From Thermofilaceae archaeon (GTDB lineage Archaea > Thermoproteota > Thermoprotei > Thermofilales > Thermofilaceae): DNA of 64,000 nt. Positions 1 through 64,000 of this stretch are shown here, piece by piece (within the stretch, counting starts at the first letter, position 1; every line of letters begins with the position of its first letter). The stretch is from positions 62,001-126,000 of the forward strand of contig JAVYQJ010000003.1 of the NCBI GenBank assembly GCA_038731975.1, read 5' to 3'. Under the pieces are notes generated by a model. It did no database searches, was not told where the DNA came from, and worked only from the letters and a program-made list of their open reading frames with translations. Both the position numbers and the translations under genes were made by a program.

Positions 1-1
1 A

Positions 2-208
2 GCAAAGCTAGTTATAGTGGCTTCCAATATTCCAGGGCAGATCAGGAGGGATGTGGAGAAATACTGTAAACTGAGTGGAACGCCTCTTTACGAATTCCCA
101 GGCACCTCATGGGACTTAGGCGCAGTCTGCAACAAGCCTTTCGTAGTTGCCGCCATGGCTATCTTGGATCCTGGTGAGAGCAACATACTTGATGTCGTGA
201 AAGGTTGA
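2..208 (+). CDS. rpl30e: Ribosomal protein L30e, C-terminal part (5' end outside window)
   Basis: The reading frame is open from the first bases of the window, so only the last 68 residues are seen and the true start lies upstream. L30e is a small protein of the archaeal large ribosomal subunit. The segment matches the end of the family: a strand ending in VIVASNIP, then YEFPGTSWDLGA, then a hydrophobic strand VAAMAI followed by DPGES. It is followed after 14 bases by a NusA-like gene and S12, the usual order after the RNA polymerase large subunits in Crenarchaeota, so rpoA2 is expected just upstream. The assignment rests on motif and context. Confidence 0.88.
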   Translation, partial: AKLVIVASNIPGQIRRDVEKYCKLSGTPLYEFPGTSWDLGAVCNKPFVVAAMAILDPGESNILDVVKG

Positions 209-222
209 GTGGGGTGTAGACT

Positions 223-654
223 ATGGCGAACATCAAGCTGACTGAAAAAGAGATGCAATACATCTCCCTTTTTGAAGCGCTTACGCAGGTGGAAGTTCTA
301 GACTGCATTAACGACGAGGAAAACAATCGCCTGATCTTTATCGTCAGGCGGGGTATGGCCGGTAAAGCGATAGGTGCAGGAGGAGCGAATGCCAAGCTAA
401 TGAAGAAACTGATAGGGAAAGACGTGGAGGTGGTAGAACAAGGACTGACTCTAGATGACCTGATACGAGCTGCCCTATTCCCAGCAAAGGTTCTATCTAT
501 CGAGATGAGAGAGAACAGTAACGGGAGTAAAGTAGCTATCGTAGAAGTTCCAGCAGAGCAGAAAGGGTTGGCTATCGGGAAGGGGGGGAGGAACGTTAAA
601 CGAGCGAAGTTGCTTGCACGAAGATACTTCGGGGTTGATGTCGCGTTAAAGTAA
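223..654 (+). CDS. nusA: Archaeal NusA-like KH-domain transcription factor
   Basis: A 143-residue protein made of two KH RNA-binding domains, the short archaeal form of NusA that lacks the bacterial N-terminal and S1 domains. Both GxxG loops are visible: GKAIGAGG near residues 46-53 and GLAIGKGG near residues 115-122. In archaea it is thought to act with RNA polymerase in elongation or termination. It starts with ATG, 14 bases after L30e and 34 bases before S12, so it is probably transcribed with them. Length and position are normal for the family. Confidence 0.9.
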
Positions 655-656
655 AA

Positions 657-666
657 GCTTAAAAAC
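657..666 (+). promoter_or_regulatory. Probable TATA box of rps12
   Basis: GCTTAAAAAC is centred about 27 bases before the S12 start codon, the spacing expected for an archaeal TATA box serving a message that begins at or next to the ATG. It suggests that S12-rpoD can be transcribed separately from the upstream cluster. Inferred from sequence only. Confidence 0.5.
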
Positions 667-688
667 TAGAAGGGGGTGCGCACTTAGC

Positions 689-1132
689 ATGCCTGGTTCA
701 AAGTCTCCGAAAGGACTGTACGCTGCTAGGAAGCTGATCAAAAAGCGCAAGAAGTTTAGGTGGAGCGATGCGGAGTATAAGAGCAGGATGCTACGTCTTA
801 AGGAAGAGTACGATCCCCTCGAGGGAGCGCCGATGGCCAGAGGTATCGTGCTCGAAAAAGTCGGTGTAGAAAGCCGGCAGCCCAACAGCGCTGTGCGCAA
901 ATGCGTAAGAGTTCAGCTTATTAAAAACGGGAAAGTGGTAACAGCCTTTGTACCAGGCGATGGCGGGCTACTGTTCATAAACGAGCACGATGAGGTTGTG
1001 ATAGAGCGTATAGGAGGGCCTGAAGGTAAAGCCTACGGCGACCTGCCGGGCGTTCGTTTCAAAGTGATCAAGGTTAACGGTGTTGCTCTCAAGGAGCTCT
1101 TAAGGGGTAGGAAACAGAAGCCGACAAGGTAG
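689..1132 (+). CDS. rps12: Ribosomal protein S12 (uS12)
   Basis: A 147-residue small-subunit decoding-centre protein. The N-terminal basic extension ([12 protein letters not shown]) is typical of archaeal and eukaryotic S12 (S23e). The near-universal [11 protein letters not shown] and the later FVPGDGG element, both near the A site in known ribosomes, are present. It begins with ATG after its own TATA-like box. In most archaea S7 follows S12; here rpoD follows after nine bases, an unusual junction. Confidence 0.97.
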
Positions 1133-1141
1133 GGGTTCACC

Positions 1142-1993
1142 TTGCCAAGCGAGGGCCCCCGCATAACTATAAAGAAAATCGAGGAGAACTACTGTGAGTT
1201 CGTTCTAGAGAACGTTACCCCAGCCGTGGCGAACACTCTAAGGAGAGTATTGATGGCCGATGTTCCCATATTAGCCATTGATGAAGTAGTGATTATCGAG
1301 AATAATTCCGTGCTCTTCGATGAAATCCTAGCTCATCGTTTAGCGCTAATACCGTTGAAAGTAGATGCAGATACCTACGAAACCCTACTGCAATGCTACG
1401 AAGAGGGCAAGAGGGATAGCTGTGTAGCCACTTTTACACTAGAAGTTGAAGCTGAAAAGCCGATGGTTGTCTACTCAGGGCACATGAAGTTTGGCGGTTT
1501 CATAGGCGAAATGGCATCGCTTGTCGGTGCGGAAGTGAAGCCGGTTTCAGACTTGATACCAATCGTAAAGCTAACCTCGGGTCAGAAGGTCGTACTCGAA
1601 GCTTACGCGAAGATGGGTACGGGAAAAGAGCATGCTAAGTGGCAGGCTGCATTAGCGGCCTACAAGTACTACCCGAGATTAACTATACTGGAAGAAGAAT
1701 GTGGAGCAAAGTGTGAAAAATGCATAGAAGCTTGTCCCAAAGGGATCTTAAGTATAGACGGTGGGAAGATAAAGGTTATCGACAGCAAAATTGAGGAATG
1801 CACAATGTGTAGGGCTTGCGAAGAAGCTTGTCCAGGAGTGATAAAGGTCTCGTGGGATGACACGAAGTTCATATTTAAAGTGGAAAATCATGGGATTCTT
1901 CCGATTTCTAAGATCGTAGATGTGGCGATGAGAAGGATTATCTGGAAAATAGATAATTTTATAAATGAAATTCAAAAATTATTATTTCTATAG
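1142..1993 (+). CDS. rpoD: DNA-directed RNA polymerase subunit D (Rpb3/alpha homologue) with ferredoxin domain
   Basis: A 283-residue polymerase assembly subunit, equivalent to eukaryotic Rpb3 and bacterial alpha. The N-terminal assembly domain has the motif NTLRRVLMADVPILAIDEV. Inserted at about residues 188-230 is a ferredoxin-like domain with eight cysteines, arranged as CxxxCxxCxxxCP and CxxCxxCxxxCP, enough for two 4Fe-4S clusters. The start is TTG at 1142, nine bases after S12. The last residues (about 272-283) are AT-rich in DNA and variable. The placement after S12, rather than after S11, is unusual: in most archaea rpoD lies in the S13-S4-S11-rpoD-L18e-L13-S9 operon. Confidence 0.96.
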   Translation: MPSEGPRITIKKIEENYCEFVLENVTPAVANTLRRVLMADVPILAIDEVVIIENNSVLFDEILAHRLALIPLKVDADTYETLLQCYEEGKRDSCVATFTLEVEAEKPMVVYSGHMKFGGFIGEMASLVGAEVKPVSDLIPIVKLTSGQKVVLEAYAKMGTGKEHAKWQAALAAYKYYPRLTILEEECGAKCEKCIEACPKGILSIDGGKIKVIDSKIEECTMCRACEEACPGVIKVSWDDTKFIFKVENHGILPISKIVDVAMRRIIWKIDNFINEIQKLLFL

Positions 1994-2260
1994 CACGAAG
2001 CGTTTTAGAAACCTGAAGGTTTCACTAGGGTTTCAGTAAAACTGTGCTACCAGATGTGTAACTCGCTATCTGAAGGAATTAGTTAGATAAGAATCCTTAA
2101 CTTGAACGTGGTGGATTTCAAAGTATGTGAGTGAAGAGCTGGCTTTTTATCAAATAAAGTGAACGTGCACCTCCTAAGTGATCTTCGCTAGCCTAGATAC
2201 TCAAAAGGCATCTAATCGAGCAGCAGGCTTAAAAGAAGTGTAATAGGGGTGGTGCGAAAC

Positions 2261-2268
2261 GGGGGGTG
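2261..2268 (+). promoter_or_regulatory. Shine-Dalgarno site of rpl18e
   Basis: GGGGGGTGAG lies just before the ATG at 2273 and pairs with the archaeal 16S 3' end. A TATA-like GGCTTAAAAG at 2226-2235 is about 42 bases before the start, so this message probably has a short leader. The preceding 230 bases contain nothing else I recognise. Confidence 0.5.
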
Positions 2269-2272
2269 AGCA

Positions 2273-2635
2273 ATGAAGAGAACGATTTCAACTAACGTGC
2301 ATCTCAGAAGGTTGATACACTACCTGAGGAAGAAAGCTCGAGAGAACAAGGCACCAATATGGCGGAGGGTTGCTGAGCTACTGGAAAGGCCAGCGCGGAC
2401 CCGACCAGTTGTCAACATCAGTAAGATAAACCGCTACACACAGGATGGTGATGCCGTTGTTATTCCTGGCAAAGTTCTTGGTTGCGGTACGCTGAACCAT
2501 CGCGTTGTGGTTGCGGCTTACACTTTTAGTGAAAAAGCTCGTGAAAAGATAGTGGCTGCAGGTGGTGAGGCGATAACAATCCCTCAGCTCATTGAGCGAA
2601 ACCCACGAGGTAGTGGGGTACGCATTCTAGTATGA
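2273..2635 (+). CDS. rpl18e: Ribosomal protein L18e (eL18)
   Basis: A 120-residue large-subunit protein of the L15/L18e fold. Family features include [16 protein letters not shown] near residues 31-46, followed by [26 protein letters not shown] and a glycine-rich C-terminus ([11 protein letters not shown]). It heads the L18e-L13-S9 block, which is conserved in archaea. The start is set by the strong Shine-Dalgarno site immediately upstream. Confidence 0.96.
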
Positions 2636-2674
2636 TTTAAAAACCTTTTAACGGCAGGGTGTGAGGGTTACGAG

Positions 2675-3130
2675 ATGGAGCTTGAAAAGCGTTCGAGAAT
2701 AGTAATTGATGCATCGGGGTTAGTCGCGGGGAGGATTGCCAGCATTGCGGCTAAACTGCTGCTAAAGGGTTATGACGTAGTCATAGTGAATGCGGAAAGG
2801 GCTATTGTGACTGGGAAGAGGAGGAGAGTTGTTGAATGGTACATGAAGAGGGTGAGCGAGTGGAGGACTCACTACAACCCTGAGAAGAAGGGTCCTAAAA
2901 TCCCTAGGCGACCCGACACCATACTTCGACGCATGGTGCGAAACATGCTCCCCTACAAGAAGGCTAGAGGGCGGGAAGCTTTCAAGCGCCTTAAGGTTTA
3001 CCTAGGGGTACCATCGGAGTACGAGAGCCTTGAAAAGTGGGTTCCAGAGGAGGCAAAGCTGAAGAACCCTGAGACGGAGTACGTGACGTTGGGCGAGCTC
3101 TCCACGCTAATAGGGTGTAAGGTATGGTGA
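2675..3130 (+). CDS. rpl13: Ribosomal protein L13 (uL13)
   Basis: A 151-residue large-subunit protein. The N-terminus VIDASGLVAGRIAS and the later VVIVNAERAIVTGKR and RRMVRNMLPYKKARGREA segments are characteristic of archaeal uL13. Its stop overlaps the S9 start by seven bases, showing translational coupling. A poly-pyrimidine/AT stretch before it (TTTAAAAACCTTTTAA around 2637-2652) may carry a promoter element. Confidence 0.97.
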   Translation: MELEKRSRIVIDASGLVAGRIASIAAKLLLKGYDVVIVNAERAIVTGKRRRVVEWYMKRVSEWRTHYNPEKKGPKIPRRPDTILRRMVRNMLPYKKARGREAFKRLKVYLGVPSEYESLEKWVPEEAKLKNPETEYVTLGELSTLIGCKVW

Positions 3131-3528
3131 AGGTTGTAATCGCTTCCGCTAGGAGGAAAACCGCTCGAGCGCGAGTAGTTGTGAAGGAAGGTAAGGGCCG
3201 AGTCTTCATCAATGGAGTTCCACTAGAGATACTCGAGCCGGAGCTTGTTAGACTAAAGATAAGTGAGCCATTATACCTAGCGGGGGAGGACATAGTGAGC
3301 AAGGTTGACGTATACGCCGAAGCCTATGGCGGAGGCATAATGGGGCAGGCTTCAGCAATTCGCACAGCTATCGCCAGAGCACTCGTGGAGTGGACGGGTT
3401 CTGATGCCCTCAGGGAGCTCTACCGCAAGTACGATAGGCACTTGCTTGTTGAGGATCCCAGGCAGGCTGAGCCCAAAAAGCCGGGCGGTAGATCGGCGAG
3501 GGCTAAGCGCCAGAAGAGTTACCGTTGA
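3124..3528 (+). CDS. rps9: Ribosomal protein S9 (uS9)
   Basis: A 134-residue small-subunit protein. It has the N-terminal ASARRKTARARV, the central GGGIMGQASAIRTAIARAL and the conserved C-terminal tail ending in KRQKSYR, whose last residues reach the P-site tRNA in known ribosomes. It overlaps L13 by seven bases. In most archaea rpoN and rpoK follow in the same direction; here the next gene is rpoN on the opposite strand, two bases away and convergent. Confidence 0.97.
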   Translation: MVKVVIASARRKTARARVVVKEGKGRVFINGVPLEILEPELVRLKISEPLYLAGEDIVSKVDVYAEAYGGGIMGQASAIRTAIARALVEWTGSDALRELYRKYDRHLLVEDPRQAEPKKPGGRSARAKRQKSYR

Positions 3529-3529
3529 G

Positions 3530-3766
3530 CTAGGGAGAGTATTGCTCGTATTTAAGCACGGTGTCTATTAGATCCACGTGTGAGAGAAGCATCCTCCTAC
3601 AGCAGTAGCGTTTTACTCCCAACTCGTCTAGAACTTTCGCAGGATCATCCCCCCTTGCCACTCTTTCGGCAAATTTATTCCACTTGTCGGCTATCAGCGC
3701 TCCACAAGTGAAGCATCGGATGGGAATTATCACGATGGGGTAACCTGAGACCCGCCTTTTATTCAT
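3530..3766 (-). CDS. rpoN: DNA-directed RNA polymerase subunit N (RPB10 homologue)
   Basis: A 78-residue zinc-binding polymerase subunit. The family pattern is visible: PIRCFTCG at the N-terminus and [16 protein letters not shown] at the C-terminal side, giving the CxxC and CC pairs that bind one zinc ion. It is inverted relative to S9, with its stop two bases from the S9 stop, which breaks the usual S9-rpoN-rpoK order. It overlaps the upstream Taw3-like gene by eight bases, so it is probably transcribed with taw3 and the biotin carboxylase. Confidence 0.95.
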
Positions 3767-4373
3767 TTCTTAGCAAAGGTTCGAGCGCCCCCTCTAATCG
3801 GGACAGCTTCCCCTTAGCTCTCATCAATACCTCGTTAGCACGCTCAACGAAGTTTATCAGAACTTCATCCCTTAGAACCGGTTTGCCATCCAATCTCACT
3901 GGGGTCTCGATCTTATCAGACGCTATTAGCTCAACCATTACGCTGCTCCCTATCGACATGATTCCGCTGTGCTTCAAACCAGCTGCTCTGGCAGCTGAGA
4001 TTAACTGTCGGGCGGCATCGAGGCTTTTGCACGCAATGTGGAGTATCGGTCCCTGCACTGAGAGCCACAAGTCCTCGAAGCGGCAAGCTTCGAGGACTTC
4101 TACTAGCGAGCTTGGTGACACGGGCTCATGCCACTTGGCGATCACCAACATATGGAACTTCTCGCCGGGCAAGCGTGTAGCCGCTAGCTGTATCCGACCG
4201 CTGCAGCTGCTCGTCGTGTAGTAGTCAGCTGAACCGTTTATCAAGGATAGGATTGGGATAACATCCGGATCGACTAGCCCCAATTCGATCGAGCGTAGCA
4301 GGCTCCTTAGAGCACGCGCTTTCCCCTTATCAAATGGGTGCGTCATCCTCCTATGCGCGATGCTAGCTTCCAT
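3759..4373 (-). CDS. taw3: TYW3/Taw3 family tRNA(Phe) wybutosine-type methyltransferase
   Basis: A 204-residue protein resembling TYW3, which methylates the tricyclic guanosine at position 37 of tRNA-Phe during wybutosine-type synthesis. Recognisable are the N-terminal FDKGKARAL, the conserved [12 protein letters not shown] with the SSCSGR core at about residues 57-62, and the KWHEP element. Length fits the family. It overlaps the biotin carboxylase gene by 31 bases and rpoN by eight. No other wybutosine gene is nearby. The family call is by motif recall. Confidence 0.85.
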
Positions 4374-5821
4374 ATGTCCACTTCGACTCTAGCATGAGGC
4401 TTACGGTCTTCGGCATGCTCCTTCGGCTCGGGGAAATGCACTTCTCTCACGATGTGGTTCTCGAGCCTCTGCAGGATCTTTCTCTCCTCGAAGAATCTCG
4501 TGTTGTAGTCTCCCTTTACGAAGGCTTCGTCATTCAATATGAGGTGGAGTAAGCCTAAGTTCGTAGCGACCCCCTTAACAACCGTCTCTTCGATCGCGAT
4601 TATCAGCCTCCTCCTAGCCTCCTCTCTATTACTACCCCAGCTAACTATTTTCATCAATAGAGGATCGTAAAAAGGTGGGACTTCGCATCCAGCGTAATAC
4701 CCGCTATCTACTCTTACATACGGCCCGGAAGGTTCTCTATAACTGGTTAATCGTCCGGGTGAGGGGGCGAAGTTGTTTAAGGGGTCTTCAGCGTAAACTC
4801 GTGCCTCAATCGAGTGTCCCCGAATGGTAACGTCCTCCTGCTTAAAGCTCACACCCTCGCCTCCGGCAACCAGTATCTGCTCCTTAACGATATCGACACC
4901 TGTGATCATCTCCGTTACCGGGTGTTCAACTTGAATCCTCGAATTAACCTCCAGCAGGTAGAAGCGTTTGCTCTCTGGGTCAAAGAGGAACTCGAAGGTG
5001 CCAGCGTTTACGTACTCGCACGCTTTTGCGGCTTTAATCGCTACGGAAAGCAATTGCTGCCTCAATTCCCATGTCAAAGCGGGGGAGGGAGCCTCCTCAA
5101 CAACTTTTTGAAATCTTCTCTGCACCGAGCATTCTCGCTCGAAAAGGTGGTAAACGCCACCTAACCCATCGCCTATTATCTGTACCTCGATGTGCCTTGC
5201 TTTAGGCAGGTACTTCTCTAGATATACCTCAACGCGGCCAAACGCTTTGCCTGCTAGCTCGCTAGCGTCTCGCATGGCCATGCTTAACTCGTGCTCATTC
5301 CACACTACCCGCATTCCAATCCCCCCTCCCCCTCCAGCTGGTTTCACGATTACTGGATAACCCATTTCCTCCGCAACGCTGGGTGCATCGCGCGGATCGA
5401 CCGGCTCAAATGTTCCAGGAACGACAGGAATCCCCGCTGATTGGAAGAATCTCCTAGCCCCCAGCTTGTCACCAACAAGCTTCTGTACTCTGGCGGGGGG
5501 CCCTATGAAAGTGATCCCCTCCTCCTCCAGTCTTTCAACAAAATCGGCTCGTTGAGAGAGAAAGCCGTAGCCTGGGTGGACGGCCTCTGCTCCCGTGCTT
5601 TTAGCAGCGTTGATTATGGCCTCGACGTTGAGGTAGCTCTCAGAAGGATCGGCCCCCCCGACCCATACAGCCTCATCCGCGATGAGCGCGTGAAGGGCAT
5701 TCTGATCAGCGTCGGAATAAACGGCTACCGTCTTGATCCCGAGCATTTTCGCAGTTCTGATAATTCTCACAGCTATCTCTCCCCTATTTGCCACTAGGAT
5801 CTTATCAAAGATGGGCTGCAC
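4343..5821 (-). CDS. Biotin carboxylase subunit of an acyl-CoA or pyruvate carboxylase
   Basis: A 492-residue ATP-grasp enzyme that carboxylates the biotin of a carrier protein using ATP and bicarbonate. Domains run in order: N-terminal ILVANRGEIAVRIIRTA, the glycine-rich lid KPAGGGGGIGMR near residues 159-170, and the active-site EVNSRIQVEHPVTE near residues 292-305, then the biotin carboxylase C-terminal domain. After about residue 455 the tail is variable. No carboxyltransferase or biotin carrier gene lies in the window, so acetyl/propionyl-CoA carboxylase (AccC) and pyruvate carboxylase (PycA) cannot be told apart. It overlaps taw3 by 31 bases. Confidence 0.93.
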   Translation of the reverse strand: MQPIFDKILVANRGEIAVRIIRTAKMLGIKTVAVYSDADQNALHALIADEAVWVGGADPSESYLNVEAIINAAKSTGAEAVHPGYGFLSQRADFVERLEEEGITFIGPPARVQKLVGDKLGARRFFQSAGIPVVPGTFEPVDPRDAPSVAEEMGYPVIVKPAGGGGGIGMRVVWNEHELSMAMRDASELAGKAFGRVEVYLEKYLPKARHIEVQIIGDGLGGVYHLFERECSVQRRFQKVVEEAPSPALTWELRQQLLSVAIKAAKACEYVNAGTFEFLFDPESKRFYLLEVNSRIQVEHPVTEMITGVDIVKEQILVAGGEGVSFKQEDVTIRGHSIEARVYAEDPLNNFAPSPGRLTSYREPSGPYVRVDSGYYAGCEVPPFYDPLLMKIVSWGSNREEARRRLIIAIEETVVKGVATNLGLLHLILNDEAFVKGDYNTRFFEERKILQRLENHIVREVHFPEPKEHAEDRKPHARVEVDIWKLASRIGG

Positions 5822-5995
5822 AGGCGCTCAGTAAGCTTTCAAGATTTAAGGGATGTTCCTCAACGCGCGAAAAGAACCCTGTAGAATCATCGCTTATCTG
5901 GGAGCGTGAATCCGTAGCGCTTCTCAGTCAAGTTCAACGTTTTCATGATTCCTTAAGATAGTTTGCCATCCTAGATTGTCTAAGGCAAGTTAAAA

Positions 5996-6562
5996 CTAAT
6001 GAGGCCCGTTTCTCAAAGAGTCACGTATTAGTTTAGCCACTTGTAGGTAAAGGGTCTCGCGATTATTCTCGGTCACTGTAAACATGAGGTAGTCATTCCG
6101 CGAAAGTAGCTCTCTACCGAAGGGATCTTCTCTAGCCCTATAGTGTATTGTTGCTAAAACCGGCTTTGAAGAGTCGAGGGCATGCAGCACAGTTCTCCTA
6201 AAAGCTTGCGAGAGCAGCTCCATCGGGCCTATTTCATCGATGACGACCAGATCAGCCGAACCAACGGCCTCGATGACAGCCTTAACACCGAGCCGCTCAA
6301 GGTTATTGACAAAAACAACATACTTGCCGATGCGAGGAGTCCCTGTACCCACGCGCGCCAGGTAAGCCTGTTCCCCCGTTGCTAAATCGATCAGTACGAA
6401 CCCTATGCGGCTTCCACCAGCCCTTTCTTCACGCGAGATAAAACCTCCCACCTTAAAACCGAGGCCCCTCACTTCATCAACAACCTTCATCACAAGCGTG
6501 GTTTTACCTACGCCGGGGCGACCAGTAACGAGCACGTTCACCTTACGCATGGAAGGATTCAC
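5996..6562 (-). CDS. THEP1-type nucleoside-triphosphatase
   Basis: A 188-residue P-loop NTPase of the THEP1 family, which hydrolyses ATP and other NTPs; its cellular role is unsettled. Walker A is GRPGVGKTTL at about residues 13-22 and Walker B is VVIDEIGPMEL near residues 105-115, a signature of the family. Start choice is between ATG 6562 and an internal ATG four codons later. Its first codon overlaps the stop of the upstream DUF371-like gene by four bases (ATGA), so the two are coupled. Confidence 0.88.
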   Translation of the reverse strand: MNPSMRKVNVLVTGRPGVGKTTLVMKVVDEVRGLGFKVGGFISREERAGGSRIGFVLIDLATGEQAYLARVGTGTPRIGKYVVFVNNLERLGVKAVIEAVGSADLVVIDEIGPMELLSQAFRRTVLHALDSSKPVLATIHYRAREDPFGRELLSRNDYLMFTVTENNRETLYLQVAKLIRDSLRNGPH

Positions 6563-7038
6563 GCATGAGCGCTTTTAAATAGTTCCAAGATCTTAGACTC
6601 TATTGCATCTTCATCCTTGCTGAGCGCGAAAAGGTACGCCTCGAGCTCGGCTGAGCGCTGGAGCAGAGCTATCATGCGCCGATCTAAGTGAATGGCCGCT
6701 TTATCGCTTTTCACGGCTACTGTTCGTCCGTCAATGAACGAACTGCGCCTGACCACCAGCGAGTTTGGGCTCTCGAATGTTAAGCAAGAGTGCCCCCACG
6801 CCCTGATGACTTCTACAAGTCCCTCGCAAACCAGGACAATTATAATGCGTGTTGCGTCGTTGGCTGCTAGTCTTTTAAAAGAGGGGGATAGGTGCATGGC
6901 TCCTTTGTCGGCGTCAATCGCGATTATGCAATCACCCCTTTTCGTCAGCCACGGATCGCACGTGATTTCAAGCGTAGACCTGTGAGTAGCTCGCACGAGA
7001 GGATGACCCCTAGCTCTAACACATTCAATTGCAATCAT
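6559..7038 (-). CDS. DUF371-like archaeal protein
   Basis: A 159-residue protein of unknown function. The segments GHPLVRATHRSTLEIT near the N-terminus and LTKRGDCIIAIDADKG next to it match my memory of the archaeal DUF371 family. It sits between a THEP1 NTPase (four-base overlap) and protein-isoaspartate methyltransferase (14-base overlap), so the three form a tight operon, but no shared function is evident. No signal peptide or membrane segment is visible. Confidence 0.75.
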   Translation of the reverse strand: MIAIECVRARGHPLVRATHRSTLEITCDPWLTKRGDCIIAIDADKGAMHLSPSFKRLAANDATRIIIVLVCEGLVEVIRAWGHSCLTFESPNSLVVRRSSFIDGRTVAVKSDKAAIHLDRRMIALLQRSAELEAYLFALSKDEDAIESKILELFKSAHA

Positions 7039-7780
7039 CGTAACCGTACTTCCCTCTCAGCGCAACAAATATGCAGTAAGTGATTGGTTCTCTGACAAGC
7101 CCCTCCCTCTTCTTTCTTACGGCTACTAGTAGCTGATGCCATCGCGGCCCCACGGGAATAACCAACGAGCCGTTTTCATCTAGCTGTTCTATCAAAGGTG
7201 GCGGAATAGTGGGAGCTGCAGCTGTGACAAGGATCCTCTTAAACCGGAAATTCTCCCTAACAGGCGAACCGCAGCTGCCGTCCGCTACAACGAGATGTAC
7301 GCGGTCGTAGTATTTCGTCCGCTTCAAGTTGTCACGAGCAAAGCGGGCCAGCTCCGCCACCACCTCCACTGTGAGAACGACCCCCTCTAACGGCTCACCG
7401 GTAGGTGAAACGATCTCAGCGCATAAGGCTGCTTGATACCCGCTCCCAGTACCTACCTCAAGCACTGTATCCCCTCTTTCGATTTCTGCCGCTTCGCACA
7501 TTATAGCGCACATATGAGGCGCGGATATTGTCTGTCCCTTTAGGATCGGTAGAGGATGATCTTCGTACGCCTCATCCCTGTATTCGGGAAGAACGAACTC
7601 CTCTCTAGGCACCTTTAGGAAGGCTTGCATCACTTTCTCACTCCTTATCACACCTTGTAGCCTCAGCAACTCGGCGAGCATTCGACGACGTTCCTCCACG
7701 CCTGTCCTCCCGACAAAATGGTAGTTGGAGCTTAAGAATATGTCTATCAACAACCGGGGGTCACACACTCTTCGCGCCAT
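7025..7780 (-). CDS. pcm: Protein-L-isoaspartate O-methyltransferase
   Basis: A 251-residue S-adenosylmethionine-dependent methyltransferase that starts repair of damaged aspartyl residues. The SAM-binding motif VLEVGTGSGYQAALCAEIV is at about residues 105-123, and the substrate-side segment with VPREEFVLPEYRDEAYEDHP is complete near residues 58-77. The N-terminus is about 30 residues longer than usual; an internal ATG at 7681 would give a more typical length, so the start is uncertain. It is the first gene of an operon with the DUF371-like and THEP1 genes. Confidence 0.93.
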   Translation of the reverse strand: MARRVCDPRLLIDIFLSSNYHFVGRTGVEERRRMLAELLRLQGVIRSEKVMQAFLKVPREEFVLPEYRDEAYEDHPLPILKGQTISAPHMCAIMCEAAEIERGDTVLEVGTGSGYQAALCAEIVSPTGEPLEGVVLTVEVVAELARFARDNLKRTKYYDRVHLVVADGSCGSPVRENFRFKRILVTAAAPTIPPPLIEQLDENGSLVIPVGPRWHQLLVAVRKKREGLVREPITYCIFVALRGKYGYDDCN

Positions 7781-7929
7781 TCCTACTGGTAGGTTAAACG
7801 TGTTTCCTCATTCAACTGGTACGCTCTCACAGTTTCACTGAACGCTGAAGCGGTAACTGATGAATTGTGGCTACTTCCACAACGTAGGGGGGAGCATCGA
7901 GTGGGAATCTCTACCAAGGTTTGGTGGAA

Positions 7930-7941
7930 ACATATTTTTAA
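7930..7941 (+). promoter_or_regulatory. TATA box deciding the L14e start
   Basis: ACATATTTTTAAG is centred about 32 bases before ATG 7968. Transcription would then begin around 7960-7965, which excludes an upstream in-frame ATG at 7860 and supports a nearly leaderless message for L14e-cbf5. Confidence 0.65.
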
Positions 7942-7967
7942 GCGGTAGTGGGGGAGCCCATACCGCT

Positions 7968-8255
7968 ATGAGGATCTTCGACGTTGGCAGAGTTTGCGTG
8001 AAGATTGCCGGCAGAGAAGCTGGCCGAAAGTGTGTCGTAGTGGACATAATCGACGATAATTTTGTCTTGGTAACAGGCCCCAAAACACTTACCGGAGTAA
8101 AGAGAAGGAGGGTTAACGTAAAGCATCTGGAACCGTTGCCGTACAAGATTGATATACCCAAGGGTGCTAATGACGAGGTTGTTCTTCAAGCTCTCGAGAA
8201 AGCTGGGTTAGTTAACGAAATGAGAGCACCGTTAAAGCCGCTAATTAAAGCATGA
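7968..8255 (+). CDS. rpl14e: Ribosomal protein L14e (eL14)
   Basis: A 95-residue KOW-type large-subunit protein. It begins [20 protein letters not shown], then has [17 protein letters not shown] and [15 protein letters not shown], all typical of archaeal L14e. The frame is open 36 codons further upstream to an ATG at 7860, but a TATA box lies inside that extension, and the family starts at this ATG. The stop overlaps the cbf5 start by four bases. The L14e-cbf5 pair is common in Crenarchaeota. Confidence 0.95.
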
Positions 8256-9250
8256 TTGAAGCTGCTCCAAAAGGGAGGTCCAGGGAGGTTCTCATAAGAG
8301 ATGAGGAGCCGATTTCGAGTTACGGTAAGCGTCCTGAGGAGCGCAGCGTAGACGAGCTGCTGGAGTTTGGAGCCATAAACCTCGATAAGCCGCCTGGGCC
8401 TTCCAGTCACGAGATCGTCGCTTGGCTAAGAAGGATCACCGGTATCGAGAAGATCGCGCATGCAGGCACTCTTGATCCCAAAGTGACAGGTGTTTTACCC
8501 ATACTACTCAACAGGTCGATAAAGGTTGTGCCTTACCTCCTGGCCGAAGACAAGGAGTACGTTGGCGTCATGAGGTTGCACGGCGATGCTGACGAGGATG
8601 AAGTAAAGCGTGTTGTCAGCATGTTTAAGGGGCCTGTCTATCAGAGGCCTCCGCTCAGGTCTGCTGTCAAGAGGGCGTTAAGGGTTAGGCGCATCTACGA
8701 CGTAAAAGTCCTAGAAGTTGCGGGCAGGGACGTGCTGTTCTGGATATGGTGCGAGGCGGGCACTTACATCAGAAAGTTCTGTCACGATGTCGGCGTCCTG
8801 CTTGGAGTAGGTGCCCACATGCAGGAGCTCAGGAGGGTAAGGAGTGGCAGCCTTAAGGAAGAGGAGAGCGTCACGTTGCACGACGTTGCTGACGCCTTCG
8901 CAGCCTGGAGAGAAGAGGGTAATGAGGACTACATAAGGCGAGTGGTGGTTCCTGTCGAGCGGGTCGTCGAACACTTGCCTCGCATAGTTGTTCGCGACAG
9001 CGCGGTCGACGCCATCGCTCACGGGGCTCCTTTAGCGGTACCCGGAATACTACTTATTGATGCAGGGATCAAAGTTGGGGATGTTGTTGCAATCTTCACG
9101 AAAAAGAACGAGTTGGTGGCGATAGGTAGAGCCCTAATGAGGAGCGAGCAAATGCTTGCTGCAAAGAAGGGGGAGGCGGTTAAGCCTGAAGCTGTCATTA
9201 TGAAGCCTGGAACCTACCCAAGAATGTGGGGTAGCAGTAAGAAGCCATGA
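8252..9250 (+). CDS. cbf5: tRNA/rRNA pseudouridine synthase Cbf5 (dyskerin/TruB family)
   Basis: A 332-residue catalytic subunit of H/ACA ribonucleoproteins, which convert uridine to pseudouridine in rRNA and tRNA position 55. The catalytic aspartate lies in [14 protein letters not shown] near residues 70-83. Other family segments are [12 protein letters not shown] near the N-terminus, [18 protein letters not shown] and the [12 protein letters not shown] motif. The C-terminal 85 residues form a PUA RNA-binding domain ([18 protein letters not shown]). It overlaps L14e by four bases and precedes a tRNA-Ser gene. Confidence 0.97.
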
Positions 9251-9340
9251 CCGATTACTAAGCATCAACCGGCGCGATGGGCATTTCTTGGAGGCCGCTG
9301 CGCTTCAGCGAGGCAACGGTACATGCGTATGAGGGAAACA

Positions 9341-9350
9341 AGTTTAATAG
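9341..9350 (+). promoter_or_regulatory. TATA box of the tRNA-Ser gene
   Basis: AGTTTAATAG is centred about 28 bases before the first base of the mature tRNA, the normal distance for an archaeal tRNA promoter whose message starts at or close to the 5' end. Confidence 0.6.
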
Positions 9351-9372
9351 AGAGCTGAGCAATGCTCCCCTT

Positions 9373-9475
9373 GCCGGGGTGGCCGAGCGGACCAAGGCGG
9401 TGGCCTGGAGTACTGGCTTCGGGTAGCCACTGCCCCTTTCGGGGCTCCCGGGTTCGAATCCCGGCCCCGGCGCCA
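9373..9475 (+). tRNA. tRNA-Ser (GGA anticodon) with a 14-base intron, CCA encoded
   Basis: The acceptor stem pairs GCCGGGG (9373-9379) with CCCCGGC (9465-9471), followed by discriminator G and an encoded CCA. The D stem is GCC/GGC, the anticodon stem GTGGC (9400-9404) with GCCAC (9426-9430), and the T arm CCGGG-TTCGAAT-CCCGG. The long variable arm, GCCCC-TTTC-GGGGC, marks a class II tRNA, consistent with serine. With 9411-9424 removed the anticodon loop is CTGGAGA, with anticodon GGA reading serine UCC/UCU. All stems pair by eye. Confidence 0.93.
9411..9424 (+). other. Canonical tRNA intron (37/38 position) in tRNA-Ser(GGA)
   Basis: Fourteen bases, TACTGGCTTCGGGT, lie between G37 and A38, the usual archaeal intron site one base after the anticodon. 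Removing them restores a seven-base loop. Splicing by the archaeal endonuclease is expected from the site; the bulge-helix-bulge pairing was not computed. Confidence 0.85.
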
Positions 9476-9536
9476 CTCCAGACAGCGGGTTATAGCAGAA
9501 GAGTTAAAAGCACGAGTAAGTGGGCTTGACGATCGT

Positions 9537-9989
9537 ATGGCTGAGCAGGAGTTCAAGTACATAGTCCGCATAGCGGATAAGGATCTTCCAGGGGACAAAA
9601 ACATAGTCTACGCTCTATCCTTGATAAAAGGCATCGGTGTAAATGCCGCGTACGCGCTCTGTCGCAAGCTCGGAATCGACACGGGAAGGAAGCTTGGTTC
9701 CCTTACGGAGGAGGAGATAAGCAAGGTTGATGAGGCTGTGAGAGAGCTGCATAAACTAGGTTTACCCTCCTGGCTTTACAACAGGCGACGGGATCCTCGG
9801 CTCGGCATTGACAGGCACTTGATCGGAGCCGATCTTGTGCTCACGGTGAAGAGTGACATAGATTTGATGAAGGAGATAAAGTGCTGGAGAGGAATACGGC
9901 ATATGCTGGGGCTTAAGGTCAGGGGGCAGCGGACTCGAACCACGGGTAGAACGGGCATTACAGTAGGCGTAAAGAAACCGAAGAAGTAG
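9537..9989 (+). CDS. rps13: Ribosomal protein S13 (uS13)
   Basis: A 150-residue small-subunit protein of the head domain. It has the N-terminal helix-two-turn-helix region (ALSLIKGIGVNAAYALCRK) and the C-terminal CWRGIRHMLGLKVRGQRT followed by the basic TRTTGRTG tail that reaches the tRNAs. The start ATG is 61 bases after the tRNA; a TTAAAAG element at 9503-9509 could be its TATA box. S4 follows directly. Confidence 0.97.
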   Translation: MAEQEFKYIVRIADKDLPGDKNIVYALSLIKGIGVNAAYALCRKLGIDTGRKLGSLTEEEISKVDEAVRELHKLGLPSWLYNRRRDPRLGIDRHLIGADLVLTVKSDIDLMKEIKCWRGIRHMLGLKVRGQRTRTTGRTGITVGVKKPKK

Positions 9990-9998
9990 GTGTTCTGG

Positions 9999-10520
9999 AT
10001 GGGGGATCCGAAAAAACCGAAGAAAAAGTGGGAGGGGCCTGCGCATCCTTGGCGTAAGGACGTTTTAGCGCAGGAGCTTTATCTGATAGGTAAGTACGGC
10101 TTGCGCAATAAGAGGGAGCTTTGGATCGCTAAGACGATGCTCCGCAGATGGAGGATGCGGGCTAGACGGCTACTTGCGCTACCTCCAGAACTGAGAGAGG
10201 CTCGTGCAAAGCCGCTGATATCCAAGCTTTATCACCTTGGGCTGCTGGCGAGCGAGGAAGCATCGCTAAGCGACATTCTCAGGTTGACGGTTGAGGATGT
10301 TCTCGAGAGGCGTCTTCAGACGATCGTCTACAAGAGGGGGTTGGCTACCAGCCTGTATCACGCGCGTCAACTAATAACGCATGGCCACATAGCGATAGGG
10401 GGGCGACGAGTTAGGAGCCCTGGATACATGGTGTCAAGGGAGGAGGAGGGGCTGATTGGTTTCTATCCGCTATCACCCCTAGCCCGGAGTGCATCAGGCG
10501 AAGTTGGTGCTCAAGTTTAA
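9999..10520 (+). CDS. rps4: Ribosomal protein S4 (uS4)
   Basis: A 173-residue primary rRNA-binding protein. The archaeal N-terminus MGDPKKPKKKWEGPAHPW decides the start at ATG 9999; a GTG three codons upstream (9990) is in frame but not part of the family. The S4 RNA-binding domain is visible as RLQTIVYKRGLATSLYHARQ, then LITHGHIAIGGRRVRSPGY. It begins ten bases after the S13 stop and ends 36 bases before S11, the conserved S13-S4-S11 order. Confidence 0.97.
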   Translation: MGDPKKPKKKWEGPAHPWRKDVLAQELYLIGKYGLRNKRELWIAKTMLRRWRMRARRLLALPPELREARAKPLISKLYHLGLLASEEASLSDILRLTVEDVLERRLQTIVYKRGLATSLYHARQLITHGHIAIGGRRVRSPGYMVSREEEGLIGFYPLSPLARSASGEVGAQV

Positions 10521-10543
10521 ACCAAGTTTAAAATATGGCTTTC

Positions 10544-10551
10544 GGAGGTGA
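10544..10551 (+). promoter_or_regulatory. Shine-Dalgarno site deciding the rps11 start
   Basis: GGAGGTGA is complementary to the archaeal 16S 3' end and lies five bases before GTG 10557. An in-frame GTG at 10548 falls inside the site itself, so 10557 is the better start. Confidence 0.75.
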
Positions 10552-10556
10552 GGATT

Positions 10557-10988
10557 GTGAGTGAAGAAGCGCGAGCGAGCGATAAGGGGCACGGGGGGTC
10601 TAGGAAGAGTGACGTGGGTATAGCGTGGATCTACGCCAGCTACAACAACACAATAATCCACATAACGGATCTCAGCGGTGCTGAGACTATAGCCTTCGTA
10701 ACGGGTGGAATGATCGCTAAAGCCGACAGAGATAAGCCCAGCCCCTGGGCAGCCATGCAAGCTGCAGCACGGGCTGCTAAGATAGCACTGGAGAAAGGGA
10801 TAAGGGTGGTTCACGTGAAAGTAAAAGCCCCTGGCGGCTACGGTCCTAAGACCCCGGGACCGGGCGCGGGGCCAGCAATCCGAGCGCTTGTCAGAGCCGG
10901 TTTAATAGTAGATCGGGTGGAGGACGTCACACCGCTGCCTACTGATAGCATAAGGAAACCCGGCGGGCGCAGGGGTAGGCGCGTCTAA
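10557..10988 (+). CDS. rps11: Ribosomal protein S11 (uS11)
   Basis: A 143-residue platform protein of the small subunit. Family segments are [20 protein letters not shown] near residues 21-40, [13 protein letters not shown] near residue 75, [20 protein letters not shown], and the arginine-rich C-terminus ([11 protein letters not shown]). It starts with GTG behind a perfect Shine-Dalgarno site. In most archaea rpoD follows S11; here a gene-free stretch of 163 bases and a convergent nucleotidyltransferase follow. Confidence 0.97.
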
Positions 10989-11151
10989 GCTGAGTCTGCG
11001 CTGCCGTACGTTGTCTCCTTTTCGAGTTTTACCTTCGCTACTTACCTTTACCGGATGATTATCAGAATTCTCCGAATTTAGGACTTCATTATTCGTATGA
11101 CATCTCTGAGGGTCATGCTCGAGTAGGTTGCAGACGCGTTTAGGATGTTTT

Positions 11152-11973
11152 CTAAGCTAGGAGAAAGCCTAGCACCTCGTCCACAACATGCGGGTCGAGT
11201 TTCTCGTACCTTTCCGTTGAGCCTACATCGTACCAGAAGGCATCGGTCAGGTAGCCTTCAACGTGGTAACCACGCTCTATTAGCTGCGGGATGAAGTGCT
11301 GCATGAGGTCCAGCTCTTGCAGAGGTTTCGCTAACTCCTCGAGGATTTTCAGCACCTCTGTTTTTACTGCGAGTACCCCTATCACGACAGGCTTGCCCAA
11401 CGGTGGTTTCTCCCTGAGGCTCACGATTTTCGTACCTGCGACCTCTGCTACGCCCACGCTAACGGTATAGTTGGTTGAGAGAGCTAGAGTGGCTGCAGCA
11501 CCCTTCTCACGGTGTACGCGTAGCATATCTGTGAGATCAAGGTTGGTTAGAATGTCCCCGTAGTAGATGAGCACGTCGTCAAACCCGGAGAAGACCCCCC
11601 TGCGGCTAGCGTTGAGTAGAGCACCCCCGTTCCCCCTGTAGTTGGGGTCGTCGTGGACGTATTCGAGCCTCACTCCGAAACGGCTCCCATCATCGAAATA
11701 GTTCATGATTTGCTCAGCCTTGTAGTTCACGAGTAATGCTACGTCTACAATCCCATGGTACTTCATCAGTCGGATGACGTACTCGAGAAGCGGCTTCTGC
11801 TTGAGACCGATCGGTATCATTGTTTTCTGGAAGTAGTAGGTCAAAGGCCTTAATCGTGAGCCGGTGCCACCGCAAAGGACGGCTCCTTTAACCCTACGCG
11901 CCCCCACAGGATGGAATTTCTGCCCATAAAAATACTTTTGGCGATCGTCTCTCCGCTGCTCGGCTTGCACCAT
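11152..11973 (-). CDS. Sugar-phosphate nucleotidyltransferase
   Basis: A 273-residue single-domain nucleotidyltransferase, making an NDP-sugar from a sugar-1-phosphate and an NTP. The signature GGTGSRLRPLTYYFQKTMIP is at about residues 35-54, and the YYGDILTN metal-binding segment near residues 137-144. There is no left-handed beta-helix domain, unlike the second nucleotidyltransferase at 16.0-17.2 kb. Glucose-1-phosphate thymidylyl-, uridylyl- or mannose-1-phosphate guanylyl-transferase are all possible. It is transcribed away from enolase and appears to share one TATA element with it. Confidence 0.87.
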   Translation of the reverse strand: MVQAEQRRDDRQKYFYGQKFHPVGARRVKGAVLCGGTGSRLRPLTYYFQKTMIPIGLKQKPLLEYVIRLMKYHGIVDVALLVNYKAEQIMNYFDDGSRFGVRLEYVHDDPNYRGNGGALLNASRRGVFSGFDDVLIYYGDILTNLDLTDMLRVHREKGAAATLALSTNYTVSVGVAEVAGTKIVSLREKPPLGKPVVIGVLAVKTEVLKILEELAKPLQELDLMQHFIPQLIERGYHVEGYLTDAFWYDVGSTERYEKLDPHVVDEVLGFLLA

Positions 11974-11992
11974 TCAAGAGCATAAAGATAAT

Positions 11993-12004
11993 GGTTTTAT
12001 AACC
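11993..12004. promoter_or_regulatory. Symmetric TATA element between divergent nucleotidyltransferase and enolase
   Basis: GGTTTTATAACC is nearly palindromic (GGTT...AACC) and lies about 26 bases from both start codons: ATG 12025 of enolase on the plus strand and ATG 11973 of the nucleotidyltransferase on the minus strand. A single TATA box could therefore direct leaderless transcription both ways. The arrangement is seen directly; use in both directions is inferred. Confidence 0.6.
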
Positions 12005-12024
12005 TTCTCCGCGCGCGTAGCTTG

Positions 12025-13335
12025 ATGAGCGAAACCCCACTCGTAGAGAACGAGTTCACGATAGTTCTCGTAAAGGGTAGGTGGATCTTAGACTCGAGAG
12101 GAAACCCCACCGTCGAGGCCGATGTAGTTACAGCCGGTGGTGGCATTGGAACGGCAGCCGTACCTGCCGGTGCTTCACGTGGCACGTACGAGGCGCTGGA
12201 GCTTAGGGATGGTGGTAAGAAGTTCCAGGGGAAAGGTGTAGAAAGAGCCGTGTCCAACATCAACGGGTTGATAGCCCAGCGAGTAATCGGCATGGACTCG
12301 AGGGATCAGGAGAGGGTCGACAAAGTTATGATCGAGCTGGACGGCACGCCGAATAAGTCGAAGCTCGGCGCGAATGCTATACTAGCGGTATCGCTAGCCA
12401 CGGCTAAAGCTGCTGCTTCGACCTACGGAATGCCGCTCTTCCAGTACTTGGGTGGAAAGCTCGCGCGAGTGCTGCCTACCCCACTTATGAACGTGATTAA
12501 CGGTGGCAAGCACGCAGGCAACGAGTTGAGCATCCAGGAGTTCATGATAGTGCCCGTGGGGAGTGACAAGTTCTCGGAAGCGCTTAGAATGGCTTGCGAA
12601 GTTTACTACAGTCTCAAGGAAGTCCTCGTCTGGAGGTACGGTAAGAGCTCCATCAACGTCGGAGACGAGGGCGGTTTTGCTCCACCCATGAAAGAGAGCA
12701 GGGAGGCCTTAGACGCGCTCATCGAAGCGATTAAGAAGGCTGGCTATGAGCCGGGCAACGAGTTCGTCCTAGCACTCGATGCAGCGGCTTCAAGTTTTTA
12801 CGCTGGGGGACGCTACAGAATCGACGGTAAGGAGCTGGGTAGGGGTGAACTGATAGATTACTACCTGGAGTTGGTCAACGAATACCCGATAGTTTCGCTG
12901 GAAGACCCCCTCGAGGAAGAGGATTTCGAGGGATTCAGGGAGATTACCAGCAAGTTGAAACAGCGGGGCGTGCAAGTCGTTGGTGATGATCTCTTCGTAA
13001 CGAACGTTAAGCGCCTTATGAAAGGAATTGAAGTGGGCGCTGCGAGCGCGCTCCTCCTCAAAGTTAACCAGATAGGAACGTTGACCGAAGCTTTAGAGGC
13101 GGCACACCTAGCTCAAAGGTGCGGGCTTAACGTAATCGTCTCGCACAGGAGTGGTGAAACCGAAGACACATCCATTGCTCACATTGCTGTCGCGCTGAGC
13201 TGCGGCCAAATAAAGACCGGCGCGCCAGCGAGGGGCGAGAGAACGGCTAAGTACAACGAGCTACTCAGGATAGAAGAGTACTTAGCGGGGGAGGCAGTCT
13301 ACTTGGGGTTAAAGGCCATCAGGAGAGGCCTCTAG
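12025..13335 (+). CDS. eno: Enolase
   Basis: A 436-residue glycolytic enzyme interconverting 2-phosphoglycerate and phosphoenolpyruvate. Visible are the N-terminal RWILDSRGNPTVEADV, the AAVPAGASRGTYEALELRDG substrate loop, the metal-binding positions in LALDAAASSFY, VSLEDPLEEEDFEGF and VVGDDLFVTN, the catalytic lysine in LLLKVNQIGTLTEA and SHRSGETEDTSIAH. An in-frame TTG lies one codon earlier; ATG 12025 is preferred. In many archaea eno sits beside rpoK and rps2; here it is alone with a HAD phosphatase six bases downstream. Confidence 0.97.
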   Translation: MSETPLVENEFTIVLVKGRWILDSRGNPTVEADVVTAGGGIGTAAVPAGASRGTYEALELRDGGKKFQGKGVERAVSNINGLIAQRVIGMDSRDQERVDKVMIELDGTPNKSKLGANAILAVSLATAKAAASTYGMPLFQYLGGKLARVLPTPLMNVINGGKHAGNELSIQEFMIVPVGSDKFSEALRMACEVYYSLKEVLVWRYGKSSINVGDEGGFAPPMKESREALDALIEAIKKAGYEPGNEFVLALDAAASSFYAGGRYRIDGKELGRGELIDYYLELVNEYPIVSLEDPLEEEDFEGFREITSKLKQRGVQVVGDDLFVTNVKRLMKGIEVGAASALLLKVNQIGTLTEALEAAHLAQRCGLNVIVSHRSGETEDTSIAHIAVALSCGQIKTGAPARGERTAKYNELLRIEEYLAGEAVYLGLKAIRRGL

Positions 13336-13341
13336 AAGCCC

Positions 13342-14145
13342 ATGAACGTGAGGATTAAGCAGCCTTTTCTTCCTTTCGAAGGCTTCATCCTCGATTGTGA
13401 CGGTGTCCTCTGGAGAGGAGATAAACCGATCGCAGGTGCGCGTGAAGCGGTAAAAGCTCTTAAAGCAGCTGGAAAAGTGGTAGTCTTCGTTACTAACAAT
13501 GCTTCACTCTCACGGAACGGTTACCTGGAGAAGATGCGCAGAATGGGATTTGACGTTTCGCTAGGCGACATTTACTGTAGCAGCTACGTTACGGCGAGAG
13601 TGCTACGGAGAATACGCGTGAGTAGGGTTTACGTGGTGGGCGAGGAGGGATTAGTGGAAGAGTTGGAGAGGGAAGGTATCGAACTCACAGACCCACAGCA
13701 TGCAGAGTGCCTAGTTGTGGGAATAGACAGGCATCTTACGTATCAGAAGTTGGCCGATGCGCTCAAATGCCTGAATCGTGGCGCGCTATTCGTAGCTACG
13801 AACGAGGACCCCACGTTACCTGTTGAGGACGGCGTGCTTCCCGGTGCGGGCGCGATTGTGGCAGCTTTAGAAAGAGCTTCGGGCAGAAAGCCAGACGTAG
13901 TTATCGGGAAGCCCTCTTCGACGATGTTCGAGATGGTCTTAGAGGAAAAGTGCTTAGATCCCTCTAAAACGCTGGTTGTGGGCGATAGAATCGATACTGA
14001 CATTGCCGGAGCTAAGCGTCTGGGCATGGCGGCAGCGCTCGTCCTCACGGGGTCTACTACCTTGGACGAGCTCTCCTCCTCACCTTTGAAGCCCGACTTC
14101 GTTCTTGCCTCTCTTTCAGAAATTCTGGAGGAGGCTTTGGCATAA
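13342..14145 (+). CDS. HAD-superfamily sugar/aryl phosphatase (NagD-like)
   Basis: A 267-residue phosphatase of the NagD/4-nitrophenylphosphatase subfamily. Motif I is LDCDGVLWRGDKPI with the nucleophile at about residue 14, motif II VFVTNNAS near residue 50, and motif IV VVGDRIDTDIAGAKRLGM near residues 211-228. A type II cap domain lies in between. The natural substrate cannot be told from sequence. It starts six bases after enolase, so they are probably co-transcribed, and its last 89 bases overlap the convergent DUF429 gene. Confidence 0.9.
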   Translation: MNVRIKQPFLPFEGFILDCDGVLWRGDKPIAGAREAVKALKAAGKVVVFVTNNASLSRNGYLEKMRRMGFDVSLGDIYCSSYVTARVLRRIRVSRVYVVGEEGLVEELEREGIELTDPQHAECLVVGIDRHLTYQKLADALKCLNRGALFVATNEDPTLPVEDGVLPGAGAIVAALERASGRKPDVVIGKPSSTMFEMVLEEKCLDPSKTLVVGDRIDTDIAGAKRLGMAAALVLTGSTTLDELSSSPLKPDFVLASLSEILEEALA

Positions 14146-14710
14146 TGATTGAACCATCCTTACCGCTGAGAGCTAAAGCTTCTCCACGAAGGTAAAGCAA
14201 GCCCACGTATGCAGCGGTTACCGCGTCAAGCTCATCGGGACCGGGTGAAGGGCTTGCCAGCTTAATGCCTATTCTTTCAAGACCCAATCGCAGCGCGTCT
14301 AGGCCAGCGCTCTTTCGAGGGATCCCTAGCAGATCCTGAGCCCCACCCGGGTAAACTTCGATCACGGTGTAACCTCTTTTTTCGAGGTCGTTCTTTAACT
14401 GCATACCTCTTCTGGTTAAAGCTCGCATCGGACCTAGCGTGACCGGGAAGAACCGTATGCCAAGACTCCTGAGAGCCTTATCGCACTCCCTGAAGTGAGG
14501 ACCTGTCCTGTCATCTATGCTGGAGCGTCCTAGAGGCAGTGAGAGAGGAGCGTCTATGGCCACAACGCTAGGGCGGAACTCGAGGACAGCGCGTATTATT
14601 TCCTCATCGTTGTATGCGATCCAGGTCTTCGCGTTGAGACCCTCGTCTATGATGCACATACCAGTGGGGCGTTTAGGGCTGCCGGCTAGATCCACGCCTA
14701 AGCTTAGCAT
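14057..14710 (-). CDS. DUF429-like protein (predicted nuclease fold)
   Basis: A 217-residue protein resembling DUF429: MLSLGVDLAGSPKRPTGMC at the N-terminus, a central VVAIDAPLSLPLG, FFPVTLGPMRALTRRG and VIEVYPGGAQDLLGIPRK, then PGPDELDAVTAAYVG. The family has an RNase H-like fold and no settled function. The last 20 residues are a basic tail and overlap the 3' end of the HAD phosphatase gene on the other strand by 89 bases, long for a compact genome. The upstream phosphomutase-like gene ends one base before its start. Confidence 0.82.
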   Translation of the reverse strand: MLSLGVDLAGSPKRPTGMCIIDEGLNAKTWIAYNDEEIIRAVLEFRPSVVAIDAPLSLPLGRSSIDDRTGPHFRECDKALRSLGIRFFPVTLGPMRALTRRGMQLKNDLEKRGYTVIEVYPGGAQDLLGIPRKSAGLDALRLGLERIGIKLASPSPGPDELDAVTAAYVGLLYLRGEALALSGKDGSIIMPKPPPEFLKERQERSRASKVRRRARPR

Positions 14711-14711
14711 C

Positions 14712-16073
14712 CTAGCTGGCGCTCTCGACTTTGAGCTCTCTGATTAAGCCGCTCACTTTTTCGGCGAACCTATCGATGATCTCGTCAGCCCCCTCTACGC
14801 TTTCGCAGCTGAGCTCTATCCTATCGCGGGACGCCTCAACGTTCACCCATATACTGTCAACTCTGACTCTAAGGCCCGTTATGGTTAGCATCGCCGTCCT
14901 AAAACTCCTGTAAATCGCCTTCAAAGCGCTTAAGTAGTTGACACCGCCTAGCTTGACCGTCCTGGATATCATCTGTACTTTCGGGAGAGAATCCCTTGCT
15001 GATGACAGCGATTGATCCGTTTTGGCTATATACTCTAACAGTTTCAACGTAGCCAGCATCCCGTCGGGTGAGAGTGAGAAATCCGTGAAGATTATCTCGT
15101 TTCCGCTCGTAGCTACTAGATGAGAGCCTGAACGCCTGGCCGCTCTAATTAGGTCGTGCTTCAATCCTCTGACCCTAACCACTCTTGCTCCAATCTTTTT
15201 GCAAACTTCGTCTATCATTGAGCCCATAGACTCCGAAACAATGATGCGCGTGCCAGCAGGCATCCCGAGTGCAATTAAGCTGGCAACCTCTTCGCCGGAT
15301 AAGGGCTTTCCCTCATCGTCAACGACTAGGGCTCTTGTGGCATCCGCGCAGAAGCTGACTCCAAGTGCAGCGTCAGATGCTCTTACGATTCCCTTCAGTA
15401 TTTCAATGGAGTGGGGGTCAGGCATGTGTGTCACAGAGCCTCTGAAGGGTGGCCGATGAGCGTTGAGCATTACCCCTTCGATACCCAGTTCTGAGAACAG
15501 GTTGGGGAGGACCTCCGACGCTGGGCCAAAGTTTACGTCGCAGACCATCCTGTACCGTTTGCTGGCGATCGTGTGCGAGTCAAGGTAGCCGGCAATGGCT
15601 GCTGCGTATATATCGTGTACATACTCAGCGTAGGTAACCCATCCTATCGCAGCGGGTAGGCTTCTCACGATCTTCCCCGAGCCGGCGCGATCGAATAGCT
15701 CCTCCATTCTCTCAATAGAGAATACAAGCCCCTGCGAGTCGAAGATCTTAATCGCTATACCGTCACGCTCGAGCGGAGCTACGGTGAATTGTACGCCAGC
15801 TTTTGCACCTAGCCTCTTTATAGCGAAGATAAGCTCGGGGGTCGTCGCAGAATGAAAATCCATGACGGAGATTCCGGTCGACATGAGGCCTGCCGAGAAC
15901 GCCCGCTTCAGCATTCGGGATGGGGGGTAGTTGTCGCGTGCCGTGACCACGAGCGCACCTTCTCCTAGCATGGTTCCTAGAGCACCGCCGAGGCTTGCCG
16001 CTATGTCCGGTGTCAAAGTCTGATTCGCTATTCCGAGTATTTGCCCTTCATCCCACTCGAGCTCTAAGCTCAA
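14712..16073 (-). CDS. Phosphohexomutase-fold protein lacking catalytic motifs
   Basis: A 453-residue protein with the layout of the alpha-D-phosphohexomutase family, including LKRAFSAGLMSTGISVMDF near residues 55-73. The catalytic phosphoserine loop, normally TASHNP, is replaced by TVAPLERDGIAIKIF at about residues 97-111. The metal-binding DGDxDR is replaced by ADATRAL near residue 245. It should therefore be inactive as a mutase. It overlaps the nucleotidyltransferase gene upstream by 26 bases, resembling in split form the bacterial proteins that join a mannose-1-phosphate guanylyltransferase to a phosphomutase-like domain. A regulatory or scaffold role is an inference. Confidence 0.8.
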   Translation of the reverse strand: MSLELEWDEGQILGIANQTLTPDIAASLGGALGTMLGEGALVVTARDNYPPSRMLKRAFSAGLMSTGISVMDFHSATTPELIFAIKRLGAKAGVQFTVAPLERDGIAIKIFDSQGLVFSIERMEELFDRAGSGKIVRSLPAAIGWVTYAEYVHDIYAAAIAGYLDSHTIASKRYRMVCDVNFGPASEVLPNLFSELGIEGVMLNAHRPPFRGSVTHMPDPHSIEILKGIVRASDAALGVSFCADATRALVVDDEGKPLSGEEVASLIALGMPAGTRIIVSESMGSMIDEVCKKIGARVVRVRGLKHDLIRAARRSGSHLVATSGNEIIFTDFSLSPDGMLATLKLLEYIAKTDQSLSSARDSLPKVQMISRTVKLGGVNYLSALKAIYRSFRTAMLTITGLRVRVDSIWVNVEASRDRIELSCESVEGADEIIDRFAEKVSGLIRELKVESAS

Positions 16074-17205
16074 TTACAGCCCCCCTCTCCTTGGTGACTA
16101 AAATACGGTCAAAAATATTTGTGCCGCTAGGTATTCTCGTGAGATCCTCGATTATCGACTTATACAGAAGGGTTTCGCTGCCCACTTCCGTCCTCGATCC
16201 TACGATGCTCTCGTAGATGCGAGCCTTATACCCTATACTGGCCCCATCCATGATAATGCTCCTCTCGATGACAGCCCCCTCTTCTACAACCGCCCAGTTG
16301 CCCAGTACTGCATAAGGCCCTACCACAGACCCCCTTTCGATTCTCACTTCGCTCCCTATTACCACGGGCGGCCGAACAACCCCCTCGACGCTCTTCGGGT
16401 TACTGAGCCATATGCCGCGGCTATACACTCCAGCGGGTCGAAGTGGTGACGCGAGACCGTCGAGAACGTCCACATTTGCCTGAAAATATGTTGGTGGCGT
16501 ACCAATGTCTATCCAGTAGCAAGGTTCAGAAACCCAGCCGTAAACAGGATACCCTTCTTCCACGAGGTAGGGGAAGACGTGCCGCCCGAAGTCAAGGAGA
16601 TGGGGGTTGTCATCAAGAATATCGAGAATGGAGTACGAGAAGGCGTAGATGCCGGCATTGGCGAGATTTGCGTATGTGTACCTCGCTTTGGGTCCGACAG
16701 CTAAGCTTGCCAGATAGAGATCGTAGCCCCTCGGCTTCTCCATGAAAAGCTCGATCTTATCGTTGCGCGAGAGGAATGCGAGGCCGTAGTGGCAGGGGTT
16801 ATCCACGCCCTTAAGTACCACGCTGGCTACGCCTTTCTTCTCCTTGTGAAAGCGCCAAAAAGCCGCGAGATCGCAGTTGGTGATAATGTCCCCCATCAAG
16901 ACGATAAAATCGTCATCTAAAAGGTGGCGCAGCCTACGCACCGAGTCGGCTGTGTCGATCGAGCTGTAGACGAGGGGTATAACCTCGATCGAACGGGGCT
17001 CCTCTCTGACGTGCTCAGCTATCATATGGCCTAAGTAATCGAGCGAGATGTAAACCCTGTCCACTAAGTTGCTAAACTCGATGATATCGAGTATGTAATC
17101 AATAACAGCCTTATTGGCAACGGGCATGAGCGGCTTAGGCCTATGGTAGGTAAAAGGTCTCAAGCGGGTACCTCTCCCTCCAGCTAGAATGACCGCGGTG
17201 AGCAT
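16048..17205 (-). CDS. Sugar-phosphate nucleotidyltransferase with hexapeptide domain (mannose-1-phosphate guanylyltransferase-like)
   Basis: A 385-residue enzyme. The N-terminal domain begins VILAGGRGTRLRPFTYHRPK, with LMGDIITNCD near residue 106 as the metal-binding segment. From about residue 265 hexapeptide repeats follow (VVIGSEVRIERGSVVGPYAV, then VIERSIIMDGASIG), forming a left-handed beta helix. This architecture fits GDP-mannose pyrophosphorylase or glucose-1-phosphate nucleotidyltransferases. Its stop lies 26 bases inside the degenerate phosphomutase gene, so the two are probably made together and may form a complex. Confidence 0.88.
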   Translation of the reverse strand: MLTAVILAGGRGTRLRPFTYHRPKPLMPVANKAVIDYILDIIEFSNLVDRVYISLDYLGHMIAEHVREEPRSIEVIPLVYSSIDTADSVRRLRHLLDDDFIVLMGDIITNCDLAAFWRFHKEKKGVASVVLKGVDNPCHYGLAFLSRNDKIELFMEKPRGYDLYLASLAVGPKARYTYANLANAGIYAFSYSILDILDDNPHLLDFGRHVFPYLVEEGYPVYGWVSEPCYWIDIGTPPTYFQANVDVLDGLASPLRPAGVYSRGIWLSNPKSVEGVVRPPVVIGSEVRIERGSVVGPYAVLGNWAVVEEGAVIERSIIMDGASIGYKARIYESIVGSRTEVGSETLLYKSIIEDLTRIPSGTNIFDRILVTKERGAVIELRARVG

Positions 17206-17232
17206 GTAAGATTAGTACGAGTCTAACCCTAA

Positions 17233-17652
17233 TTAGCGTTTCGCCAATTCAATATCGGCTAGTGCTGTTGAGAGAGTTCGAGCGATTCTCTCCCCTTCGC
17301 GAGGATCTAACTCTTTTCTTCCTCCTTGCGGTAAACCATAGAAGGGGATGACGTGGAAGTGCACGTGGAATATTACTTGGCCTGCTGCCGAACCATTGTT
17401 CTGCACTACTCTAACACCTCTAGCACCTAGGGCGCGCACTTGGGCGCCGGCTACCAGCTTAACGACCCTCGTCAGTTCGAAGAGAATATCATCAGGCGTT
17501 TCGAGAAGATCCCTGTAGTGCTCGACAGGAGCTACTAACGTATGCCCGCTCTGTATGGGGTACTTGTCCAGGAAGGCAATGACGCGGTCTGACCTAAAGA
17601 TTATGTACGCAGGAGCTCTCCCAGCTGCGATCTCGCAGAACACGCAGCTCAC
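17233..17652 (-). CDS. HIT-family nucleotide hydrolase/transferase
   Basis: A 139-residue histidine-triad protein. The HxHxHxx signature appears as HVHFHVIPF near residues 95-103. The N-terminal CVFCEIAAGRAPAYI has a CxxC pair, which in HIT proteins can bind zinc together with later histidines. HIT proteins hydrolyse adenosine phosphoramidates or dinucleoside polyphosphates. It stands alone between the nucleotidyltransferase and the divergent pyrophosphatase. Confidence 0.94.
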   Translation of the reverse strand: MSCVFCEIAAGRAPAYIIFRSDRVIAFLDKYPIQSGHTLVAPVEHYRDLLETPDDILFELTRVVKLVAGAQVRALGARGVRVVQNNGSAAGQVIFHVHFHVIPFYGLPQGGRKELDPREGERIARTLSTALADIELAKR

Positions 17653-17730
17653 GATTAGATGCTCCAGCTCAAGAATATATCAGTCTAGCTTCGCAGAAAC
17701 TTTTTCAACAATGTGAGGGAAGGATACTTG

Positions 17731-18258
17731 ATGAAGGCCATCGGTCCGGGTGAGAAGGCTCCTGAAGAGGTGAACGTCGTAATCGAAATTCCGCAGGGTG
17801 GTAACGTCAAGTATGAGATGGATAAGGAGAGTGGCGTTCTTTTCGTAGACAGGATACTCTACACTTCGATGGTGTACCCGTTTAATTACGGATTCATCCC
17901 CGGTACACTGGAGGAAGATGGAGATCCCGTCGATGTGCTCGTTCTGAGTCACGAACCGCTACTGCCAGGCTCTGTGATAAAGTGCAGGCCGGTCGGCGTC
18001 CTCCTCACTCGTGATGAGAAGGGGCCCGACGCTAAGGTGGTGGCCGTTCCCTCTCCTAAGATAGATCCCCGTTTCTCGGATGTGGACGATATTGGAAAAC
18101 TGCCGGAGGCCTTGAGGCGTAAAATCGAGCACTTCTTCGAGCATTACAAGGAGTTGGAACCGGGGAAATGGGTGAAAGTGGAGGGATGGATGGGAGGCGT
18201 TGAAGCGCGTAAACGCATTGAGGAGGCTATTGAGCGCTACAGGAGTTCATGTAGATGA
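17731..18258 (+). CDS. ppa: Inorganic pyrophosphatase (soluble, family I)
   Basis: A 175-residue enzyme that hydrolyses pyrophosphate. The family I motif is complete: [20 protein letters not shown] near residues 32-51, followed by [10 protein letters not shown] with the metal-binding aspartates, and the later [10 protein letters not shown]. The frame is open to a GTG at 17713, but ATG 17731 ([20 protein letters not shown]) gives the usual N-terminus. Confidence 0.96.
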
Positions 18259-18468
18259 GCTGTAAACTACACTGCTCGATTTTAGAATAGTTGACAGCTT
18301 GTACTTCGTAAGTAAAGAGAGTTAGAAGAAATTTACGCGTTCTAGTAGTTGTTACTGCTTTTTGTGTAGCTTCGGTGCTAAACGTGATGTTTTATGACGA
18401 TAGACCGTTCGACTACCATCTGGGCAAAACGTTAAATAGGCTGGTCTGCGCTATTAGTAGGATCAAGT

Positions 18469-18876
18469 ATGAGTGAGCTTCCATCAACGAGGGCTTTTCT
18501 CACAAGCCTAGAGCACTGGGTTGAAACTCAGAAAGTGATCTTAGCCTCGATGGCTAAAGTTGAGGAGCAACTTAAGGACGCAGATAGGTTAGAGCTGGTG
18601 CTAGCTACACGCGTCGCATTCAGGCACATGATAAGAACTCTAGAGGCGTTCGATAGGTGGCTTCAGGATCCATTCATCATTGGTCACATGCCGCGTGAAA
18701 TGCTGGAAGACGTTCAAAGAAAAGCGTGGGAGATTATGAAGCAGTTGCTCGAGCTAGACATTCTACATACGTCTCAGTTCAAGGAGTACTTTGGTAAGCT
18801 AGCGAAAGAGGGTAAGCTCAATCCCTTGCTTGTTGCTCAGAGTGGGGAGGAGAGGCGAGTCCCCGGCGTGCTGTAG
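18469..18876 (+). CDS. DUF2153-like crenarchaeal helical protein
   Basis: A 135-residue, mostly helical acidic protein that begins MSELPSTRAFLTSLEHWVET. I associate this pattern (LEHWVETQK, then RVAFRHMIRTLEAFDRWLQDP) with DUF2153, a family restricted to Crenarchaeota; function unknown. The 210 bases upstream hold no gene; a TTAAATAGGC element at 18431-18440 lies about 34 bases before the start and may be its TATA box. Cdc48 follows 60 bases later on the same strand. Confidence 0.65.
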   Translation: MSELPSTRAFLTSLEHWVETQKVILASMAKVEEQLKDADRLELVLATRVAFRHMIRTLEAFDRWLQDPFIIGHMPREMLEDVQRKAWEIMKQLLELDILHTSQFKEYFGKLAKEGKLNPLLVAQSGEERRVPGVL

Positions 18877-21132
<2,256 letters not shown>

Positions 21133-21138
21133 CTAGGT

Positions 21139-21366
21139 ATGACTTCCATACTTCACGTAATACTGGTAGAGCTGCTCAAGAGGGGGACTATCACGGAGAA
21201 GGATCTCTACGAGAGTGTCAGAAAATCTGTCGAGAACGCGGGTGGCGAACTCCCCCGCAGCGAGTTTCTTAAACTCCTAATGACGCTCGAGCTACGGGGC
21301 TACGTCAAAGTTGAAGGAACGCGAAGGGTGGTGCAGCTGGTTCGAACGCCTTCAGAAGCTCGTTAA
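21139..21366 (+). CDS. Small winged-helix-like protein downstream of cdc48
   Basis: A 75-residue protein, not recognised by name. The sequence pattern, a helix ILHVILVELLKRGTITEKDL followed by a second helix with LPRSEFLKLLMTLELRGYVK and a hairpin VEGTRRVVQLVR, is that of a single winged helix-turn-helix domain. It lies six bases after cdc48 and is almost certainly co-transcribed, suggesting a link to Cdc48 function or regulation. No DNA target can be inferred. Confidence 0.75.
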   Translation: MTSILHVILVELLKRGTITEKDLYESVRKSVENAGGELPRSEFLKLLMTLELRGYVKVEGTRRVVQLVRTPSEAR

Positions 21367-21494
21367 GATCTTGAGGCTCACTTAAGCGCGTCAGTTAAAC
21401 GAATCTTAAGCGTGCTGTTCCCAGGAGATAGTTAAGCACGCGGTAGTGAACCGCTATTTTCTTAAGCTGCCATCACGTACATCACGAAGGGAAC

Positions 21495-22532
21495 ATGGGG
21501 GTTCAACTGCGCGAGCTGGTAGCCCCCGTCAAGGTGGAAATCGAGTTGGAAAAACTCTCCGGGAAGGCTTTAGCCCTCGACGCTTACAATGCCCTCTACC
21601 AATTTCTAGCTACCATCAGGCAGCCGGATGGAACCCCCCTCATGGATGCGTACGGCAGAGTTACTAGTCACTTAAACGGGCTTTTCTATCGAACTATCAA
21701 TTTACTTGAGAAGGGTATAAAACCGGTCTACGTTTTTGACGGAAAACCACCGGAGCTCAAGGCGGCTGAGCTGGAACGCAGAATGAAAGCGAGGAGGGAG
21801 GCCGAGCAGAAGTACATGGAAGCCCTCGAACGGGGTGAGCTCGAAGAGGCCAGGATTTACGCTCAACAGGCATCGTACTTAACTACATCGATGGTGAACG
21901 ATGCAAAGAAGCTCCTCAGCCTAATGGGTGTGCCATGGGTTCAAGCGCCAGCCGACGGCGAGGCGCAAGCCGCCTTCATGGCCGCTAAAGGCGATGTTTG
22001 GGCAGCCGCGAGCCAGGATTACGACTCCCTGCTCTACGGTGCACCGAGGCTAGTCAGAAATGTGACCATTAGCGGGAGGAGAAAGCTCCCTCGACGCGAT
22101 GAATACGTTGAAGTGAAGCCAGAGCTGATCGAGCTGGACAAGCTCTTAAACTACTACGGCATCACGAGAGTTCAGCTCGTCTACATTGGGTTGCTGATGG
22201 GCACCGACTACAACCCCGGAGGCGTCAAGGGTGTAGGACCTAAGAGGGCTCTAAAGCTGGTGAAGGACTTCGCAGACATCGATACGATAGCTAAGGTAGT
22301 CGGATGGGACTTCCCCGTTAAGCCGGCTGACGTGATTAAGATATTCCTTGAGCCTGAAACCACGGAAGACTACGAAGTAGCGTGGCACGCTCCAGACAAG
22401 GATGGGATTATCGAGTTCTTATGCGATGAGCATCAATTCTCGAGAGAAAGGGTTCTTAATGCCATCGAGAGGTTAGAAAAAGCCTATCAATCAACCCTTA
22501 GGCAACACACGCTAGAAGCGTGGTTCTCCTGA
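21495..22532 (+). CDS. fen: Flap endonuclease 1
   Basis: A 345-residue structure-specific nuclease that removes 5' flaps during Okazaki fragment maturation and repair. The N-terminal [29 protein letters not shown], the catalytic acidic cluster in [10 protein letters not shown] and [11 protein letters not shown], and [20 protein letters not shown] (helix-hairpin-helix) are in order. The C-terminus [12 protein letters not shown] carries QxxLxxWF, a PCNA-interacting (PIP) peptide. A winged-helix gene follows six bases downstream. Confidence 0.97.
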
Positions 22533-22538
22533 TCAACT

Positions 22539-22811
22539 ATGGAGCCCCACCCGCTCGAAGAACTCTTTAGAGGTTCTAGAAAGACCCTGAGAGTTCTACG
22601 AGTCTTACTCACTGCGCAAACTCCACTAACGAAGTACTCTATCGAGTCCAGGGCAGCGCTTTACAACGCCGGAACCGTTTTAAAGCGGCTGGAAAGAATC
22701 GGTGTTGTCAAAGCGCTAGGGGAGCGACCAAGGAGGTACGTATTGGACAGGAGCAACCAACTCGTCTCTGCAATTGAGAAGATGATGAGGGAGGTAAACT
22801 ACATTCCATAG
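22539..22811 (+). CDS. Small winged-helix transcription regulator-like protein
   Basis: A 90-residue protein with a PadR/MarR-like single winged helix: a helix with TLRVLRVLLTAQTPLTKYSI, recognition-helix area ALYNAGTVLKRLERIGVVKA, wing GERPRRYVLD, and a C-terminal helix. It starts six bases after the fen stop, so it is probably in the same transcript. Target genes are unknown. The convergent CcdA-like gene ends eight bases away. Confidence 0.75.
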   Translation: MEPHPLEELFRGSRKTLRVLRVLLTAQTPLTKYSIESRAALYNAGTVLKRLERIGVVKALGERPRRYVLDRSNQLVSAIEKMMREVNYIP

Positions 22812-22818
22812 TCGAAAG

Positions 22819-23964
22819 CTAAGCTAACCTTCTCGCTTGGACGAGTATCGCTAGTAGCGAGAGAGCCGCTCCCACAGAAATTATGCAAAGGAAGTAGTGA
22901 CCCAGTAAAGCTCCAGTGCGGGACGGAATAAAGGTGGAAAGATCGGTGAAGATGGAGCACAGCGTCTGCGTTAAGGCAGTCAGAGCCATCCACCTGCTGG
23001 CACGCCCCCCATTTTTAATGCTCAAGAATAGCCATAAAGCTGCCGTTACAACGCCGATTGATGCGATCAAATAGTGGAAGATCAGCTTGCTGAATACGTC
23101 GGGCAAAACTTGCGAGAGAAGAAGGAGATTGGTGGCACCGGTTATACCGGTTAGTATTGGGAAGGTGGCTAGTATGAGCAACCTCCCTCTAGCAGCTCGA
23201 GGTACTGAAGTGAGCAGGTTAATGCCCGCGTAGAGCAGAGCTAGTGAAAGAAGGGCTGATACCGAGGTACTCAACATCTGCGCGTACTTTTCAATTATTG
23301 AAAGAGGGTTGCTGGTCGACAGGAGTACAACTAGAGAGAAAGTGGCAAACAGTACAGCTGAAAGCTCGTAGCTGTACTTTACCAGGAAACTTCTAGCAAG
23401 TCCTCTGTGCACCCTCTGACCCATGCTTTGTGCGAGCGCGGCTATGATTATAAACGGCGTAGCTACGCCAGCCAAAAACGCTGCTAGACTCGGCAGCACC
23501 GAATTGGGATGTAATAGCAGGATTGCTGTCCAAGCCAGAAGCGGGGCCGAAGCGCATGGAGCAGCGGCTAAAGCAAAGAGGGCCCCCAGCATCGCGGAAC
23601 TAGCCACGCTTACCTTTTTGACTTCGAGACCCCGATACGTGAAAGCGGAGAATATTTGTTTAGCTGGGGATAGCTCGATAAATGCTAAACAGGCGAAAAG
23701 GGTTGCAAGAACGAAACTGACGGTGTCAGGCGTTAAGCTTAGCGCAATAAGGAGGGCCTGACCGATGCTTGCTACGGAGACCGCGTAAACCAGGAGACTT
23801 ACGGAGAGTGCCGTTACGAATGCAAGCGTAACTTTTAGAGAGCTGCCTACTTGTCTGGCTAGAAAGATCAAGTAGGCCGGTAAAACTGGGAAAAGGCAGG
23901 GTGAGAAGACTGTCTGAAGGCCGGCTAACAACGATAGCACGACGTTGTGGAGCTCTCCGTTCAT
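22819..23964 (-). CDS. CcdA/DsbD-like thiol-disulfide transport membrane protein
   Basis: A 381-residue protein with about ten to eleven membrane segments. The first half matches the CcdA core that carries electrons across the membrane: FSPCLFPVLPAYL near residues 20-32 and AAPCASAPLL near residues 133-142 give the paired membrane cysteines. The second half adds further helices not in the short CcdA form. Its start overlaps the stop of the upstream NEW3-type surface protein by four bases, so the pair is coupled and the redox protein may serve exported or surface proteins. Confidence 0.82.
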   Translation of the reverse strand: MNGELHNVVLSLLAGLQTVFSPCLFPVLPAYLIFLARQVGSSLKVTLAFVTALSVSLLVYAVSVASIGQALLIALSLTPDTVSFVLATLFACLAFIELSPAKQIFSAFTYRGLEVKKVSVASSAMLGALFALAAAPCASAPLLAWTAILLLHPNSVLPSLAAFLAGVATPFIIIAALAQSMGQRVHRGLARSFLVKYSYELSAVLFATFSLVVLLSTSNPLSIIEKYAQMLSTSVSALLSLALLYAGINLLTSVPRAARGRLLILATFPILTGITGATNLLLLSQVLPDVFSKLIFHYLIASIGVVTAALWLFLSIKNGGRASRWMALTALTQTLCSIFTDLSTFIPSRTGALLGHYFLCIISVGAALSLLAILVQARRLA

Positions 23965-25709
23965 TGAGCAGTCCCTCTCAGCTTCCTTATCGTGAGTAGG
24001 TAAGCAAGAAGAGCTAGTACGAGCACAAGTAACGATAGCACTGAGTAGAAGATCCCGCCTCCAGTCCTAACGTTCACGGCCAATATCCGCTCCTCCCTTA
24101 TGCCCTCACCGCTAATCACCAGGGGGATAAGGTACCTACCCGGCTCGAGATTATCGTTAGCGACTACTGTTAATGTGAACACTGCCTTGCCCCCCGGTTG
24201 AAGGCCTAGCACACGCGTGGGCTCAACATCCACTTTCATGTTCCCTAACGGTGCATTACCCAATGAAATACTTATTTCCCTTAATGGTATTTGACCATTA
24301 TTCTCTATCAAAAGTTGAAATATAGTTGAAGATCCTGGTGTTAATTCAATCTCCCAATTCTGATTCATAATATTTATTGATGGTTTTCCAATAATGTTAA
24401 TACCTAAAACTATCTTTGAACTGCTGTTGGTACCTACAGCAGAAAATACGAATGTTACTGCTGTAGGGGAGGCTGTCTGAGGTATATCTATCGTTAAGAA
24501 AACGTTACGGGATTCTTTGGGGGGAATTACTATGGCTGAAAGAATATTTTCGTACTCATCCTTTACGATCCAGTTATAACCCGTAGGTAGGCCACTAACA
24601 GCGAAACTAACAATTGTAGAGCGTGTCCCATCGTTAGTGATTCGTAGAGGTATCGTCACTTTAGCGCCGGGTTGAGTCACTACGAATTGGGACTGCGCTT
24701 CTACCTCCAAACGATCGTAGCTTGGTTCAACGTGGACGAGAACTGTCGAGCGTGAAACTATATCTAAGGCCTTAGCTTGTAAAACTATTACGTAGCTCCC
24801 TGGTTCGACATTTTCAGGTAATGTTACGGTTAGCAGAGCCACAGTATTTTCACCGGGATTTAAACGTAAAGACGTTACTTGCGTGCCGTTGATAGTTACT
24901 CTGGCCAGCCAGCCGCGAGGTGGGATCACCGAGACATTGATTACTGCACTCCGCTCCAAAGTGTTTACAATCTTTAACGGGATGGAAAACTTAGAGCCAG
25001 CAAACGAGGTGACCTCGCTGTAAAACGGTACTACGAGTTCCCAGTCTCTGTAACGCGTCTCAACCGTTAACGGTATTCGCTGGGTCACGTTAGCGTAGCT
25101 GAAAACTAGCGTGAGCTCGTTTGTGCCCTCCGCGTGGCCGGGAACGCGTATCCGGACTTTTAACGTCCTTGTGTCTCTGGGGTTCATTATTAGATTCCTA
25201 ATGGTTATGTACTGCTCGCTCAGAAGCGCTACACTCCATTCTGGAGGGGCATCTATGCTCACATTCACTAGGATTGTGAACGCGCCTATGTTCGACACGA
25301 TCAAGGGTAGCTCCACCGTGGAGCCCTGGTCTACAACGATGTACGTGGTCCCCAGATTTACGCTGAGTGCGTAATCCAGAGTTATGCGGCCTAAGTTGGT
25401 TGTACCTGTCGTCATAAGGTCAAGCTTTAGGTATTTTCGCTCGTACCCCCATCTGTAGGCCAATATCTCGTAGGTTCCTGTCCCGGGTAGCACGAGCGAG
25501 AAGTAGCCGTTCTTAAGGGTTCTAGTAGAGCCGATGAATGATCCATCCCTGTACGCTTCGATGATTGCATTCTCCAGCGGAGACCCCTCAATGTCCGTTA
25601 CAACACCTATCAGTGTAACCTGTTGAGCTTCGGATACTACCGCTGTTAGCGCGAAGATCGCAAAGAGCAGCAGCCCAATCGCCCTCCTCACGAGGCTGTG
25701 GGCACACAC
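23961..25709 (-). CDS. Secreted, membrane-anchored protein with carboxypeptidase-regulatory-like and NEW3 domains
   Basis: A 582-residue surface protein. A signal peptide occupies about residues 1-28 (LLLFAIFALTAVVSEAQ). A carboxypeptidase-regulatory-like beta domain follows (GVVTDIEGSPLENAIIEAYR), then four repeated beta-sandwich domains of NEW3/CARDB type with the recurring PPREW/PPRGW-like and LxPGExxxxxLTVTLP patterns. The C-terminus has one hydrophobic helix (LLVLVLALLAYLL) and a short basic tail, an anchor facing outward. Base composition dips around 24280-24420, where the DNA is AT-rich. It may be a sugar-binding or structural cell-surface component. Confidence 0.82.
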   Translation of the reverse strand: MCAHSLVRRAIGLLLFAIFALTAVVSEAQQVTLIGVVTDIEGSPLENAIIEAYRDGSFIGSTRTLKNGYFSLVLPGTGTYEILAYRWGYERKYLKLDLMTTGTTNLGRITLDYALSVNLGTTYIVVDQGSTVELPLIVSNIGAFTILVNVSIDAPPEWSVALLSEQYITIRNLIMNPRDTRTLKVRIRVPGHAEGTNELTLVFSYANVTQRIPLTVETRYRDWELVVPFYSEVTSFAGSKFSIPLKIVNTLERSAVINVSVIPPRGWLARVTINGTQVTSLRLNPGENTVALLTVTLPENVEPGSYVIVLQAKALDIVSRSTVLVHVEPSYDRLEVEAQSQFVVTQPGAKVTIPLRITNDGTRSTIVSFAVSGLPTGYNWIVKDEYENILSAIVIPPKESRNVFLTIDIPQTASPTAVTFVFSAVGTNSSSKIVLGINIIGKPSINIMNQNWEIELTPGSSTIFQLLIENNGQIPLREISISLGNAPLGNMKVDVEPTRVLGLQPGGKAVFTLTVVANDNLEPGRYLIPLVISGEGIREERILAVNVRTGGGIFYSVLSLLVLVLALLAYLLTIRKLRGTAQ

Positions 25710-25738
25710 CGCCTTTTTAAGCTGCCTTCGTCGATCAA

Positions 25739-27328
25739 CTATCCGAGCTCTGATATTTGTTTCATGCAGAGCAGGTAGCTCCTTTCAAGGTACTCGCGCG
25801 GATACCGTAGCCTCACTTTAGCCCAAGGGACTTCCGCACCAGGATCTAAGGGGCGAGTGTACGCATCGGTGTCCAATCCGTTCCCCCTAGCAGCCTCACG
25901 CCAGCCATGGAGGCCACCACCGCGCAAGGCCCACTCGATGAGGACGTCCGTTAACTCCGATCCCCCTCTAGATAAGACGCATTGCACGTATGCCCATGCT
26001 GGCTTGTAGGGTCTCACATCGGCTATGCCCCCCAACGCTGATACCAGAGCTTCAAGCTTCCTTCTAACAGTCCTCGGGTCTTCCATGCCGAACCATTGCA
26101 TCGGAGTCTGCGGTTTCGGCACGAAAACGCTGACGCTCAGTTTAAGCTCTCTTTCACCGCGAAAACCACTGTGCTCGGAAATCCTTTTCACGAGGTTTGC
26201 TATAGCCCTCACGTCCCCCTCTCCCGGCAACCCAACCATGAAGTACAGCTTCAGGGATTTGAAGCCCGCTCTCCTAGCCTCTCTCGTTGCTTCAAGCAGG
26301 CGCTCCTCGAGCAGGGGTTTTCCGAGAACCAGTGATAGGCCGACATTCGCTGTTTCGGGGGCGAGAACTAGCGTCTTCTGGCCGCTCTTAGCTAGAAGCT
26401 CAATCCGCTCCCTGGTTAGAGTGTCGATCCTTAGCGATGGAAGGGAGATCTTGTACCCAGACTCGATCAGCGTCTCCAGGATCCTATCGGCCTCCCGATG
26501 ATCGAACAGGGAGAGCGCCACAAGCGTTAATTGGTTGCTGCCGTTGAATCGGGAACCTTTTTCCGCTAACTGCACGATCTGCTCCAATGGACGATCGCGC
26601 TGCGGAGTGAAAATGTGCCCCTCCATGCAGAATCGGCACCGCCGGGAGCACCCCCGTGCCACCTCTATAATCGTGGTTCTGCGCCACTCACCGTTTTCGG
26701 GTTGGAATTGAGCCGCGGGGTGGAACTCGAGCGGCAGCTCGGCTGGATAGTTGAAGGATACTTGCTCATCCCCCCTTGAAGGCACGTAAAATCCCTGCTC
26801 GGGCTTTAAGCTGTCGAGAAACGCCCGCTTATCGCCAGCGTAGGTGACAGCTTGCTCCACTAGAATGGGCATCGTGCTCTCGATTTCACCCACGACGAGC
26901 ACGTCCGCTATCCTGCTCAAGGGCTCGGGGTTGGCTATTACGGGCGGACCTCCTACCACTACAACGTGCTCACGCTTCTCAGCGAGAGGATCAACGCCGC
27001 CAGCCAGCAGGAGCCTCACAATGTTCACGTAGTCTGGCTCGTAGTGGACGGAGAATACAATCAACCGGAAATCCCTAAGGGGTCGTCCGCTCTCCAAGCT
27101 AACAGCCGGGGGCTCTGCGCCCCTTAACTTCCTTAGAACAAACCTCTCGGCCGAGATCTCATCGAAAGAGTTCAAGTAGAAATACAGCATCTGAACTGAC
27201 AAACTTCTCGCTGCAGCCTCGTAGACGGAGGGGTAGGCTACCGCAACTTCGAGGCGCCCCCTCCTATACGATTTCTTGATCACGTTGATCTCTTTTACCA
27301 GCTTCACTAACAGGGGGGCACGTACCAA
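25739..27328 (-). CDS. Radical SAM protein with B12-binding-like N-terminal domain
   Basis: A 529-residue protein. A Rossmann-like region at about 85-160 contains VVVGGPPVIANPEPLSRIAD and VLVVGEIE, resembling B12-binding domains of radical SAM enzymes. The iron-sulfur site is Cys227, Cys231 and Cys234 in RGCSRRCRFCMEGH, followed by a TIM-barrel half with SLRIDTLTRE and KLYFMVGLPGEGDVRAI. It looks related to the TIGR03960-type archaeal/bacterial group; the substrate is unknown. The start is TTG 27328; an in-frame GTG at 27307 lies about 29 bases from the TATA-like element and is an equally good start. Confidence 0.83.
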   Translation of the reverse strand: MVRAPLLVKLVKEINVIKKSYRRGRLEVAVAYPSVYEAAARSLSVQMLYFYLNSFDEISAERFVLRKLRGAEPPAVSLESGRPLRDFRLIVFSVHYEPDYVNIVRLLLAGGVDPLAEKREHVVVVGGPPVIANPEPLSRIADVLVVGEIESTMPILVEQAVTYAGDKRAFLDSLKPEQGFYVPSRGDEQVSFNYPAELPLEFHPAAQFQPENGEWRRTTIIEVARGCSRRCRFCMEGHIFTPQRDRPLEQIVQLAEKGSRFNGSNQLTLVALSLFDHREADRILETLIESGYKISLPSLRIDTLTRERIELLAKSGQKTLVLAPETANVGLSLVLGKPLLEERLLEATREARRAGFKSLKLYFMVGLPGEGDVRAIANLVKRISEHSGFRGERELKLSVSVFVPKPQTPMQWFGMEDPRTVRRKLEALVSALGGIADVRPYKPAWAYVQCVLSRGGSELTDVLIEWALRGGGLHGWREAARGNGLDTDAYTRPLDPGAEVPWAKVRLRYPREYLERSYLLCMKQISELG

Positions 27329-27340
27329 TTCTTAAAAACT
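27329..27340. promoter_or_regulatory. Possible shared TATA element of divergent radical SAM and UPF0282 genes
   Basis: TTCTTAAAAACT lies in the short interval between two divergent genes. Transcription 25 bases away in either direction would start inside both longest open frames, which argues for the shorter starts, GTG 27307 (minus) and GTG 27385 (plus). Confidence 0.4.
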
Positions 27341-27384
27341 CGTTGAGCATCAACAATTTTAGAGCAGAAACTTGGGTTGGCTCG

Positions 27385-28344
27385 GTGAAAGGCTGGGCTC
27401 TAGGCAAGATTGAGCTGTACCCACTCGGAGAGGAGAGCTTAGGTGTGCGCTCAATGGCTCTCGGAGTCGTAACACCGGATGTTGCCATCCTGCTAGACGC
27501 CGGAGTTTCACTGGCTCCAAGGCGTTTTGGTCTGCCACCCCACCCGAAGGAGTTTGAAGCGGCGCGTGAGGCGCGGGAGCGAATAACCAGCTTTGCCGCC
27601 CGCTGTGACGTGGTGACGATAAGCCACTACCACCTGGATCATTATACACCCAGTTTCACCAGCTACTACGAGTGGTGCGATCGGAGCATTTTTGAAAAAA
27701 CGTACGCTGGCAAGCTGATATTAGCGAAAAGACCGGATAGAAGCGTCAGCTTCAACCAACGGAAGAGAGCGGCAATTCTCCTGCGAGAGCTGGGGGAGGT
27801 GGGCTGCCGCGTGATCGAGGCCGACGGTTCACGCCTTATCCTGGGCAGGACGTACATCGAGACGTTAGGCCCGTTTCCGCACGGTGCCGAGAGTCCGATG
27901 GGGAGCGTTGTCTCGTTTCTCATAGAGTACGGAGGTACACGAATCGTTTTCGCCCCCGACGTACAGGGGCCTATGGAATCGAGGGCTGCGAAGGCGATAA
28001 TCTCGTTAAAGCCGAGCCTCGTTGTGGTAGGCGGCCCCCCGCTCTACTTGGAAGGGCGTAAGGTGGATAAAGAGATGGTGAGAAGAGGTTTAGAGAATCT
28101 AGCCGCCATTTCACGCTCAACTAAGGCTGTCGTGTGCCACCACACTTTGCGCGATGAAGAGTGGCTGAACAAGCTGGCGAGTGGAGGGATTCCCGCCGCA
28201 TTGACGTACGCCGAGCTATTGGGGATTGAGATGAAGCTTTTGGAAGCACGGAGGCGGGCCCTCTACGAGGAGGAGCCCCCGTCGCGTCAGTTCATCGAAT
28301 GGCTGCATGCTCCGAAGGATTCGAGAGGTCCTCCACCGCTGTAG
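27385..28344 (+). CDS. UPF0282-type metallo-beta-lactamase-fold protein
   Basis: A 319-residue protein that resembles UPF0282, an archaeal family with a metallo-beta-lactamase fold. After the start comes IELYPLGEESLGVRSMALGV; the metal-binding signature is SHYHLDHYTP, near residues 90-99 from this start. RIVFAPDVQGPM and VVCHHTLRDEEW supply further likely ligands. The frame stays open to TTG 27343, but family N-termini begin close to the IELYPL segment, so GTG 27385 is preferred. Substrate unknown. Confidence 0.85.
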   Translation: MKGWALGKIELYPLGEESLGVRSMALGVVTPDVAILLDAGVSLAPRRFGLPPHPKEFEAAREARERITSFAARCDVVTISHYHLDHYTPSFTSYYEWCDRSIFEKTYAGKLILAKRPDRSVSFNQRKRAAILLRELGEVGCRVIEADGSRLILGRTYIETLGPFPHGAESPMGSVVSFLIEYGGTRIVFAPDVQGPMESRAAKAIISLKPSLVVVGGPPLYLEGRKVDKEMVRRGLENLAAISRSTKAVVCHHTLRDEEWLNKLASGGIPAALTYAELLGIEMKLLEARRRALYEEEPPSRQFIEWLHAPKDSRGPPPL

Positions 28345-28430
28345 CACCCCTTCTCTCGGGTCGCGGAGGGGACATTTATGGTGAAAACTCTAACACAGCT
28401 ACTTAAGGGGGTGTGCAGAGAGGGATTGGT

Positions 28431-29807
28431 ATGTGGTCGATCCTGTACTACCTGAGGAACGATCCTGAGAAGTTAAGGTGGTCTCAGAGAGTGAGGGGGG
28501 AGAGCACAGAGGTCGTTGATAGGGCGTTGGAGCTTGATACGGAGTGGAGAAGGCTTCGCGCCGAGATTGACAAGCTCAGGCACGAGAGGAATGTTCTCGC
28601 CAGTAGGATAGCTAAAGCCACCCATGAAGAGAGGCGAGCTTTGATAGAGGAGGCCCGCAGGCTGGATCAAGCCTTGAATGAAGCGGAGAGGAGGCTGCAG
28701 AAGGTGGAGGAGGAGAGAGACCGCATTCTAAGATCGATACCGAACATAGTGCATGAATCCGTGCCGATCGGCCGAGGGGAGGAGGATAACGTCCCAGTGC
28801 GCTTCTGGGGCAAGCCGAGGGTCTGGGTGGGGTACCTTGAGAGCTTCAAGCTTCAGACGAAGGGTTACGATGTGGATTACGAGCTGATTGATTGGAAGCC
28901 GCTAGGGCACGCCGATTACAGCGAAGGCTCGATGCTCATCGATACCTTGAGAGCCGGTAAAGTGGCGGGAGCGCGCTTCTACTACATGTTCGACGATTTC
29001 GTGTGGCTCGAGTTAGCGCTCGTAATGTACGCGCTCGACCACCTGGCGAAGAAGGGCTTCCGTCTAGTGATTCCACCTTACATGCTCAGGAGGAAGCCCC
29101 TTGAGGGCGTGATCAGCTTCCTAGATTTCGAGGACATGGTGTACAAAATCGAAGGTGAGGACCTGTACCTGATTGCGACTGCGGAGCACCCCTTAGCATC
29201 CCTCCACATGGATGAAACGATACCGCGCGATGAATTACCCCTGCTTTACGCCGGGCTGAGCCCATGTTTCAGGAAGGAAGCAGGCGCACATGGCAAGGAT
29301 ACGAAGGGGATATTCAGGGTGCACCAGTTTACGAAGGTTGAGCAGTTCGTATACTGCCTCCCCGACGAATCGTGGGAATGGCACGAGCGCCTCATCAGAA
29401 ACGCGGAAGAGCTCTTCCAAGGGCTGGGGATCCCCTACCGAGTCGTTAACGTCTGCTCAGGTGATCTCGGAGTAGTCGCAGCTAAGAAGTACGATCTAGA
29501 AGCTTGGATGCCGGCTCAGGGCAAGTACAGAGAGATGGTGTCTTGCAGCAACACGACGGACTACCAGTCCTACAGGCTCAACATACGCTTCGCGAAGGCG
29601 AAGGGGGCTCCAGCTGAGGGGTACGTTCACACCCTCAATTCCACAGCGATAGCCACCACGAGAGCGATAACGGCTATCGTGGAGAACTACCAGGAGCCTG
29701 ACGGTACTGTAAGGATCCCCCCTGTGTTAAGAAGGTACTTAGAGGTGTTTGAAAGAGCTCCCAAGGATTACATCGAGCCGCGAAACCGCAGCCAGCATGC
29801 TACTTAA
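28431..29807 (+). CDS. serS: Seryl-tRNA synthetase (class II, common type)
   Basis: A 458-residue enzyme that charges tRNA-Ser. The N-terminal domain is a long antiparallel coiled coil (about residues 27-105, rich in E, R and L) that contacts the long variable arm of the tRNA. Class II motif 2 is CFRKEAGAHGKDTKGIFRVH, followed by QFTKVEQFVYC, and motif 3 is HTLNSTAIATTRAITAIVEN. ATG 28431 gives the usual MWSILYYLRNDPEKLR start; an in-frame GTG lies six codons earlier. It is the common SerRS, not the methanogen form. Its stop overlaps the convergent fni stop by four bases. Confidence 0.97.
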   Translation: MWSILYYLRNDPEKLRWSQRVRGESTEVVDRALELDTEWRRLRAEIDKLRHERNVLASRIAKATHEERRALIEEARRLDQALNEAERRLQKVEEERDRILRSIPNIVHESVPIGRGEEDNVPVRFWGKPRVWVGYLESFKLQTKGYDVDYELIDWKPLGHADYSEGSMLIDTLRAGKVAGARFYYMFDDFVWLELALVMYALDHLAKKGFRLVIPPYMLRRKPLEGVISFLDFEDMVYKIEGEDLYLIATAEHPLASLHMDETIPRDELPLLYAGLSPCFRKEAGAHGKDTKGIFRVHQFTKVEQFVYCLPDESWEWHERLIRNAEELFQGLGIPYRVVNVCSGDLGVVAAKKYDLEAWMPAQGKYREMVSCSNTTDYQSYRLNIRFAKAKGAPAEGYVHTLNSTAIATTRAITAIVENYQEPDGTVRIPPVLRRYLEVFERAPKDYIEPRNRSQHAT

Positions 29808-30910
29808 ATCACAACCGGTAGTTTGCGGCTCAGCACCCATTCCCTTAGTTCACCTTTAATCACTATACGTGCTCTTTTCAGCTCGTTGAGGTTTCTCGAG
29901 TTGGTGAGGAAGAGCACTCGCCTTAAACCTTCGATCACTCTGCGGACGTAGTTTAAGGCACCTTGGTAACCCCCTTCCATCGCCGCGCGTAGAACCGGGT
30001 ACGCGAAGCCGCAAATATCGGCCCCGAGTCTAAGTGCCTTACCAGCGTCAATGCCGTTTCTAAGCCCTCCCGTGGCTATTACGAGGAGATTACTTGACGC
30101 AGCTCTTACCTCGAGAATGCTTGCTGCCGTTGGAATACCCCATTCTGAGAAATCTTCGCAAAGTTGCAACAGTAAGGGATCGCCCTTCAAGAGCGCGCGT
30201 AGCCCCTCAATCCTAGCGAATGAAGTCCCCCCCGCCCCTCCCACATCGATCCCTTTCACACCGATTGCCGCCAACTTCTCTGCCGTCTCGCGGCTGATCC
30301 CCGCACCGGTCTCCTTCACGATTACCGGTACGGGGGCCCGATCTATGAGCTCCCTCAATCGCTCCAGCAGTCCCGCGTACCTAGCCTCCCCTTCGGGTTG
30401 AAGGGCTTCTTGGAGGGGGTTTAAGTGGACGGCAATGGCATCCGCGTCGACCATTTCGACTATGTCCTCGACAGCGTCCAAGCTCAACCCTTCAGCTAGC
30501 TGGCTAGCCCCAATGTTTGCTATGACGGGCACGCTGACCGCGGCTTCTCTTACAACGCTAAACGTGTCTCTCACTTCTGGGGCCTCTAGGGCGGCTCTCT
30601 GGCTGCCCACGCCCACTGCGATACCCATATCCTCTGCGACGCGCGCGAAGATTAGGTTGAGCTTTTTGGCCAGCTGTGTTCCTCCAGTCATGCCGGAGAT
30701 CATAAGGGGCGCGCGCAGTTTAAAGCCAAAGAAGTCGGTAGTGAGCGTTGCATCGCTCATGTTCATTTCTGGTGCGGCCACGTGAACGAACTCTACGTAC
30801 TCAAACCAACTGGTTTTCACCTTAAACTGCGAGTCTGGCTGAAGGGAAAACAGTATATGGTCGTCCTTCCTGGCCAACAGTCTCTGTACTCGTGAGCTCA
30901 AGATGCTCAC
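29804..30910 (-). CDS. fni: Isopentenyl-diphosphate delta-isomerase, type 2 (FMN-dependent)
   Basis: A 368-residue flavoenzyme interconverting isopentenyl and dimethylallyl diphosphate for archaeal membrane lipids. Family signatures: the N-terminal RKDDHILF, PLMISGMTGGT near residues 70-80, GSQRAALE, the nucleotide/metal region HLNPLQEALQPEGEA, VIVKETGAGIS and the FMN phosphate-binding GGAGGTSFARIEG and ATGGLRNGIDAGKAL. Length is normal. It converges with serS. Confidence 0.96.
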   Translation of the reverse strand: MSILSSRVQRLLARKDDHILFSLQPDSQFKVKTSWFEYVEFVHVAAPEMNMSDATLTTDFFGFKLRAPLMISGMTGGTQLAKKLNLIFARVAEDMGIAVGVGSQRAALEAPEVRDTFSVVREAAVSVPVIANIGASQLAEGLSLDAVEDIVEMVDADAIAVHLNPLQEALQPEGEARYAGLLERLRELIDRAPVPVIVKETGAGISRETAEKLAAIGVKGIDVGGAGGTSFARIEGLRALLKGDPLLLQLCEDFSEWGIPTAASILEVRAASSNLLVIATGGLRNGIDAGKALRLGADICGFAYPVLRAAMEGGYQGALNYVRRVIEGLRRVLFLTNSRNLNELKRARIVIKGELREWVLSRKLPVVI

Positions 30911-30983
30911 TAGGCTGCGCCTGCGTCTCTCCCCTCTTTAACCTTTTTCCGTTTAACCGTGGGAAACCGTGTGGGGTAGCGAT

Positions 30984-31856
30984 TTAGGGCTCGGGCGACG
31001 ATAATGCTTCCCTATAGAAACAGATGCTGGCGTACCCCACGACCTCCGAGTAGTCACCGGTAACGTCGCCGGAGTTCGCGTACTTTAGCAGCTTCACCCT
31101 TACCGGAGGCATTTCTCTAGCTGCGGCGATGAGCGTCATGATCGCACCGTAGCCGCACGCTGTGACATCTTTCTCGATTATCACGTCGTAAAGCCCTCTA
31201 TCGTCGAGTCTGAGGATCGCGTCTATAGCTGCCCTATCCTTCTCAGCTGCTTTGCGCGCCTCCTCGTAGTGCGTGAAGTCGCTGCTAGCCACTACGTACG
31301 CTTTGACCCCAAGCTCCTTTAGAACCCTCGCTATGGCTCTCCCCAACCTCCTGGATACCGTAGGCTCCTGAAGGTACATGCTGATCGGAACGATCTTGAA
31401 ACTCTCACCGAATATGTATTGCAGGAATGGCAATTGCACTTCTAGAGAGTGTTCATAGGCGTGGGCGCTGTCATCCAGCGCAGCCACCTCACTCCACTCG
31501 ATAATCCTCTTGGCCACTTCCTTATCCACCTCAACCGTGCCCAACGGGGTTTCCCACGCATCAGCTTCAGATACAGCTACAGGCATGCCGAGAGCGTGAT
31601 GGTTCGGTCCCACTAGGATGACAACTTCTGGGGTACCGCTACTGGCCATCTCAGCGTACGAGTACGCTGCAACGTAACCTGAGTACACGTAGCCGGCGTG
31701 GGGGACCACTGCCCCTAGTACGGAGCCAGCATAGGGGCCCGGTTTTTGGAGCCTTGCGCCGGGTCCCTTGAGAAAGGCCTCCTCAAGCTGCCTTAGTAGG
31801 CCTTCCCTTGAGCGCTCGTAGAATAGCCCAGCGACTGCGGGCCTCCTGATCCTCAC
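30984..31856 (-). CDS. Memo-family protein (AmmeMemoRadiSam system protein B)
   Basis: A 290-residue protein of the Memo family, which has a fold related to nonheme iron dioxygenases. Matching segments: RRPAVAGLFYERS at the N-terminus, VVPHAGYVYSGYVAAYSY, VGPNHHALG, SSDFTHYEEA and the C-terminal YANSGDVTGDYSEVVGYAS. The metal-binding histidines lie in HAGY, NHHA and THYE. It follows rps2 after five bases, the rps2-memo order common in archaea. Confidence 0.94.
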   Translation of the reverse strand: MRIRRPAVAGLFYERSREGLLRQLEEAFLKGPGARLQKPGPYAGSVLGAVVPHAGYVYSGYVAAYSYAEMASSGTPEVVILVGPNHHALGMPVAVSEADAWETPLGTVEVDKEVAKRIIEWSEVAALDDSAHAYEHSLEVQLPFLQYIFGESFKIVPISMYLQEPTVSRRLGRAIARVLKELGVKAYVVASSDFTHYEEARKAAEKDRAAIDAILRLDDRGLYDVIIEKDVTACGYGAIMTLIAAAREMPPVRVKLLKYANSGDVTGDYSEVVGYASICFYREALSSPEP

Positions 31857-31861
31857 GGTTT

Positions 31862-32533
31862 TCAGATGACCTCTCCAGTTATTAAGACCTTTGCTTCGAA
31901 ATCCTCCGGCGGTACAGGTAGCTCGCCGGTGGGCGGTAGTTCTCCTCTCTCCCTTAGTACCTGCCTTGCCAGCAGCCAGTACAGCAGGGCCAGCGCTCTT
32001 CTACCCCTATTGTTGGCGGGAATAACTAGGTCAACGAACTCCAACGGGCTATCGGTGTCGCAGAAGGCTACGACCGGGATGCCCACTTTTGCCGCCTCGT
32101 TAATAGCCTGTGTATCCACTCTCGGGTCTGTCACGACGAGGAGGTCCGCCTCAACGTAGCTGGGTAACTTAGGGTTGGTTAAGGCACCCGGGGGGAACCT
32201 GCCCAAGATGGGTACGCAACCGGTAAAGGCGCAGAAGCGCTGAACCGGTCTAAAGCCGTACTGCCTAGCTGATACTACCACCACCCGCGAAGGGGTGTAC
32301 CGCGCTATAACGCGGGCCGCGATCCTCAACCGATTGTCTGTCTCTAGCACGTTGAGCAAGTAGAGTCCATCGGGTCGGACACCGTAGATGAAGCGCTTCA
32401 TGAAAGCGCTTTTCATGCGGGTACCGATCCTGACTCCGGCTGCGAGGTACATCTCCAGTGGTACAAGGAGTTCTACCTCTTTCAGCTCCTCTCTTATCTT
32501 TGTGATGTCTTTCGCACGCTCCTCCTCAGCCAC
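31862..32533 (-). CDS. rps2: Ribosomal protein S2 (uS2)
   Basis: A 223-residue small-subunit protein. Family features: [71 protein letters not shown] and [19 protein letters not shown]. The start overlaps the upstream metallophosphoesterase gene by 40 bases. The usual archaeal neighbours rpoN, rpoK and eno are absent from this site, but memo is retained downstream. Confidence 0.96.
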
Positions 32534-33222
32534 GTTTCGTGGCCTCTGCGCTTCGCTTTAAAAAGTTCTTGGCACAGCTCCACGCGGCCAGACTCCACGA
32601 AGAGGTACGTGTTGGATGGAGGGCGCCAGTAGGGCATCCCGAGGACCCAACTTTCGCGCCAGCTACCGGTGTTCGCAACCCTCGCCTCGTAATCGATTCC
32701 GGGTATGTGCGTGTGTCCCATGAACAACCACCAATCCGCTGGTAGTCGCAGCTTCCTTCTCAACGCTTTCTCCAGGAACAGCTCCTTTCCCAGGGATTTC
32801 ATTAGGAAGTTGATGAGGAAGGCTTGTGCTCCGTTTCGCAGCGCCAAATCTCCGTGCGTTAGGAAGGCTGTAAGCCCTCCTAACTGCGCGATAACCGGGC
32901 CCGGGTACACCTGCAAATCCAACTCATCGGACTTGAAGTGCGCAGGCTCCCGAAGAATGGGGTCGTGGCTGGAGAGGCTTGTCACGAAAATTACCCGTAG
33001 ACCTTTCACCCCCTTGAAGATGCGTCTCAGCGCCTCCCCCACCCCGCTCGCGCTCAAAGGCCTGTGCAAGTCGTCGAAGAGATCGCCGAGCACGATCAGG
33101 GTCTCCGCCCCCCTGCTGGCCGCTAAAGCGATGATCGTTCGAATAATCCGACTACCCGGGCGGTAATGCGTGTCTGAAACGAGGATTGCTGGATCGCTGG
33201 CGAACACTGTGTATGGTTTCAC
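32494..33222 (-). CDS. Calcineurin-like metallophosphoesterase
   Basis: A 242-residue phosphoesterase. Metal-binding motifs are in order: [11 protein letters not shown] (DxH) near residues 14-24, VLGDLFDD (GDxxD) near residues 44-51, a modified GNH region [19 protein letters not shown], and FMGHTHIPG (GHTH) near residues 166-174. It looks like the archaeal YfcE/SbcD-like predicted phosphoesterases; substrate unknown. Its 3' end overlaps rps2 by 40 bases, so it leads an operon with rps2 and memo. Confidence 0.88.
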
Positions 33223-33293
33223 GGGAGGGGTTAGCGAGTAATAAAAAAGGTATTGTGGCGCGCAGCTTTTAAGCGCCGGGTCGATGGACTATC

Positions 33294-34808
33294 GTGGATC
33301 TTCGAGTAGTCACAGGATTAATATTGTGCGTAGTTACCTGTCTAGCGTTGAGCGTTTTCGCTGCGCCACAGGCTACCGTTTTTATCGATGTAGGCGAGGG
33401 TGGAAATGCGACAGTGAGGTTGGTGATCTGGGACAACACGAGTGGGAGCATATCCGTGTACCTCCCCCGTTTCGAGAAGTGGAGTTACACGTTTTCGGGC
33501 GGCAATGCCACGATTATTGCGATTCAAAATACCAGTGCCTACTTCTATAACAACGTTACTTTCGCCTACACTGTTACATCGGCCCATGGCCTTATCTTGA
33601 ACATCAGCTACAACTTCCCCTTCGCTGCCCTCTACACTTCGAATAAAGGGTGGTTCATGTCACCACTCTTGGGTGCGTCACCTCTCTCAAGCTTCTCCGC
33701 GGTCATAACGATCTCCGACCTAGGTGCCCTCAGGGCTGTTACGCTCAATGGAGCCCCCGTGACCTATGCGTATGAAGGTAAAACACTGCGCGTGCCGCTA
33801 CCAACCACTTCGGCAGGAGGTGTGCGCGTTACCATTGATTTCAATCCAGACAGACCAATCGAGGAAGTCATCCTCAGCGAGAGTATCGATGGGATTAGAG
33901 TGAACCTGCAAGCACCCTACTTCTACAGGGGGCTACTGAGCAAGATCGCGAGTACGGTGAGGGATGCCACACCGATGCTACGTGAAATCTTCGGTTACAG
34001 CCCACAAAACCTGGACTTTAAGCTCTTTCTACCAACGATGATGGATCTGAGCGCGTTAGGCTACGTCATGGGTGAGGACATCAACGCGGGTGGAGAAGGT
34101 CCTGTGCACCTCAATTTAGCGTTGGTACGCTTCAAGGAGGGTTACATGGAGACTACGATAGTTCACGAGCTCGTCCATAAGATACTGGGGGCGCTCGGAG
34201 TGCCAGCCTCACGCGAGCTGCGCTGGTTCCACGAGGGAGTAGCGCAGTACGTGTCGCTAAAGGTTTGCAAAGAGTTGGGGTTGGACGTTAACGATACCAT
34301 CGAAAGTCTAGAGGAGGCTGCGAAACTGTTCAGGGAGGGGATTGTAAAACCGGGATTTGTGAGCTTCTGGAACCCATCTGGGGATGAGGGGCGCTACTAC
34401 GCGGCTTCCTACTACATCGTTTCATCGTTGGCTGAAGAAAGGGGAGGATTGGCCTTCATCCGGCGGGTGGCAGAGGAGATTAGGAAGAGAGGTGGTGTTC
34501 GATCAAATGAGGAACTAGTGGAGGTACTGAGTGCTGCGGCGGAAGAAGATCTAACTCCTTTGTTCAAGAATTGGGGTTTCCAGGTCGAAGTAACAACCTA
34601 CCGTATAGTTACCCGCCTAACTTCCTGGTGGGTTCTCACCGTTGCAGCGATCCTCGTTGTGGCTGCTGTAGCATTCTCTCTGCTCATCATACTTGCAAGG
34701 GGGAGATCGGCTAGGTGCCCGTACTGCTATGCAGCTATCCCTAGGGATGCCGTGTACTGCCCATATTGCGGCTACCCCCTGAAGCATAGCGAGGAACGGC
34801 AGCTATAA
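33294..34808 (+). CDS. Membrane-anchored gluzincin metallopeptidase with C-terminal zinc ribbon
   Basis: A 504-residue protein starting at GTG. A signal peptide covers about residues 1-24 (LILCVVTCLALSVFAAP). An outward beta-rich domain rich in N-glycosylation-type NxS/T sites follows. The catalytic HELVH is at residues 291-295 with a downstream glutamate at about residue 314 (WFHEGVAQY), a pattern of peptidase MA-like/M1-type gluzincins. A single membrane helix at about 438-463 (VAAILVVAAVAFSLLIILA) is followed by a cytosolic zinc ribbon with two CPYC pairs (CPYCYA and CPYCGYPL). The zinc ribbon after an extracellular protease is an odd pairing. Confidence 0.85.
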   Translation: MDLRVVTGLILCVVTCLALSVFAAPQATVFIDVGEGGNATVRLVIWDNTSGSISVYLPRFEKWSYTFSGGNATIIAIQNTSAYFYNNVTFAYTVTSAHGLILNISYNFPFAALYTSNKGWFMSPLLGASPLSSFSAVITISDLGALRAVTLNGAPVTYAYEGKTLRVPLPTTSAGGVRVTIDFNPDRPIEEVILSESIDGIRVNLQAPYFYRGLLSKIASTVRDATPMLREIFGYSPQNLDFKLFLPTMMDLSALGYVMGEDINAGGEGPVHLNLALVRFKEGYMETTIVHELVHKILGALGVPASRELRWFHEGVAQYVSLKVCKELGLDVNDTIESLEEAAKLFREGIVKPGFVSFWNPSGDEGRYYAASYYIVSSLAEERGGLAFIRRVAEEIRKRGGVRSNEELVEVLSAAAEEDLTPLFKNWGFQVEVTTYRIVTRLTSWWVLTVAAILVVAAVAFSLLIILARGRSARCPYCYAAIPRDAVYCPYCGYPLKHSEERQL

Positions 34809-36191
34809 ATCGTCCTCATCCTGCCTGTAAGGTTCACCACGGATGGCTCTTTCGAGGGCTCTCCTCGCCTCCCACCCCAGGTAGAAGGCGTGGTCGGGTG
34901 AGAGGAGGAGGGCGAGAGGCTTCAGCTGCCTGTAGCTTCCCACCCGCAGCCTGGAGGATAGCTGCCCCAGGGGCGTCCTGTGCTCCACTTCTAGGCGGCC
35001 TCCTTCAGGGTGCAGCAGGATATTGCCGCGGGGATCGGCTGTGAACTCGGATAGCTTGTCAAAGTTCTCGTGGATCAGCATCCAGGCTCTCTCCCAATCG
35101 TGCTCGTACACGTGCGCGGAGCAGCTGATGAGCGTGACAACCCCCACCTTCACACCCAGCTCACTTGCGATCAGCTCCGCCAGCTTGGCCTGCGCGTAGG
35201 CGTTAAGGGGCCACGCCGCGTACATGTCGTTGCTCCTGAGGTACACGGTGTGGTTGTAGAAGCCATCCGTCACGTCCCCCTGTACCAGCACGATGCACGG
35301 CGGATCCGTGCTGGAACGGTCACGGGCGTGGTGCCACAGCACGGCCAGCGCACGTCTAGTGTGAGGCGATGATCTAAGCTTCGTTATGAGCTCCACCAGC
35401 TGGTCACCTGCGGCTGGATGGGACCTCAGCCGTTCACCGTACGTGTAATTGACCCCTTCCGGCTTGGCAGGCTCCAGCAGCAGTCGGTAGTGCTTTTCAA
35501 ACTCCTCTCTCGGGAAGTAGTCGAGCATCCTCGGCTCCAGGAGCGGCGGGCTCCCGTAGAAGCCGAGCGCCACGACCACGTTGAGCAGCTGCTTCTGGCG
35601 CTCGCCGTATTCGCTCCACTTTACGGAGCCGAGTGCCATGACGGCGTAGACGGCCTTGAGCCACGCTCTAAAGAGAGAGCCTTCCTGAATCAGCAGGCCG
35701 CTTATCGGGAGCGGCCACCCTTCAACCCTGCTTTCACGCAACTGCAACCGGATCGTTTCCCTCCTACGCTCCCCGGGTCGGTAGTGTCTGTTAATTGCCT
35801 CCTCTAGCTTAATCCACTCCCCTTTTCTGCAAGCTTCCCTAAGATCAACCACGTCGACGTCTCTAACAATCGGCTCGACAACCTCCAAAGGCCACATTAA
35901 TTCAAGGTCTGGGGGAACCGACTTTTCACCGAACAGCCTTACCAGTGCCTCCCCGCTGCCCGAGAGGTCGGAGCCGTAAACGATGAGCACGTTTATCTGA
36001 GGACGCTCGGCCAGCGTGTGCAGCAGGTAGTTTATTCCGTAAACAGTGTAGAGCGTGCCCACGGCGTGCACCCTCCCCAAGAGCCCGGCCTCGGCGAGCC
36101 TGCCTACCACCACCTCCTTCTTCGTCCAGAGGGTGACAACGGCTACATTCGACTCCTCGTTGAAGAAAGCCACATCCTTGGCAACCACCAA
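34803..36191 (-). CDS. thyA: Two-domain thymidylate synthase, methanogen type, with N-terminal DUF4346/MtrA-like domain
   Basis: A 462-residue protein. The N-terminal 120 residues (VGTLYTVYGINYLLHTLA, then VLIVYGSDLSGSGEALVRLF) resemble DUF4346, related to methyltransferase subunit MtrA. The C-terminal half is a thymidylate synthase-like domain: catalytic Cys299 in DPPCIVLVQGD, YLRSNDMYAAWPLNAYAQAK at 317-336, and CSAHVYEHDW. It makes dTMP or hydroxymethylates a pyrimidine nucleotide. Thymidylate synthase of this archaeal type is usually about 200 residues, so the fused N-terminus is notable. Its stop overlaps the convergent peptidase gene by six bases. Confidence 0.83.
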   Translation of the reverse strand: MVVAKDVAFFNEESNVAVVTLWTKKEVVVGRLAEAGLLGRVHAVGTLYTVYGINYLLHTLAERPQINVLIVYGSDLSGSGEALVRLFGEKSVPPDLELMWPLEVVEPIVRDVDVVDLREACRKGEWIKLEEAINRHYRPGERRRETIRLQLRESRVEGWPLPISGLLIQEGSLFRAWLKAVYAVMALGSVKWSEYGERQKQLLNVVVALGFYGSPPLLEPRMLDYFPREEFEKHYRLLLEPAKPEGVNYTYGERLRSHPAAGDQLVELITKLRSSPHTRRALAVLWHHARDRSSTDPPCIVLVQGDVTDGFYNHTVYLRSNDMYAAWPLNAYAQAKLAELIASELGVKVGVVTLISCSAHVYEHDWERAWMLIHENFDKLSEFTADPRGNILLHPEGGRLEVEHRTPLGQLSSRLRVGSYRQLKPLALLLSPDHAFYLGWEARRALERAIRGEPYRQDEDDL

Positions 36192-36297
36192 CTAATCCCA
36201 CCTCAAGGAGAGGTGCAGCATGAAAGGATGCATCATCTGAGGGGTGGTGTAGTATCTAGGTTATTTGCGTTTGAGTAGGAGCATAATAGCGAGTGGG

Positions 36298-37128
36298 TTA
36301 GTCTACGGATCGGATTAGTCCTGAGGCGGTTAGCGTGTAGCTCCGAATCAGGGTCTTCGCAAACTCGCTCTTGGGGCTCCTTATCAGCTCCTCAAAGGGG
36401 GCGTCTTCAACGATCGTTCCTTTGTGCAGGAGGACGGCTCGGTCGGCTAAGTACTGTGCTACAGGTAGGTCGTGCGTCACGGTTATCATCGAGCATTCCA
36501 GCTTCCTCTGAATTGTGTCCAAGAGGTTGATTATCTGGGCTTGGATGGACACATCCAAGGCTGAGGTGGGTTCGTCCAGCAGGAGGATTTCAGGATCGTG
36601 CACTATGGCTCTGGCGATCAGCACTCTCTGCATCATACCGCCGCTGAGCTGAGTCGGATAGTAGTTGAGGATGCTTTCGTGAAGCTGGACCATTCTTACG
36701 GCTTCCTTTACCCTTTCTTCCTTCTCTCTTTCAGTGAGCTTGGATCGCTCAAGGGGCTCCATTATGATATCTCGGATCCTCAAGCGCGGGTTAAGCGCTC
36801 TCGCAGGCTCCTGCGGGACATAACCAATCTGGCTGGTAACCTTCCAGCGCTGCCGTTGCGGCAGACGGTAGATCTCGTGGCCCAGCACCCTCACCCTACC
36901 CGATACGGGCGGAAGGATGCCTAGTATCACCTTTAGGAGCGTAGTTTTCCCAGACCCACTCTCACCTATTACGGCTACCCTCTCCCCATCGCTTATTGTA
37001 ACTTTTATACCTTTGAGCACGGGAGTAAATCTTTTCCTTATAGAGGATCCATTTGTCGTCCAGTAGCCGGCGGTGACGCCCTCGAGTTCCACTATCGGCG
37101 AGCTATGCATAGAGCCAGCATTCGACAT
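36298..37128 (-). CDS. Peptide/oligosaccharide ABC transporter ATPase, second subunit (DppF-like)
   Basis: A 276-residue ATPase. Walker A is GESGSGKTTLLKVIL near residues 54-68, the Q-loop GYVPQEPARALNP, signature LSGGMMQRVLIARA near residues 161-174 and Walker B LLLDEPTSALD; the family C-terminal motif is only partly preserved. Three ATG/GTG starts are possible (37140, 37128, 37110), all overlapping the end of the first ATPase gene; 37128 has a weak GGTGGA upstream. It is last in a five-gene operon. It lacks the usual oligopeptide C-terminal cysteines seen in its partner. Confidence 0.92.
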   Translation of the reverse strand: MSNAGSMHSSPIVELEGVTAGYWTTNGSSIRKRFTPVLKGIKVTISDGERVAVIGESGSGKTTLLKVILGILPPVSGRVRVLGHEIYRLPQRQRWKVTSQIGYVPQEPARALNPRLRIRDIIMEPLERSKLTEREKEERVKEAVRMVQLHESILNYYPTQLSGGMMQRVLIARAIVHDPEILLLDEPTSALDVSIQAQIINLLDTIQRKLECSMITVTHDLPVAQYLADRAVLLHKGTIVEDAPFEELIRSPKSEFAKTLIRSYTLTASGLIRSVD

Positions 37129-38056
37129 AGTGTCCACCACTCACAGGAACAAGGGGGGGCTTCTCTCGCACGCACCTAGCGATAGAGCTGGGGCATCTAC
37201 CGTAAAATGGGCAGCCCGCTTTCTCTTCTCCCGGCCTAGGAGGCTCGCCGGGGTAGGATCTCAACGGCCTCTTATCACCAAGCCTGGGAATTGCTCCGAT
37301 CAGCATACGCGTGTACGGGTGAGCCGGGGCCTCCATGATGCTGCGTGTATCACCGATCTCTACTATCCTACCAGCGTACATCACCGCGCTTTTCTCGCAA
37401 AGCGCGCTGGCTAACAGCAGATCGTGAGAGATGAAGATCAGCGTAAGGCCGTTCTCCTCGCGCAGCTTCCTCAGAAGCTCGACTATCTGGAGCCGGAGGT
37501 GGGCGTCGAGCGCAGAGGTAGGTTCGTCGGCAACGAGGAGTTCAGCACCCGTCGAGAGGGCGAGAGCGATCGCAGCTCGCTGCTGCATCCCACCGCTCAG
37601 CTCATGGGGGTATCGATCGAGGACGTCATCAGGGTTCAACTCCACCTTCCTCAGGTAGTCCCTAGCCTTTGCGAACGCCTCCCTTTTCTCAAGACCATGC
37701 AGGCTATTCAGCACATGGTAGAACTGCCTTCCAATCTTAAGGTAGGGAGAGAGGCTTGAGCCAGGATTCTGGGGGATGTAGGTAACCCTCCTCCCTCTAA
37801 CCCCTTCATAATCGCGTACCTCATTGTTGATGACGCTTTTCCCGTTTACGAGCAGCACCCCCCTCGTCACAGCGTGTGGGGGTAGTATACCGGCTATCGC
37901 ACTGGCGAGGGTTGATTTCCCGCACCCGCTTTCACCGGCTAAGCAGAAGGAAGACCCCCGCTCGATTTCCAGGCTGACGTTTTTAACGGCCCAGACCACG
38001 CTGTCGAGCTCCTCATACCCGATGCTCAGATTCCTTGAAACCACTGCTAGAACCAT
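37103..38056 (-). CDS. Peptide/oligosaccharide ABC transporter ATPase, first subunit (DppD-like)
   Basis: A 317-residue ATPase. Walker A GESGCGKSTLASAIAG near residues 42-57, signature ELSGGMQQRAAIALAL, Walker B LLVADEPTSALD and the H-loop FISHDL. The C-terminal oligopeptide-transporter domain has HPYTRMLIGAIPRLGD and the cysteines CPFYGRCP, typical of DppD/OppD. The frame stays open a further 54 codons, but AAGGAGGTGGA seven bases before ATG 38056 fixes the start. It overlaps the permease gene upstream by ten bases. Confidence 0.94.
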   Translation of the reverse strand: MVLAVVSRNLSIGYEELDSVVWAVKNVSLEIERGSSFCLAGESGCGKSTLASAIAGILPPHAVTRGVLLVNGKSVINNEVRDYEGVRGRRVTYIPQNPGSSLSPYLKIGRQFYHVLNSLHGLEKREAFAKARDYLRKVELNPDDVLDRYPHELSGGMQQRAAIALALSTGAELLVADEPTSALDAHLRLQIVELLRKLREENGLTLIFISHDLLLASALCEKSAVMYAGRIVEIGDTRSIMEAPAHPYTRMLIGAIPRLGDKRPLRSYPGEPPRPGEEKAGCPFYGRCPSSIARCVREKPPLVPVSGGHYVECWLYA

Positions 38057-38943
38057 AGCTTCCACCTCCTTCGCAGGCGGGGGTCGAGCTCCTCTCTCAG
38101 TGCGTCTCCAAGCAGGCTGAAACCGAGCGCGGTTAGGAGGATGAAGAACCCCGGGAATAGGCTGATCCACGGCATGGAGGTTATGTACTTGAAGCCGTTC
38201 TGGGCTATGATGCCCCAATCGGGCTCGTCGGGCTTGAGCCCCAGCCCCAGGAAGTTTATGGCGGAAGCTTCCAGCAGTACGCTGCCCAAATCCGTGATTG
38301 CTTGGACAAGGACCGGTTGTAGGATGTTCCTAAGCACGTGCCGAAGGAGAACAACCCGGTCGGGAACCCCCGCCAGCCTTGCCAAAAGCACGTAATCCAT
38401 CTCGACTACCGACCTCGCGTAAACGAAGGATGCGCGCGCGTACCACGGCCACCACGACAGTATGAGGCTGAAGAGAAGCGTGTGGAACCCCTGGCCCAAA
38501 GCCAGCCGAAGAGCGAGAGCCACGACTATCGCTGGAAGGGCAAGGAAGACCTCAGTGAGGTAGTTCAGCGCGACCTCGATGGGGCCCCTGTAGTACGCCG
38601 CCAGCACTCCAACGACTAGTCCTATTGCAAGACTCGCGGCCACGACGGCGGCTATCTGGATCAGGGCTAGCCTCGCCCCCATCAGGACCCGCGAGAGGAC
38701 ATCCCTACCCAAGTTGTCCGTACCCATCGGGAACTCGAAGCTTGGCGGTCTACCCACCCGCTCTGCTGCAGCTGGCGGGACCGCTCCCATTCCTTCGCTA
38801 GGGTAAGGAGCTACAAGCGGTCCGAGGATCGCGAGGAGCAGAACGAATCCCGAAAGCGCGACACCCACCTTGAAGCGCGTGCTCCTTACCCACGCCCGCC
38901 TCACTGCGTGGCCAAGCTCCAGCACTTCCTTTACCTCGCTCAT
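38047..38943 (-). CDS. ABC transporter permease (DppC-like)
   Basis: A 298-residue inner-membrane permease with six predicted helices. The N-terminal OppC-type helix (VGVALSGFVLLLAILGPLVA) is followed by the FPMGTDNLGRDVLSRVLMGAR family motif and the cytoplasmic EAA-type loop LLARLAGVPDRVVLLRHVLRN that docks the ATPases. Its start overlaps the DppB-like gene by four bases. Confidence 0.94.
   Translation of the reverse strand: MSEVKEVLELGHAVRRAWVRSTRFKVGVALSGFVLLLAILGPLVAPYPSEGMGAVPPAAAERVGRPPSFEFPMGTDNLGRDVLSRVLMGARLALIQIAAVVAASLAIGLVVGVLAAYYRGPIEVALNYLTEVFLALPAIVVALALRLALGQGFHTLLFSLILSWWPWYARASFVYARSVVEMDYVLLARLAGVPDRVVLLRHVLRNILQPVLVQAITDLGSVLLEASAINFLGLGLKPDEPDWGIIAQNGFKYITSMPWISLFPGFFILLTALGFSLLGDALREELDPRLRRRWKLWF
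38060..38070 (-). promoter_or_regulatory. Shine-Dalgarno site of the DppD-like ATPase gene
   Basis: On the minus strand AAGGAGGTGGA precedes ATG 38056 at normal spacing, inside the end of the upstream permease gene. It shows that this internal start, not the upstream open frame, is used. Confidence 0.75.
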
Positions 38944-39965
38944 AGTCTCACCCTTGGGTCGATCAGAGCTTGAGCGATGTCCGCCAGGGTATTGACGATC
39001 AGGTAGAAGGCTGCAACTATTACGAGGAGCCCGATTGCGAGCCTGAAGTCGTTAACGCTGACTGCATCGTAGAGGAGGCGCCCCAACCCCTCTCTACCGA
39101 ACACGTACTCGACCACCATTGCGTCAACGAGGCTGTACGCGAACGCTAAGCCGCTGACCTGAACTAAACCTGGCAGCGCAGCCCTAAAAGCGTACCTCCA
39201 CACTATCGTTCTTCTCTTAACCCCCCATGCGGCGGCCGCCCTTACGTACTCCTCGAGGAGAGCGTCCGCCATGAGCGTCCGACCAATCCTCAGGCATACA
39301 CCTACGGGGTAGGCAGCGACGGCCAGTGCCGGGGGCAAGAGACGTACGAGCGCATCGACGAAAACGGGGAAATTGAGCTGGAGCAGGGCATCGAGTAGGT
39401 AAAAGCCCGTAATGGTGTAGAAGCCGGTGGAAAGGGCAAGACCCGCGTTAACCCGTCCGTAAGCCGTAAAACCGGAAGGCAGCAAAGCCATGAAAATTGC
39501 CAGACCCAGCCAGAACGTCGGGGTGTTGGCGAACACCGTACCCATCGCTTGGAGCACGCCATCCACTCTTTTCCCCCTGCGAAGCGCTGCGAAGACGCCG
39601 AGGAAGGAGCCGAGGGGGACGCCGATGGCGTACGCCACGAGCAGGAGCTCTAAGGTCGCCGCTAAGTTGCGCCACAGCACGTCGTACACCGGTTGACGGT
39701 AGGCGATTGAGAGGCCAAGGTCGCCGGTGAATACCATGCGCAGGAAGTTCAGAATCTGTGTGTGGAGGGGTTGATCCAGCCCCAGCTCCTTTCTAGCTTG
39801 TTCCACCGCCCTAGCTGCGCCCGGCCCCCGCGGGTGGCCCGCCCACTTTACCGCAGGATCTCCTGGAGAGAGGATGATTATCAGGTAGGAGAGAACGACG
39901 ACGCCAACTATGACGGTTACGCTCCAGACGACCCTTTTAACCAGGTAGCCGAGGCTCAGCGGCAT
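38940..39965 (-). CDS. ABC transporter permease (DppB-like)
   Basis: A 341-residue permease. The N-terminal helix with VVVLSYLIIILSPGDPA is typical of DppB/OppB, followed by LGLDQPLHTQILNFL, GDLGLSIAYRQPV and the EAA loop with EYVRAAAAWGVKRRTIVWRY. Six membrane helices are apparent. It follows the binding-protein gene after three bases and overlaps the second permease by four. Confidence 0.94.
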   Translation of the reverse strand: MPLSLGYLVKRVVWSVTVIVGVVVLSYLIIILSPGDPAVKWAGHPRGPGAARAVEQARKELGLDQPLHTQILNFLRMVFTGDLGLSIAYRQPVYDVLWRNLAATLELLLVAYAIGVPLGSFLGVFAALRRGKRVDGVLQAMGTVFANTPTFWLGLAIFMALLPSGFTAYGRVNAGLALSTGFYTITGFYLLDALLQLNFPVFVDALVRLLPPALAVAAYPVGVCLRIGRTLMADALLEEYVRAAAAWGVKRRTIVWRYAFRAALPGLVQVSGLAFAYSLVDAMVVEYVFGREGLGRLLYDAVSVNDFRLAIGLLVIVAAFYLIVNTLADIAQALIDPRVRL

Positions 39966-39968
39966 CTC

Positions 39969-41591
39969 TCAGTCTCTCACTTTAACGAGTTCGAAGCGGA
40001 TTACGTATATGTACAGTGGATTTAGCGCGCCCTCGGGGAGATCGACGCGGGGACTAACCACGAATGGTCTAACCTCATCCCAGAGGTTGACCGCGACGCC
40101 CTCATCGAACAGCATTTTCTGGGCTTGAGCGTAGAGCCGTAGTGCCAGCTCGTAGTCCTCCCCTTCAAGCTCGTATGCTCTATCCAATAGCTCATCGAAT
40201 TCGGTATTGTTATAGCCGGCCCAATTCCACTCCGTGTTCGTGCTGTGGAAAATGGCTAGGAACTCGTAGGGGGAGGGTATCGTGGGCCACCAGTCGCTAA
40301 TGATGAGGTGTGGAGCGCGTTCGGCGTCCTCCCAGACGGCCTTACCGGCATCCCTGACGGCGGTCCAAGGCAGTGGTTTGAGTTCAACGGTGATGCCTAT
40401 CTCGGCCAGCCTAGACTTTAATAGCTGCGCGAAAGCCTCGTTCTCCTCGTACTCGCCCTGGTACACGAACTCGATCACCGTGCCCTTCGGTACTCCCGAC
40501 TCCTGGAGGTACTCTCTAGCCAGCGTCAAGTCGTACTTGTACGCGAGCTGTTCATCGTAGCCAGGGAACCCGTGTGGTATGAGCCCCCTACCCACCCTAC
40601 CGAAGCCCCTTAAGGCTACTGGTACCAGCTCTTCCCATGGTATCGCGTGGATCACAGCCAGCCTGAAGGCGGTGATGTTCGTGGGGTAGCGACGGACGTT
40701 GAACAGAAGAAGGTAGTTGTGAAATAGGGTTACATTTATCACTTTAAAGCCCCGAGACGCTAGGTCTTGCACGTTGGCTCGGGGGACGCTGGAGGCGATG
40801 TGCACCTCCCCAGCCAGCAGGCCGTTGTACTGGGACAGAGGATCCGTCATGATCTTGATCACTACAACGTCGGGTGCGTCCGGGTTGTTAACGAGGCTCC
40901 AACCCCACCATCTCTCGAACTTTCTCAGCCTCACCTCGCTCTCAGGGCTGTAGTACTCGATGTAGTAGGGCCCGCTACCGGCGTCGTTGCCCTGGTTGAA
41001 CCACGACTCCAGCTTGGGGTCCAGCGGCGATTCGACACCGGCTTTAACCAGGGCTGACGGACTGAAGATGTAAGCGGAGTATATGGCAGCCGCCATCAGA
41101 TCCAATCGTGCCGGGTAAGAGAGCCTGATATTGACGGTGTACTCATCAACTATTTCCACCTCCTCCACAGAACTCCAGATGTAACCGCTGCCGCGGCCGA
41201 ACTTCTCGTAGACACCCTTAGCACGCTCGATAGAGAGTTTCACAGCGGTCGAGTTGAAGGGTGTACCATCGTGGAAGACAACCCCCCTCCTCAACCTGAA
41301 GGTCCAGAGCTTTCCATCCTCGCTGTGCTCCCAGCTCTCAGCGAGTACCGGCACTACGTTTCCCGTAGCCGGATCGTACCTCACCAGCGTCTCGTAAACC
41401 ACACCGATTACCGGGATACCCGTGTCATCTTCGATGGACGGGTCTATCCCCGTGATCCGGTCGAGGTACGCGTACACAACCACCTTGATCTTCCCGCGCT
41501 GCTGGCTGGGTAGGTACACAAAGAAGTACGCTAAGGCAGCGGCCGCTACGATGGCTGCTACAATCCCGGCTAGGAGGACCCCCCTCCTCAT
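39969..41591 (-). CDS. ABC transporter solute-binding protein, family 5 (peptide or oligosaccharide)
   Basis: A 540-residue extracytoplasmic binding protein, anchored by an N-terminal hydrophobic segment (LLAGIVAAIVAAAALAYFFV) after MRRG. Family 5 motifs: VPVLAESWEHSEDGKLWTFR-type segment near residues 85-104, RGVVFHDGTPFNSTAVKLS, and the later IPWEELVPVALRGFGR. It leads a five-gene operon with two permeases and two ATPases, so the system is complete. In archaea such systems often carry sugars or peptides; the substrate cannot be told here. Confidence 0.93.
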   Translation of the reverse strand: MRRGVLLAGIVAAIVAAAALAYFFVYLPSQQRGKIKVVVYAYLDRITGIDPSIEDDTGIPVIGVVYETLVRYDPATGNVVPVLAESWEHSEDGKLWTFRLRRGVVFHDGTPFNSTAVKLSIERAKGVYEKFGRGSGYIWSSVEEVEIVDEYTVNIRLSYPARLDLMAAAIYSAYIFSPSALVKAGVESPLDPKLESWFNQGNDAGSGPYYIEYYSPESEVRLRKFERWWGWSLVNNPDAPDVVVIKIMTDPLSQYNGLLAGEVHIASSVPRANVQDLASRGFKVINVTLFHNYLLLFNVRRYPTNITAFRLAVIHAIPWEELVPVALRGFGRVGRGLIPHGFPGYDEQLAYKYDLTLAREYLQESGVPKGTVIEFVYQGEYEENEAFAQLLKSRLAEIGITVELKPLPWTAVRDAGKAVWEDAERAPHLIISDWWPTIPSPYEFLAIFHSTNTEWNWAGYNNTEFDELLDRAYELEGEDYELALRLYAQAQKMLFDEGVAVNLWDEVRPFVVSPRVDLPEGALNPLYIYVIRFELVKVRD

Positions 41592-41765
41592 CCGTACACC
41601 GCAGTGACCCTACCCCTCACTTCTTAAGCATTGCCCCGAATAGGGGTCGGCTGTGAGCTTAGCAGCTGGAACGAGGCCTTTCCGCGGCGATAGCGGCTTG
41701 AAACGAAAAACTCCGGGCGATATTCACTTCTACGTTGCATCTTTACACTGGTGGGGATGGTGTAG

Positions 41766-42683
41766 ATGAGGGTTCTAGTCACTGGCGGTGCGGGATTCAT
41801 CGGTAGTCACCTAGTGAAGAGGTTGGTTCAAAGCGGCCACGAAGTTGTAGTCTTTGACAACTTCTCGACAGGTTCGGGAGATAACCTAAGAGAGCTTATG
41901 GGTGATATCGAGGTGGTTGAGGGTGATGTCCGCGATCGTGAGGCTGTGGAAGCTGTCGCGCAGCAGGCCGATGGCATCGTACATTTAGCCGCTTTAATCG
42001 ACGTGGCGGAGTCCTTGCAGAAACCCTTCCTCTACCTGGACGTAAACGTTCGGGGTACGTTGAACGTCCTTGAAGCCGCGAGGCGAGCTGAGGTGTTTGT
42101 CTTCGCATCGAGTGCTGCAGTGTATGGGAACCCTGTGCGCTTACCAATTGATGAGGAGCACCCGCTGCAGCCGCTTTCCCCCTACGGGGCCTCAAAGGTG
42201 GCGGGAGAGGCCCTCGTGAGCGCGTACGCTCACATCCACGGCTTCCGCCCAGTCGTTTTGAGGCTCTTTAACGTATATGGCCCGAAGCAGAGCAAGGCTT
42301 ACGCCGGCGTTGTGGTGGAGTTCATTAAGCGTATCCAGCGGGGCGAGCCGCCCGTGATCTTCGGCGATGGTGCGCAGACGAGGGATCTGGTGTTCATCGA
42401 CGACGTCGTTGAGTACTTTGTAAGAGCGCTGGTACTCGAGCGCGTCAGAGGGGTGTACAACATCGGCAGCGGAAGGCCGATTAGCGTACTTGAACTAGCC
42501 GAAACAGTGGCACGCGTCCTCGGGAGACCCGACCTAAAACCCCTACACACTGCACCGAGGCTGGGAGACATTAAGCACTCCTTCGCCAGTATCACAAGAG
42601 CTGTGAAAGATTTCGGATATGAACCATCAATCCCGCTGGAGGAAGGTATAAGGAGGACGATTAAGGCACTTCGGGACGCATAA
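41766..42683 (+). CDS. NAD-dependent sugar epimerase/dehydratase (UDP-glucose 4-epimerase-like)
   Basis: A 305-residue short-chain dehydrogenase/reductase. NAD-binding GGAGFIGSHLVKRL is at residues 7-20; the catalytic serine lies in FASSAAVYGNP, and the YxxxK pair in SPYGASKVAGEALV near residues 140-153; RLFNVYGPKQ and VFIDDVVEYF follow. It fits archaeal GalE-type epimerases. A UDP-sugar pyrophosphorylase-like gene lies 44 bases downstream, so the pair likely supplies activated sugars for glycosylation. Confidence 0.92.
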   Translation: MRVLVTGGAGFIGSHLVKRLVQSGHEVVVFDNFSTGSGDNLRELMGDIEVVEGDVRDREAVEAVAQQADGIVHLAALIDVAESLQKPFLYLDVNVRGTLNVLEAARRAEVFVFASSAAVYGNPVRLPIDEEHPLQPLSPYGASKVAGEALVSAYAHIHGFRPVVLRLFNVYGPKQSKAYAGVVVEFIKRIQRGEPPVIFGDGAQTRDLVFIDDVVEYFVRALVLERVRGVYNIGSGRPISVLELAETVARVLGRPDLKPLHTAPRLGDIKHSFASITRAVKDFGYEPSIPLEEGIRRTIKALRDA

Positions 42684-42686
42684 TAA

Positions 42687-42698
42687 ACATTTTATATG
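42687..42698 (+). promoter_or_regulatory. Probable TATA box of the GalU-like gene
   Basis: AACATTTTATATGC lies about 33 bases before ATG 42728 in the short gap after the epimerase gene, suggesting a separate promoter in addition to read-through. Confidence 0.45.
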
Positions 42699-42727
42699 CG
42701 TAACTTCCAGAAGGTGCTGAAGCTTCA

Positions 42728-43603
42728 ATGAAAGCTGTTATACTCGCTGCGGGTCTCGGTACGCGTCTCATCCCCTACAGCAAGGAGATGCCTAAAGAGA
42801 TGCTCCCCATCTTCCAGCTCGAGGGCGATAGGCCAGTTCTCAAACCGATCCTTCAGGTGGTTTTTGAGCAGCTCTACGAAGCGGGGATCAGGGATTTCTG
42901 CTTCGTTGTAGGCCGGGGTAAGAGGGCTGTCGAAGACCACTTTACTCCAGACTGGAGCTACGTTGATCTGCTGGAGGAGAAGGGCAAGCAAACTGAAGCT
43001 GAAATGCTCCGCCGCTTCTACAGAATGATAGAGAGCTCAAGTATCGTATGGGTAAACCAGCCGGTGCCCAGAGGGACGGGAGACGCTGTGGCGCAGGCAA
43101 GGGGCTTCGCTGGGAACGGGTACTTTTTTGTAGCGGCTGGAGACAATGTGTTCCTCGGCGAGAACGTGGCTGTAAGACTACTGAAGCTGCACGAAGAGCT
43201 CGGCGGCGCGATCATGGCTGGAAAGAGGGTTGAAGATCCCAGGAGGTACGGTGTCATCGTCGGCCGGGCGGTTGGCGAAAGGGTTGTCAGACTTGAGAAA
43301 ATACTTGAGAAGCCGAAGATTCCCCCCAGCAACCTTGTGAACACATCACTGTACTTTCTACCACCCGGAATCTTCGACGTTTTAGAGGAGTGTAAACCGA
43401 GCCCCCGGGGCGAAATCGAGCTAACGGATGCGATTCAAGCTCTAGTCGAGCGGGGCGAGGACGTTTACGTCTACGATGTTGGTGACACATACTGGATTGA
43501 TGTAGGCACGCCCGATACTTACCTTGACGCGGTGCTACTTTCGCTCAAGGTATGCAACAATCCGAGGATAATGGAGAAAGCCTGTAGGACGCTCCAAACC
43601 TAA
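42728..43603 (+). CDS. UTP-glucose-1-phosphate uridylyltransferase-like protein
   Basis: A 291-residue nucleotidyltransferase. The N-terminal AVILAAGLGTRLIPYSKEMP and the following KEMLPIF match GalU-type enzymes; other segments are VNQPVPRGTGDAVAQARGF, AAGDNVFLGENVA (metal binding), KILEKPKIPPSNLVNTSLYF and GDTYWIDVGTPDTYLDAV. It probably makes UDP-glucose for the neighbouring epimerase. The stop overlaps the convergent aminopropyltransferase stop by four bases. Confidence 0.9.
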   Translation: MKAVILAAGLGTRLIPYSKEMPKEMLPIFQLEGDRPVLKPILQVVFEQLYEAGIRDFCFVVGRGKRAVEDHFTPDWSYVDLLEEKGKQTEAEMLRRFYRMIESSSIVWVNQPVPRGTGDAVAQARGFAGNGYFFVAAGDNVFLGENVAVRLLKLHEELGGAIMAGKRVEDPRRYGVIVGRAVGERVVRLEKILEKPKIPPSNLVNTSLYFLPPGIFDVLEECKPSPRGEIELTDAIQALVERGEDVYVYDVGDTYWIDVGTPDTYLDAVLLSLKVCNNPRIMEKACRTLQT

Positions 43604-44514
43604 AGCGGGATAAATGCGGGGTTCGCGTCTGTTGGCACCTCCTTGATCGCGTCGACCTTTTCTCGTATGAAGCGGGGGAGGTGGAAAAGGTGGTAGTGCA
43701 CTTCTTCATCATAGAATGCCACTCCCCCCTTGAGCGAGGATAAGCGAGCTCTAAGCTCCTCTCGAGCAACTGAGAGAGGGTCCCTACCCAAGCTTCCTAG
43801 CACAAACCCCCAGTAGCTCATGAAGCTTGTCACGCTCGTGGTGTAGAGGCGAGCTAGGGGGAAGGCGGAGGCTACGGCGTTCCTTATCTTCGCAGAGGCA
43901 TCCGGAGTATAGCGCAAGGAAGTGGCTTGAGTAACCATAACGCCGCCAGGGCGAAGTCTGCCCTTCACCAGCTCGTAGAACTCCCTCGTGTAGAGGTAGA
44001 CGGAGGGTGTCCCCGGCAGTGGGTCGGTCAAATCCAGGATTACTACGTCAAAGCTCTCCCCAGTCTCCTCGATGTACTTGCGCCCATCCGCGATTACCAG
44101 CTCCAAGCGAGGGTCTTCGAAAGCTCCCTGGCTCCACTCGGGCATGTACCTACGGCAGAGGTCTACGAGTTCCCCGTCGATGTCCACCATCACTACCTTC
44201 TCCACTGTAGGGTAGCGGAGCACTTCCCTAGCGGTCGCGCCCTCCCCACCACCCACTATGAGGACACGTTTTGGGTCGGGGTGTGTCATCATCGCTGGGT
44301 GCACTAGAGCCTCGTGGTATACGTGCTCGTCGTACTCGCAGCTCTGCAGCTTACCGTCGAGGAAGAGGCACTTCCCAAACGAGTAGGTCTCGACGATATC
44401 GACTTGCTGGAACTTTGTCTTGCCTGAGTAGATCACGTGCTTAACCCCGTGCAAGTGGGCCTCGTGGGGCATCACCATCCACTCAAGGATAAACCTCCAG
44501 GTGGGCTCGATCAC
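43600..44514 (-). CDS. speE: Polyamine aminopropyltransferase (spermidine synthase family)
   Basis: A 304-residue enzyme that moves an aminopropyl group from decarboxylated SAM to a polyamine or agmatine. Features: VETYSFGKCLFLDGKLQSCE, DEHVYHEALVHPAM, the SAM-binding VLIVGGGEGATAREVLRY, VVMVDIDGELV and VVILDLTDPLP. The DLTDP motif, rather than DSSDP, is like thermophile enzymes that accept agmatine or longer polyamines; this specificity is an inference. It starts at ATG 44514. Confidence 0.92.
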   Translation of the reverse strand: MIEPTWRFILEWMVMPHEAHLHGVKHVIYSGKTKFQQVDIVETYSFGKCLFLDGKLQSCEYDEHVYHEALVHPAMMTHPDPKRVLIVGGGEGATAREVLRYPTVEKVVMVDIDGELVDLCRRYMPEWSQGAFEDPRLELVIADGRKYIEETGESFDVVILDLTDPLPGTPSVYLYTREFYELVKGRLRPGGVMVTQATSLRYTPDASAKIRNAVASAFPLARLYTTSVTSFMSYWGFVLGSLGRDPLSVAREELRARLSSLKGGVAFYDEEVHYHLFHLPRFIREKVDAIKEVPTDANPAFIPL

Positions 44515-44557
44515 GAGGGTACGCGCCCCCAGCGAGTATTAATTTTTCCCTTCCCTC

Positions 44558-44998
44558 CTAGTAATCGAATAGTGGTGGCAGCATCCTGGCTTTCCCCTTA
44601 ACCTCCTCTAACTTTTCACGAGAGGGAGGGTTGACGCCCAGCCTCTGCGTAGCCTCGAGAACCATCTGGCACAGCTCATCCAGCGGCCTAAGAGGGAGCT
44701 CGAAAGGTGTATGGGCGCCGGCCTCAACGAGCAGCTCCGCCAGCTCTAGATCGCAGACGCGGCAGAAGTCGGCCAACCTAACTAGCTTCAGCACCACCCC
44801 CTCCTCCAGGCCGGCTCTCTCAGCTAATGACCGCCGCTCTTTAGCTGTAAGCCCGTGCTCTACCAGCTGCCACAAGCTGTGCAACCCCAACCTGCCTAGC
44901 GTCGCCTTAACGTCTGCACTCACGAACCGGAGTTTGCTTAAACTCAGTGGGTCCTCCACGTACCCCCGGAACGTCAAGGCCTGGTATATTGATTGCAA
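44558..44998 (-). CDS. Conserved-looking helical protein with helix-hairpin-helix character (DUF4332-like)
   Basis: A 146-residue, mostly helical protein. The segments VKATLGRLGLHSLWQLVEHG and ELAELLVEAGAHTPFELPLR look like repeated helix-hairpin-helix units as in DUF4332 proteins. Two cysteines occur in ADFCRVCDLELAELL. It is probably transcribed with the aminopropyltransferase 43 bases downstream. The function is unknown and the family match is tentative. Confidence 0.6.
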   Translation of the reverse strand: MQSIYQALTFRGYVEDPLSLSKLRFVSADVKATLGRLGLHSLWQLVEHGLTAKERRSLAERAGLEEGVVLKLVRLADFCRVCDLELAELLVEAGAHTPFELPLRPLDELCQMVLEATQRLGVNPPSREKLEEVKGKARMLPPLFDY

Positions 44999-45404
44999 CG
45001 CTTAACCTGCCCCGATACTACTACAGGTAACTCGGTAACGTTGCGCCAAATGCCCCCGTAATGGGGCGCGAAATTGGTGTAGAGCTGGGGAGAGGAATCA
45101 TACGGCTGGCAGCTAGCGAGCAGCACGGTCGACGCGCCATTGAATTGATCCGTGCCGTTGAATAAGCCTCGTATGGTGGATGAGCGCCACAGAGAACCGT
45201 CAGCAATAACTCTACGGTAAAACCATCAGTAAAATTTGAAAACTTTTTGGGCATCTGTCAGACAGAATTTTGTTAACAATTACTGTTTAAATAAGCTGGT
45301 AAGCTTTAGGGATTAGAGCCTAACTCATCTAAAGAGGGGAAGGGTACAGTCCAAGCCGTAACAAGGACGGAAAATATTTGTAGCACCGTAGGAAACCTTC
45401 CTCG
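44999..45404. other. Gene-free stretch of about 400 bases
   Basis: No long reading frame of coding quality. A 34-codon plus-strand frame (ATG 45059 to a stop near 45163) reads like protein (GREIGVELGRGIIRLAASEQ) and may be a remnant or tiny gene. AAAATATTTG at 45371-45380 is about 30 bases before ATG 45405 and is probably the TATA box of the next gene. An AT-rich tract runs from about 45215 to 45305. Confidence 0.4.
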
Positions 45405-45686
45405 ATGACAAGAGATCAAGCTGTGGGAGCAGCATTAATGATCGGCTCGATAGCGGGTATCGCGATATACGGCTGGCTCCTTATGTCCCCCTACAGTCTT
45501 CTTATCCTTCAACTCACAGCTTTCATAGCGGTAGCTGGAGTTCTCGGAATACTTGCTTGGATCGGGTACACGCTTGCAACTACGCCGCCGCCCAAACCTA
45601 TCGAAGAGATCGAGAAGGAGATTGAAGAGGAGCTCAAGAAGCTGGAGGAGGAAGCGAAAAAGGAGGCTGCCAGTAGCTCGCAGTAG
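45405..45686 (+). CDS. Small membrane protein with charged C-terminal helix
   Basis: A 93-residue protein with two membrane helices: ALMIGSIAGIAIYGWLLM near residues 10-27 and LLILQLTAFIAVAGVLGILAW near residues 32-52, followed by TTPPPKPIEEIEKEIEEELK, a strongly charged helix or coiled coil rich in E and K. A TATA box lies about 30 bases before ATG. It precedes the secreted protein gene by 17 bases; the two are probably co-transcribed. Function unknown. Confidence 0.75.
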   Translation: MTRDQAVGAALMIGSIAGIAIYGWLLMSPYSLLILQLTAFIAVAGVLGILAWIGYTLATTPPPKPIEEIEKEIEEELKKLEEEAKKEAASSSQ

Positions 45687-45703
45687 GCACAAGGCTGAAC
45701 CCT

Positions 45704-47365
45704 ATGAGGAAGCTTGTTCTTTCTCTCGCAATTCTAGCGATCATGGTACCCCTTCTGGCTCAACCGAAGCTCACTGTGGTAACCGATTCAAGCTTTTACG
45801 AGCCGGGTAGCGAGGTCACAGTGATCGTGAACGGCCCCCCGCGCGCTCCCGTTGGATTGGAGGTTAGAGGGCCGAAAGGGGAGCTGATCGCGCTCAAACA
45901 GCTCGCACTGGACGCAAGAGGGAATGTGAAGTTCACCTTCCTCCTAGATCCCCACTGCGCAGAAGGAGTCTACACGGTTTATGTAGCCGTTCCAGGCGCT
46001 ACGGCTAGTACAACCTTCGAGGTCGTTGTGCGCCCCACACCGATAATCCTGCTAGCCCCTCCCGGTCAAGCAGGCGTCGGAGAGCGGTCGGAGATACTCT
46101 GCTTCGTATATCCTGGCCTCCAGGTTAATTTGCTGGTTTACGCTAGACAAGCGGGAGGGGAGTGGACGTTACTGGGCAGGTACGAGTCCAACTCGAGCGG
46201 TTGGCTTGTTTTGCCCATTACTCCGCCCAGCGAGGGCGTGTACGAGGTAAAGGTGGAATTTGCCGGCACGCCTGAGTATGGGCCGGCCTCGGCTACAGCC
46301 AGCTTCAGAGCCGTTAGAGCCCCGCCGCAGTGGAAAATCGACTCCCCGCCGCAAAAGTGGCTCGGTGAAACGCTTACGATCAACTGTACTGGCTACGAGT
46401 ATGTCGTCGCGCGGACGGTTGCGGGGGATAGGAGGTACAAGTGCGGCGAGATGGTAAGGCTGGATACGGCCGGTCCAATCTTCCTCTATCCGGGTAAGGG
46501 CGACGCTCTGGGAACGCCTAGCGTCACTATGGTGAAGGCTAAACTCAACGCGACAGTGCAAGCTCCACCAGAGGTGGGCGTCAATGAACCCTTCACTCTA
46601 GCAGCGCACCTCGCGCCACCTGCTCCCGCAGTAAGGGTGAGCTTCGTCGATGCCCGCGGTACCGTGCTCGCCGAAGCGCTTTCCAGGACGAACGGTACGG
46701 CGTTCGCCCGCGTATCCCTCGGTAAGGTTGGAGACCTTATCGTCAGGGCGATCCCCCACCAAACGAGCGTCTTTGAAGTGGGGGATTGCCCCCCTGCAAC
46801 CATCCGCGTGCTAGGTGAGAGGGTGTACGTGCGCGTGACGATCCTCGACGCTGCCGGGAGAAGATTGTACAACTCCGTTGTCGAAATCGCAGGCAGAAGG
46901 TACGAGGCACCGATGGGTGTAGCAGAGGTTACTGTTAGAGCGGGCGAATACGACGTAAAGGTCCACTGGCGCGGGCTTACAGTCTATTCTGGAAGGGTGA
47001 GACTGGAGGAGCACAACGTGACGCTAACAGTCCCCCTATACGACCTGAGAGTCAAAGTCGTGGATTTCCTAGGCAGGCCGGCTGCGGGAGAGCTCGTCGA
47101 GCTGTACAACGACACGCAGAGGATAGCGGTGGGCACGACCGGGGATGAGGGAGAGCTCACCATAATCAGATTACCCCCCGGGGTCTACACCGTAAGAGTA
47201 GGCGACACCGCAAAAACGGTCTCTGTGCCGCAGGAAAGCGAAGTCAGGATTGTGCTTTCCCCCTCAATCTGGGTGCTAGCTCTTGCAGCCCTAATCGCAG
47301 CAGTTGCACTTCTTGCAGCAATTCACAGCATCTATACCCGCAGCAAGAGAAAAAGGAAGCATTAG
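45704..47365 (+). CDS. Secreted, membrane-anchored beta-sandwich surface protein
   Basis: A 553-residue protein. The signal peptide is residues 1-19 (LVLSLAILAIMVPLLA). Several Ig-like/macroglobulin-like beta domains follow: FYEPGSEVTVIVNGPPRAPV with later LLDPHCAEGVYTVYVAVPG is typical of MG2-type domains. Toward the C-terminus come carboxypeptidase-regulatory-like repeats (VKVVDFLGRPAAGELVELYN, then LPPGVYTVRVGDTAKTV). A final hydrophobic helix (VLALAALIAAVALLAAI) with the basic tail RSKRKRKH anchors it. It may be a cell-surface or polymer-binding protein; no enzyme motif is visible. Confidence 0.8.
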   Translation: MRKLVLSLAILAIMVPLLAQPKLTVVTDSSFYEPGSEVTVIVNGPPRAPVGLEVRGPKGELIALKQLALDARGNVKFTFLLDPHCAEGVYTVYVAVPGATASTTFEVVVRPTPIILLAPPGQAGVGERSEILCFVYPGLQVNLLVYARQAGGEWTLLGRYESNSSGWLVLPITPPSEGVYEVKVEFAGTPEYGPASATASFRAVRAPPQWKIDSPPQKWLGETLTINCTGYEYVVARTVAGDRRYKCGEMVRLDTAGPIFLYPGKGDALGTPSVTMVKAKLNATVQAPPEVGVNEPFTLAAHLAPPAPAVRVSFVDARGTVLAEALSRTNGTAFARVSLGKVGDLIVRAIPHQTSVFEVGDCPPATIRVLGERVYVRVTILDAAGRRLYNSVVEIAGRRYEAPMGVAEVTVRAGEYDVKVHWRGLTVYSGRVRLEEHNVTLTVPLYDLRVKVVDFLGRPAAGELVELYNDTQRIAVGTTGDEGELTIIRLPPGVYTVRVGDTAKTVSVPQESEVRIVLSPSIWVLALAALIAAVALLAAIHSIYTRSKRKRKH

Positions 47366-47639
47366 TAACTATTAACTAACCATCCAACAAGTAGATCACT
47401 ATTGCCCCTTCAAGTCGCCTAGTAGAAATTAGCAAGCATCTGCTACAGCTCTGCTCGCTAAAGTTTAATTTTTGGCCCACCTACCCGTTCAAGCTCGCTG
47501 TCCGCATCCTAAAGAATCCCTCACGCTGAAGCCTTCCTAGTCGCAAGTCCCTATTCTTAGACTGTCGCGATTAGAACTAAAAACACCAGTTAAGCATTAG
47601 GAGTTATCATCTAGCTGCGATACTTCGTGCGTTCGCGAA
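47366..47639. other. Gene-free stretch before the interrupted secreted-protein gene
   Basis: No reading frame of coding quality on either strand and no tRNA-like T arm that pairs. It is less G+C-rich than the flanking regions and separates the housekeeping-like part of the window from the accessory part. Confidence 0.4.
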
Positions 47640-47648
47640 TCTTTTTAA
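47640..47648 (+). promoter_or_regulatory. TATA box of the interrupted secreted-protein gene
   Basis: TCTTTTTAAC is centred about 27 bases before GTG 47671, which supports that GTG as a leaderless start. Confidence 0.55.
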
Positions 47649-47670
47649 CGAGCCTTAACCCCTCCTGTGC

Positions 47671-48145
47671 GTGGCAGCTTTGCGAGCGAGGATTACCGTT
47701 CCCTTCACTCTCAAACTCCTCTACCTACTTGCGCTCGCGGCTTTTTTTTTTGGCTTGGCTGCTCCGGGGATACCCGCGAGTCACCCAGAAGTACGAAAGG
47801 CTTTGGAGAGGCGAGCCACAACTGGATTCGCTTCGCGTCCCCCTCCACAACCCCCTAATCCTCCTCGAAGGCAAGGTTGAAGGCAGTCAACTGGTTTTAC
47901 GCCTGTTAAGAACTTACGCGGCACCTTACGCTGAAGATCTTCTGATCGTTGTAGAGCTTCACCAGCTAAGAGGAGAAACCGTGAGAATGGAAGTGCGGAA
48001 GAGAGTTGCGCTGGGTACTTTCGTCACTCTCGCGTTTCCGTTGAGCTTTAGCGCGGAGCAGCTCGCCGGTTACAGAGTTGAAGTGTACTTAAACGAGAGG
48101 CTTGTTGCAGCAAGGCAAGGTGACAGAGAGTGGATCCCCGGCTGA
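47671..48145 (+). pseudogene. Small exported protein gene interrupted at a run of ten T
   Basis: The frame from GTG 47671 encodes a signal-peptide-like start (ARITVPFTLKLLYLLALAAF) and then runs into proline-rich nonsense after the T run at 47742-47751. Beyond the run a different frame, open to 48145, gives plausible protein: LFFLAWLLRGYPRVTQKYER and later LLEGKVEGSQLVLRLLRTYA, beta-rich and soluble. Skipping one T joins both into a 157-residue exported protein. This may be a sequencing error in the homopolymer, a true frameshift, phase variation or programmed slippage. Its function is unknown. The next small gene starts inside its end. Confidence 0.6.
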
Positions 48146-48383
48146 GGCACTTCACCGGAGCCCTACCCCCTTCACGCTCGGAGTCTCGTTGCTGCTCGCC
48201 TGGTCCCACCTCTCATCCACCCTAGGCCTAGCCGCCCTACTCTTGATAGAACCCTCGTCACGAAAACGGTTCTCACACCGCTCGGCCTCGCAGGGTGCCT
48301 GGCTACCTGTCAACACAATAAAGGAGCTGGAGGAGGCATCGACAGCACTTAGCGAGTTCGAAGCCGCACACCGGGACGCGTAA
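48120..48383 (+). CDS. Possible small membrane protein
   Basis: An 87-residue frame starting at GTG 48120, 26 bases before the end of the preceding frame, with AAGG just upstream. It has one hydrophobic segment, TLGVSLLLAWSHLSSTLGLA with LAALLLIEP after it, then a basic stretch and a charged C-terminal helix (IKELEEASTALSEFEAAHRD). The overlap suggests coupling with the interrupted gene. Not recognised. Confidence 0.45.
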   Translation: MTESGSPAEALHRSPTPFTLGVSLLLAWSHLSSTLGLAALLLIEPSSRKRFSHRSASQGAWLPVNTIKELEEASTALSEFEAAHRDA

Positions 48384-49001
48384 TAGGCCCCCAGAGAAAC
48401 TCAGGGTTGCCGGGCGCATCACGAGGGGGAGCGAGCAGCCCTCGCAACGTAATGACCTTACCCAAGTATGACTCGAGTACAGCCCGGAAAAGACGAATCT
48501 CCACCAAAGGGTTTATTGGTGTGAAGGGAGTTTCAAAAACGTAAGAAGATCTGACAGTGGAGTTCACACCCCCATTTAAACACTTCATCACAACGGCCCA
48601 TGCCCTTCTCTACTCATAGTCAAGCAGGGTCCCCGCATCCTCTGCCAGTATAGAGTGGGTAGTGCTGCAGCGATAGACGTGTTACCACAGCTCACCAACG
48701 CAAGATGCCTACGCCTAGCCAGCCCGCGGAAACAACAAACAAGAGCGAGCTTACATACGATACTGGTTAAATGCTGAACAATCGTCCCGTAGCGAAAGCC
48801 GCGCGTGTCACTACCGAGTTCACCGACGCCGCAAGGGGGAATGCCCGCGCGTAATCGAAGCTGTTGATCGCTAACGACGGGTGGTTAACGCTCGCAAGCG
48901 GTGGCGCTGAAGGCTTGAACGGGGATTGTCTAGGACGCCGCCAGTCAGCTGGAGCAACGCTTCCCTTAATAGCGGGATTTAAAGCGAAAAGGGTGAGTAT
49001 T
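48384..49001. other. Gene-poor stretch of about 620 bases
   Basis: No convincing gene. Short frames exist on both strands, such as a 27-codon plus-strand frame at 48771-48854, but none has family-like features. GGATTTAAAGC around 48977-48987 with GGGTGAG just before ATG 49002 are probably the promoter and Shine-Dalgarno site of the ATPase gene. Confidence 0.4.
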
Positions 49002-50177
49002 ATGCTAATAAAGCTTAAACTAAGGAACTTCTTGTCGTTCAAGGATGCGAGCGTCACGCTTGGCAAGCTGAACATCGTGGTGGGAGCGAACGCTAGCGGG
49101 AAAACCAACCTCTTGAAGTCCCTCGAGCTCCTCGGCAGCCTTGCCAGGCTCGGCTACCCCCATGTCGAGGGTTACGCAGCCCCTAGCGCGGGCGGAGGCT
49201 GGTACCTCAACCTCGGTGGTCTAGCCCACAACTTCGACGCGGGCGCGGGAGTCGTGGTAGGCGTTGACGCTCTGGTAGAGGGTGCGGTAGTCTCGTACAC
49301 CGTGAGGATCAGCGCTGACAGCTTCGAGGAAGAGGTGGCTAGGGGGAGGGAGATTCTGATGAAGGCCTCTTCGAAGGAGCGCAGCTTCACCTACGCCGCC
49401 CGCGACGGCTCACCCCGAACGGTAGACCGGCTCGCGGCCGCCAGCCTCGACGTGCTCTACTATGACCTCCGCGGTGACAAGAGGATCCAGCGCGTCAACG
49501 TCTACCCCTCTGCTCTGGCTCACGTGCCCGCCGACGCTCACCCAGCTCTTCGAGGCTTAGCGGAGCTCCTAAAGGGGGTTAAGGTCCTCCACCCCGATCT
49601 AGCCGCCCTCAGGTTGAGGTCCAGCGTGAGGGATCAGCCTGAAACCGGATACCGGGGAGAAGGGTTAGCCCGCCAGTTGCTCCAGCTGTGCCTCGAGAGG
49701 AGGAAGGAGTACGAGGTGATCGAGAAGACGATAAGGGGCCTCCTACCCGATCTCGACGCGATCGTGCCGCGAATCGAGGGCGAAGAAGTGGAGATCCAAA
49801 TGAGGATAAACGGCCTCCCCAGGCCCCTAACAGCGGCGGGCATCCCGGACGGCGCGCTCCGCCTCACATGCTTCACCGCAGCGCTCCAATCCGGCAGTAC
49901 GCTCGTAGCCTTCGAAGCGCCCGAGTGCTTCCTGCACCCCAGGCAGCTCGAGCTGCTCATCGCCCTAGCGAAGCTCGCGGAGCCCCAGATCATCTTCACC
50001 ACCTACTCGCCCCAGCTTCTCGACTTCTTCCGACCCGAGGAGGTGGTGGTCGTATCAAGGGTGGACGCTGCGTCGAAAGCTGAGAGGCTCGTCGAGTCGG
50101 AGAAGTACAAGATCGTTAGAGAGTTCCTTGAAGCAGGGGGAAGCCTCAGCGAAGCCTGGCTCACAGGCCTCTTCTAG
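49002..50177 (+). CDS. RecF/SMC-like AAA ATPase (AAA_21 type)
   Basis: A 391-residue ATPase. The N-terminus LIKLKLRNFLSFKDASVTLG leads into Walker A VVGANASGKTNLLKSLELLG near residues 25-44. Walker B is LVAFEAPECFLHPRQLELL near residues 300-318, followed by IIFTTYSPQLLDFF. No TOPRIM or other nuclease domain follows, so it is a lone ATPase unlike OLD nucleases. The open frame extends 46 codons upstream, but GGGTGAG before ATG 49002 and the family N-terminus fix the start. Similar proteins occur in defence or DNA-repair loci; its role here is unknown. Confidence 0.88.
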   Translation: MLIKLKLRNFLSFKDASVTLGKLNIVVGANASGKTNLLKSLELLGSLARLGYPHVEGYAAPSAGGGWYLNLGGLAHNFDAGAGVVVGVDALVEGAVVSYTVRISADSFEEEVARGREILMKASSKERSFTYAARDGSPRTVDRLAAASLDVLYYDLRGDKRIQRVNVYPSALAHVPADAHPALRGLAELLKGVKVLHPDLAALRLRSSVRDQPETGYRGEGLARQLLQLCLERRKEYEVIEKTIRGLLPDLDAIVPRIEGEEVEIQMRINGLPRPLTAAGIPDGALRLTCFTAALQSGSTLVAFEAPECFLHPRQLELLIALAKLAEPQIIFTTYSPQLLDFFRPEEVVVVSRVDAASKAERLVESEKYKIVREFLEAGGSLSEAWLTGLF

Positions 50178-50411
50178 TAGCCCCATGTACAGACTAAGAC
50201 ACGCGAGCGCCAGCGCGAAACCCCAGACGCAGCTGAAGAGCTCACAAGACTCGCTAGCTACACTGTCTAGTCAAGGCCGCGTGGCCAGCAGTCTGCAGGC
50301 TTGTTGAGCGATTCCCTCCGCAAGCGCGAGACTTTAGGGACGCAGTTTCACTACAGTATCTCGACGACAAGGTAATATTGCGGCTACAGCAACCTATTCC
50401 AGAGTTTGGCC

Positions 50412-51740
50412 ATGGGCTTGAAGGAAGAGCTGCTCCACCTCTTGAAAACCGATGAGGAGTTCCGCTATGCGGTAGCAGGTCTACTCGGTTACGACGAAAT
50501 TCTGAAGCGCGTGAGAAGACAGGAGAAGCAGATTGCAAAGCTCCGCAGAGAGATGTACAAGAGCCTCGCACGCCTCAGCGAAGCCGTAGAAAAGCTAGCT
50601 GAAATCGCGACAAAGCACACGGAAGAAATCACTCGATTGAGAGCTGAAATGCTGGAGGGTTTCAAGAGGCATGACGAGGAGATCGCCCAGTTGAGGAGAG
50701 AGATGTTAGAGGGTTTCAAGAGGCACGACGAGCTGCTCGCCAAGCACACGGAGGAAATCGCTCAATTGAGGAGAGAGATGTTAGAGGGCTTTAGGCGTCA
50801 TGATGAGCTGCTCGCTAAGCATAGCGAGGAGATCGCTCAGCTGAGGAGAGAGATGATCGAGGGTTTCAAGAGGCATGATGAGTTGCTCGCTAAGCATAGC
50901 GAGGAGATTACTCGATTGAGAGCTGAAATGATCGAGGGTTTCAAGAGGCACGATGAGGAGATCGCTCAACTGCGGAAGGAGATGCTGGAGGGTTTTAAGC
51001 GTCATGATGAGCTGCTCGCTAAGCATGACGAGGAGATCGCCCAGTTGAGGAGAGAGATGTTAGAGGGTTTCAAGAGGCACGACGAGCTGCTCGCCAAGCA
51101 CACGGAGGAAATCGCTCAATTGAGGAGAGAGATGTTAGAGGGCTTTAGGCGTCATGACGAGGAGATATCTCAGCTGCGGAAGGAGATGCTGGAGGGTTTT
51201 AAGAGGCATGACGAGGAGATCGCCCAGTTGAGGAGAGAGATGATTGAGGGTTTCAAGAGGCACGACGAGCTCTACGCTAAGCTAGCCGAAGCTGTTGCGA
51301 AGCTGGGAGAGGAAGTCGCCCGGCTTGACAAGCGCATCACGGGGCTCCACTCAGCTCTACTGGCGGGCCTCGGAGAGGTAAGCAAGTTCGCTGGGTTAAC
51401 GTTTGAGGAGCTCGTGAGAAAGCTCCTAACAGCGCAGCTGAGGGGGACCGGAACGATACCCCCCGACGCGGAGCTGAGGGCTGCGAGCATCGACGGTGAG
51501 CAGGTCGACATCTTCCTCGAAGACCCCCTCGTCGTCGGTGAAGTCACAAGCTACGCGGAGACGGCTGAAGAGGCGAGCAAGCTCCTCAGGAAAGCTGAAG
51601 CAGCGAGGAGGAAGTTCGGCAGAGAACCGCTGAAGTTCCTCGTCATCCTCACCGCCAGAAGAGAGGCTGCCAGAGAACTGGAGAGGATAGCCAGAGAGAA
51701 CAACATCGAGCTAACAATCGGGAAGATAGTCGAAGACTAG
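50412..51740 (+). CDS. Long modular coiled-coil protein with degenerate PD-(D/E)XK-like C-terminal domain
   Basis: A 442-residue protein. Residues 1-40 (MGLKEELLHLLKTDEEFRY, then VAGLLGYDEIL) form a helical head shared with the protein at 54416-55189. Residues 71-292 are ten near-identical modules of 18 or 25 residues, each reading EEIxxLRxEMxEGFxRHD with an optional ELLAKHx. The C-terminal 130 residues resemble DUF3782-type nuclease folds: DGEQVDIFLEDPLVVGEVTS has the acidic residues but EVT in place of ExK, so activity is doubtful. Start is ATG 50412; an in-frame TTG is two codons earlier. Confidence 0.85.
   Translation: MGLKEELLHLLKTDEEFRYAVAGLLGYDEILKRVRRQEKQIAKLRREMYKSLARLSEAVEKLAEIATKHTEEITRLRAEMLEGFKRHDEEIAQLRREMLEGFKRHDELLAKHTEEIAQLRREMLEGFRRHDELLAKHSEEIAQLRREMIEGFKRHDELLAKHSEEITRLRAEMIEGFKRHDEEIAQLRKEMLEGFKRHDELLAKHDEEIAQLRREMLEGFKRHDELLAKHTEEIAQLRREMLEGFRRHDEEISQLRKEMLEGFKRHDEEIAQLRREMIEGFKRHDELYAKLAEAVAKLGEEVARLDKRITGLHSALLAGLGEVSKFAGLTFEELVRKLLTAQLRGTGTIPPDAELRAASIDGEQVDIFLEDPLVVGEVTSYAETAEEASKLLRKAEAARRKFGREPLKFLVILTARREAARELERIARENNIELTIGKIVED
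50622..51287 (+). repeat. In-gene tandem repeat: ten 54- or 75-base modules
   Basis: The modules encode 18, 25, 25, 25, 18, 25, 25, 18, 18 and 25 residues, in that order. They differ by only a few bases, mostly third positions. The 25-residue form is the 18-residue form plus one heptad, so any gain or loss of modules keeps both the reading frame and the coiled-coil register. Recent duplication or recombination is likely. Confidence 0.9.
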
Positions 51741-51891
51741 CCTCTGGCCAACCGGTTGCCGCACGCTCGGCAGGGGTTTGGAGCGACCTCAAGCGCGTTC
51801 AAAGGTGCCCGCTCGACGCCGTGAACCGGGGAGCAAGTTTTCGCTTAACGCGCGCTCGGGGTCTGTCGCCCAGCGCCACGGCAGCTATTAA

Positions 51892-53268
51892 TTGATAAGG
51901 ACGGCCCGGGTTAGCACTTCGGTGGGAGTCTTGGGTATAATCGCTGAAGCTAGGAGCTGTAGTAGCGTGGACGAGCTGGTCAGCATCGCAAGAGCTGAGG
52001 GGGTGGACTACGAAGCCCTCAGGAAGAGGGTGAGCCAGGGCAAAGTGATCGTGCTGAGGAATCTCAGAAGGCCCAGAGCGAGACTAGTGGCAATCGGGGA
52101 GGGGCTGAGGACAAAGGTGAACGTGAACGTTGGGACGAGCGGTACCGTGGTCAACGTTGAACTGGAGGTAGAGAAGGTCAAGACGGCGGTGAAGCTTGGA
52201 ACGGACACGCTGATGGACCTGAGTACGGGCGGCAACCTGGACGAGATCCGAGCGAAGCTGATGGAAGCCTCTGAGGGCGTGCCCTTCGGCACGGTACCCA
52301 CATACCAAGCCTGGATCGAGGGCGTCAAGAAGTACGGGGGTCCCGGCATGCCGTCCGACTGGTTCATAGCGGTGGTGGAGAAGCACCTGAGGGACGGGGT
52401 GGACTTCATGACCATACACGCGGGGATCACGCTGGACCTGGCCAGGAGGTCCCTGAGGAGCCGTAGGATCGCGCCGATAGTCAGCAGGGGTGGCAGCATG
52501 CTGGCCGTCTGGATGGTGGAGAACGAGGAGGAGAACCCGTACTTAAAGCACTGGGACTACCTGATAGAGCTGTTCAGGGAGTACGATGCTGTGATAAGCC
52601 TGGGCGACGCTCTGAGGCCCGGCGCAGTAGCCGACGCCCACGACGAGCTGCAGCTCGGGGAGCTAGTGAACAACTCCAGGCTGGCTAGGGACGCGGTGAG
52701 GAAGGGGGTTCAAGTGATGATCGAGGGGCCGGGGCACATGACCTTGGACAAGGTAGCCGCGGACGTGAGGCTGGAAAAGGCCCTCAGCGGAGGGGTGCCC
52801 TACTACGTGCTCGGCCCGCTGGTGACGGACGTAGCTGTCGGGTACGACCACATCGCCTCAGCGATCGGGGCCGCCATAGCCGCGGCGGCCGGCGCGGACC
52901 TCATCTGCTACGTCACCCCCTCGGAGCACTTGGGGCTACCCGGCGTGGAGCAGGTGAAGGAGGGCTTGATCGCGGCTAAGATAGCCGCTCACGCAGGGGA
53001 CCTGGTTAAGCTGGGTAGGAGGGCAGCCTACGAGGACGTCGAAATGAGCATCAGGAGGGCGGCCCTCGACTGGGACTACCAGGTGCTGAAGTCCTACGAC
53101 CCGGAGAGAGCGGCGAAGCTGAAGGCCCAGTTCCAGCACGACTTGAGCTCGTGCACCATGTGCGGCCAGTACTGCGTGTTCCTCCTCCTATCGAAGTACA
53201 CGAGCGGCAGGAGGCTGGATAGGGACGAGCTGCTGGAGAGGTTCGGAGAGGGCTGCAGCCTGGTGTAG
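51892..53268 (+). CDS. thiC: Phosphomethylpyrimidine synthase (ThiC)
   Basis: A 458-residue radical SAM enzyme that turns aminoimidazole ribonucleotide into the pyrimidine of thiamine. Family motifs: [11 protein letters not shown], the [13 protein letters not shown] and GTVPTYQAW segments, [65 protein letters not shown] and the C-terminal iron-sulfur CTMCGQYC. Start is TTG 51892, next to a TATA-like TATTAATTG; no thiamine riboswitch was recognised in the 150 bases upstream. A gene of unknown function follows after four bases. Confidence 0.95.
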
Positions 53269-53272
53269 GGCT

Positions 53273-53767
53273 ATGGGCTGCAACCTTCACCCCTGGTTGT
53301 GGAGCACTTGGGTCAAAGCGCCTGTGCTTGCGAACTCCGACCTCCTCATCGCATCCGCGTGCCTACCCGTAGTCAACCCGGAGATATTCGGGCGGCTCGC
53401 GGAGGGCAGAACCGTGCTACTGGCCTGCCCGGAGCGCGAGAACCCGACGCACTACGGAAAGATCGCGAGCATCATCAGGTCGTCGAGGCCGAGGAGCATC
53501 ACCGTGGTCACGATAGACGGGAGCCCGCACTGCTTCACTCTCCACGCGAGCGCGAACGAGGCGGAGTACATACTGGGCGAGAGGGTCAACAAGGAGCACT
53601 ACGTGGTGGTGAACGGGAGGGAGCTCACAAAAATCTCGCCCGACGCGGTGAGGGTAGCCAGGTACCTCAGCCTGGTCAACGAGATCGTAGAGAGGAACCC
53701 CGAAGTGCTGAAGAAGCTGGAAACGCTGAGCAAGGAGTACAGGATGGCGTTGGGCCGCGAAACCTAA
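53273..53767 (+). CDS. Unknown protein coupled to thiC
   Basis: A 164-residue protein, not recognised. Several cysteines are present: MGCNLHP at the start, ASACLP near residue 29, LLACPERENP near residue 52 and SPHCFTLHA near residue 83. The segments TVLLACPERENPTHYGKIAS and RSITVVTIDGSPHCFTLHAS look like alternating strands and helices. It starts four bases after thiC and is almost certainly co-transcribed, which hints at thiamine synthesis or metal handling. An iron-sulfur or redox role is only a possibility. Confidence 0.7.
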   Translation: MGCNLHPWLWSTWVKAPVLANSDLLIASACLPVVNPEIFGRLAEGRTVLLACPERENPTHYGKIASIIRSSRPRSITVVTIDGSPHCFTLHASANEAEYILGERVNKEHYVVVNGRELTKISPDAVRVARYLSLVNEIVERNPEVLKKLETLSKEYRMALGRET

Positions 53768-53902
53768 CCGGTACGCGCGAGGAAACCCGGACTCCAGGTA
53801 TGGCTCAGCACAGCTCGACACCCCAGCTCCATTTTTTAGAAACAACCGCCTTCGCCCCGGATCGCCGCAACGCATATTAATCCAGGAGGATCCCGCCCCA
53901 CA

Positions 53903-54304
53903 ATGATTGGAAACCCGCTCCCCGGTTTCGAGCCTCCACTTCCGCTCGAGCTGCAAGTGACTCCAGAGCTCGTTTCCGCCGCCTACAAGCGCGCCCTAAG
54001 GCTGGGATTGTACTGGAGGCTCAAACCGGAGGAGCGGGCCATCCTAGCCCTCGCGAGGAGGCTGAGGGCCATCAAGAGCCCCCTCCTCGTGGAAATCATC
54101 CTGAAAATCCTCTCGAAAGTCTGGCCCGAGAAGGCCAGGCTCCACGAGGCCTTCAAGCTCGGCCTACAGGTCGTCGCCAGGAGGATCCAGGCAGCCCTCA
54201 GAGTCGGCGCCCAGAGGATCGCCGACTTCTACGCCAAGCTGACGCCGAAAGCCATCCTCCAGCTCGGGCTCGCAGCCATGAACCTACCACCCCTATACCG
54301 GTGA
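53903..54304 (+). CDS. Unknown helical protein
   Basis: A 133-residue, basic, mostly helical protein beginning MIGNPLPGFEPPLPLELQ. Regular spacing of arginine and leucine (ARRLRAIKSPLLVEIILKIL) suggests a soluble helical bundle; no signal peptide, cysteine or catalytic motif stands out. A CATATTAAT element at 53872-53880 is about 28 bases upstream and probably its TATA box. Codon use is that of its G+C-rich neighbours. It is not recognised. Confidence 0.65.
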   Translation: MIGNPLPGFEPPLPLELQVTPELVSAAYKRALRLGLYWRLKPEERAILALARRLRAIKSPLLVEIILKILSKVWPEKARLHEAFKLGLQVVARRIQAALRVGAQRIADFYAKLTPKAILQLGLAAMNLPPLYR

Positions 54305-54415
54305 CGCGGAGGAACGCCTGAAACCCTGGAGCAGCGCCCCAAAGCTTGAGCACCACCGCTAACGCAGTCCGGTTTATAAGAGGGCGGCCACCGGATAACA
54401 GGGTGAAGCAGCGCA

Positions 54416-55189
54416 ATGGCTCTGGTCGACCTTAAGAGCGAGCTCCTCCGCCTCCTAAAGGAGGACGAGGAGTTCCGGTACACGGTGGCAGGCCTACTCG
54501 GCCTCAAAGAAATCCTCAACGAGCTCCGGAAGCTGCGCAAGGACTTCCTAACCTTCGTGAAGGAGCAGGAGAAGCGTTGGGAGGAGAATAACAGGAGGTG
54601 GGAGGAGAGCAACAGGAGGTTCCTGTCGCTGGAGGGCGAACTCGTAAAGCTCCGGGAGGACTTCCTCGCGTTCGTAAGGGAGCAGGAGAAGCGCTGGGAG
54701 GAGACCAACAGGAGGTTTTTGTCGCTGGAGACTGAGCTTGCGAAGCTGCGGGAGGACTTCCTAACCTTCGTGAAGGAGCAGGAGAAGCGTTGGGAGGAGA
54801 ATAACAGGAGGTGGGAGGAGAGCAACAGGAGGTCCTCCCGCATCGAGATGGAGCTGGGCAGCCTATCGGAGAGCCTCTACTGCCGGTACGTCTCCGAGGA
54901 CATCGAGAAGGAGCTGGCCGCGGCTGGCGAGCGAGTCACCTCGAGGATGAGGAACGCCGACTTCGACGGCGTCGAGGTCGACCTAGCCATCATCACCGAC
55001 AGAGCCGTGTACATCGTCGAAGCGAAGACCAAGCCCACCAGAAGAGCGGTCGAAGCCCTCCTCGCGAAAGCCGAAGCAGTCCAGAAGAGGACGGGCAAGC
55101 CCGTCGTACCCATCCTCACCGGAGCCCTCATCGGCAGGGAAATCGAAGCCTACGCGAGAAGCAAGGGGGTCCGAGTATACAAGTACTAG
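54416..55189 (+). CDS. Coiled-coil protein with PD-(D/E)XK nuclease-like domain (DUF3782-type)
   Basis: A 257-residue protein. Residues 1-35 share the head of the protein at 50412-51740 (LKSELLRLLKEDEEFRYTVA). Residues 40-145 are three coiled-coil modules built on LRxDFLxFVxEQEKRWEE plus runs of NNRRWEESNRR. The C-terminal domain has D189 in VEVDLAIITDR, then E202 and K204 in VYIVEAKTK, the complete PD-(D/E)XK core, so it may cut nucleic acid. It is the active-looking relative of the longer modular protein. A TATA-like TTTATAAGA (54372-54380) lies upstream. Confidence 0.85.
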   Translation: MALVDLKSELLRLLKEDEEFRYTVAGLLGLKEILNELRKLRKDFLTFVKEQEKRWEENNRRWEESNRRFLSLEGELVKLREDFLAFVREQEKRWEETNRRFLSLETELAKLREDFLTFVKEQEKRWEENNRRWEESNRRSSRIEMELGSLSESLYCRYVSEDIEKELAAAGERVTSRMRNADFDGVEVDLAIITDRAVYIVEAKTKPTRRAVEALLAKAEAVQKRTGKPVVPILTGALIGREIEAYARSKGVRVYKY

Positions 55190-55636
55190 CCACCGAACCC
55201 CGCCCAAACCAGCCCGGCGCAGCCCCACACTGCGCCCCCGAACGGTCCGGCCAAGCGGCAGCGTGCGCCAGCCAACGCGAGAACGACCTCGGCGACATCG
55301 CCAGGCTCGAGGGCCAGCCCTGCGCCCACGCCGATGCTGCCCCCTCGAGGGCATCGCGCCCGACCCGGGCACCGCGCGTTCGCCGGGGGCGGAGTAACGC
55401 CCGGGGAATGCCCGGCCCCTACCGAGCTCGCGCAGACCCCCGACGGGCTCGCGGTCTCTCTGAGCGGAGCACGGCACGAGCTCTAGTGATTGGAGCGACT
55501 CTAGTGGCCCAACCCCTCGGGTCCCGCGCCGAGGGCAGCGCGGCTCTGAGAACCGCGGGGAAGGAGCCGGGTAACGAGTTAAGCCCCGCAGCCGTAGCCC
55601 AGCGATCCGGTACCCTACCTGCGGCTCCGAGCCTCT
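55190..55636. other. G+C-rich stretch without a gene
   Basis: About 450 bases, very rich in C and G, with open frames on both strands that do not read like proteins. I looked for RNase P and SRP RNA signatures and saw none. It separates the coiled-coil nuclease-like gene from the HEPN/MNT cluster. Confidence 0.4.
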
Positions 55637-56065
55637 GTGGGCTCCATAGAGCATGTTGAAATCCTCAGGAGGCGCAGCCTCCTCTTCCGCGATTACGCCG
55701 CTGAAGCGCTCCAGAGAGGGCATTACGATTTGGCGGCATTCTACGCCGAGCAGGCGCTGCAGCTACGCTTGAAGTCCCTACTGCTCAGGATCCTGGGGTA
55801 CGTCCCCAGGATCCACAGCGTGAGGGAGCTCCTCGGGCTGCTTTACAGAGCGCTGAGGGAGCTGGGGAGGGAAGAGTCCGCGAGCGCCCTATCCAGGTTC
55901 TCCGAAGACCGCAGGGAGGCGCTCAGGGCGCTCGACGAAGCTTACACAGCCTCCCGCTGCCTCCCCAAGGTCTACGAGGCTGCAGACGCGGAGAAGCTCC
56001 TAGCCGCCGTGGGCGAGGCCTTCGAGCTCCCCGACAGCGTTGAGAGGGGCGTCTTCAGTGTCTGA
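55637..56065 (+). CDS. HEPN-domain protein, first of the cluster (HEPN-1)
   Basis: A 142-residue helical protein of the HEPN superfamily: IEHVEILRRRSLLFRDYAAE, AAFYAEQALQLRLKSLLLRI and the signature IHSVRELLGLLYRAL, followed by LDEAYTASRCLPKVYEAADA. HEPN proteins of such pairs are RNA-binding or RNase toxins, or partners of nucleotidyltransferases. Its stop overlaps the next MNT gene start by eight bases. It closely resembles HEPN-4 of this cluster. Start is GTG 55637. Confidence 0.85.
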   Translation: MGSIEHVEILRRRSLLFRDYAAEALQRGHYDLAAFYAEQALQLRLKSLLLRILGYVPRIHSVRELLGLLYRALRELGREESASALSRFSEDRREALRALDEAYTASRCLPKVYEAADAEKLLAAVGEAFELPDSVERGVFSV

Positions 56066-56411
56066 GGAGATCGCGGTAGCAGTTCAAACCTGGAGGCTCA
56101 GAATGCTCCTCGAGTGGCGCAAGCACCTGCCGACCCTAGCCGAAGCCGCGAAGGAGGCCTTCGGGGAAGCAGAAGTCTACATCTTCGGCTCGGCAGTCGA
56201 GGGCAGGCTCACCGCGGACAGCGACATCGACGTCCTCGTGGTCCTGGACCACGTGCCCAGGAGCGGCCTGGAGAGGGCCAAGCTCGTCGACAGGCTGTGG
56301 AAAGCCCTCGAGAAGCGCGGCATCCCACCCTGGTACCCCTTCGAAGTGCACCTCGCAACCAGAGACGAGCTGAAGCTCCTCGAGAAACCCACCCTCCTCA
56401 GAGTGCTGTGA
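56058..56411 (+). CDS. Minimal nucleotidyltransferase, MNT-1 (antitoxin-type)
   Basis: A 117-residue protein of the DNA polymerase beta-like minimal nucleotidyltransferase family. The signature GSx10DxD is GSAVEGRLTADSDIDVLVV, with IFGS before it. A later segment EVHLATRDELKL is shared with MNT-4. GTG 56058 overlaps the end of HEPN-1 and is preferred over an in-frame start at 56040. MNT proteins neutralise HEPN toxins, some by adding AMP to a tyrosine. Confidence 0.87.
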   Translation: MSEEIAVAVQTWRLRMLLEWRKHLPTLAEAAKEAFGEAEVYIFGSAVEGRLTADSDIDVLVVLDHVPRSGLERAKLVDRLWKALEKRGIPPWYPFEVHLATRDELKLLEKPTLLRVL

Positions 56412-56857
56412 CAGCGCAAACGCCGGAAGAACCGCAGGCAATTCAAACCCCGGAAAACCGCGGGCCCGAACGGGAGGCGCTGGCGAAGATCTTCCAAGCC
56501 GAGGAGAGGATCCTGGCCGCCTACCTCTTCGGATCCCGCGCCAAGGGCTACGCGACGCCCGAAAGCGACTACGACATCGCCGTCCTACTCTCGGAAACCC
56601 CGCGGGACCTCCTCGACTTCTACTTGCGCCTACTCAACAAGCTGACCGACACCCTCGGGGACAACGTAGACCTCGTCATCCTCAACGAAGCACCCCCCGA
56701 GCTCAAGTACCAGGTCGTCAAGCACGGCAAACCGATCCACGTTAGAAACGAGCGCGCGAGAGTAGCCTTCGAATCCAGAACCATACGCGAGTACCTCGAC
56801 TTCAGCAGGATCCTAAAAAGGTACGACGAATGCCTAGCGAAGCGGCTCCTACAGTAG
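56408..56857 (+). CDS. Minimal nucleotidyltransferase, MNT-2 (MntA-like)
   Basis: A 149-residue protein. After a loose N-terminal stretch, the core is ERILAAYLFGSRAKGYATPE with SDYDIAVLL next, then LRLLNKLTDTLGDNVDLVIL and a C-terminal helix ESRTIREYLDFSRILKRYD. This is MntA-like, the antitoxin of MntA-HepT pairs. GTG 56408 overlaps the MNT-1 stop by four bases (GTGA). The following gene encodes a HepT-like toxin and overlaps by 28 bases, so MNT-2/HepT-2 is a proper pair. Confidence 0.88.
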   Translation: MTAQTPEEPQAIQTPENRGPEREALAKIFQAEERILAAYLFGSRAKGYATPESDYDIAVLLSETPRDLLDFYLRLLNKLTDTLGDNVDLVILNEAPPELKYQVVKHGKPIHVRNERARVAFESRTIREYLDFSRILKRYDECLAKRLLQ

Positions 56858-57387
56858 GCGAGGCAGCGATCTCCACCGAGGCGGGACAAGCCGCCACCCG
56901 AGGCATCGCAGGGGCACCGGAAAAGCGGCCTGACGCGGAGGGCGGGTCGACCGCGGCGGAGCGAGCACCCGCGGGAAGCGTGAATAGGACGTACGTCGAG
57001 AGGCTCGCATCGGACATCGAGAGGTCCATCAGCACCATCCTCTCCTACACCTCGAAGCCGTACGGGGAGATGAGCGAGGCGGAGAGGTACGCCGTCAGGT
57101 ACAACCTCATCGTGGCGGCCGAGGCTCTAGCGGCGCTCGCCGCACACCTCGCCAGGAGGCTCTACAACGAGGAGCCCGCGACACCGGCGCACGCCCTCGC
57201 GATACTCAGGGATAGGGGTCTACTCACCGAGCCCGAGCGCGAGCACCTCGCACGCCTAACCAGGTTGCGGAACCCGCTCGCCCACGGGTACTGGGCGATA
57301 GATGACGAGAGGATCTACGCGGGCGTCAAGAGCAACTTCGAGAGCGTGAAGAACCTCTTGAAGAGGCTCCGAGAGCATGCCGTGTGA
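56830..57387 (+). CDS. HepT-like (DUF86) HEPN ribonuclease, HepT-2
   Basis: A 185-residue protein. Residues 1-50 are a low-complexity, alanine-rich leader with little predicted structure. The helical core has the HEPN RNase motif R-x4-H in RLRNPLAHGYW near residues 143-153, matching the RNxxxH of HepT toxins. It overlaps MNT-2 by 28 bases and MNT-3 by 11. An RNase or NAD-linked toxin activity is likely from the family but not shown here. The long leader is unusual; a later start cannot be excluded. Confidence 0.84.
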   Translation: MPSEAAPTVGEAAISTEAGQAATRGIAGAPEKRPDAEGGSTAAERAPAGSVNRTYVERLASDIERSISTILSYTSKPYGEMSEAERYAVRYNLIVAAEALAALAAHLARRLYNEEPATPAHALAILRDRGLLTEPEREHLARLTRLRNPLAHGYWAIDDERIYAGVKSNFESVKNLLKRLREHAV

Positions 57388-57814
57388 CCGCTACAGGTAC
57401 TACAGGCTGAGCCCCGAGGAGAGGAGAACCCTCAAGGAGGCCATCAGGAGCACCCTCGAGGGGAGGGGCGTCGAGCTAGCCATAATCTTCGGCAGCTTCA
57501 TCGAGCTGGAATCCTTCAGGGACGTGGACGTAGCCGTCTACGCGAGGGGCGGCCTCGACCTCAACGACGTGATCAAGCTGGCCGCGGAGCTGGAGGAGCG
57601 CACCCGCACCCCGGTAGACGTAGTCCCGCTGGAGAAAGCCCCACCCAGGTTCAGGCACCACATACTGACCAAAGGCGAAGTCCTGCTGGAGAAGCAGCCC
57701 GGCCTCTACGAAGCCCTACTCATGCTCACGCTGGACGAGCTCGCAACCCTCGAAGCCGGCGACCCGCACCCCCAGCCCACCAGCAGCCCCCAAGCAGAGC
57801 AGCGAAACCCCTGA
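57377..57814 (+). CDS. Minimal nucleotidyltransferase, MNT-3
   Basis: A 145-residue protein. The core is VELAIIFGSFIELESFRDVD followed by VAVYARGG, a shortened GS...DVD motif, then ELEERTRTPVDVVPLEKAPP and FRHHILTKGEVLLEK. Its C-terminal 30 residues are proline- and serine-rich. It overlaps HepT-2 by 11 bases. It has no HEPN partner of its own; either HepT-2 or the following HEPN-4 could serve. Confidence 0.83.
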   Translation: MPCDRYRYYRLSPEERRTLKEAIRSTLEGRGVELAIIFGSFIELESFRDVDVAVYARGGLDLNDVIKLAAELEERTRTPVDVVPLEKAPPRFRHHILTKGEVLLEKQPGLYEALLMLTLDELATLEAGDPHPQPTSSPQAEQRNP

Positions 57815-57822
57815 AGCCCCCC

Positions 57823-58212
57823 ATGTCCATCGAGGAGGTCGAGATCCCCCGGAGGAGGGCCCTAACCTTCCTCAACCACGCCAGGGAAGCCGTCGAGCGC
57901 GGGGAGTTCGACTTCGCCCGCCTCTCGAGCGAGCAGGCCGCCCAGCTCTCCGTGATGCTGGAGCTGGCGGGCGAGACCCCCAGGCCGCACCGGGCGAGGG
58001 AGCTGCTCCACCTCCCGAGCAGGCTCGCACCCGAAGCGGAGGAGCCGGTAACCGAGTTCGTCAGGAGGAACAGGGAGGCCCCGAGGGCCCTCGACGACGC
58101 CTACACAGCCTCCAAGCTCCCCTCCACCTACACGCGCGAGGAGGCGCTCGTCAAGCTGGCCGAGAGCCTGATCGAGCTCGTGAGCGAGGTCCTGGAGAGG
58201 TGCAAGCGCTAG
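57823..58212 (+). CDS. HEPN-domain protein, HEPN-4
   Basis: A 129-residue relative of HEPN-1: IEEVEIPRRRALTFLNHARE, FARLSSEQAAQLSVMLELAG, HRARELLHLPSRL and LDDAYTASKLPSTYTREEAL. The DNA is extremely G+C-rich. It overlaps MNT-4 by 13 bases. The pair HEPN-4/MNT-4 is a second copy of HEPN-1/MNT-1, so duplication within the cluster is likely. The tyrosine/arginine pattern around the HEPN signature is weaker than in HEPN-1. Confidence 0.8.
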   Translation: MSIEEVEIPRRRALTFLNHAREAVERGEFDFARLSSEQAAQLSVMLELAGETPRPHRARELLHLPSRLAPEAEEPVTEFVRRNREAPRALDDAYTASKLPSTYTREEALVKLAESLIELVSEVLERCKR

Positions 58213-58616
58213 AGAGGTACTACAGGGCCAGGTACGAGAGGTTCAAGAGCCTCCTCAAGTGGAGGGAGCAGCTGCCCGAGCTCCTCGAAGCCGTCAAGAG
58301 CGTCCTACCCGACGCGGAGGTGTACATCTTCGGCAGCGCCCTCAGAGGCGAGCTCACCGCCAACAGCGACGTAGACGTGCTAGTCGTCACCGACAAAGCC
58401 GCAGGCCCCCAACGCCACCAGCTCGCCGCAGCCATAGAGGAGAAGCTGAAAACCCCCCTCATCTTCGAAATACACCTGGCGACGAGGGAGAAGCTCGACT
58501 GGTACAAGAGGCACGCGAAAGAGCTAATCCCGGCCCAGCAGCTCGCAACCAGCAGCAAAGCCAGCCAAACCCCAGAAGAGGCGCGAGCTGCCACCGAAAT
58601 CGGCCGCGAAGCCTGA
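58200..58616 (+). CDS. Minimal nucleotidyltransferase, MNT-4
   Basis: A 138-residue protein close to MNT-1: DAEVYIFGSALRGELTANSD followed by VDVLVV, and IFEIHLATREKLDWYKRHAK. The nucleotidyltransferase GSx10DxD is intact. The C-terminal 30 residues are low complexity (SSKASQTPEEARAATEI). It overlaps HEPN-4 by 13 bases and closes the seven-gene cluster. Confidence 0.85.
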   Translation: MQALERYYRARYERFKSLLKWREQLPELLEAVKSVLPDAEVYIFGSALRGELTANSDVDVLVVTDKAAGPQRHQLAAAIEEKLKTPLIFEIHLATREKLDWYKRHAKELIPAQQLATSSKASQTPEEARAATEIGREA

Positions 58617-58965
58617 CAGATGCCGCTCGAGCCCCTAACCCCGGGCAACTCGGAGCCCCGCTCGCCCACCACCGGTACGCCGGGTGGCTACCGAAGCCCT
58701 GGAGCCCGGAGGTGAATAAGAACCGTAAACATCGCGCAGCGATGATCCCACTGGGGTGCAACGAAGCTAAAGGGGGTGGGCTCGGCAGTGTCCATAGCCA
58801 GGGCCACCTGAAGAGCTCCACGGAGGTTGTGGTCATCGATTCCGGCGGCAACGAGGGGGCGGAGCTCGCGGAAAAGGATCTGCTGAACGGAGCGGGAGCC
58901 AGCGCGCGAATAGCCCCCCATCACTAGAAACCTTTACAGGGTGGACCGGTACGCCGGGGAAAACG
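58617..58965. other. Stretch without a recognised gene
   Basis: A short frame near 58740-58927 on the plus strand reads somewhat like protein (SSTEVVVIDSGGNEGAELAE) but has no clear start or family and may be a remnant. AAACCTTTACAGG at 58928-58938 is about 30 bases before GTG 58966 and is a possible promoter of the protease relic. Confidence 0.35.
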
Positions 58966-59418
58966 GTGAAGCACGAGCAGGCCATTGCGAACGTGGAGTT
59001 TAGGCACGGAGGCAAAGCCGTTAAGATCAAGGTGCTCGTAGATGCAGGCGCTAGCAAAAGCGTTATCTCCAAAAGGCTCGCGGACGAGTTCTAGTCCTGC
59101 ATACCTCTAAGGGAGCCGTACGAGCTTAGAGCAGTGGATGAAAAAGGAAGGTTGAAGATCGTGGGGAGGTGCATGGTCGATGTAGTGTTCCAGGGAGTAA
59201 AAGTGCCAGGAGGCGGAACTTTCGTAAGCGTGGTGATGCCTACGAGAGGTGGGTCCGATCTTACTTGTATCTTTCAAGCGGTTGCATCGCAGGATGGTGG
59301 CAGGCTGTGTCGGGTGTTGCTCTTCGGGTTGTTCGTTCTTTTGGCTTTGAGGTTGGAGCCGGTGTGGGTTACGGTTTTCCGCTGTGCGGGGCTTGTTAGG
59401 GCGGGTGCTGATGCGTAG
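58966..59418 (+). pseudogene. Broken retropepsin-like (clan AA) aspartic protease gene
   Basis: From GTG 58966 the frame encodes VKIKVLVDAGASKSVISKRL, the active-site loop of single-domain retropepsin-like proteases, with DAG where DTG or DSG is usual. A TAG stop at 59092-59094 interrupts it. Translation beyond the stop continues the same fold: REPYELRAVDEKGRLKIVGR and FVSVVMPTRGGSDL, up to about 59262. After that the expected C-terminal strand, such as LLGVTAMEGLGIKV seen at the end of this window, is missing and the frame enters the G/T-rich stretch. So the gene has lost its end as well as its frame. Confidence 0.7.
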
Positions 59419-59945
59419 TTGATAACGTGTTGGGGGTTTGGCCGTGTGGTCCCGCTATCCGGGCTGTGCACGGGCTCGGGGTTTAGCCGCCTTTCTGAGC
59501 AATGTGCCGGAGTGAGTTGGGGGCTGCTGGGGCTTCACACTGTTGGAAGGTTGCTGGGCTTTGATCGCTGGGTTTCGGTTTTGCGAGGGGGTAGGGGTTT
59601 GGAGCGATTTGTTGCGTTTATGGGGTGCTCGTTTCGGGGGGTGGGGGTCTCTGGGTTTTTTAGGGTTCGCGGTGGGGCGGTGGTGTAGCTTGTAGGGGGG
59701 CTTCTGGATCGCCGCTCGCTGGGTGGTTCGGCTGCCGGTGGGGGCTTCTCCCTGCCGGCCGCCTCCATCTCCGTTCTCGAACGCCGCTTGGGCTTCTCGA
59801 AGGCTTCCGGGGCGCTGCGCGGGTTGGCTGCGCCCTCCTCGTCGGCGTGGACGGGCTCCTGCTCCGTCTTTCTGAGCTGCTTCCCCTCGCAGGGCCTGGG
59901 TGTTCCGGGGGTGTTGGTGGCCTGGTCTGGTCTTGGGTCGCCCGG
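59263..59945. other. Strongly G/T-biased stretch without a gene
   Basis: About 680 bases with marked strand asymmetry: up to about 59700 the plus strand is almost entirely G and T (for example GGGTGTTGCTCTTCGGGTTG), then G+C-rich. Open frames in it read as low complexity. No rRNA, tRNA, CRISPR or known RNA signature was seen. It begins exactly where the protease gene loses homology, so it may be inserted DNA or an untranslated RNA region. Confidence 0.4.
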
Positions 59946-59969
59946 GAAAAACGGGGTGTTTAGCGGCTT
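59946..59969 (+). repeat. Short motif shared with 61788-61810
   Basis: GAAAAACGGGGTGTTTAGCG and the four bases after it recur with one extra base at 61788-61810, in the same strand orientation. Here it precedes MVEL-A; there it lies between MVEL-B and the nuclease gene. It marks the shared flank of the duplicated module. Confidence 0.75.
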
Positions 59970-59980
59970 ACGCCTAGAAG

Positions 59981-59990
59981 CTTTTTAACC
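59981..59990 (+). promoter_or_regulatory. TATA box of MVEL-A
   Basis: CTTTTTAACC is centred 26 bases before ATG 60011. Between them is CCTCTTTACGCG, ending at the ATG, a box that is identical before all three MVEL genes. Confidence 0.65.
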
Positions 59991-60010
59991 CTCATCAACC
60001 TCTTTACGCG

Positions 60011-60643
60011 ATGGTTGAGCTGCAGCGGGGGATCTACAGGTCTGTAGCGATAGGGCTCTGGGCCCCGGTCGAGAAGATCCTGGAATTTGAGGGGGAGGTG
60101 AAGAAGGGGCGGCTGCCGCTCACCGCTCAAGCCATCTTCGACGACGGCAGGGTCGGCTACTTCCTCCTCGCTGAGGCCGGCTTCCCCTACCTGGCTTACG
60201 CGCTGTTCAGCCACGACAAGCCGCGCGACGAGAAGGAGAAAACCCTGTATTACAACAGAGTCATCACCGCCGACATACATGATGTGCTGAAGGAGAAATT
60301 CCCCTACCGCTACTACGACTTCTCCTACAACTGGGAGAGGGTGAGGTTGAACGCACCCAAGGAGGTGTTGGACGAGATGCAGCGCTTCATCGAGTGGGCG
60401 GAGGGGCTGACGCTGGAGGAGGTGAAGGCGATGCTGGAGAAGCTGGTGAAGCTCGAAGAGCAGCAGCGGGTCGAGCCCGAGATCATCTACGACTCGCCCG
60501 AGTGGTGCCTCAGAAACCTCAGGATCATCGCAGCGCTGCTGCGATGGTTCATGGACGAGCGGACCGGGATAAACGTAGTCCTTAAAGTGGGCGTCTGCCG
60601 CAGGATTGGCGAGCCGGGCGTACTGACGGAGTGGGAGGAGTGA
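60011..60643 (+). CDS. MVEL family, copy A (unknown function)
   Basis: A 210-residue protein of a family with three copies in this window; not recognised. The family core is DGRVGYFLLAEAGFPYLAYA followed by LF and KPRDE near residues 47-75, then FIEWAEGLTLEEVKAMLEKL near residues 129-148 and IIYDSPEWCLRNL near residues 161-173. No membrane segment or signal peptide. This copy has no nuclease partner; after its stop the DNA still resembles the partner start (GTGGGAGGAGTG) for a few bases. It is on the strand opposite copies B and C. Confidence 0.8.
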   Translation: MVELQRGIYRSVAIGLWAPVEKILEFEGEVKKGRLPLTAQAIFDDGRVGYFLLAEAGFPYLAYALFSHDKPRDEKEKTLYYNRVITADIHDVLKEKFPYRYYDFSYNWERVRLNAPKEVLDEMQRFIEWAEGLTLEEVKAMLEKLVKLEEQQRVEPEIIYDSPEWCLRNLRIIAALLRWFMDERTGINVVLKVGVCRRIGEPGVLTEWEE

Positions 60644-60681
60644 TGGCTAGCCGGAGGGCGGTTCTAGCGGTGAGCGCCGGC

Positions 60682-60777
60682 GCGGCCGCGTAGGTTGAAT
60701 CTGCACCAGCTCGCACCGGCTGGGAGCAGTACGAGCGGCATCGATGGGAGGGAAGCCGCGCTCTCCTCGGAGGGCTC
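60682..60777 (+). repeat. Imperfect direct repeat, left copy
   Basis: The segment from GCGTAGGTTG to GCCGCGCTCTCCT matches 63478-63565 in the same orientation, with an eight-base gap and scattered changes. Together the two copies bracket MVEL-B, the nuclease gene and MVEL-C. Confidence 0.7.
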
Positions 60778-60832
60778 CCCGACCCCCTCGAGCCTCCATT
60801 CCCGGCTTCTGCGGCTTTCTATCCTTAGGCTG

Positions 60833-61132
60833 CTAGGGGGAGGGTATGCCTGGGCCGACCCAGTACTCCACGCGGAAGCTGAGAAGGGTGCCGACTAGCT
60901 TGTGGTAGAAATCGCCGGTGCTGTGGCTGCTGAAGTGCCAGACTATCTTAACGCCCCTCACTACGTTGAGGTAGATGTCGATGAGCAGCTCCTTGAGCGT
61001 GTTCAGCTTGTTGGCCGACAACGTTGCCACGTTCTTCTCCTCCACGTAGAACGATCTACCCCCGCCCGTGAACCTCAAGTCCAGCTTTCTCTCAAATGCG
61101 ACATATGCCGAGCCCTCACTCCTCCCACCCCG
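60833..61132 (-). pseudogene. Deleted remnant of a PD-(D/E)XK nuclease gene beside MVEL-B
   Basis: The minus strand encodes the C-terminal nuclease domain of the gene at 61833-62720: FERKLDLRFTGGGRSFYVEE, then ANKLNTLKELLIDIYLNVV, to the C-terminus. It is in the same frame as MVEL-B and separated from it only by the MVEL-B stop (TAA 61135-61133). The residue before the lysine is changed to EEK instead of EVK. About 590 bases of the middle of the partner gene are missing here. A protein could form only by stop-codon read-through or from an internal start; the copy is probably dead. Confidence 0.8.
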
Positions 61133-61735
61133 TTAATACACGTGTGGTTCGTCCTCTCTGGGGCTTACAGTCACTTTAAGGCTAACGTCAAACATGGTCC
61201 GCTCGTCGAGGGCCCAGCGTAGCAGTGCGGCCAGGTTCTTGATGCTCCTGAGGCACCACTCGGGCGAGTCGTAGATGATCTCTGGCTTGACCCGCTGCTG
61301 CTTCTCCAGCTCCTCCAGCTTGTCCAGCATCGCCTTCACCTCCTCCAGCGTCAGCTTCTCGGCCCACTCATAGAAGCGCTGCACCTCATCCCCCGCTGCG
61401 TCGAGCAGGCTGAACGGCCGAACGGTGAAGATGTAGAAGAAATAGGGGAACTTGCTCCGCAGCACATGCTCTATGTCGGCGGTGATCAATCTGTCATAGA
61501 ACAGGCGCCTCTCCCTCTCATCGCGCGGCTTGTCGTGGCTGAACAGCGCGTAAGCCAGGTAGGGGAAGCCGGCTTCAGCGAGGAGGAAGTAGCCGACCCT
61601 ACCGTCCTCGAAGCTTGCCGGCTCGGGGAACGGCAGCTCCCTCCTGATCGACTCGTCGAGCGTCAGGATGTCGTCGACGGGGGCCGAGACGTAAGGTATT
61701 ACCTTCTTGGGAATACCTCGCTTCAGCTCAACCAT
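61133..61735 (-). CDS. MVEL family, copy B (unknown function)
   Basis: A 200-residue paralogue of copies A and C: MVELKRGIPKKVIPYVSAPV, the core GYFLLAEAGFPYLAYALF and DKPRDERERRLFYDR, then EWAEKLTLEEVKAMLDKL and IIYDSPEWCLRSIKNLAALL. The region around residues 85-110 varies most. TAA ends it just before the remnant nuclease domain, in frame. It has its own leaderless-type promoter, so it is probably expressed. Confidence 0.8.
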   Translation of the reverse strand: MVELKRGIPKKVIPYVSAPVDDILTLDESIRRELPFPEPASFEDGRVGYFLLAEAGFPYLAYALFSHDKPRDERERRLFYDRLITADIEHVLRSKFPYFFYIFTVRPFSLLDAAGDEVQRFYEWAEKLTLEEVKAMLDKLEELEKQQRVKPEIIYDSPEWCLRSIKNLAALLRWALDERTMFDVSLKVTVSPREDEPHVY

Positions 61736-61756
61736 CGCGTAAAGAGGCTGAAACGG

Positions 61757-61766
61757 GTCTAAAAAG
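61757..61766 (-). promoter_or_regulatory. TATA box of MVEL-B
   Basis: CTTTTTAGAC on the minus strand is centred about 27 bases before ATG 61735, followed by the CCTCTTTACGCG box. Confidence 0.6.
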
Positions 61767-61832
61767 CCTTCGCTCTAGCAACGGGGAGAAAAACGGGGTG
61801 TTTGCGGCTTTCTACCTTTACGCCCCGGGCCG

Positions 61833-62720
61833 CTAGGGGTAGGGTATGCCGCTGTAGCCGATCCAGTACTCCATGCGGAAGGCGAGTGAGGCGCTGATGA
61901 CACTGAAGTAGACGTCGCTGGCGTTATGGTGGCTGAGGTGCCAGACTATTTTGATGCCTTTGTTCACGTTGAGGTAGATGTCGATGAGCAGCTCCTTGAG
62001 CGTGTTCAGCTTGTTGGCCGACATCGTGTTCACGTTCTTCACCTCGACGAAGAACGATCTACCCCCGCCCGTGAACCTAAAGTCCAGCCTCCTCTTAAAG
62101 TAGGGATCTTTGCGATCTTGGATGTGCCTATGCAGCTCGTCGTAGCTGCCGCCCAGGATGTTGCGGAGCACTTCTTCGTGCTCCCTCATGAAGTCCAGCA
62201 GCTCCCGCTTAGATACCTTCTCCACTACAGCGTCCGACCCCCTTAGCTTTACAACCTTCCACCCTCTTTTAGCGGCCTCCTCCATCAGCCTCTTTTCGGT
62301 CTTGCCCCTCCACAGCTGAACGAGCTTCTCCCGAGGTACCTGAGCCTGCTGCTGGTAGTCGACTCCGACGGCACTGGTCTGTGCGCCTTCCGCCTGCCTC
62401 GGCTGTTCGATGTGGCCCGTCGGCACGCCCGGCTGCTGGCTCGGTTGCTGCACTGTGGGCGCCAGCTGCTGCATCTGCCTCGCAACCTCCCGCAGAACGA
62501 GTGGGAGGGACGCCAAGCCGGCTCCAATCCCGATACCGCTGACGTCCGCGACGGAGGGGCACCCCCAGAAGGGCGTACCGTAGGTGCACCGGCCGTAGAC
62601 TTGGTCGGCGAAGGTGAGCGGCGGCTCTGACGGCGTGGGTAGCGAGACCGCGGCCGCCGGAGCCACCCTATACCGAGCCTCCACTTCTCCCACCCAGTCA
62701 ATCCACGCCCGGCTCGTCAA
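61833..62720 (-). CDS. PD-(D/E)XK nuclease-like protein, partner of MVEL-C
   Basis: A 295-residue protein. The first 80 residues have two cysteines (YGRCTYGTPFWGCPSV) and a hydrophobic stretch IGIGAGLASLPLVL. Residues 83-127 are rich in Q, P and A, a flexible linker. The C-terminal half is a nuclease fold with D213, E226 and K228 in RRLDFRFTGGGRSFFVEVKN, followed by ANKLNTLKELLIDIYLNV. The start is TTG 62720, overlapping the MVEL-C stop by 23 bases; GTG 62693, conserved in copies A and B, may be the real start. Target, DNA or RNA, is unknown. Confidence 0.78.
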   Translation of the reverse strand: MTSRAWIDWVGEVEARYRVAPAAAVSLPTPSEPPLTFADQVYGRCTYGTPFWGCPSVADVSGIGIGAGLASLPLVLREVARQMQQLAPTVQQPSQQPGVPTGHIEQPRQAEGAQTSAVGVDYQQQAQVPREKLVQLWRGKTEKRLMEEAAKRGWKVVKLRGSDAVVEKVSKRELLDFMREHEEVLRNILGGSYDELHRHIQDRKDPYFKRRLDFRFTGGGRSFFVEVKNVNTMSANKLNTLKELLIDIYLNVNKGIKIVWHLSHHNASDVYFSVISASLAFRMEYWIGYSGIPYP

Positions 62721-63297
62721 GCCTGGGGTTGACGGTTGCTACGAGGGTAACGTACTGCCTGGTCCGCTCGTCGAGGAGCCAGCGCATCAATGCAGCTAGG
62801 TTCTTGATGCTCTTGAGGCACTCCTCGTCCGGGTCGTAATAGATCTCTGGCTCGACCCGCTGCTGCCTTTCGAGCTCCTCCAGCCAGTCCAGCATCGCCT
62901 CAACGTCCCCCAGCGTCAGCCTCTCGGCCCACTCCAAGAAGCGCTGCACCTCGTTCCCCGCCACCTCGAGCACCTTCGGCCAATAGATGGTGAAGTCGTA
63001 GAAGCGGAAGGGCAAATTGAACAGCACCTTGCCTATGTCGACGGTGATGTCTCTGGTGTAGTAGAGGGCTTCCTCCTTCTCGTCGCGCGGCTTGTCATCG
63101 CCGAAGAGCGCGTAGGCGAGGTAGGGGAAGCCGGCTTCAGCGAGGAGGAAGTAGCCGACCCTACCGTCGCTGAAGCTTGCCGGCTCGGGGAATGGCAGCT
63201 CCTTCCAGACCGACTCGTCGAGCGACCTGATATCATCGAGGTACGTCTTGATGCATAGCACCACACGTCTAGGGATCGCCCGATTCAGCTCCACCAT
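62698..63297 (-). CDS. MVEL family, copy C (unknown function), upstream of the nuclease gene
   Basis: A 199-residue paralogue: MVELNRAIPRRVVLCIKTYL, the core GYFLLAEAGFPYLAYALF and DKPRDEKEEALYYTR, then EWAERLTLGDVEAMLDWL and IYYDPDEECLKSIKNLAALM. It is the only copy still beside an intact nuclease gene, which begins in its last codons; the two form an operon. I do not recognise the family; no catalytic motif stands out, so it may be a regulator, antitoxin or binding partner of the nuclease. Confidence 0.82.
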   Translation of the reverse strand: MVELNRAIPRRVVLCIKTYLDDIRSLDESVWKELPFPEPASFSDGRVGYFLLAEAGFPYLAYALFGDDKPRDEKEEALYYTRDITVDIGKVLFNLPFRFYDFTIYWPKVLEVAGNEVQRFLEWAERLTLGDVEAMLDWLEELERQQRVEPEIYYDPDEECLKSIKNLAALMRWLLDERTRQYVTLVATVNPRLDEPGVD

Positions 63298-63320
63298 CGC
63301 GTAAAGAGGCTGGCTCTAGG

Positions 63321-63330
63321 CTAAAAACCT
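63321..63330 (-). promoter_or_regulatory. TATA box of MVEL-C
   Basis: AGGTTTTTAG on the minus strand is centred about 28 bases before ATG 63297, followed by the CCTCTTTACGCG box shared by all three copies. Confidence 0.6.
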
Positions 63331-63907
63331 TCGCCGTAGCGTCCGGGAGGAAACGGGGGTTACGGGTCAACCGGGCGGCCAGCTTGAGCAGCTCCAGGTT
63401 GGTCAGGGGGCGGGTAGAGCGGGGCTGAGAGCCCCCTGTGCCTGTAGCTGAGCGCCAGGCTGGGGGCGGCTGAGGCGTCCGCGTAGGCTGGGTCCGCACC
63501 GGCCTGGAGCAGTGCGAGTGGCATCCCCGGGAGTGAAAGCCGCGTTCTCCTAGCGAGGAGGCCTTCGGTCGAGCGAACGCTTAGCTTCAGCTTCGTTAGA
63601 GCCGCGGCGCTCGATGGTGGAGGCTTGGCGGAGGGGGTGGTGGTGGTGGGGGTTGTGAGGCTCGATCGGGCGGGTGGGGGAAGCGTTGCTGGGGCTTCGC
63701 GCCGGCCGGTGGGGCTACGTTACGCCCCCGGCGTGGAGTCCGATGAGCCTGGAGCGCGCCTGCTCTTGCGGTGGGCCTTAGGGGAGCGGTTTGATCGGGT
63801 GCGGCCTTTCGAGTGCGGATTCGACACCTCTGCTAAAGTTTGCTTGAAGGCGTGATGCTCGTCAAGCTTCCACCGCGAAGGTTCGATAAACTTATGCTTC
63901 GGTTGTT
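63331..63907. other. G-rich stretch with one repeat, no clear gene
   Basis: Open frames here read as low complexity. A plus-strand frame at 63625-63855 ends RVRPFECGFDTSAKVCLKA, which recalls the ECGF motif of NADH dehydrogenase subunit A but has nothing else of it. It contains the right copy of the direct repeat and a G-rich run around 63615-63700. Confidence 0.4.
63478..63565 (+). repeat. Imperfect direct repeat, right copy
   Basis: Matches 60682-60777 from GCGTAGGCTGGGTCCGCACC to GCCGCGTTCTCCT in the same orientation. Flanks the MVEL-B/nuclease/MVEL-C block on the far side. Confidence 0.7.
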
Positions 63908-64000
63908 TTAGAGTATCGCGAGTCCATAGGGTCTAGTGTACTCTATTCTACCCGTCGTCGGGTCGACTTTTATCCCGAGCCCCTCCATGGCCGTTACGCC
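63908..64000 (-). CDS. Retropepsin-like (clan AA) protease, C-terminal end (5' end outside window)
   Basis: The last 30 codons on the minus strand, ending at TAA 63910-63908, encode GVTAMEGLGIKVDPTTGRIE and then YTRPYGLAIL. This pattern, a glycine then AMEGLG, KVDP and a short polar strand, is the usual end of archaeal single-domain retropepsin-like proteases. It supplies just the part that the broken copy at 58966-59418 lacks, so the two may be related. The start and active site lie beyond the window. Confidence 0.6.
   Translation of the reverse strand, partial: GVTAMEGLGIKVDPTTGRIEYTRPYGLAIL

Follow-up and report, generated by a model that had tools for sequence, protein, structure and literature searches.

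A conserved length has been described for many coiled-coil spacers. The closest described systems to the protein studied here are the archaeal coiled-coil PD-(D/E)XK proteins with DUF3782 (PF12644) and PDDEXK_10 (PF07788, formerly DUF1626), Thermofilum included; in DUF1626 the Lys of motif III is often replaced by Thr and basic residues are found in the next helix (accessible text of PMC1913061). The alpha/beta coiled coils of the DUF3782 family, such as Tcar0761, have nonad repeats with an ATK-type beta-layer motif (accessible part of PMC4786415). Rec-GGDEF and related signalling linkers also change in discrete, register-keeping length steps between two domains, but these domains are unrelated to ours and the steps are of 7 only, with neither 11-residue units nor tandem modules reported in the available portion of PMC8041772. 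The DUF16/RepMP1 proteins of Mycoplasma pneumoniae are likewise a multigene coiled-coil family, in which the number of a 21-bp (heptad) repeat varies by strain, although they belong to another organism and family and, as presented in the accessible text, have heptads only and no nuclease domain (PMC3472980). Coiled-coil length is also limited to certain classes in SMC arms, whereas the steps there are of about 100 residues, ATPase-linked and without short tandem modules (available portion of PMC5344682).

The window analysed here, a stretch of 64,000 nucleotides, comes from a metagenome-assembled genome (MAG) of 1.85 Mb in 87 contigs, assigned to Thermofilaceae. It holds an ORF at 50412..51740 on the + strand, with an ATG start and 442 aa, in the order head, rod and PD-(D/E)XK-fold C-domain (type A). 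The protein shares with the DUF3782/PDDEXK_10 proteins the head-rod-nuclease layout, the N-terminal coiled coil and the Thr in motif III with basic residues in the helix after it, but its C-domain is matched by neither model, and the modules of 18 and 25 residues and the step rule given below are not in the accessible text of PMC1913061. With the Tcar0761-type stalks it has in common the broad stalk family, a non-heptad periodicity and tandem stalk repeats; unlike what is available of PMC4786415, no repeat offset here calls for 9. A beta-layer stalk was rejected, as [aliphatic]-A-T-K-[polar]-[DE] occurs in 0 of 184 family proteins and the window protein has IATKHT without the final acid. The features are as follows.

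50412..50552, + strand: conserved head, aa 1-47 (alignment A3), common to all C-domain types
50541..50567, + strand: degenerate GF-type module LRREMYKSL, aa 44-52, outside the ten (post hoc)
50622..50675, + strand: module 1, 18 aa
50676..50750, + strand: module 2, 25 aa
50751..50825, + strand: module 3, 25 aa
50826..50900, + strand: module 4, 25 aa
50901..50954, + strand: module 5, 18 aa
50955..51029, + strand: module 6, 25 aa
51030..51104, + strand: module 7, 25 aa
51105..51158, + strand: module 8, 18 aa
51159..51212, + strand: module 9, 18 aa
51213..51287, + strand: module 10, 25 aa, final seven residues diverged
50669..50803, + strand: 135-bp exact repeat, copy 1
51023..51157, + strand: copy 2 of the 135-bp exact repeat, 354 bp (118 aa) on from copy 1
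51279..51737, + strand: rod end and type-A PD-(D/E)XK-fold domain, aa 290-442 (alignment A4; model pLDDT 90.8, NucS/EndoMS-like fold)
51507..51593, + strand: active-site region, with D366 (motif II), E377-x-T379 (motif III) and K390 and K394 in the next helix
54416..55189, + strand: paralogue, 257 aa, with the same head, a different repeat rod and a type-C PD-(D/E)XK domain with D...E-x-K

Ten anchors of the form [ED]EIxxLRxEM were found at aa 71, 89, 114, 139, 164, 182, 207, 232, 250 and 268, that is, at spacings of 18, 25, 25, 25, 18, 25, 25, 18 and 18 residues, the tenth module having 25. TRF recovered the repeat arrays independently, and the ten modules of 18 or 25 residues first proposed for 50412-51740 stand in both number and position. 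Such an array is beyond chance, as all ten modules agree at 13 of the 18 shared columns. Both module lengths equal 4 modulo 7, and each module consists of heptads plus one four-residue stutter (a hendecad), not of pure heptads; the hydrophobic periodicity of the rod peaks at 3.58 and not at 3.5 (270 residues, without proline). The original prediction held that a difference of one heptad keeps the register. This explains 18 against 25, but the register also needs the hendecads of 11 residues.

In the AlphaFold2 model of the C-domain the predicted order past the rod end is helix, three strands, helix, strand, helix and strand. The top PDB match of this model is the archaeal repair endonuclease NucS/EndoMS (Foldseek E 1.1e-3, TM 0.44; VIA Z 11.5, rmsd 2.8 over 99 residues), followed by Card1, Can2 and Cdn1 (Z 8-9), and the C-domain is predicted to have the PD-(D/E)XK core fold. 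UPRT-like structures also appeared in the fold searches, ranked lower, and were taken as a common arrangement. The full-length model consists of one helix, 15-327, and the domain, with confidence dropping under 50 around the centre of the rod; a straight helix over 15-327 measures about 47 nm, at 0.15 nm per residue. In the type-A alignment motif III is E-x-T in all 30 rows, T379 of the window protein replacing Lys, and lysines 390 and 394 are invariant. Motif II has D in 12 rows, as does the window protein (D366), and N in the other 18. Because of these 18 rows catalysis by the type-A branch seems doubtful from the alignment, and the same would apply to a nuclease activity of the 442-aa protein's branch.

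A match to the 442-aa protein was detected in 92 of 151 related genomes. The head profile A3 was found in 14 of 17 genomes of the taxonomic family, with up to 12 copies of A3-head proteins per genome, and at E<=1e-8 in 60 of 81 genomes of the class and 158 of 398 genomes drawn from the phylum. The window head is 49-64% identical to the other heads in the A3 alignment, and relatives bearing this head match PF12644 and PF07788. Judged by sequence, the 442-aa protein is a member, in the broad sense, of the known archaeal DUF3782/PDDEXK_10 coiled-coil nuclease family. The common head and rod carry C-domains of at least three types; these are A (the window protein), B (DUF3782 with PDDEXK_10) and C (the protein at 54416). 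The type-A C-domain matches no model in Pfam or NCBIfam, and both it and the 442-aa protein stay below the curated cut-offs of PF12644 and PF07788. Profile comparison joined A with B (probability 92%, E 8e-7), A with C (hhalign probability 95%, E 3e-8, 24% identity) and B with C (probability 95%), the E values being those for a single pair. Hence the head and C-terminal fold do match those of the protein at 54416, as had been noticed at the outset, the heads within A3 and the C-domains at profile level.

The closest type-A relative in the genome_contigs set, which is also the closest relative of the window protein and lies outside its own family, is 52% identical and belongs to a Bathyarchaeota MAG (G102; L005/L035) that the kinship table places in a different class. 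As this closest relative lies in another class, the sequences suggest that the type-A gene has likely moved by horizontal transfer. The genomes searched gave no close orthologue of the window gene, viral_contigs gave no viral carriage with the type-A and type-B alignments, and the plasmids gave no carriage of the window C-domain. Several other matches were weighed. RmuC (PF02646) is matched weakly and by the rod alone, with E 0.014 and 14.9 bits where the cut-off is 26, Pfam matches such as Atg11_middle were taken as coiled-coil cross-matches, and four weak sequence matches to solved structures, the best with E 4e-6 over 25 residues of chain E8, were taken as chance.

We propose that the gene encodes a coiled-coil spacer protein. 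It would begin with a short helical head, which is conserved, continue as a single long rod helix and end in a nuclease-like domain of PD-(D/E)XK fold, the rod being made up of heptads (7) and hendecads (11) in modules of 18 (7+11) and 25 (7+7+11). Recombination between modules would gain or lose whole units. The net changes seen are almost all of the form 7a+11b, and our proposal is that this is because such changes keep the hydrophobic seam running without a break from head to nuclease. The family would thus sample many head-to-nuclease distances at fixed register. Starting from the architecture, the modules, the stepped indels and the phase constancy of the DUF3782-type branch, which the sequence comparisons establish, we consider it likely that the rod is a spacer whose length recombination resets in register-safe steps. 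The protein may be a parallel oligomer, the rod would serve as a spacer or ruler, and selection, beyond repeat-guided mutation alone, may cause the steps.

We compared the length of the rod among near relatives. Two Thermofilum genomes (G012 and G015) share 12 orthologue pairs with 91-99.7% DNA identity, one G015 copy being cut by a contig end; the rods are equal in five pairs and differ in the others by 7, 7, 21, 21, 25, 28 and 42 residues. Beside these rod changes, two family genes of G012 (L106 and L109) have a lost or altered C-domain where the G015 orthologues are intact, which is recent decay. From 184 distinct family proteins we further took 32 independent pairs, some of them paralogues within one genome, with C-domains at least 80% identical and each protein used once. 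The rod differs in 24 of the 32, and with the Thermofilum orthologues this bears out the expectation that rod length is what varies in the family, in frame and by whole coiled-coil units.

These pairs contain 37 indels, of which 34 are in the rod and none in the head; the other three (17, 2 and 1 residues) lie within the C-domain or behind it. Modulo 7, the rod indels fall in class 0 (21), class 4 (12) and class 5 (1). Up to 35 residues, 30 of 31 rod indels equal 7a+11b, the exception being 4; the corresponding probability under a uniform null is 2.3e-13, a null that ignores that repeats favour unit-sized indels. Seventeen pairs have a single gap, in the rod, and all 17 differences are 7a+11b; as there is only one gap, the length difference does not depend on where the gap is placed. 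Six of the 17 align with several gaps in DNA, and therefore the rod steps are to be read as net differences. For the remaining 11 pairs, clean with one gap, the insert and its best nearby copy share 52-90% DNA identity. Internal repeats were found in 145 of the 184 proteins, and the nearest-repeat offsets up to 60 (at least three supporting windows) are all 7a+11b except 4 and 59, each in one protein; both occur in L224, which has a masked run of X. Two paralogues of one genome (L213 and L215 of G166) have heads and C-domains 99% identical and rods that differ in make-up and by 11 residues, and from their sequences they look as if the rod had been exchanged.

For the type-B proteins d was measured as the distance between the FR motif of the head and the motif ALGARWG. 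It spans 51-250 residues (49 proteins, one extra filter), or 44-250 with the held-out set. In 56 type-B proteins the raw d modulo 7 is scattered (11, 2, 16, 6, 4, 10 and 7), and after subtraction of 4 per GF module 44 are in class 5, ten in class 2 and two in class 6. The de-duplicated set gave 29, 5 and 1 of 35 in the same classes. Other corrections per module (0, 1, 2, 3, 5 and 6) never placed more than 16 of the 56 in one class, and 0 of 20000 permutations reached 44. One uncounted hendecad would give class 2. A further 40 genes, picked from listed search matches and not by random draw, contained twelve type-B proteins by the same patterns (one row per ORF, 3' stop not required); of these, 11 were in class 5 as predicted beforehand and one in class 2 (permutation 1/20000; shortest d 44), and among the held-out proteins unrelated to the first set the count was 5 of 6. 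As far as these sequences go, the head-to-nuclease phase is constant in the DUF3782-type branch.

It should be noted that within the type-A set of 23 proteins (12 de-duplicated) the 442-aa window protein is itself an outlier under the strict phase rule, in class 3, and moves to class 2 only if two degenerate modules are counted post hoc. Six type-A proteins in class 6 have a C-proximal element that the strict pattern missed, also a post hoc observation, and two others (L240 and L014) stay outside the rule.

The age of the module copies was judged from their DNA. Over the first 54 bases the ten modules are 67-100% identical in pairs, and of 706 same-residue codon pairs 262 (37.1%) show a silent difference, where 40.3% would be expected for codons drawn independently from six nearby coding-sequence stretches. 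Most of the copies are thus old and nearly saturated at silent sites. Few silent differences were seen between modules 2 and 7 (0/18), 2 and 10 (0/17) and 3 and 8 (1/18). Module pairs 2-3 and 7-8 sit within the exact repeat, where 50669-50803 equals 51023-51157 over 135 bp, one recently duplicated block; in addition, 42 bp at 50664-50705 are repeated at 51201-51242. The 135-bp repeat is the longest in the rods of the 184 family genes (median 15.5 bp; at least 50 bp in 19 of 184). The original prediction, that the copies are so alike that recent recombination is likely, thus applies to this one block and not to most modules. We also took 24 genes that each have three or more GF-type modules and left out 7 as orthologues; of the 80 modules in the 17 unrelated genes that remained, 62.5% have their closest match by DNA within their own gene, against 5.2% with shuffled labels. 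The modules are therefore renewed within genes, but over a longer time than had been assumed.

Several of these observations would also fit neutral repeat dynamics, in which slippage or unequal crossing-over gives unit-sized indels while register and length are unselected. All 41 exact rod repeats of at least 30 bp have an offset divisible by 3, the window gene has its exact 135-bp block, the nearest module is mostly intragenic and the amount of rod length change between close relatives looks unconstrained; repeat-guided mutation alone would likewise yield unit-sized steps. However, the inserted DNA of the 11 clean pairs is too dissimilar to its best nearby copy to be a fresh slippage product, and because of this fresh slippage is unlikely as the sole cause. 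The phase is, further, kept over mixed unit types and 44-250 residues despite changed unit composition. We regard the neutral explanation as somewhat unlikely.

An active ruler nuclease, with a rod length that sets the distance from a head-bound partner to the cut site and with particular lengths selected, is distinctly unlikely. The conserved head on every C-domain type, the up to 12 copies per genome and the D...E-x-K intact in 10 of 10 type-C rows speak for it, but no particular length is held when 24 of 32 close pairs differ, and type A has no motif III Lys in any of its 30 rows and mostly N in motif II. Misassembly of near-identical modules is highly improbable even for a MAG contig that carries the longest repeat of 184 family genes, as the frame is open throughout, the copies have many silent changes and distinct neighbours, and modules of this type and spacing are present in many further genomes, single-contig ones included.

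The spacer rod with register-safe length steps can be extended, tentatively and with the whole being unlikely, to an evolvable two-step ruler. Stalked nuclease-like proteins, a family widespread in archaea, would then have a fixed head-nuclease phase and a distance that recombination continually resets in steps of 7 and 11 residues, the paralogues of one genome having one docking head and different reach. The family, its nuclease-like domain, the motif III change and non-heptad stalks are already published (accessible text of PMC1913061 and PMC4786415), and the 7/11 two-step rule with the head-to-nuclease phase seems to be the new part. We did not meet such a rule for the DUF3782-type family in the titles and abstracts searched, though it may still be published. 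In the DUF3782-type branch nature supplies a large set of rods with conserved ends, the head and nuclease anchors lying 44 to 250 residues apart. The rod lengths change between close species, and the coiled-coil length changes that are tolerated become directly testable; the rule itself is simple, 7a+11b with stutters counted, and held on proteins outside the first set.

The paralogue at 54416 has a rod with a 96-bp repeat in 2.2 copies (TRF). Its type-C C-domain was found in 13 of the 151 genomes searched, and D, E and K of motifs II-III are kept in all 10 type-C rows, so that the two C-domain branches of the window differ, D...E-x-K at 54416 against E-x-T in the 442-aa protein. Directly downstream of this paralogue, and not adjoining the 442-aa gene, lies a HEPN/MNT array at 55637-58616 (HEPN 55637, NTP_transf_2 56040, HepT-like 56830, Polbeta 57377, HEPN 57823 and NTP_transf_2 58200). 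A survey of HEPN proteins describes archaeal HEPN genes as sharing operons with MNT and REase (DUF1626) genes (available portion of PMC3710099).

The 442-aa gene itself is followed directly by a ThiC gene at 51892-53268 (radical SAM, E 4.5e-165). Just upstream is an AAA_21 ATPase at 48996-50177 (E 6e-18), which scores 90 bits against antiphage_MADS3, with a curated cut-off of 420, and is absent from the 37 related type-A loci by tblastn. A conserved operon was rejected, as of nine window neighbours only one HEPN and one MNT gene were matched in these 37 loci, both at one locus (L050). Smaller groups of common ORFs are present in the flanks of type-A loci.

Follow-up and report, generated by a model that had tools for sequence, protein, structure and literature searches.

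Analysis of the window, that is, the whole 64,000-nucleotide stretch, revealed three paralogous genes, here termed MVEL. MVEL-A occupies 60011–60643 on the forward strand and encodes 210 residues; MVEL-B (61133–61735, 200 residues) and MVEL-C (62698–63297, 199 residues) lie on the reverse strand, so that the copies have two orientations, with a nuclease gene or its remnants in between. The initial annotation had proposed three paralogues of about 200 residues with a common core, which is borne out by the presence of GYFLLAEAGFPYLAYALF in each of them. Identities of MVEL-A and MVEL-B to MVEL-C are in the range 55–65%, and the copies are old, with dS values of about 0.4–0.7 (NG86). A fourth MVEL–nuclease pair, in which the nuclease is broken, is situated elsewhere in the same genome on contig C16, and a related genome, G014, carries MVEL alone.

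An intact nuclease gene, open throughout 61833–62720 on the reverse strand, lies 3′ of MVEL-C and would encode 295 residues from a TTG codon at 62720. Its product comprises a degraded hydrophobic start, two cysteines, a second, glycine-rich hydrophobic segment, a Q/P-rich linker and a C-terminal core. The residues D213, E226 and K228, singled out from the start as a PD-(D/E)XK signature, are invariant in the nuclease copies C, B and C16 as a D...E-x-K catalytic triad, and a lysine downstream of the D and ExK elements is conserved as well. No named family in the profile libraries accounts for the protein; the best match to the core is the SfsA RE domain (PF03749; E=5e-4 over 33 residues around D and ExK), which at 20.3 bits falls below the curated cut-off of 22.8. 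Because this sub-threshold match is accompanied by the conserved D, ExK and downstream K, the PD-(D/E)XK label is a reasonable one for the core as judged from its sequence. The SfsA N-terminal domain is missing here and the context is unrelated. An AF2 model of the nuclease from its single sequence has a pLDDT of 41.

The other nuclease copies are in various stages of decay. The internally deleted version reported after MVEL-B (60833–61132, reverse strand) retains a trace of the start, a few residues long, fused to the last ~85 residues with the core intact. It is open in the MVEL-B frame straight after the MVEL-B TAA, and there is no usable start codon upstream of the catalytic Asp. MVEL-A is followed by no nuclease gene, only by a start trace (60624–60690, forward strand) consisting of a Shine–Dalgarno-like motif, a basic and hydrophobic N-terminus, VMASRRAVLAVSAGAAA, and then a stop. 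This trace is real, since its local alignment to the starts of C and C16 was matched by none of 2000 shuffles. The C16 gene is frameshifted and contains stops, and no nuclease is detectable in G014. All five MVEL frames are therefore open, as against one open nuclease gene. The dN/dS ratio of the nuclease (NG86 0.59, C against B) was uninformative as a test of decay in B.

Two hydrophobic segments with a conserved Cys pair and a Q/P linker precede the nuclease core in both C and C16. The C16 start, MRARYRVALAAAVLLFMLAEAPLTFADQ, has a mean hydropathy of 2.1 over 19 residues and resembles a signal or a membrane segment, whereas the corresponding segment of the intact copy C is degraded, with a hydropathy of 0.61. 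Profile searches of the nuclease found no known trafficking domain.

The promoters of the three window copies are closely alike. The hexamer begins 30–31 bases before the ATG in each, in line with the equal TATA spacing first described: CTTTTTA at −30 for MVEL-A (promoter 59981–60010, forward strand), CTTTTTA at −31 for MVEL-B (61736–61766, reverse strand) and GTTTTTA at −31 for MVEL-C (63298–63328, reverse strand). The identical box, CCTCTTTACGCG, is likewise found ahead of all three start codons, at 59999–60010, where it abuts the ATG, at 61736–61747 and at 63298–63309. Within this genome the box occurs only before MVEL copies, once with a single base change, and its interpretation as a general promoter element was rejected. 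A Shine–Dalgarno-like motif, GGGAGGAGTG, is conserved in A, B and C16. As the equivalent motif points to a GTG at 62684, this codon is likelier to be the start of nuclease C than the TTG at 62720. The proposed overlap of the nuclease gene with MVEL-C holds for the TTG start but is lost with the GTG, which lies 14 bases beyond the stop codon of MVEL-C.

The view that the two genes form a duplicated, partly decaying unit is upheld by the recurrence of the MVEL-then-nuclease order at C16, MVEL being upstream of the nuclease in C, B and C16. Adjacency is not universal: the pair stands together at the C16 locus of this genome, but MVEL of G014 has no detectable nuclease, the situation that the initial annotation had named as refuting its reading, seen in this one case. 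MVEL-C16 has an ATA start codon and may itself be dying. The duplicated unit spans 61933–63528 and takes in the end of a decayed membrane-protein gene upstream of MVEL-C (63405–63527, reverse strand) that is common to the C16 copy. We considered this as a third gene of the module and rejected it: only the decayed end is present in C and C16, and no intact version was found in relatives.

The C16 and G014 copies lie 0.6 and 1.1 kb, respectively, past the leader-distal end of a CRISPR array belonging to a type I system, with the order and orientation csa3–array–MVEL the same in both. The two genomes have a 21-base repeat core in common, matched exactly in no other relative tested. No array was found in the window, whether the C16 repeat was used as a query or tandem repeats were sought. 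Linkage to CRISPR is thus confined to two of the five MVEL copies, probably representing one inherited locus, and copies A–C are unlinked. The neighbourhoods contain HEPN/MNT pairs as well as CRISPR.

The families appear to be narrowly distributed. The MVEL family is absent from close relatives, and searches of about 400 genomes from the phylum, of contigs from public genomes and of contigs from viruses gave no further relatives of MVEL or the nuclease. A search of 398 phylum genomes for distant relatives of either protein returned only scattered weak matches (E 0.002–0.1) to parts of longer or broken frames. MVEL matches no Pfam, NCBIfam, PHROGs or PADLOC family, and the PADLOC-DB defence models gave no match at E up to 1, in keeping with the original remark that no described system with this pair was recognised: neither family is named in the profile libraries. 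A viral origin was rejected in the light of the absence of relatives from viral contigs and PHROGs families, the nuclease having none in phages, and a plasmid origin of MVEL was rejected as no plasmid relatives were found.

The AF2 model of MVEL-C (pLDDT 82, pTM 0.83) is an α/β structure with a helical core, to which Foldseek matched no known fold. The top entry was YfbM/DUF1877 (1ryl), whose order of strands and helices is loosely similar. We do not regard MVEL as a member of this family on the present evidence (E=0.22, TM 0.30/0.35, hhalign probability 0.3%, no Pfam match and an empty family search in relatives). Constraint acts on MVEL as a whole (M0 omega 0.32), and the core is under strong purifying selection: over residues 46–75 the mean pairwise dN/dS is 0.10 across all five copies, among them A and G014, which have no nuclease. 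Next to this core lies a block whose ratio exceeds 1. Site models favour diversifying selection on the MVEL strands over a fixed core (M7/M8 p=1.7e-4; M8a/M8 p=0.004, a signal reached in 2 of 120 null simulations, simulated p about 0.02), although they rest on five sequences and conversion between paralogues could distort the signal. The flagged sites fall almost entirely (29 of 31) in blocks 9–29, 76–112 and 180–193, which hold long predicted strands. Along the two terminal strands they alternate, odd positions being flagged in 5 of 6 cases against 0 of 5 for even positions in one strand, and 4 of 4 against 0 of 4 in the other. The signal persists after gap filtering and when B, C, C16 or G014 is left out; without copy A, the largest contributor, it drops to p=0.10–0.22.

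Our tentative interpretation, held with a little less than even confidence, is that MVEL and the nuclease constitute a lineage-restricted, immunity- or antitoxin-like module of new families. The second gene would specify a nuclease that cuts nucleic acids and was, in its ancestral form, carried on the membrane or exported, and MVEL, a small α/β protein, would bind and block it through the variable face of its β-sheet. Coupling the translation of the nuclease to that of MVEL would ensure that the blocker is made first; the gene order and the conserved Shine–Dalgarno-like motif count in favour of this. With several variants in circulation, loss of the nuclease would be cheap, whereas loss of the blocker would expose the cell to the nucleases of its relatives, so that nuclease copies would rot while MVEL copies persist, multiply and become diverse in specificity. 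Five open MVEL frames beside one nuclease fit a neutraliser kept after its toxin has decayed. Counting against this reading are the degraded N-terminal segment of the sole intact nuclease, the possible decay of MVEL-C16 and the fall of the selection signal without copy A; nor does any known immunity or antitoxin family match. In polymorphic-toxin loci, the immunity gene is usually downstream of the toxin, whereas MVEL adjoins the nuclease on its upstream side, and the module fails several of the defining features of such loci. A bolder version, in which MVEL is a new archaeal recognition fold whose selected sheet face serves as an immunity or self/non-self marker, the nuclease is membrane-tethered and the ancestral locus lay by the type I CRISPR array, seems to us unlikely.

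It is equally doubtful that the pair is an abortive antiviral defence, in which the MVEL sheet senses changing proteins of viruses or plasmids and sets free a nuclease, anchored in the membrane, that destroys DNA. The paired hydrophobic segments that flank a short loop with two Cys, the linker and nuclease that follow in C and C16, the suitability of a variable face to an arms race and the HEPN/MNT and CRISPR neighbours would all agree with a sensor and effector. However, a sensor serves no purpose once its effector is gone, and MVEL is kept where the nuclease has been lost (A, B, C16 and G014). This pattern of decay favours the logic of toxin and neutraliser, and PADLOC provides no match. Somewhat less probable still is a cellular role for MVEL, such as regulator or enzyme, to which the nuclease is a hitch-hiker being lost, the variability reflecting relaxed constraint after duplication. 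The solitary MVEL of G014 and a selection signal that is modest and largely dependent on copy A suit this proposal, but the two-gene order is retained at two separate loci, a core ratio of 0.10 beside a block above 1 is not general relaxation, and the absence of the family from close relatives argues that MVEL is not a core function. We think it improbable that MVEL serves the adjoining type I system, with the nuclease a former auxiliary effector and A–C relocated duplicates: the shared csa3–array–MVEL arrangement and repeat core come from just two genomes, as would be expected of a single inherited locus, copies A–C persist without an array, and MVEL has its own promoter and no CARF or other CRISPR-type domain. 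Least probable is a selfish, homing-like or addiction cassette with MVEL as a regulator or DNA-binding partner whose variable sheet residues read DNA, for although four copies occur in one genome in two orientations with a common promoter and 3′ flank, flank comparison showed no terminal repeats, target-site duplications or intron-like insertion, Foldseek gave no homing-endonuclease or DNA-binding fold, and the copies are too diverged to be recent jumps.

Conflict systems that pair a nuclease with an immunity protein are well documented in bacteria and poorly characterised in archaea. The persistence and change of MVEL as the enzyme gene decays resemble toxin–immunity conflicts between microbes. 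Should MVEL prove to block the nuclease, a thermophile-type archaeon would have yielded a new family of immunity proteins, apparently with a new fold, and the natural variants of MVEL would form a ready set for specificity tests; were MVEL a sensor, its variable sheet face would mark the ligand-binding surface.

Type II toxin–antitoxin modules resemble the proposed arrangement in having the neutraliser gene first, closely coupled to a nuclease that follows. Unlike a small antitoxin, MVEL has 199–210 residues and no DNA-binding domain; both proteins are large, and the nuclease family is not that of a known toxin of this type. The colicin and pyocin DNase–Im pairs also join a small blocker to a nuclease,(PMC4548480) as MVEL may do. 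In colicin immunity proteins a positively selected specificity region overlies a conserved hotspot,(PMC4548480) and MVEL similarly combines a conserved part with a selected face, the signal here depending largely on copy A. The present module differs in that the putative blocker comes first and in its unrelated folds: the nuclease is PD-(D/E)XK-like rather than HNH and has no receptor or translocation domain, and the MVEL model is α/β rather than the four-helix Im fold, with no Im protein in the Foldseek list. Polymorphic toxins with Tox-REase domains(PMC3482391) place a C-terminal REase-fold domain behind an N-terminal trafficking-like segment, an arrangement that the nuclease may share, and polyimmunity loci(PMC3482391) contain clustered paralogues of one immunity-like family and truncated toxin copies, which have their counterparts here. 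The MVEL-associated nuclease, however, lacks a known trafficking or toxin domain, and neither protein belongs to an immunity or Tox-REase family catalogued in Pfam, NCBIfam, PHROGs or PADLOC. Homogeneous polyimmunity loci consist of closely spaced genes on the same strand, never broken by toxin cassettes,(PMC3482391) whereas MVEL-A is inverted and pieces of nuclease lie between the copies. The VARTIG modules of Thermococcales(PMC8416519) are, like the MVEL module, archaeal, lineage-restricted and hypervariable, with a role thought to be in conflict or self/non-self recognition; their products are large immunoglobulin-domain proteins, in contrast to the 200-residue α/β protein predicted here.

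The three MVEL paralogues, each of about 200 codons, are copy A (60011–60643, + strand), copy B (61133–61735, − strand) and copy C (62698–63297, − strand). An invariant core is common to all, and identity to copy C is 55–65%. The MVEL promoters share a TATA-like hexamer 30–31 bases 5′ of the ATG, a spacing that suggests leaderless transcription, and a box, CCTCTTTACGCG, found genome-wide only 5′ of the four MVEL copies. The fourth copy, on another contig of this genome (C16), has one base of the box changed. The duplicated unit reaches about 230 bases upstream of MVEL-C, into the decayed end of a membrane-protein gene also present at C16. A 24-base word (gaaaaacggggtgttt.gcggct) occurs upstream of A and B (59946–59969 and 61787–61810); it lies on the same DNA strand at both despite the opposed genes, which suggests an inversion breakpoint.

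The intact nuclease gene follows MVEL-C (61833–62720, − strand, 295 codons). D213 and E226-x-K228 fall within its last 85 or so residues and are conserved in all three copies of this region found. Searches of Pfam, NCBIfam, PHROGs, PADLOC and PDB sequences gave only a sub-threshold match of the nuclease to the SfsA RE-domain (E = 5e-4) and no family assignment for MVEL. After MVEL-B, the nuclease core alone is left, fused to a few start residues; this remnant is open in the MVEL-B frame directly 3′ of the MVEL-B TAA and lacks a start codon ahead of the Asp. MVEL-A is followed by just a Shine-Dalgarno-like motif, then a short run of basic and hydrophobic start residues that ends in a stop; this trace resembles the nuclease start beyond chance (0/2000 shuffles). 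This motif, GGGAGGAGTG in A, B and C16 and GGGAGAAGTG in C, is placed for a start at GTG 62684, so the intact gene may be translated from that codon and not from the overlapping TTG. The C16 nuclease, which carries a frameshift and stops, begins with a segment resembling a signal or membrane anchor (hydropathy 2.1); two Cys and another hydrophobic stretch come next, and a Q/P-rich linker leads into the nuclease core. Nuclease C, the surviving one, has a degraded first hydrophobic stretch and may therefore have lost the ability to reach the membrane.

Outside the window, MVEL was found at C16, ahead of the broken nuclease gene and with ATA where the start codon is expected, and in G014, a genome from the same family but a different genus, where the nuclease is undetectable. 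Searches for MVEL across the class (79 other genomes), and for both proteins across the phylum (398 genomes), in genome contigs and in viral contigs, brought up no further relatives. Plasmids yielded no MVEL relative and phage records no relative of the nuclease.

AlphaFold2, run from the three window copies, gave a confident alpha/beta model of MVEL (pLDDT 82, pTM 0.83), for which Foldseek returned no significant match among PDB and viral models. Our own codon maximum-likelihood site models, applied to five MVEL sequences, gave an overall omega of 0.32 and preferred a class above 1 (M7/M8, p = 1.7e-4; M8a/M8, p = 0.004; M1a/M2a, p = 0.02); the M8a/M8 value was attained in 2/120 null simulations. 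The result survives the removal of gap-near columns and the omission of B, C, C16 or G014; omitting copy A weakens it to p = 0.10–0.22. In a post hoc block test with strands taken from the predicted structure, the flagged sites sit in three blocks at the long strands; they alternate along the two terminal ones (5/6 versus 0/5, p = 0.015; 4/4 versus 0/4, p = 0.029), as would be expected for one exposed sheet face. The ratio in the helical core (46–75) is 0.10.

The main clue to mechanism is an asymmetry: five MVEL frames are open versus one intact nuclease. A neutraliser would be worth retaining once its toxin was lost; a sensor would not, once its effector was lost. On this reading, the nuclease would be toxic and MVEL would bind and neutralise it. 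Nuclease immunity proteins combine a diversifying binding face with a fixed scaffold (PMC4548480). The module resembles polymorphic-toxin/immunity logic, but its gene order is not the usual one of polymorphic-toxin loci and the cluster falls outside the definition of polyimmunity loci (PMC3482391); we therefore do not class it as a member.

The genome that contains the window (1.85 Mb in 87 contigs) is archaeal, judging by gene content, and has clear Cas genes and 187 exact repeat cores. C16 and G014 share the order csa3, long CRISPR array, MVEL, in the same orientation; csa3 of G014 was assigned from its DNA-level similarity to csa3 at C16 and not from a Pfam hit. MVEL lies 0.6 or 1.1 kb past the leader-distal array end. 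A 21-base repeat core is identical in both genomes, with an exact match in no other relative tested and near variants in three; the linkage may be by descent. The C16 array, adjoining the fourth MVEL–nuclease copy, is very long (5365–12910 of the C16 stretch, L013) and is accompanied by type I cas genes (Csa2/DevR, Csa3). Between MVEL and cas1/cas6 in G014 lie a HerA helicase gene and an adjoining gene, probably NurA (5994–8758 of the G014 stretch, L014).

No CRISPR array was found near the window copies, which adjoin HEPN and nucleotidyltransferase genes of toxin–antitoxin type. These HEPN/MNT pairs lie beside the cluster at 56300–58616 (PF05168; PF18765 for 57377–58212), and a further pair, assigned by reading only, lies near the C16 copy (L013, 17726–18472). 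Several small retropepsin-like genes (VDTGA/VDSGA) lie scattered about the cluster (5908–6210, 7501–7860 and 11661–12038 of the stretch around it, L012), with a decayed copy inside it near window position 58990–59270. Two coiled-coil proteins (50406–51740 and 54416–55189) contain in-frame tandem repeats of 75-base and 96-base units, probably variable in number, and both have a nuclease-like C-terminus.
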